A stretch of 64,000 bases of DNA from Polytrichum commune (taxonomy: Eukaryota; Streptophyta; Polytrichopsida; Polytrichales; Polytrichaceae), in contig OX485806.1 in the NCBI GenBank assembly GCA_950295325.1, positions 54,679,169-54,743,168 of the forward strand, written 5' to 3'. Below the pieces are notes generated by a model, which was given only the letters and a program-made list of their open reading frames with translations, ran no database searches and was not told the origin of the DNA. Position 1 is the stretch's first letter; each line of letters starts with the position of its first letter. Of this stretch, positions 1 to 64,000 are shown piece by piece. The translations under genes and the position numbers were made by a program.

Positions 1-1
1 T

Positions 2-1250
2 GTGGATACATTGCCTTATGGATTCGTATTATTGGAGGAGTCATTGGCATTCATGGGGAGTGTTGAAGACCCACGAGAGATGACACCTAAGAATGCCTTG
101 ATACGCCACCCCAAGGACCCTTTACCACTGTGGCGTGATTCCGTCAGCTTATTCAGAAGGTGTGAGGACATTGTCCTCTCTCTCGGTTCTACCACACCAT
201 GTATACCAGATACTCCATCCACGTTGGCACGTCCTATTTTGTGGCGCCCTCCAGACACGGGGATCACTTTGGTGGAGTTGTTTGGGGGCATCGGCACAGG
301 ATTAGCAGCCGTATTGGAGGTTGGCCTCACGGTCAAACAATATGTCTATGTGGACAACTCTTTAGTGTCCACCTGTGTGGCTCGTCACCATCTTCACCAG
401 TTGATGGTATTATACCCCCAGTAGTTACACCCAACTGCCATTCGTGGGTGTCTTTCACGTCTCCCTCATGATGTCACACTCATCAGTGAGGCCGACTTAC
501 GACACTTGGGCTCGGTGGGTATGGTGATTGCGGGATGGCCATGCCAAGGCCATTCACGTGCTGGAGCAGGCCGAGGTTTAGAGGATCCCGGGTCTAGCCT
601 TTTCTGGGACCTCATCCGGCTTATGCAGTGGTGGTTTACCCACCAACCTTCCCTTCCAGGGTATATATTCGAGAATGTACCTTTGTTTGGAGACTTTCGG
701 GACAAGGTGTTGGAAGGCGGTCATTATGTCCGTTAACACCTTGGAGATCCCATTTTCGTGGATGCTGCGAGCATTGGTTCTTATGCCCACCGGCCTCGGT
801 GGATTTGGACAAACCTCATACCGTCATCTACTTTAACTGCAGCATTTTCTGCAGTGCCTCCACCTTTGGATCAGAAGGTGGATGACATCTTGGATCCAAA
901 CCGGACCTCTTTGTCGGTTGTTCCAGATGATTTATCCCCATTGGCATTGGTCAACAAAGTGGGGGCACCACGGAGGGCCTTTCCCACCTTTACGACGTTT
1001 CCACAGTCATTCGCCTTCCGCGATCGGGGCCGGGTATGGTGTGGGATGCTAACACCAAAATCCACACCGAACCGTTGGCTGACAAACGGGAGCAGGCCAT
1101 GGGATTCCGCACTGGCACCACCGCAGCTCCTGGCCTTTCTGAGGGCCAACGACGCTTCGTGTTGGGCCAAAAGCCATGGATCTTCATACTATGGTGTGGA
1201 CTGTTGGTTTATGCCTTGCATTGCAACTGCATCATGCTGACCAGTTGTTC
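2..1250 (+). pseudogene. Cytosine-5 DNA methyltransferase module (DNMT3/DRM-like) of the retrotransposon
   Basis: Motifs appear in the usual C5-methyltransferase order. Motif I is ELFGGIGTG at 275-301 (SAM binding). An acidic YVYVDNS follows as motif II. Motif IV is GWPCQGHSRAG near 533-565, and the catalytic Cys (codon 542-544) is present. Motif VI is FENV, with ENV at 671-679. A motif VIII-like AHRPRWIWTNL lies at 785-817, and a motif IX/X-like segment ending LGQ...AMD lies near 1,100-1,185. The short spacing from IV to VIII and the AHR-x-R-aromatic form resemble DNMT3/DRM enzymes more than DNMT1/CMT. Family knowledge: such enzymes move a methyl group from SAM to C5 of cytosine. The copy is broken by TAG at 422-424, TAA at 734-736 and frame changes near 1,035 and 1,170. 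The last looks like two extra A's. Upstream residues are open to the window edge. The first stop could derive from CAG and the second from CAA, both by C-to-T change. Confidence 0.87.
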
Positions 1251-3195
1251 TCTCTGGGGGCAGAGGATTCTAGTCAGAGGGCACAGCAGTCCACATCCAT
1301 GGAGGAAGAAATTGAGGTCATGGTTGGAGAAGCTGAACGAATCTGTCGATTCAAGCAGCAGGTGATAGAGGAGCTCCGAGCTCAACGGATTTATACTGCT
1401 TTGGCTTCTTCACCTCCGGTGGTGGCTTCATCATCACATATTGGTGGTGATGAAAAGGGGATGGACTCTATTGCTAGCACAGAGGTTGGGGGCATGGTTA
1501 ATGCCTCCTCCTCTCATTAGCAGTTAGAGTCTGTGCCAACACCAGGTGGCTCTCTTCTAGTGGAGAGGGAGACCACACAGTTTGATGATTGACCATTGGA
1601 ATTGGGCCCTCATCTCACTGGTGCTGAGGCACAAAAAGTACGAGCATTTATTCGCTCGTACCGTAGGTGTTTTGCTTTTAGTCTTCAAGATCTTGAAGGT
1701 TATAAAGGAAAACCCATCCATATTTAGTTGAAGGACGACCATCCCATTTTTCGGAGACCTTATAGGCTCAGTGTTTCCAAGCGGATTGGCGTTTAGGCGC
1801 GTTGCCGAGAGCTCTTGGCAGCAAGGCTAATCGAACTGTCCAACGGGGAGTATGCTTGTGCTACGGTGATGCCATCGAAGAAGGATATCTTTGGCAATTG
1901 GACGGAGAAGCAAATGTGCGGGGATTACCGTCCAGTTAACCGGAAGACCAAGTCAAATCGGTATCCCATGCCAATCCCGGAGGAGTTGTCCGATGCCCTC
2001 GGATTTGCTCGAGTTTTTAGCACGTTGGACTTGAGATCCGGCTATCACCAACTCCCATTACTTGTGGGAGACCGGGTGAAAACCTCATTTTGGGGAGTTG
2101 ACTAAGATGGGAAGGATCAACTTTACCATTGGAAGTTTCTTCCATTTGGCCTGAAAAATGCGTCTGCCGAGTTTCAGAGAGTGATGGACCAAGTCCTCTC
2201 TGGTTTGCCTTTTGCTCGGTGTTGTATTGATGACGTGATCATTTTCAGCAAAACACCACAATAGCATGTAAGGCATCTTCAAGCCGTTTTTGAGCGATTA
2301 CAGCGGTGGGGATTGCGCTTGCACCATGGCAAGTGCAAGTTTTTCCATGACCGACTAGCATATCTGGATCATATGATTATTCCAGGAGGTCTTGGGGTGC
2401 AGCAAACTAAGGTGGACGCCTTGCAGAAGATTCCGGCACCGGTCGATGTGTCGAGACTTCGTGTTTTCTTGGGCTTGGCGAATTACTATCGGCGATTCGT
2501 CAAGAACTTTAGCTTGATCGCCAAGCCTCTGACCATTCTCAAGAGCAAGGACCAACCTTGGACTTGGGGTCGTGAGCAACAACAAGCATTTGAGACATTG
2601 AAGCAGAAATTGGGTGCGGCTCCGGTGTTTCGATGTCTGGATGTCTCCAAATCCTTCCAGTTGCGTACGGATTGGAGTTCATTGGGTTTAGGAGCAGTTC
2701 TCACTCAGAAGGATGATTTTGGCCGGGAGTATGTTGTTGCTTACTCATCGCGAAGCAACAATACGGCGGAGGCCAATTATTCATCCTATGAGGGGAAGGC
2801 ATTGGCGGTGGTGTGGGCTATTGTCCATTTCCGGCCATATCTTTATGGTCAGCGCTTTACCTTGGTGACTGACCATCAGCCGTTACGATGGCTCATGGAG
2901 TCGGATAAGCTTACTAGCAAGCTCGCCAGATGGGTTTTGTTGCTCCAGGAGTATGACTTTGAGGTGGTGCACCATACTAGCATTACCAACCTGGATGCAG
3001 ATGGACTCTCACGCAATCCAAGTCCTTCGGATGAGGACTTGACCGGGGCCAGGTGGCATGAGATTGTAATCAAGAGGCGGTTCCAGGTTGGCACGCGGCT
3101 GCTTACCTCACTCAATTTTCTGGTGCACCTGTTGAGGTTCCGATACAGGGCTCGGATGATGAGACTGATCGACCGCAAGCTATTGCGGATATATG
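1251..3195 (+). pseudogene. Ty3/gypsy reverse transcriptase and RNase H
   Basis: The linker downstream of the methyltransferase stays in the frame of the pol region, so both belonged to one polyprotein. RT is recognised by the CGDYRPVNRKT and LDLRSGYHQ blocks, the FLPFGLKNASAEFQRVMD block, and the active-site box at 2,223-2,234. That box reads CIDD where the family has YIDD, so both catalytic Asp are kept and Tyr is changed to Cys. FLGLANYYRRF follows near 2,470. RNase H shows the first Asp in a TDWSS context (codon 2,670), YEGKALAVVWA, VTDHQPLRWL and LDADGLSRNP. Stops fall near 1,588, 1,726, 1,795, 2,103 and 2,260. The frame leaves this register between about 3,060 and 3,190. No protease (D-T/S-G-A) motif was found in this interval. 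Confidence 0.9.
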
Positions 3196-4487
3196 GGAGG
3201 ACCTTCCCGTATTGCAAAAGCTTCAGCAGGGGACCTTTCCTTCGTTTACCTCGGCAATGGAAAGGGATAGGATTGGACATCGAATAACAAGGTTCCGTTG
3301 GGAGAACGGTTTGTTATTTCGATTATGATTGGATGGGACAAGGCGTATTGTCCCTAGACCGGATCAGAGGGCCTCCTTGGTGCGACAAGTGCACAAAGAA
3401 CTTGGCCATTTTGGCATACGCAAGACACATTCGATGTTGCGTGGCCAATATTGGTGGACTGGCATGTATCAGCACGTGGCTGCTTATGTCGGGAGGTATG
3501 AAGTTTGTGACCGGGTCAGGTCTAGCTTTAATACCTTGTCACCTTCAGTTACAACCCTTACCTATCATGGGATTGGGCTACCGTTGGTCGCTGGACTTTG
3601 CGGGGCTGTTGGTTGTCACGCCACGTGGAGCAAAGTACGTGTTGGTGATGGTGGAGCATTTTAGCAAGTGGATTGAGCTTGTTGCTTTACCCCAAAACTC
3701 TGCAGAGTTGGCCGCAGCCGCCTTTTTGGATCGTATGTTGGCACGTTTTGGAGCACTGGCTGAGGTATTGACGGACCAAGGGAGGGAGTTCCTCGGTGCT
3801 TTTGAGGAGTTGTGTACTAAAGCGCTCATAGATCACCGCACCACCTCTCGGGATCATCCGGAGGCGGATGACTTGGCTGAACGGGTTGTTCAAACAACCA
3901 AGCGTGGTTTGAGGAAGTATGGATTACTTCGGGGGAGCCACTGGGATTGGGACCTTATGTTGTCTTGGATTGCTATGGGCTATCGATTTAGTAGGCAAGC
4001 CTCATTGGCATCCTACAACCCGTATCAGTTGTTATATGGACGTGAGCCTATACTTCCGAGTTCTATTCGGGAAAAACTAGATCCTATTGTGGATTTGGAT
4101 GACCCTGACATTTGGGCAGAGTGTTTGCAGGAGCGGGCTCAATTCTTCCAGAGGGCCGTACCTATGGTCATGGAGAATTTGTCCATTGCTCAGCACCGTG
4201 ACACATTGCGTTATGCACGCATTCGCAGTGGTGCTTACCGACCTCAGTTGCGGAAATTCCGGCAGGGGGATTATGTTTATCTCCAACGTGAGGCGCCTAC
4301 GACATTGGATGTCAAGGCGGGGCGCACTATCCTTCGGGTGAAGGAGGTGTTGCCGAGTGGTTTGTTGTTGTTGGAAGGCAAGGATGGCAAGGAATGTCGT
4401 GAGCATTCCAAAAATTGTGCCCCATGTCATCTACCTATTGAGGGTGCAATTCATCATGAACTGGCCGTCGTGCCAGAGGGTCTTCCA
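3196..4487 (+). pseudogene. Ty3/gypsy integrase, catalytic core intact
   Basis: The N-terminal zinc-binding segment (about 3,330-3,530) is in a different frame from the core. It shows VHKELGHFGIRKTH followed by RYEVCDRV, where the first Cys of the C-x2-C pair is Tyr. Near 3,540 the frame changes to the long open frame 3,333-4,667. The core has all three acidic residues: D in WSLDFAG (codon 3,594), D in LTDQGREF (codon 3,774) and E in LAERVVQT (codon 3,879). The D-to-E spacing is 34 residues, close to the usual 35. Downstream are the conserved NPYQLLYGREPILP block and a C-terminal segment ending EHSKNCAPCHLP, likely the GPY/F-type region. The integrase inserts element cDNA into the host chromosome. 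One stop precedes the zinc segment, and the core itself is open. Confidence 0.9.
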
Positions 4488-4622
4488 TGCTTTGTATGTG
4501 GAGAGAAGAAAGGAGCGGCTACTATACTTTTATGTGATCAATGTCAACGCGGTTGGTACATGACATGCTTGAGGCCACCCTTGACTTCTCTACCATCTGG
4601 ACAGTGGAGTTGTCCTCGTTGT
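4488..4622 (+). other. PHD finger at the C-terminus of the retrotransposon integrase
   Basis: Residues 386-430 of the open frame 3,333-4,667 form a PHD zinc finger. Ligands are CFVC, then CDQC, then WY-x2-C, then CPRC, with the typical LRPPL after the third pair and Trp two residues before the last pair. Seven of eight metal ligands are Cys as expected. The single His is Tyr (CAC to TAC would be one C-to-T change), so the finger of this copy is probably impaired. Family knowledge: PHD fingers often read the histone H3 tail, unmodified or methylated. Many plant Ty3 elements (chromoviruses) carry a chromodomain at this place instead. Its position suggests a targeting role by analogy; that is inference. 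It ends 15 codons before the stop at 4,665-4,667. Confidence 0.87.
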
Positions 4623-4940
4623 CGAGGATCTTCGGTACTTGGTGTTTCCACCAATCGTATTCAATGATCATGTGTGGTTTTCATCATCTTATGCCTACCC
4701 AAATGGAAAATGAGGAGTTATGGCTTAGAGACGCAATCAACATGAGGTGGTGGATTTAATTCTTTGGGATCTGATGGCCAAACATCAGAGGCGATTAAGG
4801 ATGGGGCTCACCTTGCACCCAGCCTACAATTCCTTGGAATAACGTTTACCACATTAGTTAGTTGCGGAGCAATCTTTCATTATCCATGCCCTTTAGATTG
4901 GCATTGGTCCTAGCTGCTTGGCGGGACTTCATAGTCAGCT

Positions 4941-5050
4941 GAGGGAGGGGCATGTCAAGGTGTGTTGTTTATGTGTGACTTTGCTATATTTTAGTGTTGT
5001 TTGTTAATGGTGGTTGGTACTCGAGCTGCAGTGACACACGATCGCTATTT
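4941..5050 (+). repeat. Polypurine tract and start of the 3' LTR
   Basis: After the integrase-PHD frame come about 270 bp of untranslated sequence, then a purine run GAGGGAGGGGCA at 4,941-4,952, directly followed by TGTCAAGG. This is the expected arrangement of a plus-strand primer and the TG start of a 3' LTR. The LTR appears cut short where LINE-like A/C-rich sequence begins near 5,050. No CA end or target duplication was found. Confidence 0.6.
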
Positions 5051-6780
5051 ACACGACATATCAAACTATGCAACTAATTCATCCAATAAATATCACTTCA
5101 ACCCAAATCCAAGTCAAGCCTATGCCTCATTCACAACAATCATATGCATACATAGCCAAGGTTTCCCACCCACACACTACACCTTCACCCCACAACTCCA
5201 ACAAATCATTCAAGAAGCTCACAACCTACACATACCCACACATAACACCACATTTACCATGAAGCCATAAAAACTTAACATATTGGACAAATGGACGTAC
5301 TCCCCCCAAAACGTCTTACCCACTACCCACACCACCTCTAGTACAAATCCACGATAAACCAATTGACTTTATTCCCCCCAACCACAAAAATACACCTTAT
5401 CCCAAAGCATCTACACGGATGGGACCTTTATCCCACCAGACGATAAAGGAAATGGAAACCTCGCAGGATCAAGATATATAGCCAACTCAACAACATACGA
5501 ATTGCGGAAAAATTCCCAAGGTTTCAAAACATTTTCAGAGCAGAATTATATGCTATTTGGTTAGCACTTGCTAGCACATAAAAAATCAATCACGACATAA
5601 ATATTTTTTATGGATGGCCTCAATAGCATCTACCTCATTAACAACTACGTAAGTCACCCATCTTCCCAATATAATCACCCGGACAAACTGCTAATATCAT
5701 CTATAGTTCAACACATAACATGATTATGACACAAAACAACAATCCAAAAAGTTAGATCTCACACATGAATTAAGGGAAATGACATGGCCGACTCACTAGC
5801 AAATGATGGCACTTCAAAAGGCACCATAACACCCATATTGCGCATACATGTAGCCCACACCATACCATATGGATTAGCTAAACCTTACTCAAACACCAAC
5901 CTAACATGAATAATAAGGAACCTACAAATATTTGTAAAAAACATAACACAATAGGCCACCAAAGAAAACATCATAAATTTCCCACATGCATTAAAAAAAT
6001 GGCTCTCCAATGAGGAGATTCGCCACAAACTCTCTAACCAATTATGGACAAACCCCACAAACTACGGATGCACAAATCACACAACTTTTCAAGTTCCGAT
6101 TTGCCCAATAAATGGGCAATCATAGAAAATATATATGTTGGCTACACACACGAAAACCCCAACTGCACATTATGCCAAATTAACAACATAAATACTTGGC
6201 CGAACTTACTCAATCTATGCAACAATACAATTCTTAAAGGCCTAAGAATTGCAAGACATAATGTCGTTGCCCACCAACTCACCAACCCACTAAAATCAAA
6301 TGTATACACTAAACACCTCACACTCATTAATGTTGGTCACCAACATGGCAACCACCAAGACAACACCATCCCGCCATGGATACTAAGTTGCACATGCAAC
6401 TTTACACAATGTGAATGCCTCACAAAATTAACATTGGGTATTGTTTAATTACCAAGTGTTGCATATGAACAAAATGGTCCACTAATACCTACATTGGACC
6501 TAACCATCCATATCATTGAATTCACGCTTACGCATAATAAATTCCTTGACCAAGGCATACAAACAAAAGAAAACAAATTCAACCCATTAATAGATGCAAT
6601 AAGAGCACAAAGTTGGAATATTAGACCCTTCATAGTTATCATTGCAGGAGTAAGGGGAGCCATTCACACAAAAAACATAGAATTCCTTGAGAATCTACAT
6701 ATCCCCACATCACTAATAAAAAATAATGAAAAACATCCACTGAATAACCATCAAATATCTCACATACCTAGTACTTAATA
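5050..6780 (+). pseudogene. Degenerate LINE (non-LTR retrotransposon) 3' part with RNase H and zinc-knuckle tail
   Basis: Fragments in shifting plus-strand frames fit the C-terminus of a LINE polyprotein with RNase H. TDGTFIPPDD (about 5,415) matches the first RNase H motif. A DGLNSIYLI segment near 5,610 matches the third. GNDMADSLANDGTS (about 5,778-5,818) matches the last. Further on, open frame 6,044-6,448 holds CTLCQ followed by a LLNLC-x-N-x2-LKGLRIARHN stretch, like the zinc-binding tail of such polyproteins. Frame 6,494-6,778 continues the tail. The plus strand is A/C-rich throughout. The RT domain proper was not found, so the copy is 5' truncated, as LINEs often are. It sits directly against the 3' LTR of the preceding element. 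Confidence 0.7.
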
Positions 6781-6849
6781 AGAGAAAACTCGATAATAAA
6801 CAAGAACCAATACTCCCCCCACATAGTAAATGAATACCAAAATAATGTA

Positions 6850-6890
6850 ATATATATATATAGACAAACACACACACACACACACACACA
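6850..6890. repeat. Compound TA/CA microsatellite
   Basis: A TA run (6,850-6,862) is followed by a CA run (about 6,866-6,890), just after the LINE remnant. It may derive from the LINE tail or have arisen by slippage. Confidence 0.95.
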
Positions 6891-6894
6891 TACA

Positions 6895-8068
6895 AGAGCC
6901 CACCCACCGCGAGGTAGGCAGCTAACCCCACCCTGCACCAAGGGGATTCTTGAGTAGGGTAGGACCAATGGGCTCAAATTCACGTCGGATTGCCCAACGT
7001 TGGTTTCGTTTATTTTCTTGTGTTGGAGAGAGGGAATTATTATATGTAAACATACCTCTCATTCATCCAACAGAAAATCATGAAAAAATATGCAACATGA
7101 AGATTTACTTTTTAAAGTCGTTTTGACACTGGAATGAACTTTAGATACCTCAAATTAGTGTACATGAGATCATTTTAGATGAATCGACAACAAACTTATA
7201 AGGGGATCATGTTTTTATGTTGGATGGATGAGAAATGTCCTTTTACACAATAATTCCCTCTCTCCTGCTCTGCTGATGTAATTAAGGCGAGCTCAACCCT
7301 TGATCTATTCAATAGATATACGGTTTTGGAAACGTCCCTGGGTTGAGGCCCCACCACCACACATGGTGATTATGACTACCTACAGTAATTAGTGAATCGG
7401 ATTCTTAGCGTTCCAAGTTCTCAGTTCTCCAACATGGATTCCACACTAAAACAAGATATATTTACCATTTTGGGCCCATTGGGTTGAAAATTACCTAGAT
7501 TTCGGCCTGTTTATTCAGGGAGCTGCTGTAAGCCTGTGCGGTTGTTATGGCGGCAGATCCGGGTAATACGTAAACGATTTATTCAAATTTGAAATGCCAA
7601 ACCTTTTCGCCTCCTTCTGCACCCATTCCGATCATCCATTGGAACATAGATATGTGTAACATATCTAACATTTGCCCTCTTTATATTATCCTTGTGAGAG
7701 AATACGAAGGCACGTTCCTAACTTAAGCCCAAATGGCGAGAGCGCCGCATTTACTTAGGTGTCTCCTAGGTTTTGGGCTCGACGCCGTGCGGCAGGATTG
7801 GGAGCAGGTCTGAACATACAGGTCGATCATCAGTTCGCATTTACCTAGTGTTGTGGTATTGTGCTTATTGGTTACTTCTAGTGAAACTCGCTACACAGTG
7901 AAGGACGGGTAGGGTTTGGGAGTTACAGGAGAGAGAGGAAGAGGCACGACAGTGCAGCGAGATCGAAGCTGTGTCAGAACTTGGAGGAAGATGATTGTGG
8001 GGGGACGTCTGGTGGAGGTTGTGTGAACGGTGAGGATCAGGGAGAAGGGTGGAAATTGTTGACGAGGG
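6895..8068 (+). other. Upstream flank of the WD40-like gene
   Basis: No coding region was recognised in these 1.2 kb. The region up to about 7,270 is AT-rich and repeat-like. The part nearest the gene is richer in GC and includes a GA-rich stretch near 7,928-7,946 and a telo-box-like octamer. It is the likely promoter and 5' UTR, but no transcription start can be fixed. TGA at 8,060-8,062 is in frame with, and three codons before, the gene's ATG. Confidence 0.5.
7910..7917. promoter_or_regulatory. Telo-box-like motif TAGGGTTT
   Basis: TAGGGTTT (reverse complement AAACCCTA) lies about 150 bp before the start codon. Telo boxes are common in promoters and leaders of plant housekeeping genes. 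A single octamer is weak evidence. Confidence 0.35.
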
Positions 8069-11000
8069 ATGGATTCGATGAGCAGGGCGAGGATGCAGAG
8101 TAGCCCTAGACCAACATGTGGGCGGCGTGTAGTGGCAGGCAAGCGGCCACGACCTGATGATTTTAAGAATTGTGTTCGAAAGCTGCTGAAGCGGGAGATT
8201 AGCCGCGCAGGGAACTGGGCTTTCAATCGTACGAATTCACAAGAGAAATTTCGAAACTTTCACTTGCAGGTTGCACTTTCACTAGACATCGTGCCCACTC
8301 CATACCCGTTTCTCTTGAGGGCTTTGTGCGTTCCTCACCGAACCATTTCATTGTGGTTCTGGGCAGGTGCAGGGCTTAAGTTTCAACTTGGCCTTCTTAT
8401 TAATGCATAAGTTGAACCTCTGCGAGGACGTGGACATTGTCCCGAAGAGCTCTGTGTTTTATGCTCTTTGATAACTGCAGTTTGTGTAGTCTATGTTCAG
8501 TGGGTTCCCGGAAGAACTCGTTAGCGAACGTACCGTGGAGAGTAGAATGGAGCCTGGAAATGGGAGGGTGTGTCAGAGAGAGTATTGATTTTTTGTATTG
8601 GAGTGGAATAGGGCGGTGACAGTACCAAACCTCTTAACCTGCATTGAAAACTACAGACAGATCTTTGCATGACCTTCCTCAATGTCTAGGCTCTTCTACA
8701 AGGTCGAAGTGTAGTCATTGTTGGAGCTGCTAAAAGTGCTCAAACCCAATTATGGGCTCAAATTCTGCTTAGGAAAGACAATTGTAGTCCATATGTCACC
8801 TTCACCAAGTAATATTGTGGCCCTAGATTATAAGAGGTCCTGTTGAATAGAGTTGGCACATGTGTTGGGATAGCTTCGGTTCGTAAATGTTTACTTGTTG
8901 GCGTTGTCCAAGATTTGGTCACGTTGATGTTGTCTGCCATCATACTCGTAGTCTGGTCGAAGTTGTTAATGATTTGCACCACAGTTGCAGGGGTTGTTTT
9001 AAACTGAGTTAGGTGATTTGATTAATACTGCTGTACTCGCTTGTGCAATGATACGTAGGTGAAGACAATTTACTTACTGCTGTCTCGTGTTGTTGCAGGA
9101 GGAGTTTGACACACATGACCCAAAAGCCCACCATTTCTTAAAGCTACCGTTTCTCAAGAAACGATCACGGATTGTGGAGATCGTTGCCGCTAGAGATACA
9201 GTCTTCGCTCTGACACACTCAGGCATCTGTGCAGCCTTCAGTCGAGGTATGATGATATCTATTCTTGGTTTTCCTACTTTTTGGGTTTGGATACTTTTGT
9301 TTTAGGTCACAGTGTTTTGATGGTGTTTTTTATGTTGCATGATAGATACAAACAAGCGCATCTGTTTTCTCAACATCAGTGCAGATGAAGTGATCCGCAG
9401 CCTTTTCTACAACAAGAACAATGAGTCATTGATTACCGTATCAGTTTATGCCTCTGACAACTTCAGCTCCTTGAAGTGCAGAACGACTCCCATTGAGTGA
9501 GTTCAATTTGAGTTCATTCTGCTTTAGATTGTTGACATTGTGGTTGACAAATGCTGATTGAGGCTTTTAGGAAGTTGTTTGCAGGTCACCTAGGTTAATT
9601 TTGCTTTTCTCAACTTGCAGAATCGCATACTACTATCATGAAACACAGCCATCATTATTCTGCATGTCTTTATGAGAGGGCAATAGGATGTAAGTATGGG
9701 TGTCTTGTTTTTGAGCGAGTCAGCAACAGTTCAACTAGGTCCATCAAACCTTATCAACTGGCAAGCCTGGGAGCCAGAAAGTGTTATCTAGCCGTTATTA
9801 TTCTGCTTCACCTTCATCTAAATGTGAATTAACTTATCTAAATGTGAGTTGTGTGTTATAGATACATACGGAGGGGGCAGCCCGATGCTGGTTTTCCTCT
9901 TTTTGAGTCAGAATCACTTCGGTGGCCTGGTTTTGTTGAATTCGATGATGTAAATGGCAAAGTCCTCACCTATTCTGCACAAGATTGGTATCACTTAACC
10001 CCTATGCAGCTATAGATTTCCATATGTTCTGAGCTTCTCTTGTGAAGTAATTGCAAAACTTGAGTGGTCTTTTGGGGAGCCCTTGAGGTTCACTACACTG
10101 ATTATCCCAATGCGTGCGTGTTACTATCTGAAGTTATGCAGTGTTATCTGAAGTTAACTATTTATCGAGAATGTTATATATTAAAAAGCAAAGTCATTCA
10201 TGTGCAATATTGTGCCTGAACAACCTATTGAACTTTTGGTAGTAAAAATTGAACTCCTGAGTAAGATGTTATTGCACTGCATGACTCCAAATAGTAACAC
10301 GCACTAATTCGGATAATCAGTGTAATCTAGTTTAGATCAACAAGGGTATATTGTATTTTCACAATTGATGTATATTGATGATTCACAAGTGCTGTATCTT
10401 GTCCAGTATTGTTGCATGGGTTACCAGAGAGTGGTAAACAACATTGAATTGTCGATTTTCCATGTGCTATTGAGAATGTGGACAGCATATACAAGGTTTT
10501 TGACTTGAAGAATTACACTATGCTGTACTCCATATCTGATGAACATGTCCAAGAAATTAAGATCAGGTATGCATACATTAAATATTTTTCTTGCACCAAG
10601 TTCTGTAGTTGGCTTTTATTTTATGACCAATAGGATTTTGTAACACATTCTTCAGGGTAAATTTCTCTGCTGTGATCATGGGATATGTTGGGAAAGTTTT
10701 CTGGATTCTGATGAAGGTGAAAGGGAGTGCACTGTTGACTGAACTTTTTTGGCTTTGTAGCTATTGTCATTTTTAGGAACCTTGTTATGTAAGTATGGTC
10801 CAATTGTAGAAGCCCATGTGTTTCACTGTCTTGAAGGCTAATTGTTAGAAGGCATAGATTCTGGCCAGGCTGTTCAGATAGTTTGCTTTGTGGACTGGTG
10901 CCCTTTTTAAATGCAAAGATTGAGGATATTGTGGTTCTGAACATTTCTTTGTGACACGTATGCTTGGACCAGCCCAGGAATCATGCTGTTGATATTTAAT

Positions 11001-12086
11001 CGCGCCCAAAGCCATGTGCCATTGAAGATCTTGTCAATAGAAGATGGTTCAGTGTTGAAAGCTTTCAACCATTTGTTGCACCGGAACAAGAAAGTCGATT
11101 TCATTGAACAATTCAATGAGAAGCTGCTTGTTAAGCAAGAGAATGAGAACCTGCAGATACTTGATGTGTGGTCTTCTTTTCAAAGAACTACTGAATTATG
11201 CTGATTTTTTAGTATCTTGTTGATTAATGTTAATGGTTCAAAGCAGTTGAAAATTCTGTTGTGATATGTGTTTGATAGTACAAATATTTCTAAGTAAATA
11301 GCATATGTTCACAGCCAATACTTTATTGCAAGCATTAGTTGCTTATTGTCAATTGTATGTGGCAGGTAAGGAACTCCCAGCTCACTGAAGTGAGCAGAAC
11401 GGAATTCATGACACCTTCAGCATTCATTTTCTTATATGAGAATCAGCTTTTTCTTACATTCCGGGACAGGACAGTTGCTGTATGGAACTTCAGAGGGGAG
11501 CTAGTGACATCATTTGAAGACCATTTGTTATGGTATCCTGATTGCAATACAAATAATATCTACATCACCAGTGAACAGGATCTCATCATATCTTACTGCA
11601 AAGCCCATCCAGACAACAATGCAGAGGAGCCTGGTGAGTTGCTACTTTTGTAGGTTTGAGGTGGAGAAATTTGTAGATTGTAATGTAGAAATGCTGTTTC
11701 TACAATATTATTTGAAAAGGGAATCACTCCTGTGGATTTGTGTCTGGTTCTTGATATATTTACAAGAAGCTCTGTGTGCCTGGAGAACGCTTGTCATGTT
11801 CATTTGGATACAGGATTCATAATCCCCATCTAGTGACAGAATTGGATCTTTGGGTGCAGTTGGTTCAATCAATATCAGCAATATCTTAACTGGAAAGTGC
11901 CTTGCTAAGATCAGGGCAGATGACCCTAGTGTTGTAATCTGTCCTCTTTCACGGCCAAATTCCTCCAACATCAGAAGCTCAGTACAAGAAGCTCTAGAGG
12001 ATGTTACAGCATTGTTTTATGATGAAGAAAGGAACGAGATCTATACAGGGAATCGACATGGACTAGTCCATGTCTGGTCAAACTAG
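8069..12086 (+). CDS. Conserved plant Transducin/WD40-repeat-like protein, eight exons, intact
   Basis: Spliced model by GT-AG borders and frame: 8069-8269, 9099-9246, 9346-9496, 9862-9987, 10486-10566, 10973-11165, 11366-11633, 11860-12086. The exons total 1,395 nt, giving 464 codons plus TAG, with phases that match at every junction. The start is fixed by an in-frame TGA at 8,060-8,062; the ATG has G at -3 and +4. The N-terminus is basic (KRPRPDDF, CVRKLLKREI). The body reads as beta-propeller-like repeats, for example VFALTHSGICAAF, RTVAVWNFRGELVTSF and a closing GNRHGLVHVWSN. I recognise it as the widely conserved plant Transducin/WD40-like family of unproven function, and name no symbol. 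WD40 propellers usually act as binding scaffolds. The exon 5 start (10,486) is the least certain border. An ORF at 9,638 lies inside intron 3. Confidence 0.87.
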
Positions 12087-13748
12087 GTAGCAAGGAGGTG
12101 TTTTGTGGTTTGTTATCCTTTGCCACATCTTTTCGACTTGTATACAGAGCAGGTAGCAGAAACTTTCCTTGGTGTTTTATTTGATATGTAGACATTGTCA
12201 CTTATTTGAATCATGAATTCAATGGTTTAGCATCCCCCTGCTCACATGTAAATTTCATAGGTTTTCTGCTTGAGTGTACCTGACATATTCAATGGAACAA
12301 CTTCTCACTCATTTTCCTTTTGTGGATAAGATTCACCCTCCTGACCTGGTTTGTCAAGGTTTCACATGTCTGTTTTGGATGGAGGTCGTATGTCATTAAT
12401 TATGAGAGCCATGTGTCATGCACGTGTCAGATAGATGCAATCAATTAGCTTGATAGTACATGGGTGCATTTTTGGAAGGATACTCTCTATGGTTTTGATG
12501 TAGAAGACTGACCTGGCTGGGGGCCATGGACCCAGTTTTTTGGTCACTAATTATGTTCAAAAATTTCTTCAAGGTACGTGCATTATGTACCAAGCATCAT
12601 GGTATGGGTGCACCAGATGCTTGGGAACTCCCAAGTCGTAGGGTGTGTACATGCATGTGTAGGTGGGTGGGGGGCGGGGTGAGGTGAGTCATTGCTGTAA
12701 AGTGGAAGGTGGAAGCAATTCCATTCTTTAGGAAGAGTGAGTATGTCCAGAAAGTGGTTGGGATTTGGATGGCTGAGCCAAACAAAGAAGACACGAGGGT
12801 GGAACTTATTTAGCATGCTAAGAGGTGCCAAAATGAGTTCACTCACTTCAGCAGAATATGTTCTTCCTTCATATGCACTACATCTGAGCATACTCAAGAA
12901 GTGGTACGAAATAACCTGAAGTCGATGGTCGATTTGGTTAAAAATAATTCCAAAAATATAAGCCAATTTTTTTGGAAAATCTAGGCATGTTTCATTGAAT
13001 CCAGGCATCCTATCCTTCACAATTGCCAACATATGAAAACATTGTTAAATTCTACGAAACTAAGTAGATGTTTGTTTGTGATTAATTGTAGTCTGGTGGG
13101 AAGCGGAGGAGTCCATGTACAGTAGTCAAGTTCATCCTAACTCATCCTTAAGAAATGGGTAAGCATTAAAGTACAAGACTGTAGAACTTTGTCCGAGGGT
13201 TTACACATGCTGGTATCTTTTTGTGGTATCTCTTACCTTTGTGGTGGAGGTACATTGATTTGCACTCGGCCCATTTTCACACACCATTAAGTTAAGTTAC
13301 CACATATTTTAAGATTATGTTATCTTACCATTGGGTTATATGTTTTCTTTTTTAAAAAGGTCTCAACATTTACGGTAAGTTAGGACATGGGCGTGAGGAG
13401 GGTTAACTTATGTTACACCCTGTATGTAGTGAGATACAAGTTAGAGAAATGGTGTGATTCCAACTTTGCATACAAACATTTAGACTTGCAGACAAACAAA
13501 TTGACTTTGTACAGAGATGTATGGATTTTGTCGGCATACAATTTTGGCAAAACAAACATGTGAACCTTATGGCGGGACCTTGGGGTCCCACATAGACTCC
13601 TTCTCAAAAAGTCATTAATTATTTAATTGTTGGAGTGCTTATGTTGCAACCTAAAGCTAAACATGGGCCTTAAACATGTAGCCGTTGGCTACTGTATCTC
13701 GTTGCATACCGTTCGATCTCTTATTCTCAGCTAAGTTATCTTTGCCCT
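12087..13748. other. 3' flank of the WD40-like gene, no further gene seen
   Basis: The first few hundred bases after the stop are presumably 3' UTR; no clear polyadenylation signal was chosen. A G-rich stretch lies near 12,650-12,690. The rest has only short chance frames. A GGCGGGACCTTGGGGTCCC-like segment near 13,569 resembles sequence near 19,360 and 39,715, so repeat sequence begins before the LTR border at 13,749. Confidence 0.5.
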
Positions 13749-15289
13749 TGTGAGGCCAAACCCACTACCCTTAAGCGTCCTAGTCCGGGTGATGGTTTTG
13801 AGAATCACATGTGTGATATTGGAACTCGTAGCAACATGAAATGTGGGTTCCACATCAATAAGCTCACGGCTTACTTCAAGTCATGATATTTTATTAATGT
13901 GATCCTCTTGAATAGGTAAATTCTTGGTCTTCTCAAGGGTCCAACCCACAGCCTTGGCTACTGTCACCAAAAAGCCTGCACCCTTCAATTTCGTCCTAGC
14001 CCGAATGGAGAAGTTTATAATGACATGTAGAGATTTCTCTCTTTGTAACACAATGTATGATTCCAATCTATCGTTGGAATATACGCAACTTAGCCAAGTC
14101 TATACTATGTCTTCTTATACTCCTTAATCTCGAAGTTTGGAAGTTTGGAAGTTTGGACATAGTCTCGGTTTTTTGGCTCTCAAAAATTCATATGAAGTCC
14201 AAAAAATGAGTTCTTGGTATCCATGGATAGGTAATGAAGTCCTCTACATGAATATGCAATAATATTTCTACTGCCACAAAGTATATGGTCGCAATTCTAC
14301 GCTGTTCCCTTTGAACCTACATTTTTTCACTAGTTTTTGGAAGTTTGGACATAGTCTCGGTTTTCTGGCTCTCAAAAATTCATATGAAGTCCAACAAAAC
14401 TAAATGCTTCAATAAGAGACTTTGCACATCCGCATAAGTATAAGGCTAATAAATGTAAATCCAAGTATTCAAACAAAGCCATAAATTGAACTTTAAATCA
14501 TTCACGCCCAACTATTACTAACAAGAGGTCAAGCCCTCTTCAAGGCCAACTAGCCTTGGCTCCTGACCTTACATCCATGCACATACACGTGCTCCTATCT
14601 TACTTCCCACGCACCCACACTTATAACACGTGGAGTGCCAAGGAGCACGAAGGAAAGAGAGGATGAGTGAGGGAAGAATGAGGGATTATATAGTGAGTTT
14701 GAGGGGGTGAGCACCCTCAAGGCTCACGATAAGCCCTCGAGATTTCCTCCTACTTTGTAGGCTCTTATCCTATCTCCTAAGCCTTCCTCCCTCAAATGAT
14801 CAACAAGGATCCTAATTCAAACATTTAACTAACCTTGACTTTCTACCTACCACACTTTACCAAGGTTTGTCCTTCTCCTACTTAAATCCACTCTACAAAA
14901 GCCTAATGATTCAAACTAAGCTTTCTTCAAGCTTCACTCTTTTTATATTTTTATGAATAATCATAAATCACCAAAACACCACTTGTAATGTTTTACAAGT
15001 GTTAACAACCAATGTGGGTATCAATTTTGGGCTCACAGCTACACATGCCCTCAAAAATCTTCTTCTTAAAACCTTGGTCTTGGCCGATGATTCTTCACTA
15101 GTGCTTGTTGCCTCGTTGATGCTATAATGTATCGGCTCCATGGTGCTTCACGTCAACATTGCACTTCAATTCATCCCATTATAAGAACACAAGTGTTAAA
15201 AAACGCTTGTCTCACTTGGCCTTGCTTTCTTTTCCACAAGTCCCTTACAATTCACTCCAAAGTTAACTCCTTAATACAACCCCTAACCC

Positions 15290-16018
15290 GGCTAGTCTAA
15301 CCAACTAGCCTAACTAGCTAGCCACTAACCCAAGCTTCATTCAAAGTAACCAGCTGGGTCTAACCAGCAGTCACTTCAAACTAACCAGCTGGTCTAACCA
15401 CAGTCACTTAAACTAACCAGCAGTAACTTAGACTAACGAGTTGGATTAACTACAGTCACTTCAAACTAACCAGCTGGTCTAACCACAGTCACTTAAACTA
15501 ACCAGCTGGTCTAACCAACAGTAACTTAGACTAACCAGCTGGGTTTAACCAGCAGTAACTTAAACTAACTAGTTGGGTTAACCACAGTCACTTCAAACTA
15601 ACCAGCTGGTCTAACCACAGTCACTTAAACTAACCAGCTGGTCTAACCAACAGTAACTTAGACTAACCAGCTGGGTTTAACCAGCAGTAACTTAAACTAA
15701 CCAGTTGGGTTAACCACAGTCACTTCAAACTAACCAGCTGGGTTTGACCACAATCACTTAAACTAACCAGCTGGTCTAACCAGCAGTCACTTCAAACTAA
15801 CCAGCTCGGTCTAACCACAGTCACTTAAACCACCAGCTGGGTTTAACCAGCAGTAACTTAGACTAACCAGCTGGGTTTGACCACAGTCACTTAAACTAAC
15901 CAGCTGGTCTAACCAGCAGTCATTTCAAACTAATCAGCTGGGTTTAACCACAGTCACTTCAAATTAACCAGCTGGTCTAACCAACAGTAACTTAGACTAA
16001 CCAGCTGGGTTTAACCTG
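15290..16018. repeat. Minisatellite of about 32-bp units
   Basis: More than twenty imperfect units built from AACTAACCAGCTGG, TCTAACCA and CAGTCACTTA or CAGTAACTTA alternate over about 730 bp. Higher-order blocks recur, for example the run around 15,460-15,560 repeats around 15,590-15,690. The array lies between the two copies of the family A LTR-start segment. The units are contiguous, without spacers. Confidence 0.95.
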
Positions 16019-16386
16019 CCTGCACCGAGTCCAACCTGCCTGCAAACGAGTCTAGCAGCTCCAGGCTTCGGCCAACTACTAACCATAAAATCAAATGCCT
16101 TGATTTAAATACTATAACTCTAAATACTAAAGTCTAAATACTATAAATCTAAACACTATGAGTCTAAATACTATAAATCTAAATGCTAGAAGTTGAATAC
16201 TATGAGCTAAGCACTTGTTTCTAAATGCCTTAAATCAAACACTAACTACATCTAACAATGTAAAGCTAACTTCAAGACTAAATGGTCTTGGCTCTCCACC
16301 TTAAAACCTTGCACACCCACGTTCCCCTTTCTTGCTCCACACACACCCACACTTATAACACATGGGATGCTAAGGGAACAAGAAGG

Positions 16387-16406
16387 AAAAAAAAAAAAAA
16401 AAAAAA
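16387..16406. repeat. Poly-A run of 20
   Basis: An uninterrupted A run lies inside the second LTR-start copy of the family A LTR. It is absent at the matching place in the first copy near 14,655. Confidence 0.9.
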
Positions 16407-16797
16407 GTGAGGGTTATATAGGGAGAGGAAATGGAAGAGGTGAGCACCCCCAAGGCTCAAGATAAGCCTTTTGATCTTTTCCTACTTTGTAGGCTCTCAT
16501 CCTATCCTCTAAGCCTTCAACTCTTAAACCAACAACATAGATTCCAATTCAAACAATTAACTCAAGGAGCTACCCTTGGTTCACCACACACTACGCTCAC
16601 CTAACTAAGGAACTTTCTTCATGCCGCTAAGCTTCTAATCAACCACTCCACACAAGCCTAAGGCCTAAACATAACTTCACTCAAGCCTCACTATTTTTTA
16701 TATTTTTGTGAATAATCATAAAACATAAAAATATAACTTCTAATGGTTTCAAAGAATTAAGAACACATGTGGGCACCATTTTGGGCTCACAACCCTC

Positions 16798-17752
16798 TTG
16801 TTCTCTTTATTCATTTGTGTTTCGTAATCGCTACTCTTTCATAGGCGTTAGTTAGCATAATCATTATGAGCTCGATTGATAGTATAGATGAATGTTTTGA
16901 ATTTCTTGATTCATTCCTACACGATCTGGTCAGATATGATGCGGCCGAAGATTGAAAGAGCAAGCCCATTGCCAATCTCGTGATGGCACTGGATGAGGTG
17001 GAGGCATTCTTGAACATGTTCCTTGATTATGTCTTGGCACAACGGTGGCAACTTTACATCAAGCGTTACTCTATCGAGTTAACATTGGCACCCAATTCAT
17101 CAATGCAATCATTGACCTTGAGGGAGTCGAAGACAGGCCAAAGATCATCATCATTAGGTGTCACGACGACAATGTCCATGCTGCAAGCTGTGGATGTGCA
17201 ACATTGATCAGGTGGAATTGGTGGCTCACATCAGACGGTGATTTGGCGGCAACACCATCTTCCATTAGCAAATCGAAAGGAGACTGCTCCTAATCAGAAG
17301 GTATCATCATGAATCTGATCTAGAGCGGACTGTCGGAGCGCGAGATTCGAGCCATTTTGCCTATCGGTGGCTCAAAGATTAGTCGATTACATAAGGTACC
17401 TACTCATAAAATGGACAATCTTCGCACTCGTCGTCCCCCATGCTTTCGTGCTCATGCACTTTCTGTAGCCGACCTTCTAGTGATAAAGGCAGACGTGCTG
17501 ACGTGGGAGATTGAGGACGGTTTCCCCGTGCCTATCGGCGTCCTAAGTAGTATCTTGAAGGCCACATTCTCTTCGCTCTATGAGCGCTACAAGGCGAATG
17601 TTAAAACCACCAATGACAGTGGTCGCGTTTTATCTTATTCACGCTGGATCCAGTACATTCACATGTTATGACTTGGCCTTCACTTGTCTCAAAGCGCCGA
17701 GGACGTATGTGATTGCTGCGTTCTAATCAAGATTCAGCTCGCGTGCGACGAC
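16798..17752 (+). pseudogene. Decayed transposon ORF, possibly transposase, 5' part
   Basis: Plus-strand frames 16,980-17,207, 17,045-17,293 and 17,357-17,671 look like one degraded reading frame. The clearest part has LPIGGSKISRLHKVP, then SLYERYK, then LSYSRWIQYIHML. After one TGA the same frame continues with EDVCDCCVLI up to the LTR at 17,753. The C-x2-C-containing layout is reminiscent of transposase-like proteins of dispersed repeats, but I cannot name a superfamily. The frame reopens on the far side of the LTR at 18,591 once the LTR and one target copy are removed, which supports a real former coding sequence. Confidence 0.45.
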
Positions 17753-18590
17753 TATCGCACACCTCTCCATGAGGAATGCCCGAAAGACCATGAACATAAG
17801 GGGGACCCTGGAATGACACCTAAGACTTGTGGCGTCGTTGGTGAGAGGCCCCAAGACATTTGAGTGTGGGTGAGGGCCCCGGAAGTTGGGAACGCCTCCC
17901 ATCCACGGAGACTAGGAGGCACGAGGATAAGGCCATAAGCTGTACGTAGCTTATGGTGTGTAGATTTTAGAATGCTCAAGAACAGCTCAATCAAAGGTGT
18001 GATCTAGGAGTTATGGCAATTTGAGTGGGGCGTTGTCCCGGGACAACGCCCTGGTACAACAATGGTTTGGGAGTGGCTCCCGAGACTGTCAAAGTTTGAA
18101 CATGCATAACTTCCTCAATATTTGCCCAAATGGGACAAGTGAGAAGTCCATCGGAATCTACGTGAAAGAGAGACAAAAGGTTTCTTGACGATGGGGTAGG
18201 GGCCCCGGCAAAAGTACTAGAGGCTTATATGGGTGAGGTAATATGGCCTCATCCACCCGAGGCCGAACGGCAGGGCCTCCATGGGCTTTGGCCCAATGTA
18301 AGGGCATAGTTAGTATGGTTCGGGTTGTTATAGTGTTGCTCTGGCAACGCAATGATCAACATAAGATTTGACTTCCATTCATGGAAGTCCACATCTAAGA
18401 ATTGGTTACTGATTAAGGGGAGAGTCCCGAAAGCAAAGTAGGAGGGTTGGTTCCCCTCTTATGAACTATAACGTCCAGGGTAAGGAGAGCTAATCATTAG
18501 CATGGCGGAATGCAAAGGGTTAGCGCTCGTGATCCTTGGTAAAAATGAAAATGGGCAAGATTGTTAAGGGGTCTAGCAAGGGTTGCGACA
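17753..18590 (-). mobile_element. Solo LTR, family B
   Basis: Minus-strand LTR of 838 bp, starting TGTCGCAACCC (at 18,590) and ending GCGATA (at 17,753; other copies end GCGACA). Target copies are ACGAC (17,748-17,752) and ACAAC (18,591-18,595), one G/A difference. A 24-bp perfect palindrome lies at 18,028-18,051. The insertion splits a transposon reading frame. Confidence 0.85.
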
Positions 18591-19563
18591 ACAACCTTGT
18601 CGCTGATGAATGTGAGTTCCTACTTAAAGAAAAGGATATGCATCTAAACTAAGTGTAAGCGTCATATCTTAAATAAGTATTTTAAGTCGTTGCCTCTCCG
18701 TTACACGTTAAACTATTTCTTTGAGATTGATCATGGCCACCTTAACATGCGACTGATGACCTCCTCGCCAAGCAATTCTACCATTGATGTCCCACCATTC
18801 CAACCCGATAATATCGACATTACTCAACAATTGATTCTATCCGATCTCTTTGGCGTCGGTGTTATCACAATCAAGCAGTTAGTGTAGTTGCTGACCCGTT
18901 TACCGATTCCACCTCAAATATTGCTTAGTAGCAAAAAAATGATTTCGCTCTAATGTACTATCCAGCAATTCTAGTATCTCTTTAGTCTCAAATTGAAAAC
19001 AAACAGAATGACGAAGTTCAGCCCTCGACCACGTGCCGAAACAAACGTCATCATGTAGCAATTGGTGCAATGGTTGAATATGCACTGGCGGTAGTTAAGG
19101 CAAGGCCATGACGCCCAAAGAAAGCCAAAACACCGACAATGTCCTCGCAAAAATATGTTCTTACTTATTTCTTCATAAATCCATCTAAAAAACAAGCATG
19201 ATAACCTTAAAAATGAATAAATGCGGCACCCAATTTTTTTTTAACCTGAATGTCCCCGTGTAGCTCATGATGTGAGCAACCGATTGCTGCTTTCGTAGAA
19301 AGAATCGGAGTTATATGGACAATGCTATAGAATATATGCGAGAGCAACGAGCCAATGGGACCTTGGGATCCCGCCATGTGGTTCATGTGTAAGATGAAAT
19401 TCATTGTTTAGAATCATTTTGTATGAACTCTTTATGAAATAAAAATGTGGAAGAAAATACTTGAACACAAGTGAAATGTTATGAATTGTATGAATGTCTA
19501 AAGCAAATCGTGGATCCCATACAAGGTGGCCAAGATGGAGAAGTTAGTCACTACACACCATTA
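18591..19563 (+). pseudogene. Decayed transposon ORF, middle part; inverted copy at about 39.5-40.4 kb
   Basis: The first 18 codons after the LTR continue the frame from 17.7 kb, with FLLKEKDMHLN before a TAA. Further frames include 18,690-18,887 (RYTLNYFFEIDHGHLNMRLM). From about 18,650 the sequence is the reverse complement of about 39,540-40,440 with high identity. For instance, the minus frame 19,207-19,404 here and the plus frame 39,685-39,882 there differ at few residues. No active-site residues can be assigned. Confidence 0.5.
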
Positions 19564-19568
19564 CAAAT

Positions 19569-21323
19569 TGTGAGCCCAATTATGTGCCCACATGCGAACT
19601 TGACCTAAAAATATATTAAAACCTTAGGATTCGCATTCACCTGAAGCTTAATTAGAAAGTCAAAGGGAAGGAGCATCGAGGAGTTTGGATAGATTAAGTT
19701 AAGGTATGAAACTTAGAGTTAGGATAGGTGATGAGAAGTTAGAAGCTAAAGTTAGATTTTGTTGAATTAAGGCCCCAACTCTAAGGGCAAGCGGGGGGAT
19801 GAAAGCTAACAAGAGGAATTAGAAGGGCTAAGTTTTCCTAGGAGTCAAGTTGTTTTTGGAAGGGCCAAGTGTTTTTTTGGGAACCACTTGCTAAGCAAGG
19901 GCAGCTAGAGGTAAGGGTAGTTGGAGGCTAAGGTGGAGGATGAGGGGTCTGAGGTTGACGGGGTCCCGTCTCTTTCAGTTGGTTAGCGGCAGCAGTATCG
20001 GAGAGGGGCGCAGCAGCCAGAGCGTGGAAGCCTGCACAAAATCCACGAACATGGGCTCTTTTGGGTGAAGTGTACTTGTAGGGGAGGCTGCTGATCACGT
20101 CGGGGATTAGACAAGCGAGTTGCCGCTGGAAATGTAGCTGGGCTTCAACATAAAGGAAGAAACAGAGAGCTCTGGAAAAAAAAAAAAAAAAAAAAAAACA
20201 TTGAAAACCGAAAGGGTTTCGGCATCAGAGGTTGAGCTGCGAAGGAGGGGATTTTTTGGTTTGAGTTGAGTAACTCTGTGAGGCAAATTCAACCTCTCAC
20301 TAAGCTGGATGAGGGAAACAAGCAAATGGAATGTGATGGTGGATGGCCGAGGTGGGTGTAGTCCTGGGATCTGGATTCGAAATTCGCAGGCCATTGGTAT
20401 TGTCGGGTACAAGAGATTCAGAATCTGCTGGTTAAATTCTCAACTCTGGATGAGTGGGCATGAAATGGCATGAGTGGGTGGGGGTGGATGATGCGTTCGA
20501 ATTTGATGGTTGCAATTGTGGCATTTTGGAGCTAGGCATAATTCTGTGATGAGGTTCTGAGCAGGGGCGAGGAGTGGCTACTCTGGTAGTTGCCACAATG
20601 CGGTGAAGGTGTGCCGCAGCCGCAAAAGGCTGCCTGCCAATCGAGAGGTTCCTTGGCCTAAACCATTGCCTTCCAGCACCGGCTGGAGTGCACCTTGGCC
20701 GCAGGTGATATCAGCAACCGAATTGAGCCCCGAAGGGTCAGCTAAATCTGGGTGCAGCAAGAGGGTAAGGCTGAAGGGGAAGTTGGCTCCCTTGGCCATG
20801 TCCGCATTGGCGGGGTCTGAGACTGGACCTTGGGCGTCCCAAGGCTCGGTGGTATTTCTGCAGGCTGCAGAGGATTGCAGCCACAGTGTGTTGAGGGGTA
20901 GGAGTGTAGGGGCAGGGGTTAAGCTCAACTAGTGAGCGGCAGTTAGGATAGGTGGTTAAAGTGTGGCATTTCAAGTAGGAGAGGGAGTGGGCATGGGCAA
21001 GCCAAAGGTATAATTGGGGTTGCCTCAATGCCATTAGGAAATAGCTTAGGTTAGTTAATCAGCTCTTTGTTGTAGGTTGGAGGCTTCATAGTGGGTGTGG
21101 GTGTTCGTTGGGTGACTATGTGTGGCCATGATTTCAAGAGAAAAAAATATTTTTAAATATTTGTCACCTTGCTTTCTTTGAATAAAAGTGTGCATTTGAT
21201 ATTTATATGGTTGGGGCATTGGGAGTGTGATTCCAAGGGCTGAGGAAGGTCATACAAGTACATGCGAGCCATAGGCTCTCACCCAGAATTACGACGCATA
21301 AGGGTGGGGGTTTATGGCTGACA
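19569..21323 (+). mobile_element. Solo LTR, family A
   Basis: LTR of 1,755 bp from TGTGAGCCCAATTATG to a TACGACGCATAAGGG motif and a GGCTGACA end. Target copies are CAAAT (19,564-19,568) and TAAAT (21,324-21,328), one C/T difference. The inverted paralogue near 39,540 has the uninterrupted sequence ACAAATCTCAAC (as reverse complement), which is the empty site. It contains a poly-A run of 23 at 20,176-20,198. Open frames inside it (for example 20,603-20,932) overlap on both strands and show no family. Confidence 0.88.
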
Positions 21324-21528
21324 TAAATCTCAACATCTCAAGATGTAGTCTTCCATGTGTGCCATGCACTTGTGCATTGGTATAGCTCTAGCTCTAGGTT
21401 AAGGTCCGGGAAGAGGATGTTGCATTTTTCCAATTCCAACATTGTGGCAGTCAATGGAGAATGTGTTTGAAGAAATCATGTACGACCTTAAATTTGATGG
21501 AGATGAACCCTAAATTTATGAGGTAATC

Positions 21529-24500
21529 TGTGAGCCTCTGTGAGCCCAAATTGGTGCACACATGTTCAGTTGATCTTGCAAAGTTGTTTTGATTTGATTT
21601 TGAAATTCTTTTAGTTACTTGAAAACTTAAAAAGAGTGCAAGGATGGGTTTTGGTTTGGAGTTGAGTTTTACTGCGAGTTTAAGTGTTTTGATAGGTTGG
21701 GTGTGAGTGTGTTTAATGAGGGAGAATGAAAGTGTGGAGTGGGACTTGTCGTGAGGTGAGAGCGGGGTTAAATGTTTAGATTAGGCTAGGGTATGTTAGA
21801 ATTAGAGTGAAGGGATGTCCAAATAGGGCTCGCTCGGTGTTCATTGTGGGACAAGGTCACTGTCACCTAGTTTTAACCGGGTCCAGGGGTACCCAAAAGG
21901 TTTCAGTGGCCGTTTCCCGGTCTCTTCTACACAATGCCGCAACCAGGAGGGTTGCGGCAACCGGAACACACAAAGGAGTCCTGCTGACTGGCTTGCAGGC
22001 ACCTCCGCAAAGAGGAGAAGGGGGAGCAGCCAAGAAGCGAGGAGGTTTACGACAAGGAGGCGAGCAATGCTGGGGAGTTGGGACCTGAATGAAGCCACAT
22101 CGATGCTCCAGTGGATGGGGAGGGTGGAAGATTGACTGTGAGTGAGGGGAGGTGGCTGGAAACGCCACCTCTCGGTTGAAGCTTAGAATTCTAGCTGCCT
22201 GACTCGAATTCGGAGTCGGAATTGATCGCAAGAGCAATAAAATCACCACTGGGATTCAACTGTGTGGCTCAGAGAGGGAGATCTAGCTCCGTAGCGCGGA
22301 CAGTTAACCACCTGCCGGGTAACAGCCCGGTGACGGGCATTGACGGGCCGGGCTTGATGCAAACAATGCAGATTCTACGAATACTGTGGACTACTGAAGT
22401 CGGGTACCGAGGCTCATAAGGAGCAGAAGGGGAAGGCCCATGGGCCAGTTGGGTTGTGTATGGGATTAGGCAAGGATAAGTGGGATTAGGCTTAGTTAGA
22501 CGGTAGTTAGTAAGGGTTTAGGACCGGTCCTTAGTGGGGCCGTGGTTCTTGACTCTGATATGTGGCACGAATGGTTGCAAAACATTGAGTCTAAGCTAGG
22601 TGTGATAGGGTAGTGAGTGGGTTAGTGGGTAAAGAGATGTGGATGGGAAGAGAAAAACATTTCTTAATGCTTGTACTTTGTGCTAAGAAATGGAAGGGAT
22701 GATTTGGTGGGATATCTCGTGAATTTCACACATGTCAAGGGTTCAGTGGACAGTTAGCAGTGAATGTGGGCTCTAAGCTTCCACCCGGATTACGACGCTT
22801 AAGGGTGGGGGTTTAGGCCTCACAACCTCAGATTTATTTCCAATGGCAAAGAGGCTCACAATTGAGGATTTTAAACAAAAACATTAGATTATTGATAGAA
22901 AAATTAGCCAAATAACCATTTGGATTAACATGGCTTTAAAAGAAAGACCCTATGAGGTTGGTTGGGTGTATTTTACCCTTGGGGTAAAAATATTAAACAA
23001 GTAGGAAATTAAGAACCAAAGGGGTAAAAAGAAAATGTTCTTTATCTGAATCGGAAATATTAAGGAGTGAGATAGAAGTAGGTAGGTTAAATTGGAAGCA
23101 ACCAATTTCATTGACAAAAATCAAGCGGCGGCAAAAAATCAGTAATTTTGGAAATGGCCAAGGAAGAAAAAAAATGAAGATGACAACTACGTGCATAAGG
23201 AATTTACCAACTACAGCAAGAGGGCTTGGCGGCCACCATTGCCAACCAAAATTCAAATTCAAATTAAATTGAGAATTTTTTTATTAGGGCTTCGGCAAGT
23301 GTGTTGTGAGATGGTGTTCCTCTCTGCATTTAGCACCGAGGGATTAGGTTCCCACCATTCAAGGGGAAGGACCCCTCGGTGAGTGGGAGAAATGGAGGGT
23401 CCAACCCTTCATTCAAGGGGATAAAATTCTTTTTCCCCCCCCACGATTATCTTTTCACTTCGCACGGCGAAGCATTTAAAAATTATAGATGAGAAGAGCA
23501 AACATTCTCCACTTCAATAAAAAAGATAAAAAATATTTTCATTTTATATTGTGGGCGTGAGCCATGTTTGTTGTAGTTAAAATCATTGTAAGTGAGGTAG
23601 TGTATTTTTAAATACACCCTTAAGTTGCTTCCCCATTTTCATTTGAGTATAGTGGATGCAAAATTTGCAATTTAGTTTTGAGTGAGTCTTGCCCTTAAAG
23701 TTAGTTTTTTAACAAGTCTTAGGTTGCTGAAATCAAGATTAGTTAGTAGAAGGTATGAATATTTGAATGAAGGTATTTCAGTTGCCTCTCAAATAATAAG
23801 TATTGACTTTGTAAGCACATATCTATAAGAAAAAAACATATGGTAACTTTAGTATTTGGATGAATTATAGATCTTGTTTTGAAGTTTTTAGAAAATAAAA
23901 GTTTGTTGAAATAAAAGTTAATGAGTAGAAATTATGAAGGTTTGAATGAAGGTGTCTTAGTTGTCTTTCAATTTGTAAGCATTGACTTTGAAAAAAACAT
24001 GTTGTTGCTTTGATATTTATAGGTCTTGTTGTTAACTTTTCAAAATACCAAAATTTATTCCATTTGAAGCTTGTAAGCAAAATTTGTAGGTATTCAAGTG
24101 GAAGGATGTCTAATGCCTTAGAGTTGCCAAAGCCAACTTCCCATTTTTTTTAAATATTTAAGTTGTATTTATTTCAATATGTTATTTTATTAGTTTTCAA
24201 TTGTATAAAAAATGAATAAAAAATAACAAAATAATAATGAATTAATGAAGATCTAGGCAAAAAAAAACCTATCGCCAGTCGGGTACCCATCCACCGAGTT
24301 ATTCTTACAACTAATCGAATGTTCCATATTTGAAGGGTATGTGGACTCCTCATCCATCCAATTAAGCAAGTCCACTCATTATTCCGTCAATTTGAGCAAA
24401 GAATAATTGAAAACCAGACACAAAAGTGTAGGCTAGGTTATTTCATGTCATTAGGTTTAGGTTGCCTTGATCCCATGGCTGGTGCATCTGCGTGTAGACT

Positions 24501-24750
24501 AGGATAGATTAGGCATTAGATTAGAAAAAATTGATGTAGCTTAGATATTCACCTGAGGTACTTAAAATCTAGGTACAACCTACCAAAAGAATACAACCCG
24601 ATTACTAATTTCCTTCACAAACCGAAGCACTCATGAAATATCATAACATTTGGGTTCGGCTAGGGCACATGCTAAGGCAGACCACCTTCACCGAAGGGCT
24701 TGTGTAGTCTTTTTAGGCTCCCTCGGAGGGGGATGCCCAAAAGCATCACA
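21529..24750 (+). mobile_element. Solo LTR, family D, carrying a nested family A LTR
   Basis: It starts TGTGAGCCTC at 21,529 and ends GCCCAAAAGCATCACA at 24,750. The ends match the family D copy at 57,994-61,296 (start TGTGAGCG, end GCCCAAAAACACCACA). Without the nested LTR it is about 1.93 kb. Flanks TAATC (21,524-21,528) and TGATT (24,751-24,755) differ by two transitions, so the target duplication is weaker here. Part of this copy with its left flank recurs inverted at about 38.55-39.33 kb. Confidence 0.65.
21539..22824 (+). mobile_element. Solo LTR, family A, nested in LTR D
   Basis: LTR of 1,286 bp from TGTGAGCCCAAATTGG to GGTTTAGGCCTCACA, with the same terminal ACGACGCTTAAGGGTGGGGG motif as the other family A copies. 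Target copies are GCCTC (21,534-21,538) and ACCTC (22,825-22,829), one G/A difference. It lies ten bases inside the start of LTR D. The inverted paralogue near 39,320 lacks it and reads straight through as GTGAGCCTCAGATTT on the matching strand. Confidence 0.9.
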
Positions 24751-25329
24751 TGATTGGTACATGAAATCAAATCACCATAACATTTTTGAGCTCAATCTTT
24801 TAATTTAAATAAAAAACAATATAGCTAACAGATCCCATTTGGACCATAATGGGTGGATGAAGAAATCAAAGCTCTTCTTATAGTGAACATATGGAGTGTT
24901 GATTTTAGTTAGTTGAATGCATTTATGCATAATTGGATGTATTGAAGGTCATTTAAATTGAAAAAGAAATCATTTGAGCAATTTGAGGGTGTAAAAATAT
25001 ATTTGAGTTGAAAAATAAAGATGATTTGAATGGTAGAGGTTGGAAAGGAAAATTTTAATTGAAGATAGCTTAATTTGAATGATTTGAAAATGTATGATTT
25101 CAGTGGTTCAAAGGTGCAAATGCATATTTAAGAGTAAGAGGTTTCATTTGAGGTGAAGAAGTTATGACTTGACTTAATTGAGAGCGCAAAGGTATATTTG
25201 AGAAGAAAAAAAACTTGATTTGTATTGATTGAAGTTTTTGAAAACATTGTGTACATATGATCACTTTGAAAAAATTTATTTGAGTGATAAAAGATTATAT
25301 CTCAAATATTTTTTGAGCATAAGATGACA
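24751..25329. other. AT-rich leader of the copia fragment, no gene
   Basis: No coding region. From about 24,900 to 25,330 the sequence repeats short, diverged blocks around ATTTGAGTTGAA and ATGATTTGAA. They resemble, in reverse complement, the region at about 29,640-29,880 next to the other copia fragment. It is probably the untranslated leader or LTR edge of that copia family. Confidence 0.45.
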
Positions 25330-27115
25330 TCATTTGAAGGTGTAAATGTTACAGCCATTCAAAAGTTCAACGGAGAGAATTTCAACGTTTGGAAGTTCAA
25401 TTTGGAGATGGAATTGGCTTTTGTTGATCTTTGGGACATTGCTCACAAATCCGAGGGAAATCCACTTTCCAACATTGATCACAAAATGAAGAAAAATTAA
25501 AACGTGCCAAAAAAACAATGTCCATCATTGTATTCAACTTGGCACACAATCAACTTATGCACAGTGAGAGTTGTAAAGGATCATCAGAGGCATGGATGAT
25601 GTTTTGCAACATCCATCCATGAGACAAGGAGCTTATCAAACATTCTTTTTATTTTCCACAAGTTTTTCACATGCAAGAAGGCGATAACTTGTTGGGCCAC
25701 ATCAACAAAATCAAGGCACTTGCAAATTAACTTGCTTATTTGCTTGGAGGTACTTGTAAAAATAAGCTGTTTTTTTCTCGAGAGCTTGTCAACCTCGTAC
25801 AAATGTTTGGTCACCACTTTGGAGACCATCCGATAGAAAACCCGACTATGGAGTACGTAACAACATGTTTGATGCATGAAATATCGAAGAAGATGGAAAA
25901 TAATCGAAGGTAATGATGTCGTATTGATATTGTATCAAAACAAAATGGGCAATCCATCTTCATCCAAAGACATCAAGACGTGCTACTATTGTGGCAACCG
26001 GGCCACATTGTATGTTTTTTATCTAATGCAAAGAACAATGCTAGGGAGAATGTAAAATACATGAAGGATGATGATGATTGTGCATTTGCAATGCAACATG
26101 GAATGCATTCCAATGCCATGTATATGGGGATGATGGATTCATGAGCAACGAAACACATGATTTCATATAGGTTGACATTTGACACATACGAGGTAATTGC
26201 TTCATGTGATGTTCATTTGGGTGATGATAGCATTGTAGAAGAATCAGAATGGGATCCATTTTTATTGAAATACTAGTGATAGATAAAATAAAGAGAATTC
26301 ACATCAAGGATGCCCTCCATGTGTCCAAATTACAAGGAAATTTACTCTTTATGAGCAAACTTTTGTCAAGCGGTGCAATTCAGCCTAATCAAATGCATTA
26401 TGAGACCTATAAAGGAATAATTGTTGCAATAACTCTACATTAAGGCAACTTGTACCAAATGAATTTCACCAAGGTACATGAAGTGGATACGACCAACTTG
26501 GTATAAACATCAACAAAAGATAACACACTTGAGCTTTGGTATTGCTAGCTTGGGCATTGAACACGAAAAATGTTCATGCATTTCAAAGCATGGTGAGTGG
26601 CATGAACCTTGGAAAAATTTCTTGACCCATCTCTTCATTGGTTTGTGAATTGTGCATTGAGGATAAACAACATATGACAATGTTCCTCGATGACGGGGAA
26701 AAACAAGCAAATAAGCCTTTGGAGACTATGCATTCGAACGTGTATGGCCCCATGAATACCACATCCATGGAAATGTGCAAGGTATTTTATTACCTTCATT
26801 GCCAATTTTTTGAGGAAAGTGTGGATGTACATGTTGAAGACAGAAGGAGTTTGTTTGGAGAAATTCAAAGAATTAAGGCCCTTGTGAAAATGCAATCAGA
26901 ACATAAGATCAAGGTGTTTTGGTCAAACAACACTGGGAAGTTTATTTCAAAGAAGTTAAATTTAAATGAAAAATGAATATAACATTCAAAAGCAAAATCC
27001 ACCCTATATAGACCTCAACAAAATAGAGTGGTTGAATGTGTAAATTGCTCTATTGTGAAGATGGCAAGGAGCATGTTACATGGTTCATGCTGATGGTATG
27101 GGCTTCTTTATTCCT
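25330..27115 (+). pseudogene. Ty1/copia fragment: gag, protease, integrase part
   Basis: Gag begins near 25,330 with an IQKFNGENFNVWKFNLEMEL segment, typical of copia gag. A degraded zinc knuckle (CYYCGNRA) lies near 25,985. The protease site near 26,133-26,150 reads D-S-stop-A-T-K-H-M, where the family has DSGATKHM, so the catalytic Gly codon is now TGA. Integrase follows: VCELCIEDKQ (zinc segment), a HSNVYGPM segment near 26,730 and RPQQNRVVE near 27,015. The minus-strand copy then begins abruptly. There are several stops and frameshifts. Protease then integrase before RT is the copia order. Confidence 0.8.
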
Positions 27116-29720
27116 CTCAAATTTTACTCCTAGGCAATAATGCAACTCACCGAGGTCGCTCATCATAAATGCTTTCTCGAGCTCCGATTTGAGCCACTTC
27201 GATTGGGTTACATTGCTTGCCAATATAATCAATTCATCCACGTAAAGGATTGTAACAAAAAAAACTCACCCATTTTTTTGACGTACAACAAATGATTTGT
27301 TTGGTTCTTCCAAAAACCCTCGTTAATGAAAAATGAACACACATCCTCGGCAATTGCTTGAGCCCATACAAAGCTTTCTTGAGGTTGCACACAAGGTGTT
27401 CATTCCTTTTTGTATGAAACCCTCCAGTTGATCCATGTAGATCCCCACCTCTAATATTTCATTAAAAAATTCCGCTTTTATGTTCATTTGGTGGATCATT
27501 TAGTCCATGGCTACCACAATTGTAAGAATGCATCTTATGGTGATAAATTTGGCCACGGGGGTTAAAAACTCGTTGAAATCCACTCTGGCCACTTTAAAAC
27601 ATCCCTTTGCTACTAACCGTGTTTTTTACCTAACAATTTCACCCGATGGATCCTTCTTGGTGTGGAACACCCATTTGCATTATACACTCTTGCAATTCTT
27701 TGCAAGGTTGGTAAATTCCCACGTACCGTTGGCCATGAGCGAGTCGTACCCCTCTTGCATTGCGGCCTCCCACTTGCTTGTATTTTTGGATCTCATTGCT
27801 TTGCATAAATTCAAAGGATCATCCAAAATGTCATATTGGCCCATTTTTTACTGTATTGGGGTAGAATGTGATTATTCCATCACTCTCCGGGTGAGCACCG
27901 CTCCTCTTAGGATATCTTTTATTTTTGCCAAATCTCTTAACACGGCTGTCATTCTTCGTGGATATTTTGATTGTATTTTCATTTGCAAGCAAGTGATCTC
28001 CCATTTGCTCCTTAAGTTCTTTACCGTCATCACACAAAGATGATTTACAAGATTCGTCCACAACAACCAAAGTGGGGCCTTTATTTCTTTCACTTGGATA
28101 CATCTCCAAATAATTTCCAATGCTTGTGCTATATTCTATGCATACCACATCTTTATTTTATGATTTTTTTGCAAACATATTAGCCTATAGGCATTGGTTT
28201 CCTGACAATAACCCAAAAAAAAAACATTATGTATCCTTTGCATTGAGTTCCATGTTTTTCCCATTCCATGCTTCCTCAAACGTAATGGAGTCCAACGCCC
28301 TCATTGAAGATTGATTTTTGTATGTATACTGCCCAAAACGTTTTGTCGAGGTTTTGAATATGAAGCATGTTCATTGCCATCTTCATGATGGTGTGATTTG
28401 AATGCTTCGCCACTCCATTTTGTTAAGGCATATTCATGGTGGGCATTTGCTTCTCGATGCCATGATCCTTCAAAAAATGATTGATTGCTTTGGAAACAAT
28501 TCCCCACCGATGTCTGACCAAAATGCCATGACTTTGTACTCTAATTGTGTCTTTACAAGCGCTTTGAACTCCTTGAATTTCTAAATCTTTTTTTTTGGAA
28601 TTCAACGTATACAACCATACCCTCCTCAAAAAATCGTCAATGAAGGTCACAAAATACCTTACACCGCCTATGAATGTGTCCTCAAGGGGGACATATACGT
28701 TGGAATGCACAATCTCCAAAGGTTTGTTTGCTTACCTCTTTCTTTGTTTAGAAATGCACGCTTTGTATAACAATGATGATGTGGGGCAAATAATTTTTGG
28801 CAAATTCATTGATGCAAGCTCGGTTGATGTTACATTTCACGATTGCTTCCACAACAATGGATATTTTGATAGCTTTGATAGCACTATCATCACTCATATG
28901 CACATTGTGTGGAGCAATTACCTCATACGTGTCGAATGCATCTTAGGCAAATTCATGTGTTTCGAGGCTATCGATTCCATGCTCCACTTGCACATACTCT
29001 TAGAATGTGCTCCATTACCCATTACAAATGCGTAGTTGTCATCGTTGTCTTTCGCATTCTTTGCATATTATTGCTATTTGTTTTTTTGGTAGCAAAAACA
29101 ACCAATGTAGCCCGGTTTGTCACAATAAAAGCTTGATTTTATACCTTGGCACAGAAATGAATTGCCGCCTTTGCTTTGTCACAGTACCATGGTGGCATTC
29201 CCACCTTGGAATTCATTTTTCTTGCATTTTGATATTTCATGCATCAAACGCGTCGTCAAGTAGTGTATCATAAACTCCTTTATCGACATCATTTCTAAGG
29301 TGGTGATCAAGTTATCATACAATGCCGGCAAGCTCTCAAACGAGGTCATGACAATATTTTTGTCTCTTATAGGTATCTTCGCACAAGCAAGTTGATCCAT
29401 GAACGCCTTGACCATTTTGATGTGGTACAATTAGTCGTCGCCTTTTACATCTTGCAAATAAAACCATTTGTGGCAAATAAAGAGGGTGTTAGACAAACTT
29501 TTTGTCTCTTGAATGTTGCAAATGGTCCTTCATGCCTTTGCGGGTCCTTTACAACTATTGATGTGCGGAAATTGGTTCTCTGCCAAATTGAGGCCAATGA
29601 TAGACATGGATTTTTGACACGTTTTTTGTACTCTTTCAACATTCTCAAATACCTCAGGTTAGATCTTCTATACCTCAAGAAAGTTTTTAAAATACTCACA
29701 TCATTCAAATAAAATATCTT
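27105..29720 (-). pseudogene. Ty1/copia fragment on the minus strand: gag, integrase, RT
   Basis: Read right to left: gag (29,430-29,179 includes KIPIRDKNIVMTSFESLP and LTTRLMHEISKCKKNEFQGG), integrase (28,719-28,423 includes HSNVYVPLEDT and RYFVTFIDDFLRRVWLY), further pol, and RT near 27,241-27,050. At the RT site VDELIILASN stands where the family has VDDLIIL, a D-to-E change at the second Asp, followed by LGELHYCLGVKF. There are many stops and shifts. It belongs to the same family as the plus fragment on the left. Both contain gag and integrase, so this is two copies joined tail to tail, not one inverted half. Confidence 0.82.
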
Positions 29721-29880
29721 TTACCTCAAATGCCTTCTCTTCACAAATAACTCAAGTTAGATCTTCTACACTTCAAGAGAGTTCTTAAGACACTCAAGTC
29801 ATTCAAATAAGACTTCTTTCACCTCAAATGGCCTACACTCTCAAATAAGTCTTTCAATACTCAAGAAATTCAAATCACAT
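29640..29880. repeat. Two diverged tandem copies of a ~97-bp unit
   Basis: CAGGTTAGATCTTCTATACC near 29,655 recurs as CAAGTTAGATCTTCTACAC near 29,752, and each is followed by matching CTCAAG, CATTCAAATAA and CACCTCAAATG blocks. They lie just upstream (minus sense) of the copia gag. Confidence 0.75.
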
Positions 29881-32800
29881 GTTTTTGCATCAAACATAAA
29901 TTCAAGAAAAAACATAAAAACAAAGAAATACTTACAACAACTAAATGTGCCTTTGGACACCTCCAACGTTCCAAAGCCCTGACCCCTCAAGATCCATTCC
30001 GCAACCTCAAAGCAATCAAATCTCTAGGCAGTTTATATACATGGTGGGCCCATAACCTATTAAATATCAATAAGACTAAAGATAAGATTGCATAAGCATA
30101 TACACATACACAAAGGCATATGCATAACATTTGCAATGAGATGATCTCATGCTCCCCTTCCTTTGTCTTCTATTGTTTTTCTCCTTTTCATTGGTTCATA
30201 CAAACAATATGGGATAACATTTATCTCTCTTTGGACTAGGATTGTAGACTTATTCTAACCTTATTGTTTCTCATAACTCTTTCATTATATTTCTATTGGA
30301 TATGAGCAATCTAATGCTTTGCTTTCTACGTACTTAATGGCCTCTCTTATATTTCTAAAAAAATTCTTTTCCAATGACGACTATGCACACACTGACTAGA
30401 TTTTCATAATCATTCCAAGTGTAATTCAAAGTCTTAAATCCAAAGCTCGAGTAGAAGAATGTTTGGTGGTACATCAAGTAATTCCAAGTTTTGACTAATT
30501 TTTAATTTGGGAAACCACATGTTTTCGTTGCTGCCTCTAAGTTTGTTTGATGTTTCCAAGTCTAGATTTCAAATTGTCTTTTGCTTGACTTTCTTGCTTG
30601 AATTTTTGGTATCATTTTTTTAGTTTTTTTAGTTTAGAGTTCAAGTATCTTTTTCCTTGATTTTTTTTTCATTGGTTTATTGGCCGTTTCTGTTAAATTT
30701 TACTTTGATTGACATTTGGGTCGTTTATACTTTTTTTTTTGTTCAACCTTTTGCTCATTTTATGTACTATCTTCTATTTTGAAGTTCCAAGTTTAATCAC
30801 TTTTATGAGTCCTTTGGCTTCCAAAGGTTTGCAACACTCATGTAAGGTGCTCATTGTCCAATAAGGTCCTTTAGGTGCCCCAAGTGCCTTCATATGTAGG
30901 GTCCAAAATTTATAAATCCTTTGATAGGGTGGTTACACGTCCTTTTCCTATCATCAAATGCTTCAATTATCTATTTTAAGTTTTATATGGTGTTATTTTC
31001 TAATTTTGTCTATCTAAATATTTTTTAAAGTAATTAACATATGTTTAATTGATATGTACCCGCGAGGGACATATGGCCCACTACATCCACATGCCTAGAT
31101 GTGTTGTGGTTTTCCGTTTCATCCAATGAAGTCCCATTTGTCACATTCAATTAAAATAAGTTGAGATAATTATGTTCATCCAAAGGATGGTCATCTTTTG
31201 GGCTTGTTGTTTCACCTACTTACTTTCATCTAATAGCATTTATTATTTAACGTGTGTTCCTTACTTACGTTATCAACTTAGTTCATGATCTCAGCTTTGA
31301 TCTCAATTTGGTTCCCAAACTCTGCCTTATTATCGATTTGGCCTCTGTTCTCAAACAAATTCTCAAACTATGCCTTTGTCTTTATCTTTGCAGTCGTTTT
31401 CTTGGCACAACTCGTCTATCAAGTTTTTCTCTTTTGCAACAATGTCTCTTGACTTGATTCTTCTTTCCCGCCTTGTGCAAAGTGAGCTAGGTGGCTCTAT
31501 ACTGTCCTAGTTGTAAGAAGTATTGGTAGCAAAAATACATGAGCCATAAATGATAGATTATACGTGGTAAACTAAGATGGTTAAGTAATTACTACCAAAA
31601 TTGTATGGTAGCACAATCTAAATCTAGTAGCACGTGGTTATTCCTGAATTCACATAGTGTCATAGAGGGATCTCCAAGTAATAAAGTTAGTTTGGTAGGG
31701 TAGATGGAGTATAATCGGTAAGAAAATTTGGTAAGAATTACCGTTATTCAATACACCATTACATGATTCTTTAGGTATGTCTAGACTAACCTATGAACTG
31801 GAAGGTGTTGGCATCGTTATCGTTAGGGTATTCATGATATTGCACGAAGCAAAACAAAAATAAAATAAAATAAATGATAAGTGCGAACTATTTACCAAGG
31901 GAGTAGATGAAGGATTATTTACCACTTGATGATTTAGGACGTGGGGCATGCCTTGGATGTTGTGGGAAAAGAAAATGATGCCAAAAGGTAAAGGGCCAGC
32001 GTAGGTAAAATATCATTCTATAGGATTGTAGTTTACAAAAATTTGAATGAATGGAAGATTGAATGACATCATAGATATTCAAGACGGTTCAAATAGTTTT
32101 GTTATTAAAGATGTAGTTTGTCATTCAACATCACATCTTGGGTTGGTCAGTGGAGGATTGGTCTACACACAACAAGTAAACATTGAGAAGAATATAGGGC
32201 AATGGGGATTACAATGTTACATGCCAATTGATGTGAAACAAAAAGGAAGGTTTGTACACCCAAAAATACCATAAGTACGAGTTGAATCACCAACCACCCA
32301 TCATTCCATTTAGTGATTTTGATCTCATTAAGAGATAGGAGCATGTTGTGCCAAACTAAACATATGGATGATTGCAAAGCCAATTGTACATAATTCAAAT
32401 ATATTTTGTTTGAATGACCAACATTACAACTACATAATACTAGGTGCCATCAAATGTATTTGTTTTCCTCTTGGGGTTTTATGAGTATATGCAGGTCAAT
32501 TGCACATTTTTCACGTTGTTAATTTTGGTACATTTTTTTTCATGAAATGTCCATGTGTGTTGCAAATAGCTATCTATTTGGTGGAAGATTGGGATGTTAA
32601 CTGCAACTCGCAGTCAACTTTGTAGTCTAGGAGTATACGTTAGCATCCTTGACATTGCATCGATGGGGGTTAAATCCTATAGTTTACCCGGGAGTGACTA
32701 ATACAATCAACCCCCTTGCCAACTATCCAAACAATTGCTCAATCAAATTATTATTTTGTAGTTCACATGGTGGTCAACACTGCCTAGCTATTGACTCCAA

Positions 32801-33926
32801 AGATTTCAAAAAATAAATCCCAAACGCCCTCTCCTTGCAAAAAAATTCTAGATTGTTGGATTTTATTGGTTAGAAATTTGAATAGTGATTTTTTTTTTCT
32901 TTGGATTTAGTTATTGGCCAATTTTTGGATTGTTTTATATTGATTATTGCAATTAACCTAGAGGTTGCATTGAATTGATCACATACAACTATACACGAGT
33001 GCATGACATATGAAGAACCTTAAGAAATATACACTATTTGGATTTGTATGGTAGTGTCATTAGAATTAAAGCATGTATTTGGTATATTGGCTATGTTGGT
33101 ATGAAAAAAAAACAACAAATGAACATACATTCATATTGATCATTTGATGGTAGACTTCAAAACAATGATTGCATTTTTATAAATTTTAGGATTAGATGCT
33201 TATGAATTACATACAAGGAATGAAAAAATACTCAACGATTTTAGTGATGAAAGTTAGGATTTTTCATTATACATATAATAGAGGTAGTTGTGAGGTAGTA
33301 TTTTTGTAAATTATCATAGTCAACATTAAAAAATATTTGATTTCATTTTCAAAAAAATTCAATATACATTGGTGTCATGGCTTGTGTGAGGTACAAATCA
33401 TAAATAAATCCTTTGTTTTGGCAATGGTATCCAACTTGATCCATCTTGACTATGTGTCCTACCCTCAATGAAAAAGGTTGAGGGGCCATTGGACTCAAAG
33501 ATTGTTTATAAATCTTGGCCCTCCCACATGGCCACGGAGAGAGGATTATGGGGTGGCAACATTGAAGCCAACAGAAGAGTTGTGACCGGTGTGAGGTGGG
33601 GTTTTCCAAGGTAAAGGACTCCAAGGTATGGCCCATATGAAGGGGGAGGGGGCTAAGTTCCAACGGGTGTGCTCCAAGAGGAAATGGAATATGCTAGTGG
33701 AGGGACCTACGTGGAACCCACTACTTTGCTCAACATTCCCAAAATTGCATTAGTTTTTGCGTTTGAACCCTCAGTTCCTCCTTAATGGCCAACACTGCAT
33801 GGCATTCTCCTCGGCCATTGTTTCCATCTCCTCATTCATCTTTTGCTTGAACTTAGCATTGAATTCCGCAATAAAAAAAAACACCTTCCCCTTGAATCTG
33901 TTGTATTTTTCATGGTCCACCTCAAG
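29881..33926. other. AT-rich region without recognisable gene
   Basis: Only short chance frames occur, for example 31,254-31,457 and 32,047-32,274, and none shows a known motif. The composition and T-runs suggest decayed repeat. The beginning may include the LTR of the minus-strand copia copy, but no TG...CA border with target duplication was found. Confidence 0.5.
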
Positions 33927-34530
33927 CTAAGCCACGATGTCCATTTTCCCCTTGTCTTTGTCAAAGGCATTGATGATGTCACCCTTATGTGATTCGTTAT
34001 GGGGGGACAATCTTTTCATTTTCATTCTTGTATCACAAAATTTAATGGATGGACGGGAACAATGGTTGAGATCGTTGAAGGGCTCCATTTTGGGGACAAT
34101 GAGTTTGGGTCTCGATGATGATGATGATGTAGAACAACCACCGAGAGTCCCTTGACACTTAAAGCCAGAGGCTCTTGTGTGCAGGACATCTTGGATCATG
34201 CTAGCATAAGACCATGTGCAACCACCCGGGGTGCCTTGAGGTTCATAGCCCAATCTAGGTGGAGGCATAATTGGGGGTAAGATTATGTTCAGAGGTGTAA
34301 TTCTTCAACACCCAACTCTTGAACCATGTCTCATTTATAGGTGGATGAGTTGCACCTCTAGTGACGGGAACTATCTTGTCGTCATCCGTTTCCAATTTAG
34401 GCATGGGTTCCTCCACTATTGGATTGACATCCATCTTCAAATCCAAAATGTCACTGATGTCCATCATGGATGCATTGTCCTTGTGAACTTCATATTCCTC
34501 GTGATCACTATAATCTATGAAATTGTTCAC
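33927..34530 (-). pseudogene. Unrecognised minus-strand reading frames, acidic then basic
   Basis: Two overlapping minus frames, 34,530-34,255 and 34,268-33,927, read as one acidic segment (DYSDHEEYEVHKDN, ETDDDKIVP) followed by a Ser-rich and Lys-rich one (CSTSSSSSRPK, FDKDKGKMD). Further broken minus frames extend right to about 35,550. No domain is recognised. Gag or another transposon protein is possible, given the surroundings. Function unknown. Confidence 0.3.
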
Positions 34531-34549
34531 TATGAGCTAAGAATCTGAA

Positions 34550-36005
34550 TCAAAACACCAAACAACAATTCAAATCAATCCTCAAACGTGTGTTTGTAAA
34601 AATCAACTTTCAACATTGAGACATGGTTGGTGTTATTCAAACGACCATTTGTAAAGGCTTTGTTCATTAATAATGTGAAAAATAACAAGGAACAAATGGT
34701 TTACAAACAAATGTTTGTAAGTCAATGTCCAACATTAGGGAAGGAGGTGATGACGAACTTTTGTTCGTAAAGTAAGGTTGCATAACAATCAAGCTTACCA
34801 TTGTTGCATAACTAAATTTGCTACCACCAAAAACATGTATACCATTTTTCCATTCTCAGCCAAACCCCACAATATCTTTATGTAGAATTTCATTTGTGAT
34901 TTACTGTCGGTGAAGATAGAGTACAATGTTTCTCGAAACAACTTTTTGGGAGGAAGATGGACATGCTATACATCTTGCTGAAATGGCCTACCTTCATGGG
35001 TATTTGCGTGTCCCTAAGTTATTGTACATCAAGAATATTAAGCTCACAGCCCCCACCTACTTGTTGCCACATGCCTTGTTCATTACAATGATCCTTTCGG
35101 TCTTGTAAAGCATGTATGTATTGTAGAAAATGTTGTATTTAAACATCATGTTTGGCTTGTAAAAGTTTGTCAAGGCGGCCATCTTTTCCTGTTGGACAAT
35201 CTACAACCAAACATGCAGTTCCCTCATGTCCGATGACTTGAAATTTATGAACTTTGACATGAAAGGATCATAGAAAGACATCATCTTTATCCTATGCCTT
35301 GTACAACTTGGAATGCACCCAAAATCAATGCGTCCAGAAGGGCATCCCTCCGGTCCTCCCGCACTCCCATCATAGAGGACCTATCGTTCCAACTATAGCA
35401 AGAACCCGGCTTGTATTTTGGCTACTTAAAAAATATTCTAGGATAGGGCAATTTTCTCCCAACCATGTTGTCAAGGACATGCACTGCATAATGGAGCAAC
35501 TTAAACTTTGTGAGCCTTTGGAGTGGCCAAAAAACCTCCCTCAAAAATGATGGGGGTATTTTCATCCTTCCAAGCACTATACTTTTCTTCACTCTTTAGA
35601 TCGAATATGTTTTTTGCATTGTATACATCAAAGAATGTTGTCCACATTTTCCATGTCTCTTTGGCAAAATAAATTAGTTTGAGTTCTCACTTTAGCTCAA
35701 GAACCAATTTCATGATTGTGAACTTCATGATGATGGAAGAAAACTAGCCCAACATTGCATCAAAAATACTTGCACATTTCACCTAACGTCGTCAATGATA
35801 TGGAATGTTTTGTGAACATTTGTTTTAAGAAATTGATAAATTATAGTGTTTATGACTGGTCATTTGTAAAAATTGATGATGGTAGTGTTTAAGAATAGTC
35901 ATTTGTATACCAATCTTCCAAACTGGCTACTTCACCTTGGCTATTTTTTTTCCTTTCGAGGTGATCTATGTGCAATCCAGACATCTATTCCTACAACAAT
36001 ATTGG
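34550..36005. other. Decayed repeat, no gene assigned
   Basis: Broken minus-strand frames (for example near 34,930-35,300) suggest former coding sequence, but I could not identify a family. TTTGTAA-type motifs recur around 34,590-34,780 and 35,800-35,910. Confidence 0.35.
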
Positions 36006-36970
36006 TGTTACAACCCTTGCTAGCCCTTTAATTAAACCACTTTCATTTCTAACAAGGGTCACGAGCATTAACCCTTCATATTCCGCCATGCAAATGGTTA
36101 GCTCCCTATATCGTGGACCTCTTAGTTCATAGAAAAAGGACCAACCCTCCTATATTTCGATTTGGGACTCATTGTTTAATTGGTAACCAATGATAAGATG
36201 TGGATTTCCATTCATGGAAATCCAATCTTTAGAGTATCATCAAGTTTCTGGAGCAACACTACAACAACCCCAACCATATTAAGCAACTGTACCCCCCACG
36301 TTGGGCTAATGCTCGTGGAGGCCATGTGGTTCGGCCTCGGGTGGGTTTGGCGGCCACACCGCCTCATCCATATACACTTTTAAGAATTTTTGCAGAGCCC
36401 TTATCCCATTGTCAAGAAACCTTATGTTTTTCTACCAAGAGTTTGGGGCCAAGTAGACATTTTCCCTTAGTTGTTGGAGTTGGAAGCCCCCAATAGTTTC
36501 CGAACACCATAATATCTTTGTATGATCTTTGATACTAAAAAACAACCACTCAATCATCATTTACGCTTCACATAAATATCGATAGACTCCTAACGTGCCT
36601 CATTTGGGCAAGTATTGAAAAAGTGATGCTTGTTTAAACCTTGGCAGTCCTGGGAGCCACTCCCAGGCCACTCAAATTACCACTAGGACAGCACCCCACT
36701 CAAATTGCCATATCTCCTAGCTCACACCTCCATTTGAGGTGTTATTGAGAATTCTAGAATCAATACGCCATAAGCTATGCATAGCTCATGGAATTAGCCT
36801 TGTGAATCAAAGTCTTTGTGGGTGGGGGCGTTCCCAACGCCCGGTGCCATCGCCCACTCTAGGATTATTTGGGCCCTCTCACCAACGGCGACACAAGTCC
36901 GGGGTGTCACTCCAAGGTCCTCCTTGGGCCCATGGTGTTTTGGGCACTCTTCATGGAAAAGTACAAAACA
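36006..36970 (+). mobile_element. LTR, family B, near full length
   Basis: LTR of about 965 bp from TGTTACAACCC to a diverged end (ACAAAACA where other copies have GCGACA). The flanks ATTGG and GTCAC do not match, so one border has been rearranged or lost. Open frames inside (for example 36,739-37,311) are antisense or chance frames of LTR sequence, not genes. Confidence 0.75.
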
Positions 36971-37299
36971 GTCACCCCCACCAAACGGAGTTGATGCCCT
37001 CATTGACTATACTCCTAATCGGCAAACCACTTCTCAAGTTGCCATCCTGTATGGTGCGACCGCCACAATGCATCTTCAAATTTGGCATAGTCGCAAAGGT
37101 GTCATTCCTAGGTGGTCCATTAGAGACCTTGGATCTTTCCTCCAAGGACCTAACCCCCAGTAGACCCACCTACTTTGGGATTCACTTGGGTTGCCCCTCC
37201 TTTGGGGCCTCCCATGTTAGGCTCGTATGGCATAACTTGACTCATCTAAGCCAGACCTCAATGCTTCCACTAAGTTGTCTCAATTGCAACTCCAAAATA

Positions 37300-37725
37300 G
37301 ATTTCCATTAGTAAGCCACGCCTCAATCGCACCGAGGTGATGCCAAATCTCGCCCGACTCCACTTTGGTCTATCGAGATATGGGTTCATGATTCCCATGC
37401 CCTAACTCTCGTTAGCTTGGAAGTAACATATTTATGAGCACACGCCATCACCTTGCCCCCACCCAGACAAACCCATGGCTAAGAGGTTTTATTGTTTTTA
37501 TCCAAGGACCCTCCAAACCATGGCCCCCAATTACTCGGCTTACCCAACCTAGTATGTCATGTCTATTCTCCCTCTTCCAGTAACCAAACACAACTACAAG
37601 ACTAGAACCTAATCTCATACTCTTATGTTTGTACCATTAAAGTTGGATTTTATTGCCTTAAACTAGAAAACCAGTGCATGTTGTGGAGGGCATTGCCTCC
37701 AAGCTAAGTGTCCTACTAGTATTTC
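37300..37725 (-). repeat. Chromovirus LTR segment, family E
   Basis: It lies immediately downstream, in minus sense, of the chromovirus coding end. A TAGTAGGACACTTAGCTTGG block near 37,715 and a CTCCCTCTTCCAG-type block near 37,570 recur at 49,480-49,620. Borders are approximate. A purine-rich tract near 37,735 could be the polypurine tract. Confidence 0.5.
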
Positions 37726-37744
37726 TCCCCCATTAAGGGAGATT

Positions 37745-38572
37745 GATGTCCTTATCAGTGCCTACATTTTTTTTAATTGAAATTTGTAGCCCTAGTTTCT
37801 TCAAAATGCTCCACCATTCCTTGGCGTTCACCATGTTTCTTGTTGCTACCCAAGTGGCTTCTTTCTCATGGTATCCTCGCCATTTCACCAAGTTTTTTTT
37901 TTTCTTTCACTTGGGCAACCCATATTAAGGATGCCCTCTACCTCATATTCCAAATGACCTCCTACAACGTCGAGAGGTGGCCTAATCACTTGCTTGCAAT
38001 TGGTTCACAAGGTGTCTTCCTAAAATGACTTTAGTAGTGAGAGATGGAATGTAGGATGCACTTGATTTAGGACGGTAACTCCAACATATACATGTCCTTG
38101 ATCACTCGGTTCACAATGAAACATGGAGCTCCACTTTTTTGACATGAACTTTGGAGTGAGGCCTTCGGGCAAGGTGAAGTTGTTCAGATTCAACAACACC
38201 TTTTAGCCCACCTCGTACTTCAAATCCTCCGGCATTGACTTGTTTTTTGTAGATCTTTCGGGTTTTCTCCACCAACAATTTGGTCATCTCCATCACTTGT
38301 TCACACTTCTTGATCAAGTCCTCACCATCTTGGTTGAAATCTAGTGTTGAATGTGCCCCCTTGAGAGCTAGGTTAGTAAGTTGGAGCACATCCACTTCAT
38401 AAACTACCACGAAAGACAACCCCTTGGTCGCCAAGTATGTGGCTACATGGCAACTAAACTTTGTTCTACCCACATAGTCCGCCCAATCTCCTTGGTCCGC
38501 CCCCACCAAGTTCTTCAAGTATTGGTTCGAGAGTCCATTCAAGTATTGAATTTTAGTTGGCATGGTGGCCAC
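37745..38572 (-). pseudogene. Ty3 chromovirus integrase C-terminus with chromodomain
   Basis: Minus frame 38,572-38,111 carries the integrase C-terminal part: NGLSNQYLKNLVGADQGDW, then FVVVYEVDVLQLTNLALKG, then LLVEKTRKIYKKQVNAG. Farther on, between about 37,960 and 37,750 in minus sense, a chromodomain is legible: EVEGIL near the start, then LVKWRGYHEKEATWV and NMVNAKEWW. Chromodomains guide this group to chromatin marks. Frameshifts and stops separate the parts. The integrase core with the catalytic residues is missing: just upstream of NGLSNQYL the sequence switches, near 38,545, to the unrelated LTR D/transposon block. Confidence 0.82.
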
Positions 38573-40440
38573 ATGACCCTGAACGTTGTCGTCATCTTCA
38601 AGTCTTTTCCTCCTTGGTCATTTCTAAAATTACTCATTTTTTGTCGTCGCTTCATTTTTGTAAATGAAATGTTTGCTGGAATTGGTTGCTTTTGTAACGT
38701 GTATTTACTTATTTATTTACTATTTACTATTTACAACCTCTAGTTCAACTACATTCCTTTATTAGAAGACTAGAGGTGCCACCCTAGGTGCTCTAGTAGT
38801 TCTAAAAGTAAAAGGAGTCACTACTACTTGAGACTATGGTCTTACCCTAGGCTATCACCTCGTAAGTAATGACTATGAATTCACTATACTTAGAGTTATC
38901 CTAAAGGCGTGGAGGGAGAGCTAGTTAAGATATCTTGAACTACTAGTTGAAAGGAGCCTCAATTCATAGTAGTATCTAGTATATAAGCTCTAAGGTTGGG
39001 TGGAACATGCCTATTGAATCTCATTATTGTGAGATATGTTACAGCTTCCAATTTAACCTACCTATTTCTATCTCACTCCTTAATATTTCCGATTCAGATA
39101 AAGAACATTTTCCTTTACCCCTTTGGTTCCTAATTTCCTACTTGTTTAATATTTTTACCCCAAGGGTAAAATACACCTAACCAACCTCGTAGGGTCTTTC
39201 TTAAAAAGCCCTGTTAATCTAAATGGATATTTGGCTAATTTTTCTATTAATAATCTAATGTTTTTGTTTAAAATCCTCAATTGTGAGCCTCTTTGCCATT
39301 GGAAATAAATCTGAGGCTCACAGATTACCTCATAAACTTAGGGTTCATCTCCATCAAATTTAAGGTCGTACATGGTTTTTTCAAACACATTCTCCATTGA
39401 CTGCCACAATGTTGGAATTGGAAAAATGCAACATCCTCTTCCCGGACTTCAACCTAGAGCTAGAGCTATACCAATGCACAATTGCTGAACACATGGAGGA
39501 CTACATCCTAAGATGTTGAGATTTGTAATGGTGTGTAGTGACTAACTTCTCCATCTTGGCCACCTTGTATGGGATCCACGATTTGCTTTAGATATTCATA
39601 CAATTCATAGCATTTCACTTGTGTTCAAGTATTTTCTTCCACATTTTTATTTCATAAAGGGTTCATACAAAATGATTCTAAACAATGAATTTCATCTTAC
39701 ACATGAACCATATGGCGGGATCCCAAGGTCCCATTGGCTCGTTGCTTTCGCATATATTCTATAGCATTGTCCATATAACTCCGATTCTTTCTATGAAAGC
39801 GGCAATCGGTTGCTCACATCATGAGCTACACGGGGACATTCAGGTTAAATTTTTTTTGGGTGCCGCAATTATTCATTTTTAAGGTTATCATGCTTGTTTT
39901 TTAGATGGATTTATGGAGAAATAAGTAAGAACATATTTTTGCGAGGACGTTGTCGGTGTTTTGGCTTTCTATGGGCGTCATGGCCTTGCTTTAACTACCG
40001 CCAGTGCATATTCAACCATTGCACCAATTTCTACACGATGACGTTTGTTTCAACACGTGGTCGGGGGCTGAACTTTGTCATTCTGTTTGTTTTCAATTTG
40101 GGACTAAAAAGATACTGGAATTGCTGGATAGTACATTAGAGCGAGATCATTTTTTTGCTACTAAGCAATATTTGAGGTGCAATCTGTAAACGGATCAGCA
40201 ACTGCACGAACTGCTTGATTGTGATAACACCGACGCCAAAGAGATCGGATAGAATCAATTGTTGAGTAATGTCGATATTATCGGGGTGGAATAGTGGGAC
40301 ATCAAAGGCAGAACTACTTGGCGAGGAGGTCATCAGTCGCATGTTAAGGTGGCCATGATCAATCTCAAAGAAATAGTTTAACGTGTAACGGAGAGGCAAC
40401 GACTTAAAATACTTATTTAAGATCTAATGCTTACACCTAG
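38545..40440 (-). repeat. Inverted copy of the 18.65-23.25 kb block
   Basis: This segment is the reverse complement of 18,650-23,250 with both family A LTRs removed. It keeps part of the transposase-like frame (40,399-40,136 minus), the junction with LTR D near 39,325, and part of LTR D. It provides the empty sites for both family A insertions. It carries its own insertion (38,693-39,043), which the other copy lacks. Confidence 0.88.
38693..39043. mobile_element. Small solo LTR, family F, 351 bp
   Basis: The ends are TGTAAC and GTTACA. Target copies are GCTTT (38,688-38,692) and GCTTC (39,044-39,048), one T/C difference. The paralogue near 23,090-23,110 has the uninterrupted sequence (GGTTGCTTCCAATTT in the matching sense), an empty site. 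It shows no coding sequence. Its size and ends fit a solo LTR of a small element; with 6-bp inverted ends, a non-LTR class cannot be fully excluded. Confidence 0.75.
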
Positions 40441-40444
40441 TCTT

Positions 40445-41400
40445 GTGCAACACAATTAATGTTGCCACATTTCCAAGCAATTCACTATGGTAAAGAATTA
40501 TTTCTCATAAGTGGCCGGCTTGTTTGACAACCATCAAGCTTCATGCTTTTATATGCAATAGCCATCCATCTTGCATGAACACTCCACCAATGGCAAATCA
40601 CCAATGAACTGGTGGTAGTAGTTGGCTAGGCCAAACAATGATCTAGCCATTTTTGCGTCAATGGCCGCATCCATTCTTGCATTGCCTTGACCTTCATCAT
40701 TTCCATCCACCAACTTCATTCGTCACCATATAGCTCAAGAACTCAATCTCTTATTGAGCAAAGTTATTTTCCACTCCTGTTGGTAACCTCTTGAGCAACA
40801 CATTGGTGAATACAACTTTGTACATTGCCAATACCCCACAAATGTGATTCGAGGAAGGCCCATCTTTCCTAGCCTACCCATGAGTTCTTTGGAGTTGCTC
40901 CAATCAAATCTTGATCACTAGTTGTTTATTTTCCATTTGGTTCATTGAAACCAAATTCAACTTAGCTCCACCTACCATAGGATTCCTTGTCAATTTCAAG
41001 CTCATTATGGCACATCACAATTTTTTCCATTATGGCACATCACAAGCACACCGCAAGCGTATTGGCTTGCACCTCACATCTACCATGTGAGTTTCAAAGA
41101 AGATGACCTTTACATTGACATACTCCTCATCTATTTCACATAGTTGTAATCCTCACAAAAATCCAATGTCCCATATTAAAATGTTACATGCATCGCCATC
41201 TTTTTGACCTCATGCGGTTTGGCTTTTGCAAACCGAACCTTGATGGGTTTGTCCGCTCTAGGTGTCGGCAAATCCCAACTCCATTGTGAGCTTTGGGCTC
41301 ATGAAAAAGTGTGTTGCATTATTGTCAACCCATGACATATTTTTTGCATTGATTCGGGCCATGAGCTACAAAACACTTGGCCTTGGCTTAAGGCTACTAG
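40445..41400 (-). pseudogene. Ty3/gypsy protease and RT fragment
   Basis: In minus sense, a VDNNATHFFMSPKL segment near 41,330 resembles the DNGATHNF-type protease of plant chromoviruses, with Gly replaced by Asn. RT pieces follow, with LANYYHQFIGDLPLVEC-like sequence near 40,600. Stops and shifts are many. It likely belongs to the same decayed chromovirus as 37,745-38,572, with RNase H and most of integrase missing between the two. Confidence 0.55.
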
Positions 41401-41409
41401 TCTTGGCCC

Positions 41410-42269
41410 GTTAGTTCCCCATACTAATGACCTTTTAGTTCATAGCAGGGGACCAACCCTCCTACACTTGCATTCGGGACTCACCGTTTAATTGGTAACC
41501 AATGATAAAATTTGGACTTCCATTCATGAAATTCCAATCTTTAGTTGATCATCGTGTTGTCAGAGCAACACTACAACAACCCGAACCATACTAGGCAACT
41601 AGGCCCCCCATATTGGGCCAATGCCCGTGGAGGCCGTGTGGTTTGGCCTCGGGTGGGTTTGGCGGCCACACCGCCTCATCCATATAAGCCTCTAGGAGTA
41701 TTGGCAAACCCTGTCAAGAAACCTTATGTTTTTCTAGCAAGAGTCGGGGCCAAGTAGACATTTTCCCTTAGTTGTTGTGGTTGGAAGCCTTCAGCACCTT
41801 CTAAACACCATAATATCCTTGAATGATCTTTGATGCTAACACAAAACTAATCCATCGTCATGTACGCTTCACGTAGATGCCGATAGACTCTTCATATGCC
41901 CCGTTTGGATAAGTATTGAGGAAGTTATGCATGTTCAAACCTTGACAGTCCCTGAAGCCACTCCCAGGCCACTGCTGCATCAAGGCGTTGTCCCGGGACA
42001 GTGCCCCACTCAAATTGCCATATCTTTTAGCTCACACTTGTATTTAAGGTATTCTTGAGAATTCTAGAATCCACACCCAATAAACTAAATATAGCTCATG
42101 GTTTTATCCTCATGGCTCCTAGTCTCCGTAGGTGGGGGGCGTTCCCAACACCGGTGGGAGGTTCCCACTTGGGGCCTCTTACCAATGGCGCCACAAGTCC
42201 TGGGTGTCACTTCGATGTCCCTTTGTGTCCATGGTGTTTTGGGCAATCCTCATAGAGAGGTGCGCAACA
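41410..42269 (+). mobile_element. LTR, family B, 5' truncated
   Basis: It matches other family B copies from the GTTAGTTCCCC block to the GCGCAACA end at 42,269. The first roughly 100 bp are missing, so no target duplication can be tested. The central palindrome is imperfect here (near 41,985-42,008). Confidence 0.75.
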
Positions 42270-44600
42270 TTTTTCCAGCCAAAAGTTATTTTTCATTTAT
42301 TTTTAAGTTTACAAATAGATTATTTTAAGATTCACAATTCTTCATGAATGAAAATATCCTAATTATTTATCCTAAACATCTAATTAATCCAACACAACCT
42401 TAATTGTCGTAGACTAGGAATATAAAACCCTTTAAGAATAGGTGTCCTATTAAAAATCAATTCAAAGTGGACTAAAAACTAATATGACATTTTTAAATTG
42501 ATTTTTTTTTTTGAAAAATAAAGAGATGAAATTTTTGTTAGCTACTTCACAAAAAATGTTAATAACTCTTAGTTTTATTTTTAGAATATAACATGACTAG
42601 TCAAAATAAATAAAAAATCTTCAATATCTATCTAGAAATATAAGTCCATAGAAAATAAACACTCTAGCAAGTTGGGGTGAAGTTACAAATTCAAGAGTAC
42701 CAAAACAAATGTTGTCACACGAAATCGCCTATAACTTCTAAACAAAGTTGTCAATATTTATTAGAATAATGATTTTAGAAAGAAGATTTTAATAGTTATA
42801 TATGCATATAGGATATATTAGATTTGGATTTTTAAGTCAAATGTGATAAGCTTTTGAAGTATGCTATCCCTTTTGGCCCAAATGTACTAACTAATGTGAC
42901 ATTCTTAAGAAAGTAATATACTTTACCAACAAAAATTGCTTACCATTATGTATGTTCATCTCTCAAGTATAAAATCTCATTTTCTTGCTCAAAAATTCTA
43001 TAATCAATTTTTATCCCAAATATTTTCTTCCACGTATGCGCCTATTCACACTTCATGTGACTTCTTTTAATCAATTTCCATATAATTTATTTATTTTCAC
43101 TTATGCGGCTATTATTATGTCTTATGAGTTTCTATACATAGTATTTTTCAAGTAATAAGTTATCTCTTAATCACAACCTCTTGACTCAATGGTGTCTATG
43201 CCAACAATTTGTTTGCCTCTACCTTAAATAAATATGGAAAAAATTTAAGCTTGAATGTTTTTTACCTTCAAAATGTTAAAGGTATTTGACCTAGTTCTTG
43301 TAGCTTAACTCATGTGATAAAATGTGTGTGTACTAGAATCCTAACTCTATATGTAGTGAGAAATATAACCTAACATGTGTTTCCATTAGATTACTAAACT
43401 TTTTTTCTTGGAAAAAAATGAAAATGGCCTACTACAATCTTAAATGGGAGCACATATCCTCCATCTCCAAAATGTGGTACAATTTTCTTTAAGATATTCC
43501 TATGCATTATCTAGTAATGAGGAATTTAATGAGAATTGCCAAAAATCCATTTTTTGGCCTTCATTGTCTTCCACCTTTTTTTTTTTACCTAGGTGAGATT
43601 TCTTGCATGTTATTAATTAAAAAATTGACCCCGCCTTTCCTACATGGCTCACCAATTGTGCAAGAGACTTCAAATCCCATGGACGCGGCTTACTAGTCTT
43701 AAGAGGCCCATTAATTTCCCTTTTATGTTTCTACCCAACCACCTTCAATACCCTCGGGGTATCCTTGTTTATATTTGTTTTGATGCTCAAATGATGCATG
43801 ATTTGATGGACAACTTATACCCAAACCCCCAAACATTTTAAATTGTCCAGTACCCAAGACAAACCATGGCTTACCCTACCCACGTGGTTTCTTGCCCAAT
43901 TCCCTTGCTAGTTTATTGTGTTTTTGTTGGCATTTGGTTTTTTTATTTATCTTCTAGCTACTTCATTTTGGTGTTGTTTTTGAAAGATGAATAACATTCT
44001 ATTTATTGGGAGAGATTTTTAGCATTGATGACCTTCACAATATTAGAATAAGTGGTGCTAAGATACGATTGCCATCAATGGTCTAATGTATAATGAATTT
44101 TATTTTTCTAACTGAATAGACATTTTGTTGGGTTCAAAATTTTCCATTGAGTAGCATCAAGCCAATCTTCCAAATATCATATGTTTAAGAATTAAGTCAG
44201 AGAGAGTTTATTTTGAATGATTAGTGTAGATGTATTGATGGCCTTGGGTGTAAATAAAAACTTGACTATAATTCATAGGATTTGTGATCTTTGCCCTAAG
44301 GGAAGAAAATTGAATCATGAATATCTTCCCTATACTATGTTTTGAAGCAGGGTTGGGAAAGAATGTTAATAGATTTCTATACATTTATGAACAAAATTAA
44401 GTACATTTTGAATAGATTAAATTTTGGCTCCCATTTCTAGCCAATTCAATTCACAAACAAATTGATGAAGTGATCAAAACAAAAATCCGAGTAATCAATT
44501 GCACAACTGTGAAGCCAAAAAATGAAATAGAATTAGGGTTGCGTTCTGACCAGTTTTAGTGGACATGAGCCAATATTCTATAGCGCATTGGAGGAAGGAT
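42270..44600. other. AT-rich region without recognisable gene
   Basis: Short frames such as 43,502-43,696 show no known motif. The sequence is strongly AT-rich with long T and A runs. No LTR borders were recognised. Confidence 0.5.
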
Positions 44601-44629
44601 GTAGGGGGTAAGATTGAAATACAAAGAAG

Positions 44630-47100
44630 ATGGCGTTCCAAACTTCTTGCAAATTGAGACAAAAAGACGTTGTTATTATCTATGTCTTCTCTATGTCACT
44701 ATATGTCACTCTTGTTCTTAGTCTTTTTTGGTTATCCTTTATCTTTGGTCTTCTCCTCAATTGGTTGATGGTACAGAGGTACAAACTCCTCAGGCGTTGG
44801 AAGAGCTTTGCCCTCTTCCCTCTGCGTCTCTCGGACCGCTTGGCTCACCTCCCAGTGTATTTGCCTTTCTCTTTGCTACTCACTCTCTTTGATTAAATCC
44901 TTTCCTAGTTGTTTTATTTTTCTTCACTTTCTCTTTCATTCGGGAGCTCTTCATCGTTATTTGCATCATTATTACCTTCATGTTTGTTCTTGGAATCCAT
45001 ATCACTACTATTGGATGTGCTATCACCTTTCAAATTATCTCTATCATCATCTTTTTATTCTTATTTTATTGCCACATTTTGGGCTTTAATCACTACACAC
45101 ACATTGGGGGTAACTACATTTGCTCCTACTATGGGCTTTGTGTTGTTGTTGGGATATATTCCCATTTTTTGTTGATGTCTTATAGAAAAAATTGTATTAT
45201 GGCATCATGTGCTCTAACTATTTACAATAGTAACATTCGTCAGCGTTGCCTTCTTGCCATAATAAGCCATGTTACCCAATTGTTGGCGCTGCATTGTTGT
45301 CAATATTATCCATCATATGTCACGGATATTCAAATTGCATGTGGTTGATAGGTCCCTTAGGACATCTCAAGTAGAGATATCCAATTTGTCCTCGGTAATT
45401 TTGGCCTTGCCAAGGGTATGGTGCATCCCTTTTATAGTTGTTATTGGTTTTATAGTACTAGTCACTGTGGGTTTTTTCATTCCTACAATATTTAATTCCT
45501 TGAAAGGAGCCTCCCGCTTCCCATTGCTAATAGTTGTCTTGGTATGGGGGTTTTTCATCTCTCCTATACTCTAATGTTGGAAGTGGTCTTATACGCGTAT
45601 CATCAAGTTTTTTTCTTATAGGAGATTCTCTCTCGCTATTGTTGTTCAGTTGAAGTTGTATTTGAATTAAGACATATTTCCTCTCCCGAGGTCACTAAGC
45701 CTCATGTCTCTCATATACACATTTGTTGGTGTTATGGGTATTGCATTGTTTCAATTGACACTCTTGCACACAATGTCCGGGGTTTTGGCATCTTCGGCAC
45801 ACTACCTCCATTCGATATCGCCTACCTCTTGGAGCAATTTCCATTAACTACGTTATTAGAGCCTTGACCACTTCCTTAATATCATATCATTTGCCTTTTG
45901 GCCTTTTTTTTTGGCCTTCGTCATCCAATTTGTCAATACTGTTTTCAATATCACTATCTTCTCATTCTTTCTTTTTCCAATCGTCCTATCTCTACCTTGT
46001 AGGCCGATGCCTTTGTTGTGGCCTAATCGTCGCTAGGTAACAAGGCCACATACTAGGCTAGTTTTTTTTCTAAGCCAATTTAGAAGCTGAGTCTTTTTGG
46101 ATTGTTCGTCTAGATCCAGGTTGATCTTGGAGGCTGCCATCATTATTTTTTCATAAATTCTTCTATCAATTTATTTTTTGTTTCACATGTGATAAACTTT
46201 CAATTATTTGTCCTAGCAATTTTTTGGTTCGGCCTTGTTGGACAAAAACCATTATCATTATGTTCCAAGTTGTAAAATGCCCGGCCGTAAATTGAATATA
46301 CTACCCTAGGGCCTATTTTTTTAAGGTTACCAAAAATAACTAGAGTTTGATTGGGTTGGCTACCTCTTGATTTGCCATGCAAACAGTCTTGAACTTTTGT
46401 TTGGATGTGATGTTGTTTCCCACGCATTGGGTTTGTCGTCCTTTGAATAGTTCATCTATAATGCCTCTCATCTTTTTATTATCTTTTTTTTCAATTATTT
46501 CTTCATCAAACTCAGAATTCACGTCATGTTATATTCATTAAATGTGCCTTCAATGGTTTTTTTAATTATTTTTATTTTTATTATTAGAAGGTGGTGACCT
46601 ACTTCCTTTCTTGGAATTTTTCCTTTCTACATTAATACTACTAGGCTTGATAGTATAGATGGTTCTTAGGTTGGCTTTCCCACACTAATCCAAAGTTCAT
46701 CCTAACTCAATTCATTCAATCCTTCTTAATTTTTCCATTCCTTATTAATCAATTGATGAAAGTTAATTTTTCATCATGTTTAGTTGATAGGGTTTTCTAA
46801 TCTAACCAACTTAGTAGATTTTATTATCACAAGACTATAATGTTTATGGTAACTATAATCGTAGGTTATTTGTATTATTTATCTTCCATTTTTCTTTTGT
46901 CCTCTCTCATTGCCCCTCATAGGCTTGACAATTGTCAATAGTTTTGTCTTTCTTTATTTTTCATCTGCCTCAACTATTGCCAAGAGTTTCTTGTCGCTAG
47001 ACAATACCTTTCCTTTATCATATATGTCATCGGACAATCACTCTACATTGTTGCTCGAGATGACCCCTCTCGAGGCGCAATCAGATTATGGTTTCATTTT
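44630..47100 (-). pseudogene. Ty3/gypsy gag fragment
   Basis: In minus sense, frames 46,522-46,340 and 46,427-46,200 precede a CCHC zinc knuckle, CRRCQNPGHCVQEC, near 45,800-45,755, followed by a CNTHNTNKCV segment. The same layout appears at about 54,700-54,600, so the two are copies of one gag family. Long plus-strand frames here (44,630-45,574) are T-rich shadows of Lys/Asn/Asp-rich gag sequence. No pol follows on the left, so the copy is truncated. Confidence 0.6.
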
Positions 47101-48129
47101 GTTCTTTCTTGCATAGTGCTCACTCCATCGCTCTACACTAAATGTTATATTCTCTCGCACTCTCGCTACTTAGGTTAACCTTCTTCGCTTTCTTGCTCTA
47201 ATTGCTTGATTTCAAAAAGGTTTTAACATTCAGATGATCGTTACAGAACATTTAATTTATACCGACGATAGTTTTCACTCTTGATTTCCCAATCTAGTTC
47301 TTTACACATTCACGCTCTCTTGATTCTTGTTCATTTTTTTAGAGCTTATTCTTCTTTTTGATTCAAACTCTCTTTCACTTTGTGGTTGATCAATTTTCTC
47401 TCAATCTCTACCTACTCTTATCAATTCTTAAATACTCACTTTCCCAATATTGACTTGCTCAATTCTTCTCACAACTTCAAGCTTCGTCAATTGTAATCAC
47501 AACAATAGACAATGCTTTTCAATTTCTCATTAAGTCAATCAAAACAACCAAATTTTTTGACCAAGTTTCGGTCCTTCAAAGTAAATATTATTTGAAATAA
47601 TGATATACTAAAACGAGGATTGATAATCTTGCGGTGACAACTCAATTAACATAGAAAGTAGTTTAACTATTGTCTTCACACAATCTTTGTGCTAAGGGAG
47701 ACAAATTGGCTTAGTCTAACTATTCTCTCAAAGTTGCCTACATCAATACTTGCCTACATCCCTCCCGCTAGGCTCAACAAGGATTACAATAGTCTTTGTA
47801 AGCAACTATGGGCACCTACATTCATGCGTATAGTTATAAGCACCTTCCATAGCCTATAATTAATTATTTTCATTTGTCTGGATGTTATTCCATTCTCCTA
47901 CTACATGTCTGCCCATAGTTTAACTATTTGGCCAAACATTTGACACACATCCACTATATACAATGACAATCTAAATCTAAGTAGGTTGGTATTTCAATAG
48001 GATAATGATCTTTAGCACACGAGCAAGATTGTGCAAAAATGGTTGGCATCACAATCATTTCAACTCCTTCAATGGCATGCACAATCTTTGGATTTGAATC
48101 CCATTGAACACTTTGGACACTTTCCAAAC
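47101..48129. other. No gene recognised
   Basis: AT-rich sequence with a minus frame ending at 47,954. That frame (including HAIEGVEMIVMPTIFAQ) runs into the family B LTR and may be part of the interrupted host repeat. No other feature is supported. Confidence 0.4.
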
Positions 48130-49101
48130 TGTCGCAACCCTTGCTAGCCCCTTTGACAATCTTGCCAATTTTTAATTCTAGCAAAGGTTACGAGTGCTAA
48201 CCATTCGCATTCCGCCATGCTAATGGTTAGCTCCTCCTACCCCGGACCTTATAGTTCATAGGAGGGAACCAACCCTCCTACTTTGCTTTCGGGACTCACC
48301 CCTTAATCGGTAACCCATTCCTAGATGTGGACTTCCGTCCATAGAAGTCCGATCCCATGTTGATCATCGCGTTGCCGGAGCAACACTACAACAACCCGAA
48401 CCATACTAGGCAACTATGGTCTCACATTGGGCCAATGCCCATGGAGGCCGTGCCGTTCGGCCTCGGGTGGGTGAGGCCACACCACCTCACCCATATAAGC
48501 CTCTAGGACTCTACGCGGGGCCCCTACCCCACCGTCAACCAACCTCTTGTCTCTCTACCAAGAGTTGGGGCCAAGTGGACATTTTCCCTTAGCTGCTGGG
48601 CCTCGAAGCCCCCAGCAAGTTCAGACCATCATAACTTCCTTGTATGATGTCTGATGCTAACACAAAACCACTCCATCTTCATTTACGCTTCACGTAGATG
48701 CCAATGGACTCCTCACTTGCCCCATTCAAGCAAGTATTGACAAAGTTATGCCTGCTTCAACCTTGGCAGTCCCGGGAATCAGTCCCAGAAACTGCTGTAC
48801 CAGGGCGCTGTCCCGGTCCAGTGCCCCACTCAAATGGCCATAACTCCTAGCTCACACCTCCGATTGAGGTGTTCTTGAGCGTTCTAGAATCACCACACCA
48901 TGAGCTACGCGTAGCTCTTGGCCTTACCCTCATGCCTCCTAGTCTCCGTGGGTGGGAGGCGTTTTCAACGCCCGGGGCCCTCACCCACACTAGGATCACT
49001 TGGGCCCTCTCACCAACAGCGCCACAAGTCCCGGGTGTCACTCCGGGGTCCCCCTTGTGCCCATGGTGTTTTGGACACTCCTCATGGAGAGGTGCACTAC
49101 A
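48130..49101 (+). mobile_element. Solo LTR, family B
   Basis: LTR of 972 bp from TGTCGCAACCCTTGC to a CTACA end. Target copies are CAAAC (48,125-48,129) and CAAAT (49,102-49,106), one C/T difference. Open frames across it (48,869-49,228 plus, 49,203-48,847 minus) are not genes: they recur in other copies and run into flanking repeat sequence. Confidence 0.88.
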
Positions 49102-49439
49102 CAAATGGCGTTTGAATGAATTTATGAATCCTCCAAGAGATATCCAAAAATTGCAAGAGCATGTGTATGCAATGTATCCCAAGTTTAATGAACATGATTG
49201 CATGGCGCTTTATAAGAGCTCACCATGAAGAATTGATGTTTTGTTAAAAAATAAGGATTACTGGACCAATTACTAAAGATTTTGTACACAATTTGAACAA
49301 AAATGAGTATCCATACATAGTATCTCATTTGGCTTTGGAACATATTATTTTACTATCAATGTAATGTGAAATTTTGCATACATGTGCACAAATTTGTGCA
49401 ATATCATATGCAATTTTCAAATATTTAGAAAACATATCT

Positions 49440-49690
49440 GTGAAATGTTTGTGGTGTTTGTTGAAGTTCGGCATATTTATTCTCCCTTTTCCACTTACCA
49501 AACACAAGTATAATACTAAGACCTCATATCAGATTATACTCTTAGTATGTTGTGTATCATTTCTCATACATGTTTTGGAGGGCATTCCCTCCAAATTAAG
49601 TGTGCTACTAGCGTTTTCCGGCATTGGCTTATGTTATGTAGCATTTTTGGGTTTTTTCCAACAACAATTTGGATATAATGATTAGTGTTT
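49440..49690 (-). repeat. Chromovirus remnant: integrase tail fused to LTR E fragment
   Basis: In minus sense, a KLLLEKTQKCY segment near 49,670 matches the KLLVEKTRKIY part of the integrase at 38.3 kb. It is joined almost directly to the LTR E block (TAGTAGCACACTTAATTTGG near 49,610), with the chromodomain lost by deletion. Confidence 0.55.
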
Positions 49691-49699
49691 TGTGCTATA

Positions 49700-52600
49700 T
49701 TTGGCCACCAATAAAGGCCCTTGATTATTTGTTCCATTTTGCATATGAGTTAAGGTCATTACCATTATGGTCGTGTACCATTTTGATTGGATGTTTGATT
49801 TGGTATCCCACAATATATATTTGATTTTCTCCATTTCCAAATTCTTTGTGTAATTCTCCTTCTTCTATGTAGTAAATTTTGTGGTATTTTGTTGTCAATT
49901 TTTGTTTTGTATAAGCCTTGTTATTCCTTAATTCTTCCGTAAGTCAAATATTCCATGATTGGCATCCGTCAATCTTTAAGGGTATTATTTCCCTTTGGTA
50001 TTTTGAAAGTACTACCCTTTAGTTGATTGCATGTGTGACCATTTTTAACGTAATCTCAAATGTCAAGACCAATGGTAGGCTAGCAAAAACTCCATGACAG
50101 AAAAATTCCAACATTTTATTGGTTGTCTAGTGTTCTCCGAGAAGTTCGTCAAAAAATTTTCTTATCCAATTTTTTGGAAGGCATGATTGAGGCCCTTCAC
50201 TTGCAATAATTTTCTTCATTCTTTTTTTCCTTCGATGGTGAAAAATCGATTTCGATTTGCAATTTGTTCTTGTTTTTTATGGGTCAATTTGTCATGGTTT
50301 ATTTTTCAAAATTCTAAATAATCAATGGAGGGGTTGCTCCAATGTGTTAAAGATTCTGCACTTAATGTATTTTTAGGTTTTTAATTCATAGCTTCTCATT
50401 TGGTGTTGGTGTCAAGCATACATTCTTTACATTCGTATTTAACATGATATCTGATGTCCACTTCTATTGTAGGCCACCACAACTTCGTGTTAGGCATATT
50501 TGAGTATCTCCATTTGGAAGTAACCTTGACAAGGTTCCCCCCTTTAGAAAGGATTGTTTGCATTTGTTTGCCCATCGTGTTTGTTTCTCCTTGGTAATAT
50601 TGTCCCCTAGTATTTAAAGTATGGCGTTCTCTGGTTTGTCACGTTGTTTTTTTTGTAGTAGATTCATCTCCTAATATCGAGTTTGGTATTAGGGCGTCGT
50701 TTTCTTGGTTATGTATCGGTCTTTCATTTTTGTGAGTAGATTGAGCATTTTTCACAATAATTTGTTATATTTTTTTCTTGTTGGCCACCAATAAAGCCCA
50801 GTTAACAGTTAACATCCAAGTGTTTTAAAAGGTTTGATGACTTCCTTCTTGTTTGTGTGCATCTGCGATTATCACCTCGATGATTTGTCCAACTATACAT
50901 GTTTTTGGTTCTCCACTTGGATTGAATTGTACCAATTTATCATCATCTATCATGTATGGTTCACTTGCTCTTCTTATGTGTGTTTGTTCTTCTTTTGTAA
51001 CTTTTGGTGATAATAACCTCCCATGCTTAAGATATTAATTATTTCAGTGGTTTTCTCCAATCCTTTCCTGGTTGTACATGTACCATATACATTTTCTAGG
51101 CATGGTGTGTCGTTTCCTCTACTTATATTCATTAATTTGATTGTTTTGCATGTATGTAGTCATCTTCAAGTGTTTCAATGCAAAACAAATTTGCATCCGG
51201 TAGTTGGTCGTTCACTCATGTAGGTGGTTCTCCATTATCAATGCGAGAAAGGTGATCCGCCATAACATGATGTATTCCAAGCGTGTATACAATCTCAAAG
51301 TTGTATTATTGTGGAAAAAACATCCACCTTGAGATTTTCCCTGAGACTATAGGTCTATCTATCAAATATACTAAAGCTTGGTAATCCACATAGAACACAA
51401 AATGATTAGCCAAGAGGTAGTGTTAGAATTTTTTTACCGAATATACCATTGCTAATGTTTCTCGTTTAGTTGTACTATATTTTTTCTCTACTTGATTTAG
51501 TAACTGGTTTGCGTAGTAGATTGGCAAGTCAATTTTCTCATTTGCATTTTGTGTTCATAGCCTTGTAATGGCTATGTTTGATGCATCACAATAGACATGG
51601 AATTCCATTGACCAATTTGGAGCCATCAATAAAGGTGTTGTAGTTAAAAACCTCTTAACTAGCTCAAATGTTTGTTGGCATGGGGTTGTCCATTCACATG
51701 CTTTATTTTTTTGAAGAAAACATAAAAAGGTCTTGTAATATGTGCAAACATCCATATAAATTGCCTATGGTACGTTACCGAGCCTAAGAAAGCTTGTACG
51801 CTTTTGACATTGGTTGGTGGTGGTAAATTTTGGATGACAGAGAATTTTTTGGGATCTATCAATAATTCTTCTTTGCAAAACATGTGGCCAAGGAGTCTTC
51901 CCGAGGTTACGCAAATCATGCATTTCTTCGGATTAAGACTTAATCCACACTCTCCGCATCGTTGAAGAAAAACTTAAGGGGATTGATGTGAACTGCCTTT
52001 GTTTTATATACACTTAAATTGTCTAGAAATATTTTCATAAAATCATTCAAATATTTTGCAAAAAATGTCATTATTTCTCTTTGAAAGGTAGATGGTGCAT
52101 TTAGTGACATGACCTTAGTAGCATTGATTCCCCATTTTGTAATGAAACATGTTTTTGGTTGACCTTCCGGAGCGATTTTCACTTGGTTGTAAGCATTAAA
52201 TCCATCTAATAAAGTTAACATCTCATGACCGGCTAACGTTTTGGTGATCTCCTTTGTAAATGATAATGGAAATGGGTCAGACTTTGTCATCCCATTAAAT
52301 TTCCGTTAATCCACACATATTTTTAACGTCCTGTTCTTTTAATGATCAATCACTATAGGTGAGAGCCATTATGCTCTATCTATCAGATATATCAATTCAA
52401 CCTTGAATAGTTTGTCGATTTCATTTTTAATTTTGCTACATAATTTGGATTCATATCATACTTATTTTGCTTGATTGGCTTGGTATTAGGCTTGAGTTCT
52501 ATTTTGTGCTCACAAATATGAGGTGGTATATGTTTTATGTCTTCATACATCCATGCAAACACATCTTTGTAATCCCTTAGTATCTCAATTAATTGTTCCT

Positions 52601-52700
52601 CATAGGTAGTGTCAAGTTCCCATCCTATTCTTATTATCTTGGGATTTTTTGTTGCTCCAAGGATTTTTTTTGACCATGTCTTCATATTCAATGTTCCAAC
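49700..52700 (-). pseudogene. Ty3/gypsy pol: RT, RNase H, integrase N-terminus
   Basis: In minus sense: frame 52,691-52,392 holds the region before RT (EILRDYKDVFAWMYEDIK, HKIELKPNTKPIKQ). Frame 52,290-51,940 is RT (LLDGFNAYNQVKIAPEGQPK), with the active site near FLDNLSVY, where the family has DD, so the second Asp is Asn. Frame 51,919-51,659 includes PTNVKSVQAFLGSVTYHRQFI. RNase H follows: VYCDASN near 51,580 and a HHVMADHLSRID-like segment near 51,250. A weak integrase zinc segment lies near 50,100-50,300. There are many stops and shifts. The gag at 53.5-56.7 kb is probably the same element. Confidence 0.8.
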
Positions 52701-53499
52701 TAGAAATCATTTTTCTTTTTACCGTTTTGGATGTTGGTGTCCGATCAAATACTTATCCTCTTTATTCATTTTATAAAAGTGAGATGAATAAACCGGATTT
52801 TCTCCCACATGTTATTTTTGCTTAGAAATCATTGCTTTGAGTTTTGAAATTTGTTTTCCATACTTCTTGTTAGTTTTTAGGGTTTTTCTTTGAGTGGTGT
52901 TGTGGCATCAATATTCTCCATGCTTTCTTTTTCAATGTTGGCCACTCGGCTTCATATAGTTGTTTTAATCTTTCAACTTCCACATCTGCTATGTGGTGTA
53001 AGCTTTGTAAAACTTGATAGACTACGTGCTCATGCTCATTTGTTAGTCTGGATTCCTATGCATAGCATTCAATATTAAGTGGTCTTGATGAATATAGAAA
53101 CTTTGGTCTTTGATTTGTACCGATGCATACATCCATCCCTTCTTGGTATAAAATTAAATGATTTTTCCCCAAACATGCTTGGCACATACTTGAGTAGTTA
53201 TTCTCTTAATTCTCCAATTTGAGTACAATTACAATAATTTTAAAGGTCAACCCTCCAATGTTGATTTTCAAATTCTTGATAATTCCAAATGATGTCATTT
53301 TTCTTTGGTATGCCATTTTCATTGCAAATGGTAATGCTTCAAGGTATTTCTCCAAGCTTAGTTTCTACATTAAAGTATATGTGATTATATTCACTCCCGA
53401 TCCTCCATCTAATAACACACTATGTATTATCTTATTTTGGGCCCATACTATGATCATAGGTATCTCTTCATCAAAATCCTTTGTGGTTAAGAGGTATGT

Positions 53500-56400
53500 T
53501 TGAAGGCTTTCTTGCAAATCTCATCCACTTGTATGGATTGCTTTAAGTACTTTTCTTTTGCAATAGAAGGCTATCTCCAATAGTTTCCCTATCATTATAT
53601 TAGATTGAGTTGAATTTAACACTCTCTTGATTTGCCCAACCGTTGATTGGGGTTTTTTTACTTTTGCTTTATTTTGATGCTCTGCTCCAAGATCTCTTGG
53701 CACTAGTAGATCTTTGCATGTTTCTTGTTGTAATTCTTTGATTATATCAATTATTTGGAGGTGAATCTCATGTTTTTTCTTCCATTTAGAGTCATATGGT
53801 GTTTTTTGCACCTTTTGTGACTTTTCCCTTTTACGCCTCTTCTTTGGCTCATTCTCATTTTTGCTTTATTCCTAGCTATTTTTGTCACATATTTCCACAA
53901 TATTTTGTTCATCTTTATCATTATCACTATCACTATCATATGAGTTTTTACCCCTTGCTTCTTCTTTCTCATTTTTTTAATTGTCTGTTGCATTTTTTTC
54001 CGTAGAGTTTTTCTTGTCATTGCTCTCTGGGCTCTTATCATTACATTCACACTTGGTGTTACCGCATTTTCCGCCATTGTGGATTTCTTTGAGTATTCAA
54101 TTGCATGTTGTTTATGCTTTCTAGAAAATGAACATGTTATGACCCTGTTGGTGAGAATAATAGCATTCGTCGACATTGCCTTCCCATCGTGGTAGGCTTG
54201 TGTGTTCGATTCTTGGCGTAGCTTTTTGGCTCATACTATCCATCATCCCTTTGGGGTATTCCAATTTTCCATGACTAATATGTTGTTTGGGTTGCTTGGA
54301 TAGAGGTATGTTTCATCCTTTGGGTAATATTGGCTTCAATAGGGAAATATTGCATCATTCTGGTATGGATTGTTATACAGATATTGAACTCCTTTTTGGT
54401 ATTCTTGCCTGTAATACGGGTATCCATCATCCCTTTGATTATCTCTCCTTTGATAGGGGTATATGTTATCTCACCCATTCTCTTTGAACCGCAATTACTC
54501 ATCATTCTTTGCTCGTGGAGGAGTTATTTCAGCTTTCAACAATTGTTCATTTGTGGTTGTACTTGATTCACATCATATCTCATTTCTATTATCATGTCTC
54601 TCATATACACATTCATTTGTGTTGTGGTCGGTGCGATTGCGATTTGAGCAAAAGTTTGATTGACATTCATTTGGATAATGGCTTTCATTGCAGCATCTTC
54701 GGCAAGTGACTCCCATCCTAAACTTTTGGCTACCAATGGCCAATCTTTCTATCCATAGTTTTAGAATTTTTAAGTTGTCCTTAGTGATATCGATTTATTA
54801 AATTTAAATTTTTTTTTTACTTCTTCTTTCGATTGTCCTCATCGGAATTGCTACTGGATTCTTCATTTGAATATTTTTCCCTCATTTTTACCTTTTTCAT
54901 ATTTCCTATCTTTATTTTTGTACAGAAGTAAGTGTTTTTTTCACAATGTCACTTGGTATTATATTTACATATTTTTTGCACTCTTTCCTTAGTCTATTTA
55001 TAAACCAAGTTTTTTTAATTTGTTCTCCGAGTGCTAGATGAATTTTTGTTGCTACCACCATTACCCACTGATTTTTTTTATTTTTTATTTTTACATGCAA
55101 TAAGTTGTTGATACTTTTTTTTTTCCGATTTGGTTGATCAGAATCGTTGTATGAAACTTGTTCTTATGTTATTCCAATTCATAAAATGGTTGGCGGGAAA
55201 TTGAGTGTACCATTCTAGTGTTTTTTTTAGGGTTACCTGAAATAACCTTAATTTTGCTGCATCAATCCCTTTTTGTTTTCCTTAACATATTTTGACAAAT
55301 TTTGTATGAAGGTGTCGGGGTCACTTTTCCCCTTGTATGTAGGTAGAGGTATTTTCCCTCTTCTTGGCAAAGGTGGTACAACCCTCAACATTGCCATATT
55401 AGTACCACTTCCTCTACATCCGGAATCTCTAAGATTTTTCCGTAGTGGAATTGTTCCGGAATTGGTTGTTTTTTCATAAAATCGTTATTGATGTTCTCTC
55501 TTCACTTTATATTTGTATGGGTTCTTCACTAGTCAAAAATTAGGTTCCCATTAGATTCTCTTATGATTCTTGGTAAAAATCTAGATTTTAAAGGATTCCC
55601 TCTATAGTCTTTGTTTCAAATGTTCATGATTTTTATTATTTATTTTGTTGATCCTGGACCCGTAGGATAGTTGTTGATCTAGGTTTTTGTCAGTATTTGA
55701 TAATGATAGTGAGGATGATCTAGATAGTTCAAGACCTTCGATTTTTGCCCTTACACGTTTTTTGTAACATTCTGCTCATTCTTTTCTTAGTCTCACGGTT
55801 TTTTTTTCTGTGTTATTGGGGTTTACTCCATGTTGTATATGATTAATGTGATTACGTTTGGCCTCAACCTCTCTCCTAAATGATGGCAAACTACTCCGCT
55901 CTCTAGTGTCTTCCTTTTTGTTATACATTAACACTACTTAGCATGACCTTAAATCACCTTAGTCGGCCCTCTCGGCTTCAACTATGTGCATCTATATTCA
56001 CCTATTTGCTAATGTTTTCCTTAATACACATTTCTTTTCTTCTTTTGACTCAATTTAATTTTATCCTCTTCCCTGATTGAATTTTTTTGATAGATCTGTC
56101 TCAAGATTTTGACTTCGTTCCTCCTCGCTCATTATTCTTTAATTTCCCTGGATCGTTATAAAAAATCATTAGTACCTTTTCAAAATAAAAATTGTATTAT
56201 AATTATTTTTGTGGGTGGTGGTAACCTCTATGACTTGTGGCGTCCTTAGCCCACATTCCGATTCCAATTATCCCATGATTCCATACATTTGAGAATTTAT
56301 CCACTTGTAGCTCTTCCAATAGTTCGTTTATTCTCCTATCAAACTGAAAACGATAAGTAAGTCCAAAATTTTTATGAGATTTTTTGTTTCTTTCTTATTA

Positions 56401-56690
56401 TATACTTTGTTCATGTTCCACATTAAGTCGTGGAACCTCTTTACTCTTTTCCATTGAGCTAGTATCTTATTATTCCAACTAGACTTTGGGTATTCCCACA
56501 GCCAACGATTCACGAGTCTTTTAGTATCTGTGTCTTTCACAAGATCATTAATTATGTACGACTTATTTACGTTTGTATTCTCCACACTTTGCAAAATCTC
56601 CCTTCTTATAATTTGACGTGTCAAGTGGTTCATTGAAGTAATTTTGTTTGGAGCTCTATCACGGTATGTGGCATCGGTGGCCACAACTTA
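53500..56690 (-). pseudogene. Ty3/gypsy gag and leader of the same minus-strand element
   Basis: In minus sense the frame 56,684-56,328 (start MATDATYRDRAPNK) looks like the gag N-terminus, with basic and Trp-containing segments. Zinc knuckles lie near 54,700-54,610 (CRRCCNESHYPNEC and a second C/H cluster). Lys-rich frames 54,176-53,751 and 53,811-53,521 follow toward pol. The order gag then pol (49.7-52.7 kb) on the minus strand fits one old element of about 7 kb. No LTR was identified beyond 56,690. Confidence 0.6.
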
Positions 56691-57289
56691 TCCGTGGGAT
56701 TTCATTCATTTAGATTTGGATGGATGAATTCTAGAAGTTGGAGAGATGTTCCTAAATAAGGAACCTCCTCCTTAGCTTGGCATTCTTGCCAAGTCAAGCC
56801 TTGTGAGTGAGTGTATAGAGAGGGTTTGTTTGAGGTGAAGATTGCATGTTTATGCAATAAAATCTTAAGTTCTTCTCCTTTTACTTACAATCATGGATTC
56901 TCCCATGATGGAGTGAGAGACAACTTGATTCATTATGTGCATTTGAAGAGAGAATTAGAATTTTTACTAGGGTTTGACTATCTTCCTTCTCGTTTGGCAA
57001 TAATCATTTTTATTTTATTTTTATTTTTCTCTCTTAAGATATAACATGAAAAAAAAACGCAAGCACAAGGAGTGGCAAAGTTGCAGAGTGTTAGAACAAA
57101 AAACATCGCGGATTTGGAAAGTTATAAGAAGAATTTTTTTTTGTGAATGGCACATTAAAGTGACTTATGATGATGAATCGTTGAATTGTCCACAAAATTT
57201 CTTGTCAATTAGTCGCTTGCAATTTTGGATTCATGCCATTGAGCTCTAAGATAGCACTATTGATTCTAATTCAAATATAAATTCATTAA

Positions 57290-57993
57290 TTAAATAAAAA
57301 AGAGAAGAAGGAGATGACTTTGGGAGCTGAAACCCTTGGTTGGCTCCGGTAATTCTTGGCTGTAACGGCCATCCGGCTTGCAGCAGGCAGACAATCCCTC
57401 CCTCCTCCCTTCTCCCTCTTTCCTTCTCTTCCCCCCCCTGTCTAGGCCCATACCTATATCCGTTGTCTCCCCCCCTTGTCCCCCCTTCCTTCCTTGTCTA
57501 GGCCCTTCCCTCTCCCCTTTCTTTCCCATGGCAAGCGCGGTTGTGTGCAGTCTATTTCAATTCATGCTTAAGTGTTGTTTGAAGAAGAAGATCCAGTGTT
57601 GGAATTACATTATTTTTTGTATTTTGTTTTGGTATCTTCCCCCGTGGCGAGTTATGTTGCTGGAAATTATTGGCATTGTCCTATTTTGTATTATGCTAGC
57701 TTGTGATAAGGTATCGTGGAGTGAGGTCGGAGTGTTTACCGACGGAATTTTTGTGTGTGCACCAAATGGGCAATATTTGTATTCCCTAATGGTGAGGTTG
57801 GGTTAATGACCAATAAACCATAAGGTTGGTGGTGGTTGTAAGTGCAAGTTTTTTTTCATATTTTTTATTTTTATGTTGATATTTGATTAATGTAGATTGT
57901 TGGCTGGAGTTACATGACTTATTATGAATTTTTGGTTACAATTCAAAGCCAATATTATCATTCTCCATTTTCTAGAAGCATTGGAAGGTTGAT
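57290..57993. other. Polypyrimidine-rich tract and flank of LTR D
   Basis: From about 57,393 to 57,530 the plus strand is almost entirely C and T with a few breaks. The open frames across it are low-complexity (Pro/Ser/Leu or Gly/Arg/Glu). No gene is supported. Confidence 0.7.
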
Positions 57994-59213
57994 TGTGGTG
58001 TTTTTGGGCACCCCCTTCCGAGGGAGCCTAAAAATACCGCACATGCCCTTCGGTGAGGGTGGCCTGCCTTGGCAGGTGCCCAAGCCGAACCCGGGTGTTT
58101 TGATATTTAATGGGTGTTTTGGGTTTACGGAGGAATTTGATAATCGCGTCGTATCCTTCCGATAGGTTGTGCCTAGATTTTAAGTGCCTAAGGTTATTAT
58201 CAAGTTTCCTAACTTAATGCCTAATCTATCATAGTCTACACGCAGACGCACCAGCCTTGGGATCAAGGCAACCTAACCCTAATGAATGAAATAATCTTAA
58301 GTTTTACCTTGGGCCACCTCTAATTCTTTACTTCATATATATGAAATTCACTAAACGGGGGGACCTTAATTAAGTCCCACCCTCTCAACCTTCATTCTTA
58401 GTTTATGGTTGATTGAATAAAGCCTATGTTACTAAGTTCATAATTTATGGCATCACCACCTACCTATTTGGTGCACACCCTATCTCAAACCCTTCAAGGC
58501 CCTCTGTGGGTTCTTTGAAGGTTGATTGATATTTACACCCTCCGATCTTTGTCGTCGGAGGGGTAGTTTCAATTCTCCGAGTTAAGTTTCCGGTTGGTTT
58601 TTGCCCACGGGGTCGTACGAATTTTGTTGGTTATTAATTAATTTAACACGGTTTGACCACGAAAATTGAACTTGATGGGACCGGAGAATAATGCAACATG
58701 TGTATTCAACTTGCACAATCTTCAAGGGTTGGGGCCATCACCTTCAACCCTTGAGGCCAACAACATGATGGTGGTTTCATGGGTCATTACTCCCACTTTA
58801 CCACCTATCAACATACACAGTGGTCATGCCAGTGATTAACCCGGCTTCACCACACACGAACGAGCTATGAATGGAAAGCTACTACCACAACATTTAATCG
58901 AAAGGCTCCGCATACATGGGAGTTAGATGCCCCCCTAGCCTTACATGGATAGTTGGATTGGGGTGAAAATTTACCTTTGCCGCATTTCCTCCATTCCTAA
59001 ATTGAATGGTGTAGGGTTAAAAAACTTACCGAGTGACTCCCATCTAGGTTTGGTGATGGTTGGTGTGGAATCCCTACTCCAACGCTAGGCCGCCCACAAC
59101 ACCAACTCGTACCCGCCAACCTTGGATGGACAAACCTCTTCTCGTAAGGCAGCAGACATCCCTTCGCTTAAACGACCACAACTTTTATTCACAAGAAAGT
59201 CAACTCTTATATT

Positions 59214-60420
59214 TTAAGAGGCAGCTATGATACCTTCTGTCGCGTACCTCTCCATGAGGAGTGCCCGAAACACCATGGGCACAAGGGGAACCCCAGAGTG
59301 ACACCCGGGACTTGTGGCACCGTTGGTGAGAGGGCCCAAGTGATCCTAGTGTGGGTGAGGGCCCCGGGCGTTGCGAACGCCTCCCACCCATGGAGACTAG
59401 GAGGCATGAGGGTAAGGCCATGAGCTATGTGGAGTTCATGGCGTGGTAATTCTAGAATGCTCAAGATCACCTCAAGCCGAGGTGTGAGCTAGGAGTTATG
59501 GCCATTTGAGTGGGGCGCTGTCCCGGGACAGCGCCCTGGTACAGCAGTGCCTGGGAGTGATTCCCGGGACTGCCAAAGTTCAAACAGACATAACTTCCTC
59601 AAGATTTGCCCAAATGGGGCAAGTGAGGAGTCCATAGGCATCTACGTGAAGCGTAGATGAAGATGGAGTGGTTGGTTGTTCTGATCAGACTTTATACAAG
59701 GAAGTTATGATGGTCTGAAGCTGCTGGGGGGGTTCTAGGCCCAGCAGCTAAAGGAAAATGTCCACTTGGCCCCAACTCTTGGTAGAGAGACAAGAGGTTG
59801 GTTGACGGTGGGGTAGGGGCCCCGCGTAGAGTCCTAAAGGCTTATATGGGTGAGGTGGTGTGGCCTCACCCACCCAAGGCCAAACGGCACGGCCTCCATG
59901 GGCATTGGCCCAATGTGAGGCCATAGTTGCCTAGTATGGTTCGGGTTGTTGTAGTGTTGCTCCGGCAATGCGATGATCAACATAGGATTGGACTTCCATG
60001 GATGGAAGTCCACATTTGGGAATTGGTTACCGATTAAGGGGTGAGTCCCGAAAGTAAAGTAGGAGGGTTGGTTCCCCTCCTATGAACTATATGGTCCGGG
60101 GTAGGAGGAGCTAACCATTAGCATGGCGGAATGCGAATGGTTAGCACTCGTAACCTTTGCTAGAAATAAAAATTGGCAAGATTTTTAAGGGGACTAGCAA
60201 GGGTTGCGACACCTTCATTCAAACACTCATAACTTTCACTTTTTAAATCCGATTGTAACAAACTTATACTTTCTAGAAAACTAACAACACGAATTATAAT
60301 GCGTTAGAATATCAAAAAAATTGAATCATTTCTCTTTTAGTTATGCGCTTGCAAAGTCAGCGCTTGTAATTTAAGAGGCAGGTGAGACACCTTCATTCAA
60401 ACACTCATAACTTTTGCTTC
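59214..60420. repeat. Tandem pair of a ~178-bp unit inside LTR D
   Basis: TTAAGAGGCAG, then a few bases, then ACCTTC occurs at 59,214 and again at 60,371, each followed (the first after the nested LTR) by ATTCAAACACTCATAAC. After removing the nested LTR and one target copy, the spacing is about 178 bp. The second unit is the empty site of the family B insertion in the first. Confidence 0.8.
59238..60211 (-). mobile_element. Solo LTR, family B, youngest-looking copy
   Basis: LTR of 974 bp with mirrored ends TGTCGC and GCGACA and identical target copies CCTTC (59,233-59,237 and 60,212-60,216). It contains a 24-bp perfect palindrome at 59,513-59,536. Minus frames 59,421-59,200 and 59,470-59,225 recur in other copies and are not genes. 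Confidence 0.95.
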
Positions 60421-61299
60421 CTAATTTTGATTCTAACAAAAAATTTGGAAAGCTAATATAAAGGGCTACATTCACTCAAAATGTGAAGGCTAACTTGTAG
60501 TATTTGTGTCCACTATACTTGCTTGAAAGTGACACAACTACTTAGGGGTGTGTTAAAAAATACACTACCTTCTCTCAAGAGTTCTAACTATAAGAATTCT
60601 AATTTATACCTATATTGAATGAATGATATTTTCTTTTCTCCTTTTAAATACAATTCTCGAGGGCTTTGCCGTGCAAAAAATAAAAATTTGGAACGATTAT
60701 TGAAAGGGGAAGAGGGGGATTTTATCACCCTTCAAATGAAGGGTTGGGCCCTTTCTCCCTTCCGCTCACCGAGGGGTGTTGTTTCTTGAACGGTGGCAAC
60801 CAAACCCTCGGTGGCGAAAGGGAGGAGGGATGCCACCTCACACCCCACTTGCTCAAGCCCTTAGAAAGGCTTTTCCATTTCTGTTTGAAAATCATTTTTA
60901 GTTGGCAAGGGTGGCAACATGGCCCCCTTACCCTAGTTGGCAAAATCCCTTACGCTCGTAGTTGTCAATTTTTTTTTGGCCGCTTTCGGAATTACCCTTG
61001 TTTTGTCGCCGCTTGACTTTTGCTTGCTTGATTTGATTGTTCCTAATTTAACCTACCTACTAACTAGCCTAATACTTTCACGCTTCCGATTCGGGTAAAG
61101 GGCATTTCCATTTTATTCTTTCGGTTTTTAAGTTCTACTTGCCTAAGAGTTTTACCCCAAGGATAAAACACCCCTAGCCAACCTACCTTAATTTAAATGG
61201 TTTTTTTGCTAAATTTTCCTATTACTAATCTAATGATTTTGCTAAAATACCTCAATTATGAGCCAAATTGCCGTTGGGGCAATTTTGACGCTCACATCG

Positions 61300-61875
61300 A
61301 TCCTCTGATCTCTTAGACGTTGAGTTAGTATAGCACCTGACGAGGTTTTTCAACCTACTTCGGCATGAAATACTATCATTCGGTCTCATGTTCTTTTGGT
61401 AGGAACCTTTGACGTTATGAAGGAGGAGACACGAAGTGGAATCCGAAACCGGTTATTTGATCAAGCAAGAACCATTTCCCTGCAATATTGGAAAATTCGG
61501 TTTAAGACGAGGCTGAGGGCGAGACGTCAACACAATACCAGTTTTAAAGACTTATATTTGTTCAAGCCTTTATCCCAACACTTGAAACACGGAGTACTCC
61601 AAACCTTTGAGCAATGGAAAGATGTTCATTGGTTGGAGTTGTGGTATGTGGAGTGATACCGAGATACTCAAATGGAGTTGGTTGTTACATTGAAGAAAGA
61701 CACGGTTTCAAATTCTTCAGCCGTTTGTGTAGCTAACTCGGAGACATTGGAGGAGATATTTGTAGTGCATGTGGAGGAAATTTTTCCTGATGAATATGAG
61801 GAGAAGGTTCCTGCCTTTGAATTCATAAGTACGTTGAGCCCAATCTTTTCACTCTCCCATTATGCCCAGTCTGCA
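61300..61875 (+). pseudogene. Unrecognised reading frame cut by an LTR A end
   Basis: Frame 61,396-61,875 is open apart from one TGA (61,654-61,656). The first part is basic (RNRLFDQARTISLQYWK, KTRLRARRQHN). The second is acidic (EEIFVVHVEEIFPDEYEEK). It stops where LTR A-type sequence starts at 61,876. No family is recognised; a transposon protein fragment is likely from context. Confidence 0.35.
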
Positions 61876-63100
61876 TGTCAGTCCTAAACCACCCACCTTT
61901 AAGCGTCGTAATCCAGGTGAGGATTCACGACTGACATATGCTAGAATGCATGCTTGTGACATTCCTAATGTAAACCCCCCTTCCCGGAGCAAGATAATTC
62001 TCCAAACACACCCCTTTATTCAAAAGTAATTAAGTTGAGAGCGCTTAGAAGCACTCCCATCCCTTCCTAATGTCAACCATAACCAACTCAAACCCTTAAA
62101 CTACCTTGATTATACTACTAACTACCAACCCCCAACCCCTAAGCCCTACACTACTTGTCTTTTGCACTGTTGGCTGATTGTCCTAATTCCCTAATATTGA
62201 TTCCCCCTAACCAGTACCTCCTTGTACCACCAAGTCTCACTACCAACCAAGGGTCGGTACCCTGCCCCTACTGTCCAACACCTTGGCCGCGTTCCAGCAG
62301 CTGTCCCGACGCCCCGGCACCTGTCTCCCCTTGCACTCCCTCGTCCACTGCCCTCTCAGGCTCACCCACAATTCAGTCGCCACCATGTTCTATTCGGTTT
62401 GCAATTAAACCCAGCAGTTATCCATTCCTCGGTGAATCCCAGGCATAATGCTACCTGGGCCATGTCCACCCAATTCTGGGGAACCCAAATTTATCCCGCA
62501 GGTCTGCAATAAAAATGTGGTTCCTGGGAACTTCAACCAATTCGCCAAGGAGGTCAAACACTTCCCAATGTAGATCGAGCCTCCCCGAACCAGTGCCCAT
62601 TCAGTTTTGATTTGTCAGATGTTTCTTCAGCAGGATTTGTCTTCGAATCCGAGAGATCCATTCGAACTTCCCCACCCCATTAACATGCTTGCTTGCAACT
62701 ACGCCCACCCAATTTTGTACAACCCCGGTTCAAGAGGCAGCATTGCTTCCACAGGTGGGTTCAGTTCCCTTACTCACCCGCATTCCCTTGCTGGTGCCTT
62801 GACCTCCACCCTCGCCCTCTTGTTGCCACACTCCCTCATTCATGCTCTCTTGGCGCCTTGCAGCTCTCTGCCGCACCATCCTCTTACATCAGTCCTACCT
62901 CAGAGTTCCGGCCTTACCCATCCTTCCTGCACTCCCTCCTGGTGCTGCCCAGGTGCCTATTTTCCTTCCCAGCCGCCAAAAATCTCCTTCGCCGCTCCCC
63001 TGGTACGGCATTTCATGGTTTTTCGGTGAGAGAGAGAGTTCTTTGAGAACTAGCAACCTCCTAACGGCCCTAGCTGATCCGAGGCCCGGGAATTTCTAGG
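61876..63100 (-). mobile_element. LTR A-type end, minus strand, other border not found
   Basis: In minus sense the sequence ends with a GATTACGACGCTTAAAGG motif followed by GGTTTAGGACTGACA at 61,876, like the family A 3' end. The matching start (TGTGAGCCC) was not found up to 64,000, so the extent is a guess. Open frames 62,155-63,099 are Pro/Ser-rich, overlap one another and have no known motif. Confidence 0.5.
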
Positions 63101-64000
63101 GGTGCAGTGATGCCCCCTCAGAATGAGCACCAACCACTCCTAATTCAAGCAATTAAAAACCCCGCTCCTTGAACCCAAGGCCTAATCCGACAATCCCCTG
63201 GCCCTGTCGTAGCACGGTGGTAACGTATTCAGTTAATTAACCTAATTAACGCGTAAAACGTCAAAACCGCGCCGAGTTCGTTCCCACGAAGAACCTGCGG
63301 TTGTTTACAATACAAGAGAGGGGAAAAACTTTCACTCACACACACACACAAGAAACACCAGAAACTAAATTAACACAAATCGGATTAAGAAATCCGGGAT
63401 ATTACGGAAATTATAGCACGGAAATTTCCGCCTTCCCGGTAGTGGACCGAGGTAGGGAACACAACACAAAGTATGGACAAACTCCCACCCTAGAGTAGTA
63501 ACAACAATAGACTCAGCGTCCTGAATCCATAGTATAACAACTATATACACTCCATTCTAAGATTCCTTATTACGGGTCATGACTTTCGGGATAAGGTTTC
63601 TGCGATAGAGGTAGCGGATCTGACCTGTATTTCCACTATCCGCTAGATTTTTGACCGTGTCACAAGGACCATAATTCTAGTGTTTTAGGCTAGAATGCTC
63701 AGAGAGACTTGGTAGTTGTTCATCAGGATTTCACCCTTTGGGTTGATTTCTTAGGGTTGTCTCCCTATCTCCACTTCCTCTTTCTAACTACTGCTCCCTT
63801 AGACTAGTGCTTCGATGGGGGCAGCCCTCCCTCGAGAAGGTGTCCCGCTCAAGTATCCGACGCGTGCCAACCCCCCTTTGACGGGGGAAAGGTGGAGGAA
63901 GTTTTGGGTCTACAAAACCAGCCTGATCCGCTTTCCGTGATGGCACAGTTTCCACTATACCACACGCGGAAATCGAATCCTCCCTCGAGAAAGGTGGAAA
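63101..64000. other. Unassigned sequence at the window end
   Basis: No gene recognised. It contains an AT palindrome-like block (TTAATTAACCTAATTAA, near 63,232), a CA run near 63,338-63,350, and two CCCTCGAGAA-containing blocks (near 63,830 and 63,980) that suggest a repeat continuing past the window. Confidence 0.4.

What the first reader, a model, noticed from the sequence alone, without database searches (positions are those of the whole stretch)
2..1250. DNA methyltransferase captured by a Ty3/gypsy retrotransposon
All the main C5-methyltransferase motifs, including the catalytic Cys of PCQ and ENV, lie directly upstream of a gypsy RT, and the linker after motif X runs into RT in one frame. 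It is therefore part of the element, not a neighbouring host gene. Retrotransposon-borne DNMTs have been reported in dinoflagellates and charophytes (de Mendoza et al. 2018). Finding one beside a typical land-plant gene would extend that range. An element that methylates its own or nearby DNA could lower the harm of insertion and persist; that role is inference.
Basis: partly seen in the sequence, partly recalled or inferred. Interest (0 to 1): 0.93.

Follow-up and report, generated by a model that had tools for sequence, protein, structure and literature searches.

The report
DNA-methyltransferase-carrying retrotransposon family in moss
A family of retrotransposons in a moss genome carries its own DNA-methylating enzyme next to its capsid genes and a histone-reading finger on its integrase, so the jumping DNA may arrive equipped to mark itself and choose where it lands.

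Summary
Window 1-5058 is the decayed 3' part of a Ty3/gypsy element; CCHC and protease lie just upstream (L031). The methyltransferase belongs to the element. A capped scan of the 408-Mb host genome scored 123 C5-methyltransferase loci (one is a host DRM gene); 69 have one of 142 scored element RTs downstream, 67 of them at 1.08-1.31 kb. A neighbouring gene points to a moss.

Better-preserved copies read Gag-CCHC-protease-DNMT3-like enzyme, a UAG, then RT-RNaseH-integrase-PHD in the same frame. The UAG sits in UAG-CAR-YYA, the tobacco-mosaic-type readthrough context (recalled), in 30 of 30 moss loci examined and one independent relative. Ends are split direct repeats (A-coding-B-A-B) in 13 of 19 stretches, with 4-bp target duplications in 3 of 3 copies. 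KnitGypsy-Dnmt3 of Klebsormidium, the closest published element, has that repeat layout.

The DNMT keeps its catalytic motifs and looks under purifying selection (omega about 0.11 between subfamilies, dS saturated). Relatives show two domain orders.

Most likely working (inferred): a leaky UAG makes Gag-DNMT-rich particles; the DNMT methylates new cDNA; the PHD biases integration. No activity was tested, and DNMT-less copies are not excluded.

The parts
2..1240 (+). Decayed DNMT3-like C5 methyltransferase (motifs I, IV PCQ, VI ENV and VIII in frame 2; IX in frame 1 from about 1030; X in frame 3 from about 1165, frame changes read by eye). Stops at 422-424 and 734-736.
1518..1526 (+). UAG CAG UUA at the ORF1/ORF2 junction (UAG CAR YYA readthrough context).
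   Evidence: sequence; same context in 30 of 30 other loci and in L051
1578..2390 (+). Ty3/gypsy reverse transcriptase, frame 3, five stops inside. The Pfam RVT_1 matches of the separate pieces are below the curated cut-off; the match to an open copy's RT is 91% identical.
   Evidence: C4:54680746-54681558, E 7e-174
2565..2954 (+). RNase H domain.
   Evidence: PF17917 E 2.1e-36, PF17919 E 1.1e-31
3359..3860 (+). Integrase: zinc-binding H2C2 (frame 2) then rve core (frame 3); frame broken between them.
   Evidence: PF17921 E 2.1e-16, PF00665 E 2.3e-14
4488..4622 (+). [quoted passage not shown]
   Evidence: (PF00628 E 9.7e-9); eight zinc-ligand columns invariant in an alignment of 15 sequences
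4953..5058 (+). Terminal repeat B (106 bp) ending in GACA; this copy ends here, without the A2-B2 that follow in 13 of the 19 element stretches examined.
56656..61788 (+). Second, 5' fragment of a related element: repeat A (81%) and matches to the 5' and Gag part of L043 (69-73%), interrupted between about 57990 and 61301.

Best explanation
Window 1-5058 is the decayed 3' part of a member of a high-copy Ty3/gypsy family in a moss. Shown: the family reads A1 - ORF1 (Gag, CCHC, protease, DNMT3-like methyltransferase) - UAG CAR YYA - ORF2 in the same frame (RT, RNase H, integrase, PHD finger) - B1 - A2 - B2, with TGTC/GACA ends and 4-bp target duplications. Inferred: a small share of ribosomes reads through the UAG, so most product is Gag-PR-DNMT and little is Gag-PR-DNMT-Pol. 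The methyltransferase would therefore enter virus-like particles at Gag-like amounts and methylate cytosines in the new cDNA before or at integration. The PHD finger, in the place where chromoviruses carry a chromodomain, would steer integrase to nucleosomes with a given H3 state. The split repeats imply a replication route with a B-A junction rather than ordinary LTR renewal. Likely benefit: the copy lands already marked, sparing the host and escaping defences against unmethylated foreign DNA.
For: Copy number and linkage: 123 PF00145 loci scored of 353 candidates, 142 RT loci scored of 1,581, 69 linked. Layout: two same-frame ORFs split by one stop. Junction UAG-CAR-YYA in 30 of 30 loci; A x B identity 0.86 in the 9-mer against 0.52 in the 60 nt upstream and 0.66 in the 60 nt downstream; same motif in L051, whose methyltransferase is 65% identical. 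Purifying selection on the DNMT: A x B median omega 0.109 (16 usable of 32 pairs); within A 0.238, max 0.409 (6 of 6); within B 0.388, max 0.779 (24 of 28). L043 against L040: DNMT 0.118, RT 0.034, integrase 0.023, PHD 0.086. DNMT3 class by profile (DNMT3A E 6.8e-20; next non-DNMT3 chain, 4onj, 1.4e-10; HhaI 3.3e-9; DRM2 1.6e-8) and by predicted fold. Split repeats in 13 of 19 stretches; 4-bp duplications CCAC and CAAA, TCTC. Youth: A1/A2 identity 97.5-99.8% in ten copies, over 124-443 bp, most of them partial repeats.
Against: No readthrough, expression, methylation or histone binding was measured. CpG is not depleted in the elements (o/e 0.62-0.77 in 19 copies against 0.50 for window 7001-64000), so there is no footprint of strong CpG self-methylation. 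The DNMT is less constrained than RT and integrase, and dS between subfamilies is saturated, so half of the A x B pairs could not be used. Omega counts only rows with an open DNMT frame (13 of 31), which biases it low. Some relatives fuse DNMT and RT in one ORF without a stop (P0079, P0154, P0168), so readthrough is not general in the wider group. No DNMT was in the capped list for 73 of 142 RT loci. The loci examined for the junction are the 30 best-scoring DNMT loci, not a random sample.
Confidence: 0.8

Rival explanations
1. A host methyltransferase gene or fragment happens to lie beside a retrotransposon.
For: In this copy the frames are broken, so the join cannot be read directly.
Against: The same join recurs at 69 of 142 RT loci, 67 with nearly fixed spacing, and lies in one long ORF with Gag and protease in better-preserved copies. 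The host DRM found has rearranged motifs and a different sequence (L050).
Confidence: 0.01
2. The DNMT fold is kept for a structural or nucleic-acid-binding role in the Gag particle, without methylating DNA.
For: It sits in the Gag ORF, is less constrained than RT and integrase, and leaves no CpG depletion. KnitGypsy-Dnmt3 showed no activity in yeast, which its authors call inconclusive (PMC5890265).
Against: The catalytic Cys of motif IV and EN[V/A] of motif VI are found in 25 of 26 rows scanned and the motif VIII pattern in 22 of 26; P0105 lacks all three, and P0062 and P0170 read ECQ instead of PCQ. Invariant columns of the 18-row alignment cluster in the motif IV-VI core.
Confidence: 0.2
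3. The DNMT acts mainly on the host genome or on competing elements, not on the element's own cDNA.
For: High copy number; SymbioDIRS-Dnmt3 domains methylate CGs of the yeast genome (PMC5890265).
Against: Fusion to Gag-PR predicts particle packaging (inference); nothing tested here speaks for nuclear action.
Confidence: 0.15
4. The UAG simply ends ORF1; ORF2 is made by re-initiation, an internal start or a spliced RNA.
For: One predicted relative of ORF2 begins with Met shortly after the junction (P0068), though gene callers choose such starts.
Against: ORF2 is in the same frame with no gap, and UAG CAR YYA is kept in 30 of 30 loci and in L051.
Confidence: 0.15
5. The enzyme is a recent bacterial or phage modification methylase.
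For: Generic motif similarity to Streptomyces and IMG/VR sequences (29-44% over short stretches).
Against: A pattern scan of the GTDB genome collection gave 52 stretches and 5 relatives; the only full-domain one is a contig in a cyanobacterial MAG that itself encodes the same DNMT-UAG-RT-integrase-PHD element, so it looks misbinned. Best structural class is DNMT3. The scan sees only sequences that fit two short patterns.
Confidence: 0.03
6. The B-A-B end is an artefact of nested or tandem insertion, and the element has ordinary LTRs.
For: Six of 19 stretches do not show B-A2-B: three have B1 with no A2 directly after it (window copy, L040, L044), L036 shows no B2 within the stretch, and two show no 3' repeats (L032, L034).
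Against: 13 of 19 share the arrangement; 4-bp duplications lie exactly outside A1 and B2 in 3 of 3 copies with both ends; the same GACAGCTGTC B-A junction is in L051.
Confidence: 0.03

Closest known systems
KnitGypsy-Dnmt3 of Klebsormidium nitens (de Mendoza et al. 2018, PMC5890265; parts 1-4 of 7 of the text read; term search)
   Same: Gypsy domains, a Dnmt3-type methyltransferase in the coding frame, repeats described as those of a DIRS element (A-coding-B-A-B), purifying selection on the DNMT.
   Different: Moss host; DNMT lies with Gag and protease before a conserved UAG, whereas the paper places it in the Pol polyprotein ORF; PHD finger on the integrase ('PHD' occurs 0 times in that paper's main text). 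Copy numbers were not compared, and no K. nitens element sequence was in hand.
SymbioDIRS-Dnmt3 and SymbioLINE-Dnmt (same paper)
   Same: Retrotransposon-borne DNMTs; the DIRS type has split repeats and two domain orders.
   Different: Tyrosine recombinase or LINE machinery; this element has a DDE integrase with 4-bp target duplications.
Chromoviruses, including moss Tcn1-like elements (PMC3350952, passages only)
   Same: Histone-reader-type domain at the integrase C-terminus of a Ty3/gypsy element.
   Different: PHD finger, no chromodomain match at the thresholds used; ordinary LTRs in chromoviruses (recalled).
Tobacco-mosaic-type stop readthrough, UAG CAR YYA (recalled; no paper read)
   Same: Exact sequence context at an in-frame junction.
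   Different: Here it separates a Gag-PR-DNMT ORF from RT; efficiency not measured.
DNMT3A/DNMT3B and plant DRM
   Same: Catalytic motifs and fold.
   Different: Canonical motif order, unlike DRM; no PWWP or ADD match in two ORF pairs at E 0.01; the likely target-recognition region is not modelled with confidence (residues 228-292).

Membership tests
Ty3/gypsy (DDE-integrase) retrotransposon | RT-RNaseH-integrase order with rve core | tested here: met
Ty3/gypsy (DDE-integrase) retrotransposon | short target-site duplication at the termini | tested here: met
   4 bp in 3 of 3 copies with both ends in reach: L033, L049, L039
Ty3/gypsy (DDE-integrase) retrotransposon | identical complete LTR at both ends | tested here: not met
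   A1 at the 5' end, B1-A2-B2 at the 3' end in 13 of 19 stretches; filed as a split-repeat variant, as published for KnitGypsy-Dnmt3
KnitGypsy-Dnmt3 (named family) | Dnmt3-type DNMT in the coding region of a Gypsy element | tested here: met
KnitGypsy-Dnmt3 (named family) | DIRS-like A-coding-B-A-B repeats | tested here: met
KnitGypsy-Dnmt3 (named family) | DNMT inside the Pol ORF | tested here: not met
   DNMT is in the Gag-PR ORF, before the UAG; so not filed in this family, only in the same kind
KnitGypsy-Dnmt3 (named family) | DNMT and RT grouping with the K. nitens elements in a tree | not tested
   no K. nitens element sequence in hand
Chromovirus | chromodomain at the integrase C-terminus | tested here: not met
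   PHD finger instead
DIRS/PAT | tyrosine recombinase | tested here: not met
   DDE integrase (rve); no tyrosine-recombinase Pfam match in two ORF pairs
DNMT3 class | canonical motif order with best profile match to DNMT3 | tested here: met
DNMT3 class | tree position within eukaryotic DNMT3 | tested here: inconclusive
   only DNMT3A and the host DRM as outside rows, both with 47% of columns filled and long branches
Type I stop readthrough | UAG CAR YYA at an in-frame junction | tested here: met
   30 of 30 loci, L051
Type I stop readthrough | measured readthrough | not testable with these tools
   needs a reporter assay

The most novel reading that the evidence does not exclude
A green-lineage-wide clade of Gypsy elements carries a chromatin kit: a DNMT3-like writer and an integrase-linked PHD reader. 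In the moss branch, whose ends are split repeats, the writer is expressed at Gag-like amounts through a leaky UAG, so each particle methylates its own cDNA and integrates it into chromatin chosen by histone state, arriving pre-silenced. The DNMT moved between two positions in the polyprotein (before RT, or between RNase H and integrase), or was gained twice, during this clade's history.
Probability: 0.3. Interest if true: 0.92.

Novelty: new variant of a known kind. Interest (0 to 1): 0.78.

Why it matters
DNA methylation is a main plant weapon against transposons, so an element that keeps its own methyltransferase under selection is a paradox. The published hosts that I saw are Klebsormidium and dinoflagellates (PMC5890265; passage of PMC12344493). 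A moss host with many copies, some young, a candidate expression switch and a reader domain on the integrase would let the question of why retrotransposons carry DNMTs be tested in a land plant.

Tried and rejected
Tested and set aside: a neighbouring host gene (recurrent spacing); recent bacterial origin; ordinary LTRs; CpG depletion as a self-methylation footprint (not seen). In the window copy, C-to-T differences from three same-subfamily copies over the DNMT, RT and integrase pieces run CHG 27 of 211, CG 20 of 225, CHH 51 of 841 sites, which fits ordinary host methylation and decay, not a specific element signature.

Led nowhere: two IMG/VR scans gave no element; the first found no relative, the second seven remote methylases. 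Papers: ten searches, of which I saw titles and starts of abstracts; passages of PMC6338049, PMC3350952, PMC12344493, PMC11244446 and PMC9994747. In what I saw, none reported a DNMT-bearing retrotransposon in a land plant or a PHD finger on a Ty3 integrase, but only an open-access library was searched and most papers were seen as listings. The PMC12344493 passage speaks of retrotransposon DNMT3s in streptophytes and dinoflagellates, naming Copia and DIRS elements. The host species stays open: seven large contigs made me think of Polytrichaceae, which is recall only; one search did not settle it.

Unfinished: the genome-wide DNMT protein count and a search for the host's own DNMT3 gene did not complete, so DNMT-less copies and the donor of the domain are not settled. 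A larger DNMT tree was not built; P0105 was dropped from the one built. The first two omega scripts cut off subfamily B and were replaced. A motif pattern was mis-set and missed the PHD of L051, which is visible in the translation. The second structure job was not used.

Full report
What is there. Window 2-1240 encodes a C5 methyltransferase in pieces: motifs I, IV (PCQ), VI (ENV) and VIII in frame 2, IX in frame 1, X in frame 3, with stops at 422-424 and 734-736. Pfam gives PF00145 at E 1.7e-9 for the middle piece; RNase H, integrase and a PHD finger follow, and the RT matches of the separate pieces are below Pfam's cut-off, but the RT of an open copy matches window 1578-2390 at 91% identity. 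The copy ends at 5058, at the end of a 106-bp repeat B. Upstream of the window the same copy has CCHC and protease motifs (L031), so the element, not just the methyltransferase, is the object.

How many. The window lies in a 408-Mb genome of 64 contigs. A capped PF00145 scan scored 123 of 353 candidates, all over the cut-off; one is a host DRM gene with rearranged motifs (L050). Open frames of 1,300 aa or more occur at 19 of 123 (from the table). A capped RT scan scored 142 of 1,581 candidates. Sixty-nine of 142 RT loci have one of the 123 DNMT hits within 6 kb upstream, 67 of them at 1,081-1,311 bp, the other two at 2,822 and 4,087 bp. The window copy itself is among the 73 without a listed hit although it has a DNMT, so the 73 are not evidence of absence, nor are they evidence of presence.

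Layout. I read 18 further copies (L032-L049), chosen largely for long frames, so not a random sample. Five of the 18 (L040, L043, L045, L046, L047) have both frames at full length: ORF1 of 1,366 or 1,386 aa and ORF2 of 1,047 or 1,048 aa, same frame, separated by one stop. In two ORF pairs (L043, L046) Pfam reads protease-like and DNMT matches in ORF1, a CCHC match in L043 only, and RT, RNase H, integrase and PHD in ORF2; the protease and CCHC matches are below Pfam's cut-offs, and the DSGAQ protease motif and two CCHC-like motifs are read by eye. Two subfamilies exist: A, to which the window copy belongs, and B.

The stop. All 30 of L001-L030, the best-scoring DNMT loci, have TAG CA[AG] T[TC]A at the junction, 11 of subfamily A and 19 of B. 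Between subfamilies the 9-mer is 0.86 identical against 0.52 for the 60 nt upstream and 0.66 for the 60 nt downstream. A contig filed under a Synechococcales MAG (L051) carries the same layout and TAG CAA TCA. UAG CAR YYA is the tobacco-mosaic-type readthrough context; that label is recalled. Readthrough itself was not measured. It would place the methyltransferase with Gag, upstream of the switch.

The ends. A1 at the 5' end and B1-A2-B2 at the 3' end: the 3' arrangement is seen in 13 of 19 stretches (L031-L049); three have B1 without A2 directly after it (L031, L040, L044), one shows no B2 (L036), two show no 3' repeats (L032, L034). L033, L049 and L039, the copies with both ends in reach, have 4-bp duplications CCAC, CAAA and TCTC just outside TGTC...GACA, read by eye from the printed flanks. 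A1 against A2 identity runs from 97.5 to 99.8% in ten copies over 124-443 bp, most of them cut by the stretch end, so these insertions look young; no clock was applied. The B-A junction GACAGCTGTC also occurs in L051.

The enzyme. The alignment of 18 relatives keeps the PCQ-ENV core. A profile from it hits DNMT3A at 6.8e-20 among PDB chains; the next class is 4onj, named only DNA methyltransferase (tobacco DRM by recall), at 1.4e-10, then HhaI at 3.3e-9 and DRM2 at 1.6e-8. A predicted structure (mean pLDDT 74.7, pTM 0.79) matches DNMT3A and DNMT3B chains at E 2e-15 to 2e-13 in the 50 rows shown, TM up to 0.76 by target and 0.61 by query; residues 228-292, the likely target-recognition part, are not modelled with confidence. 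Nei-Gojobori omega, medians: A x B 0.109 (16 of 32 pairs usable, dS 2.4, saturated), within A 0.238 (6 of 6, max 0.409), within B 0.388 (24 of 28, max 0.779), from 13 of 31 rows with an open DNMT frame. In L043 against L040 the DNMT gives 0.118, RT 0.034, integrase 0.023, PHD 0.086 and the linker after the DNMT 0.51.

The PHD finger. Eight zinc-ligand columns are invariant in an alignment of 15 sequences. By sequence its nearest PDB chains include CHD4, PHF12, ATXR5, KDM5 and UHRF1 PHD fingers. A preference for unmethylated H3K4 is my inference from recalled motifs.

Relatives. Relatives of the integrase-to-PHD region number 241 at E up to 0.001, of which 120 are listed; by my count all but P0097 and P0154 carry PF00628, and 15 of the 120 carry PF00145, with Haematococcus and Volvox among the named ones. 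Many listed proteins are fragments or start after the DNMT, so the 15 are a lower bound. DNMT lies before RT in P0079, P0154 and P0168 and between RNase H and integrase in P0123, P0142, P0145, P0152, P0155, P0162, P0165, P0166, P0170 and P0185. The Volvox protein (P0105) has only a degenerate DNMT-like segment. Closterium P0062 joins CCHC and DNMT. In the DNMT tree 25 rows, which are elements or DNMT-only fragments, separate from DNMT3A plus host DRM at 99/97, but those two are the only outside rows; the 12 rows of the RNaseH-DNMT-integrase class, two of them partial, form one clade at 100/99 (P0105 left out). The integrase tree has one 10-row group with the moss copies (98/95) and one with ten of the other class (100/98); P0123, P0170, P0105 and P0070 fall outside both. 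This fits an old association, with the DNMT position changed or the domain gained twice.

Host. Exons of a WD40-like gene at 8063-12083 match Ceratodon purpureus at 94%, Sphagnum, Riccia and Diphasiastrum at 90%, Chara at 84% and Klebsormidium at 78% over about two thirds of the query (120 of 850 hits listed). That reads as a moss.

How it works. Shown: the anatomy, the conserved UAG context, selection on the DNMT, young insertions. Inferred: readthrough, packaging with Gag, cDNA methylation, PHD-guided integration. The lack of CpG depletion argues against heavy CpG self-methylation, or means that methylation is brief or non-CG.

Compared with what is known. KnitGypsy-Dnmt3 (PMC5890265, parts 1-4 of 7 read) shares the Gypsy domains, Dnmt3 and DIRS-like repeats. 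The differences are the host, the DNMT in the Gag ORF before a UAG, and the PHD finger, of which that paper's main text says nothing. I therefore call it a new variant of a known kind and do not file it in that named family.

Noticed in passing
window 56656-61788: A second, 5' fragment of a related element (repeat A at 81% and matches to the 5' and Gag part), interrupted by other sequence.
   Followed up: partly
window 5059-6780: Sequence directly after the element's end reads by eye like part of a LINE (RNase-H-like and zinc-knuckle-like peptides); Pfam found nothing in 6038-6445.
   Followed up: partly
window 17752-18590, 36004-36970, 41410-42269, 48130-49104, 59235-60211: Five dispersed repeats of about 0.8-1.0 kb, 73-92% alike, in both orientations; no identity assigned.
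   Followed up: no
window 18648-19568 and 39521-40441: A 0.9-kb inverted pair, 95% alike.
   Followed up: no
window 15337-16019: Tandem-like array of overlapping direct repeats, about 79-92% alike.
   Followed up: no
L051 (CADCWO010000201.1): A contig filed under a Synechococcales cyanobacterium MAG encodes the same eukaryotic-type element, so it looks misbinned; its ends overlap by 63 bp, as a collapsed or circular assembly would.
   Followed up: partly
P0009: A protein named as Candidatus Obscuribacterales in its source is a close relative of the element's DNMT, also a likely misbinned eukaryotic sequence.
   Followed up: no
L031, L040, L044: Three copies have the B1 terminus with no A2 directly after it; L040 has both ORFs at full length and L044 nearly so. 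This could be recombination between B repeats or a genuine monomer integration form.
   Followed up: no
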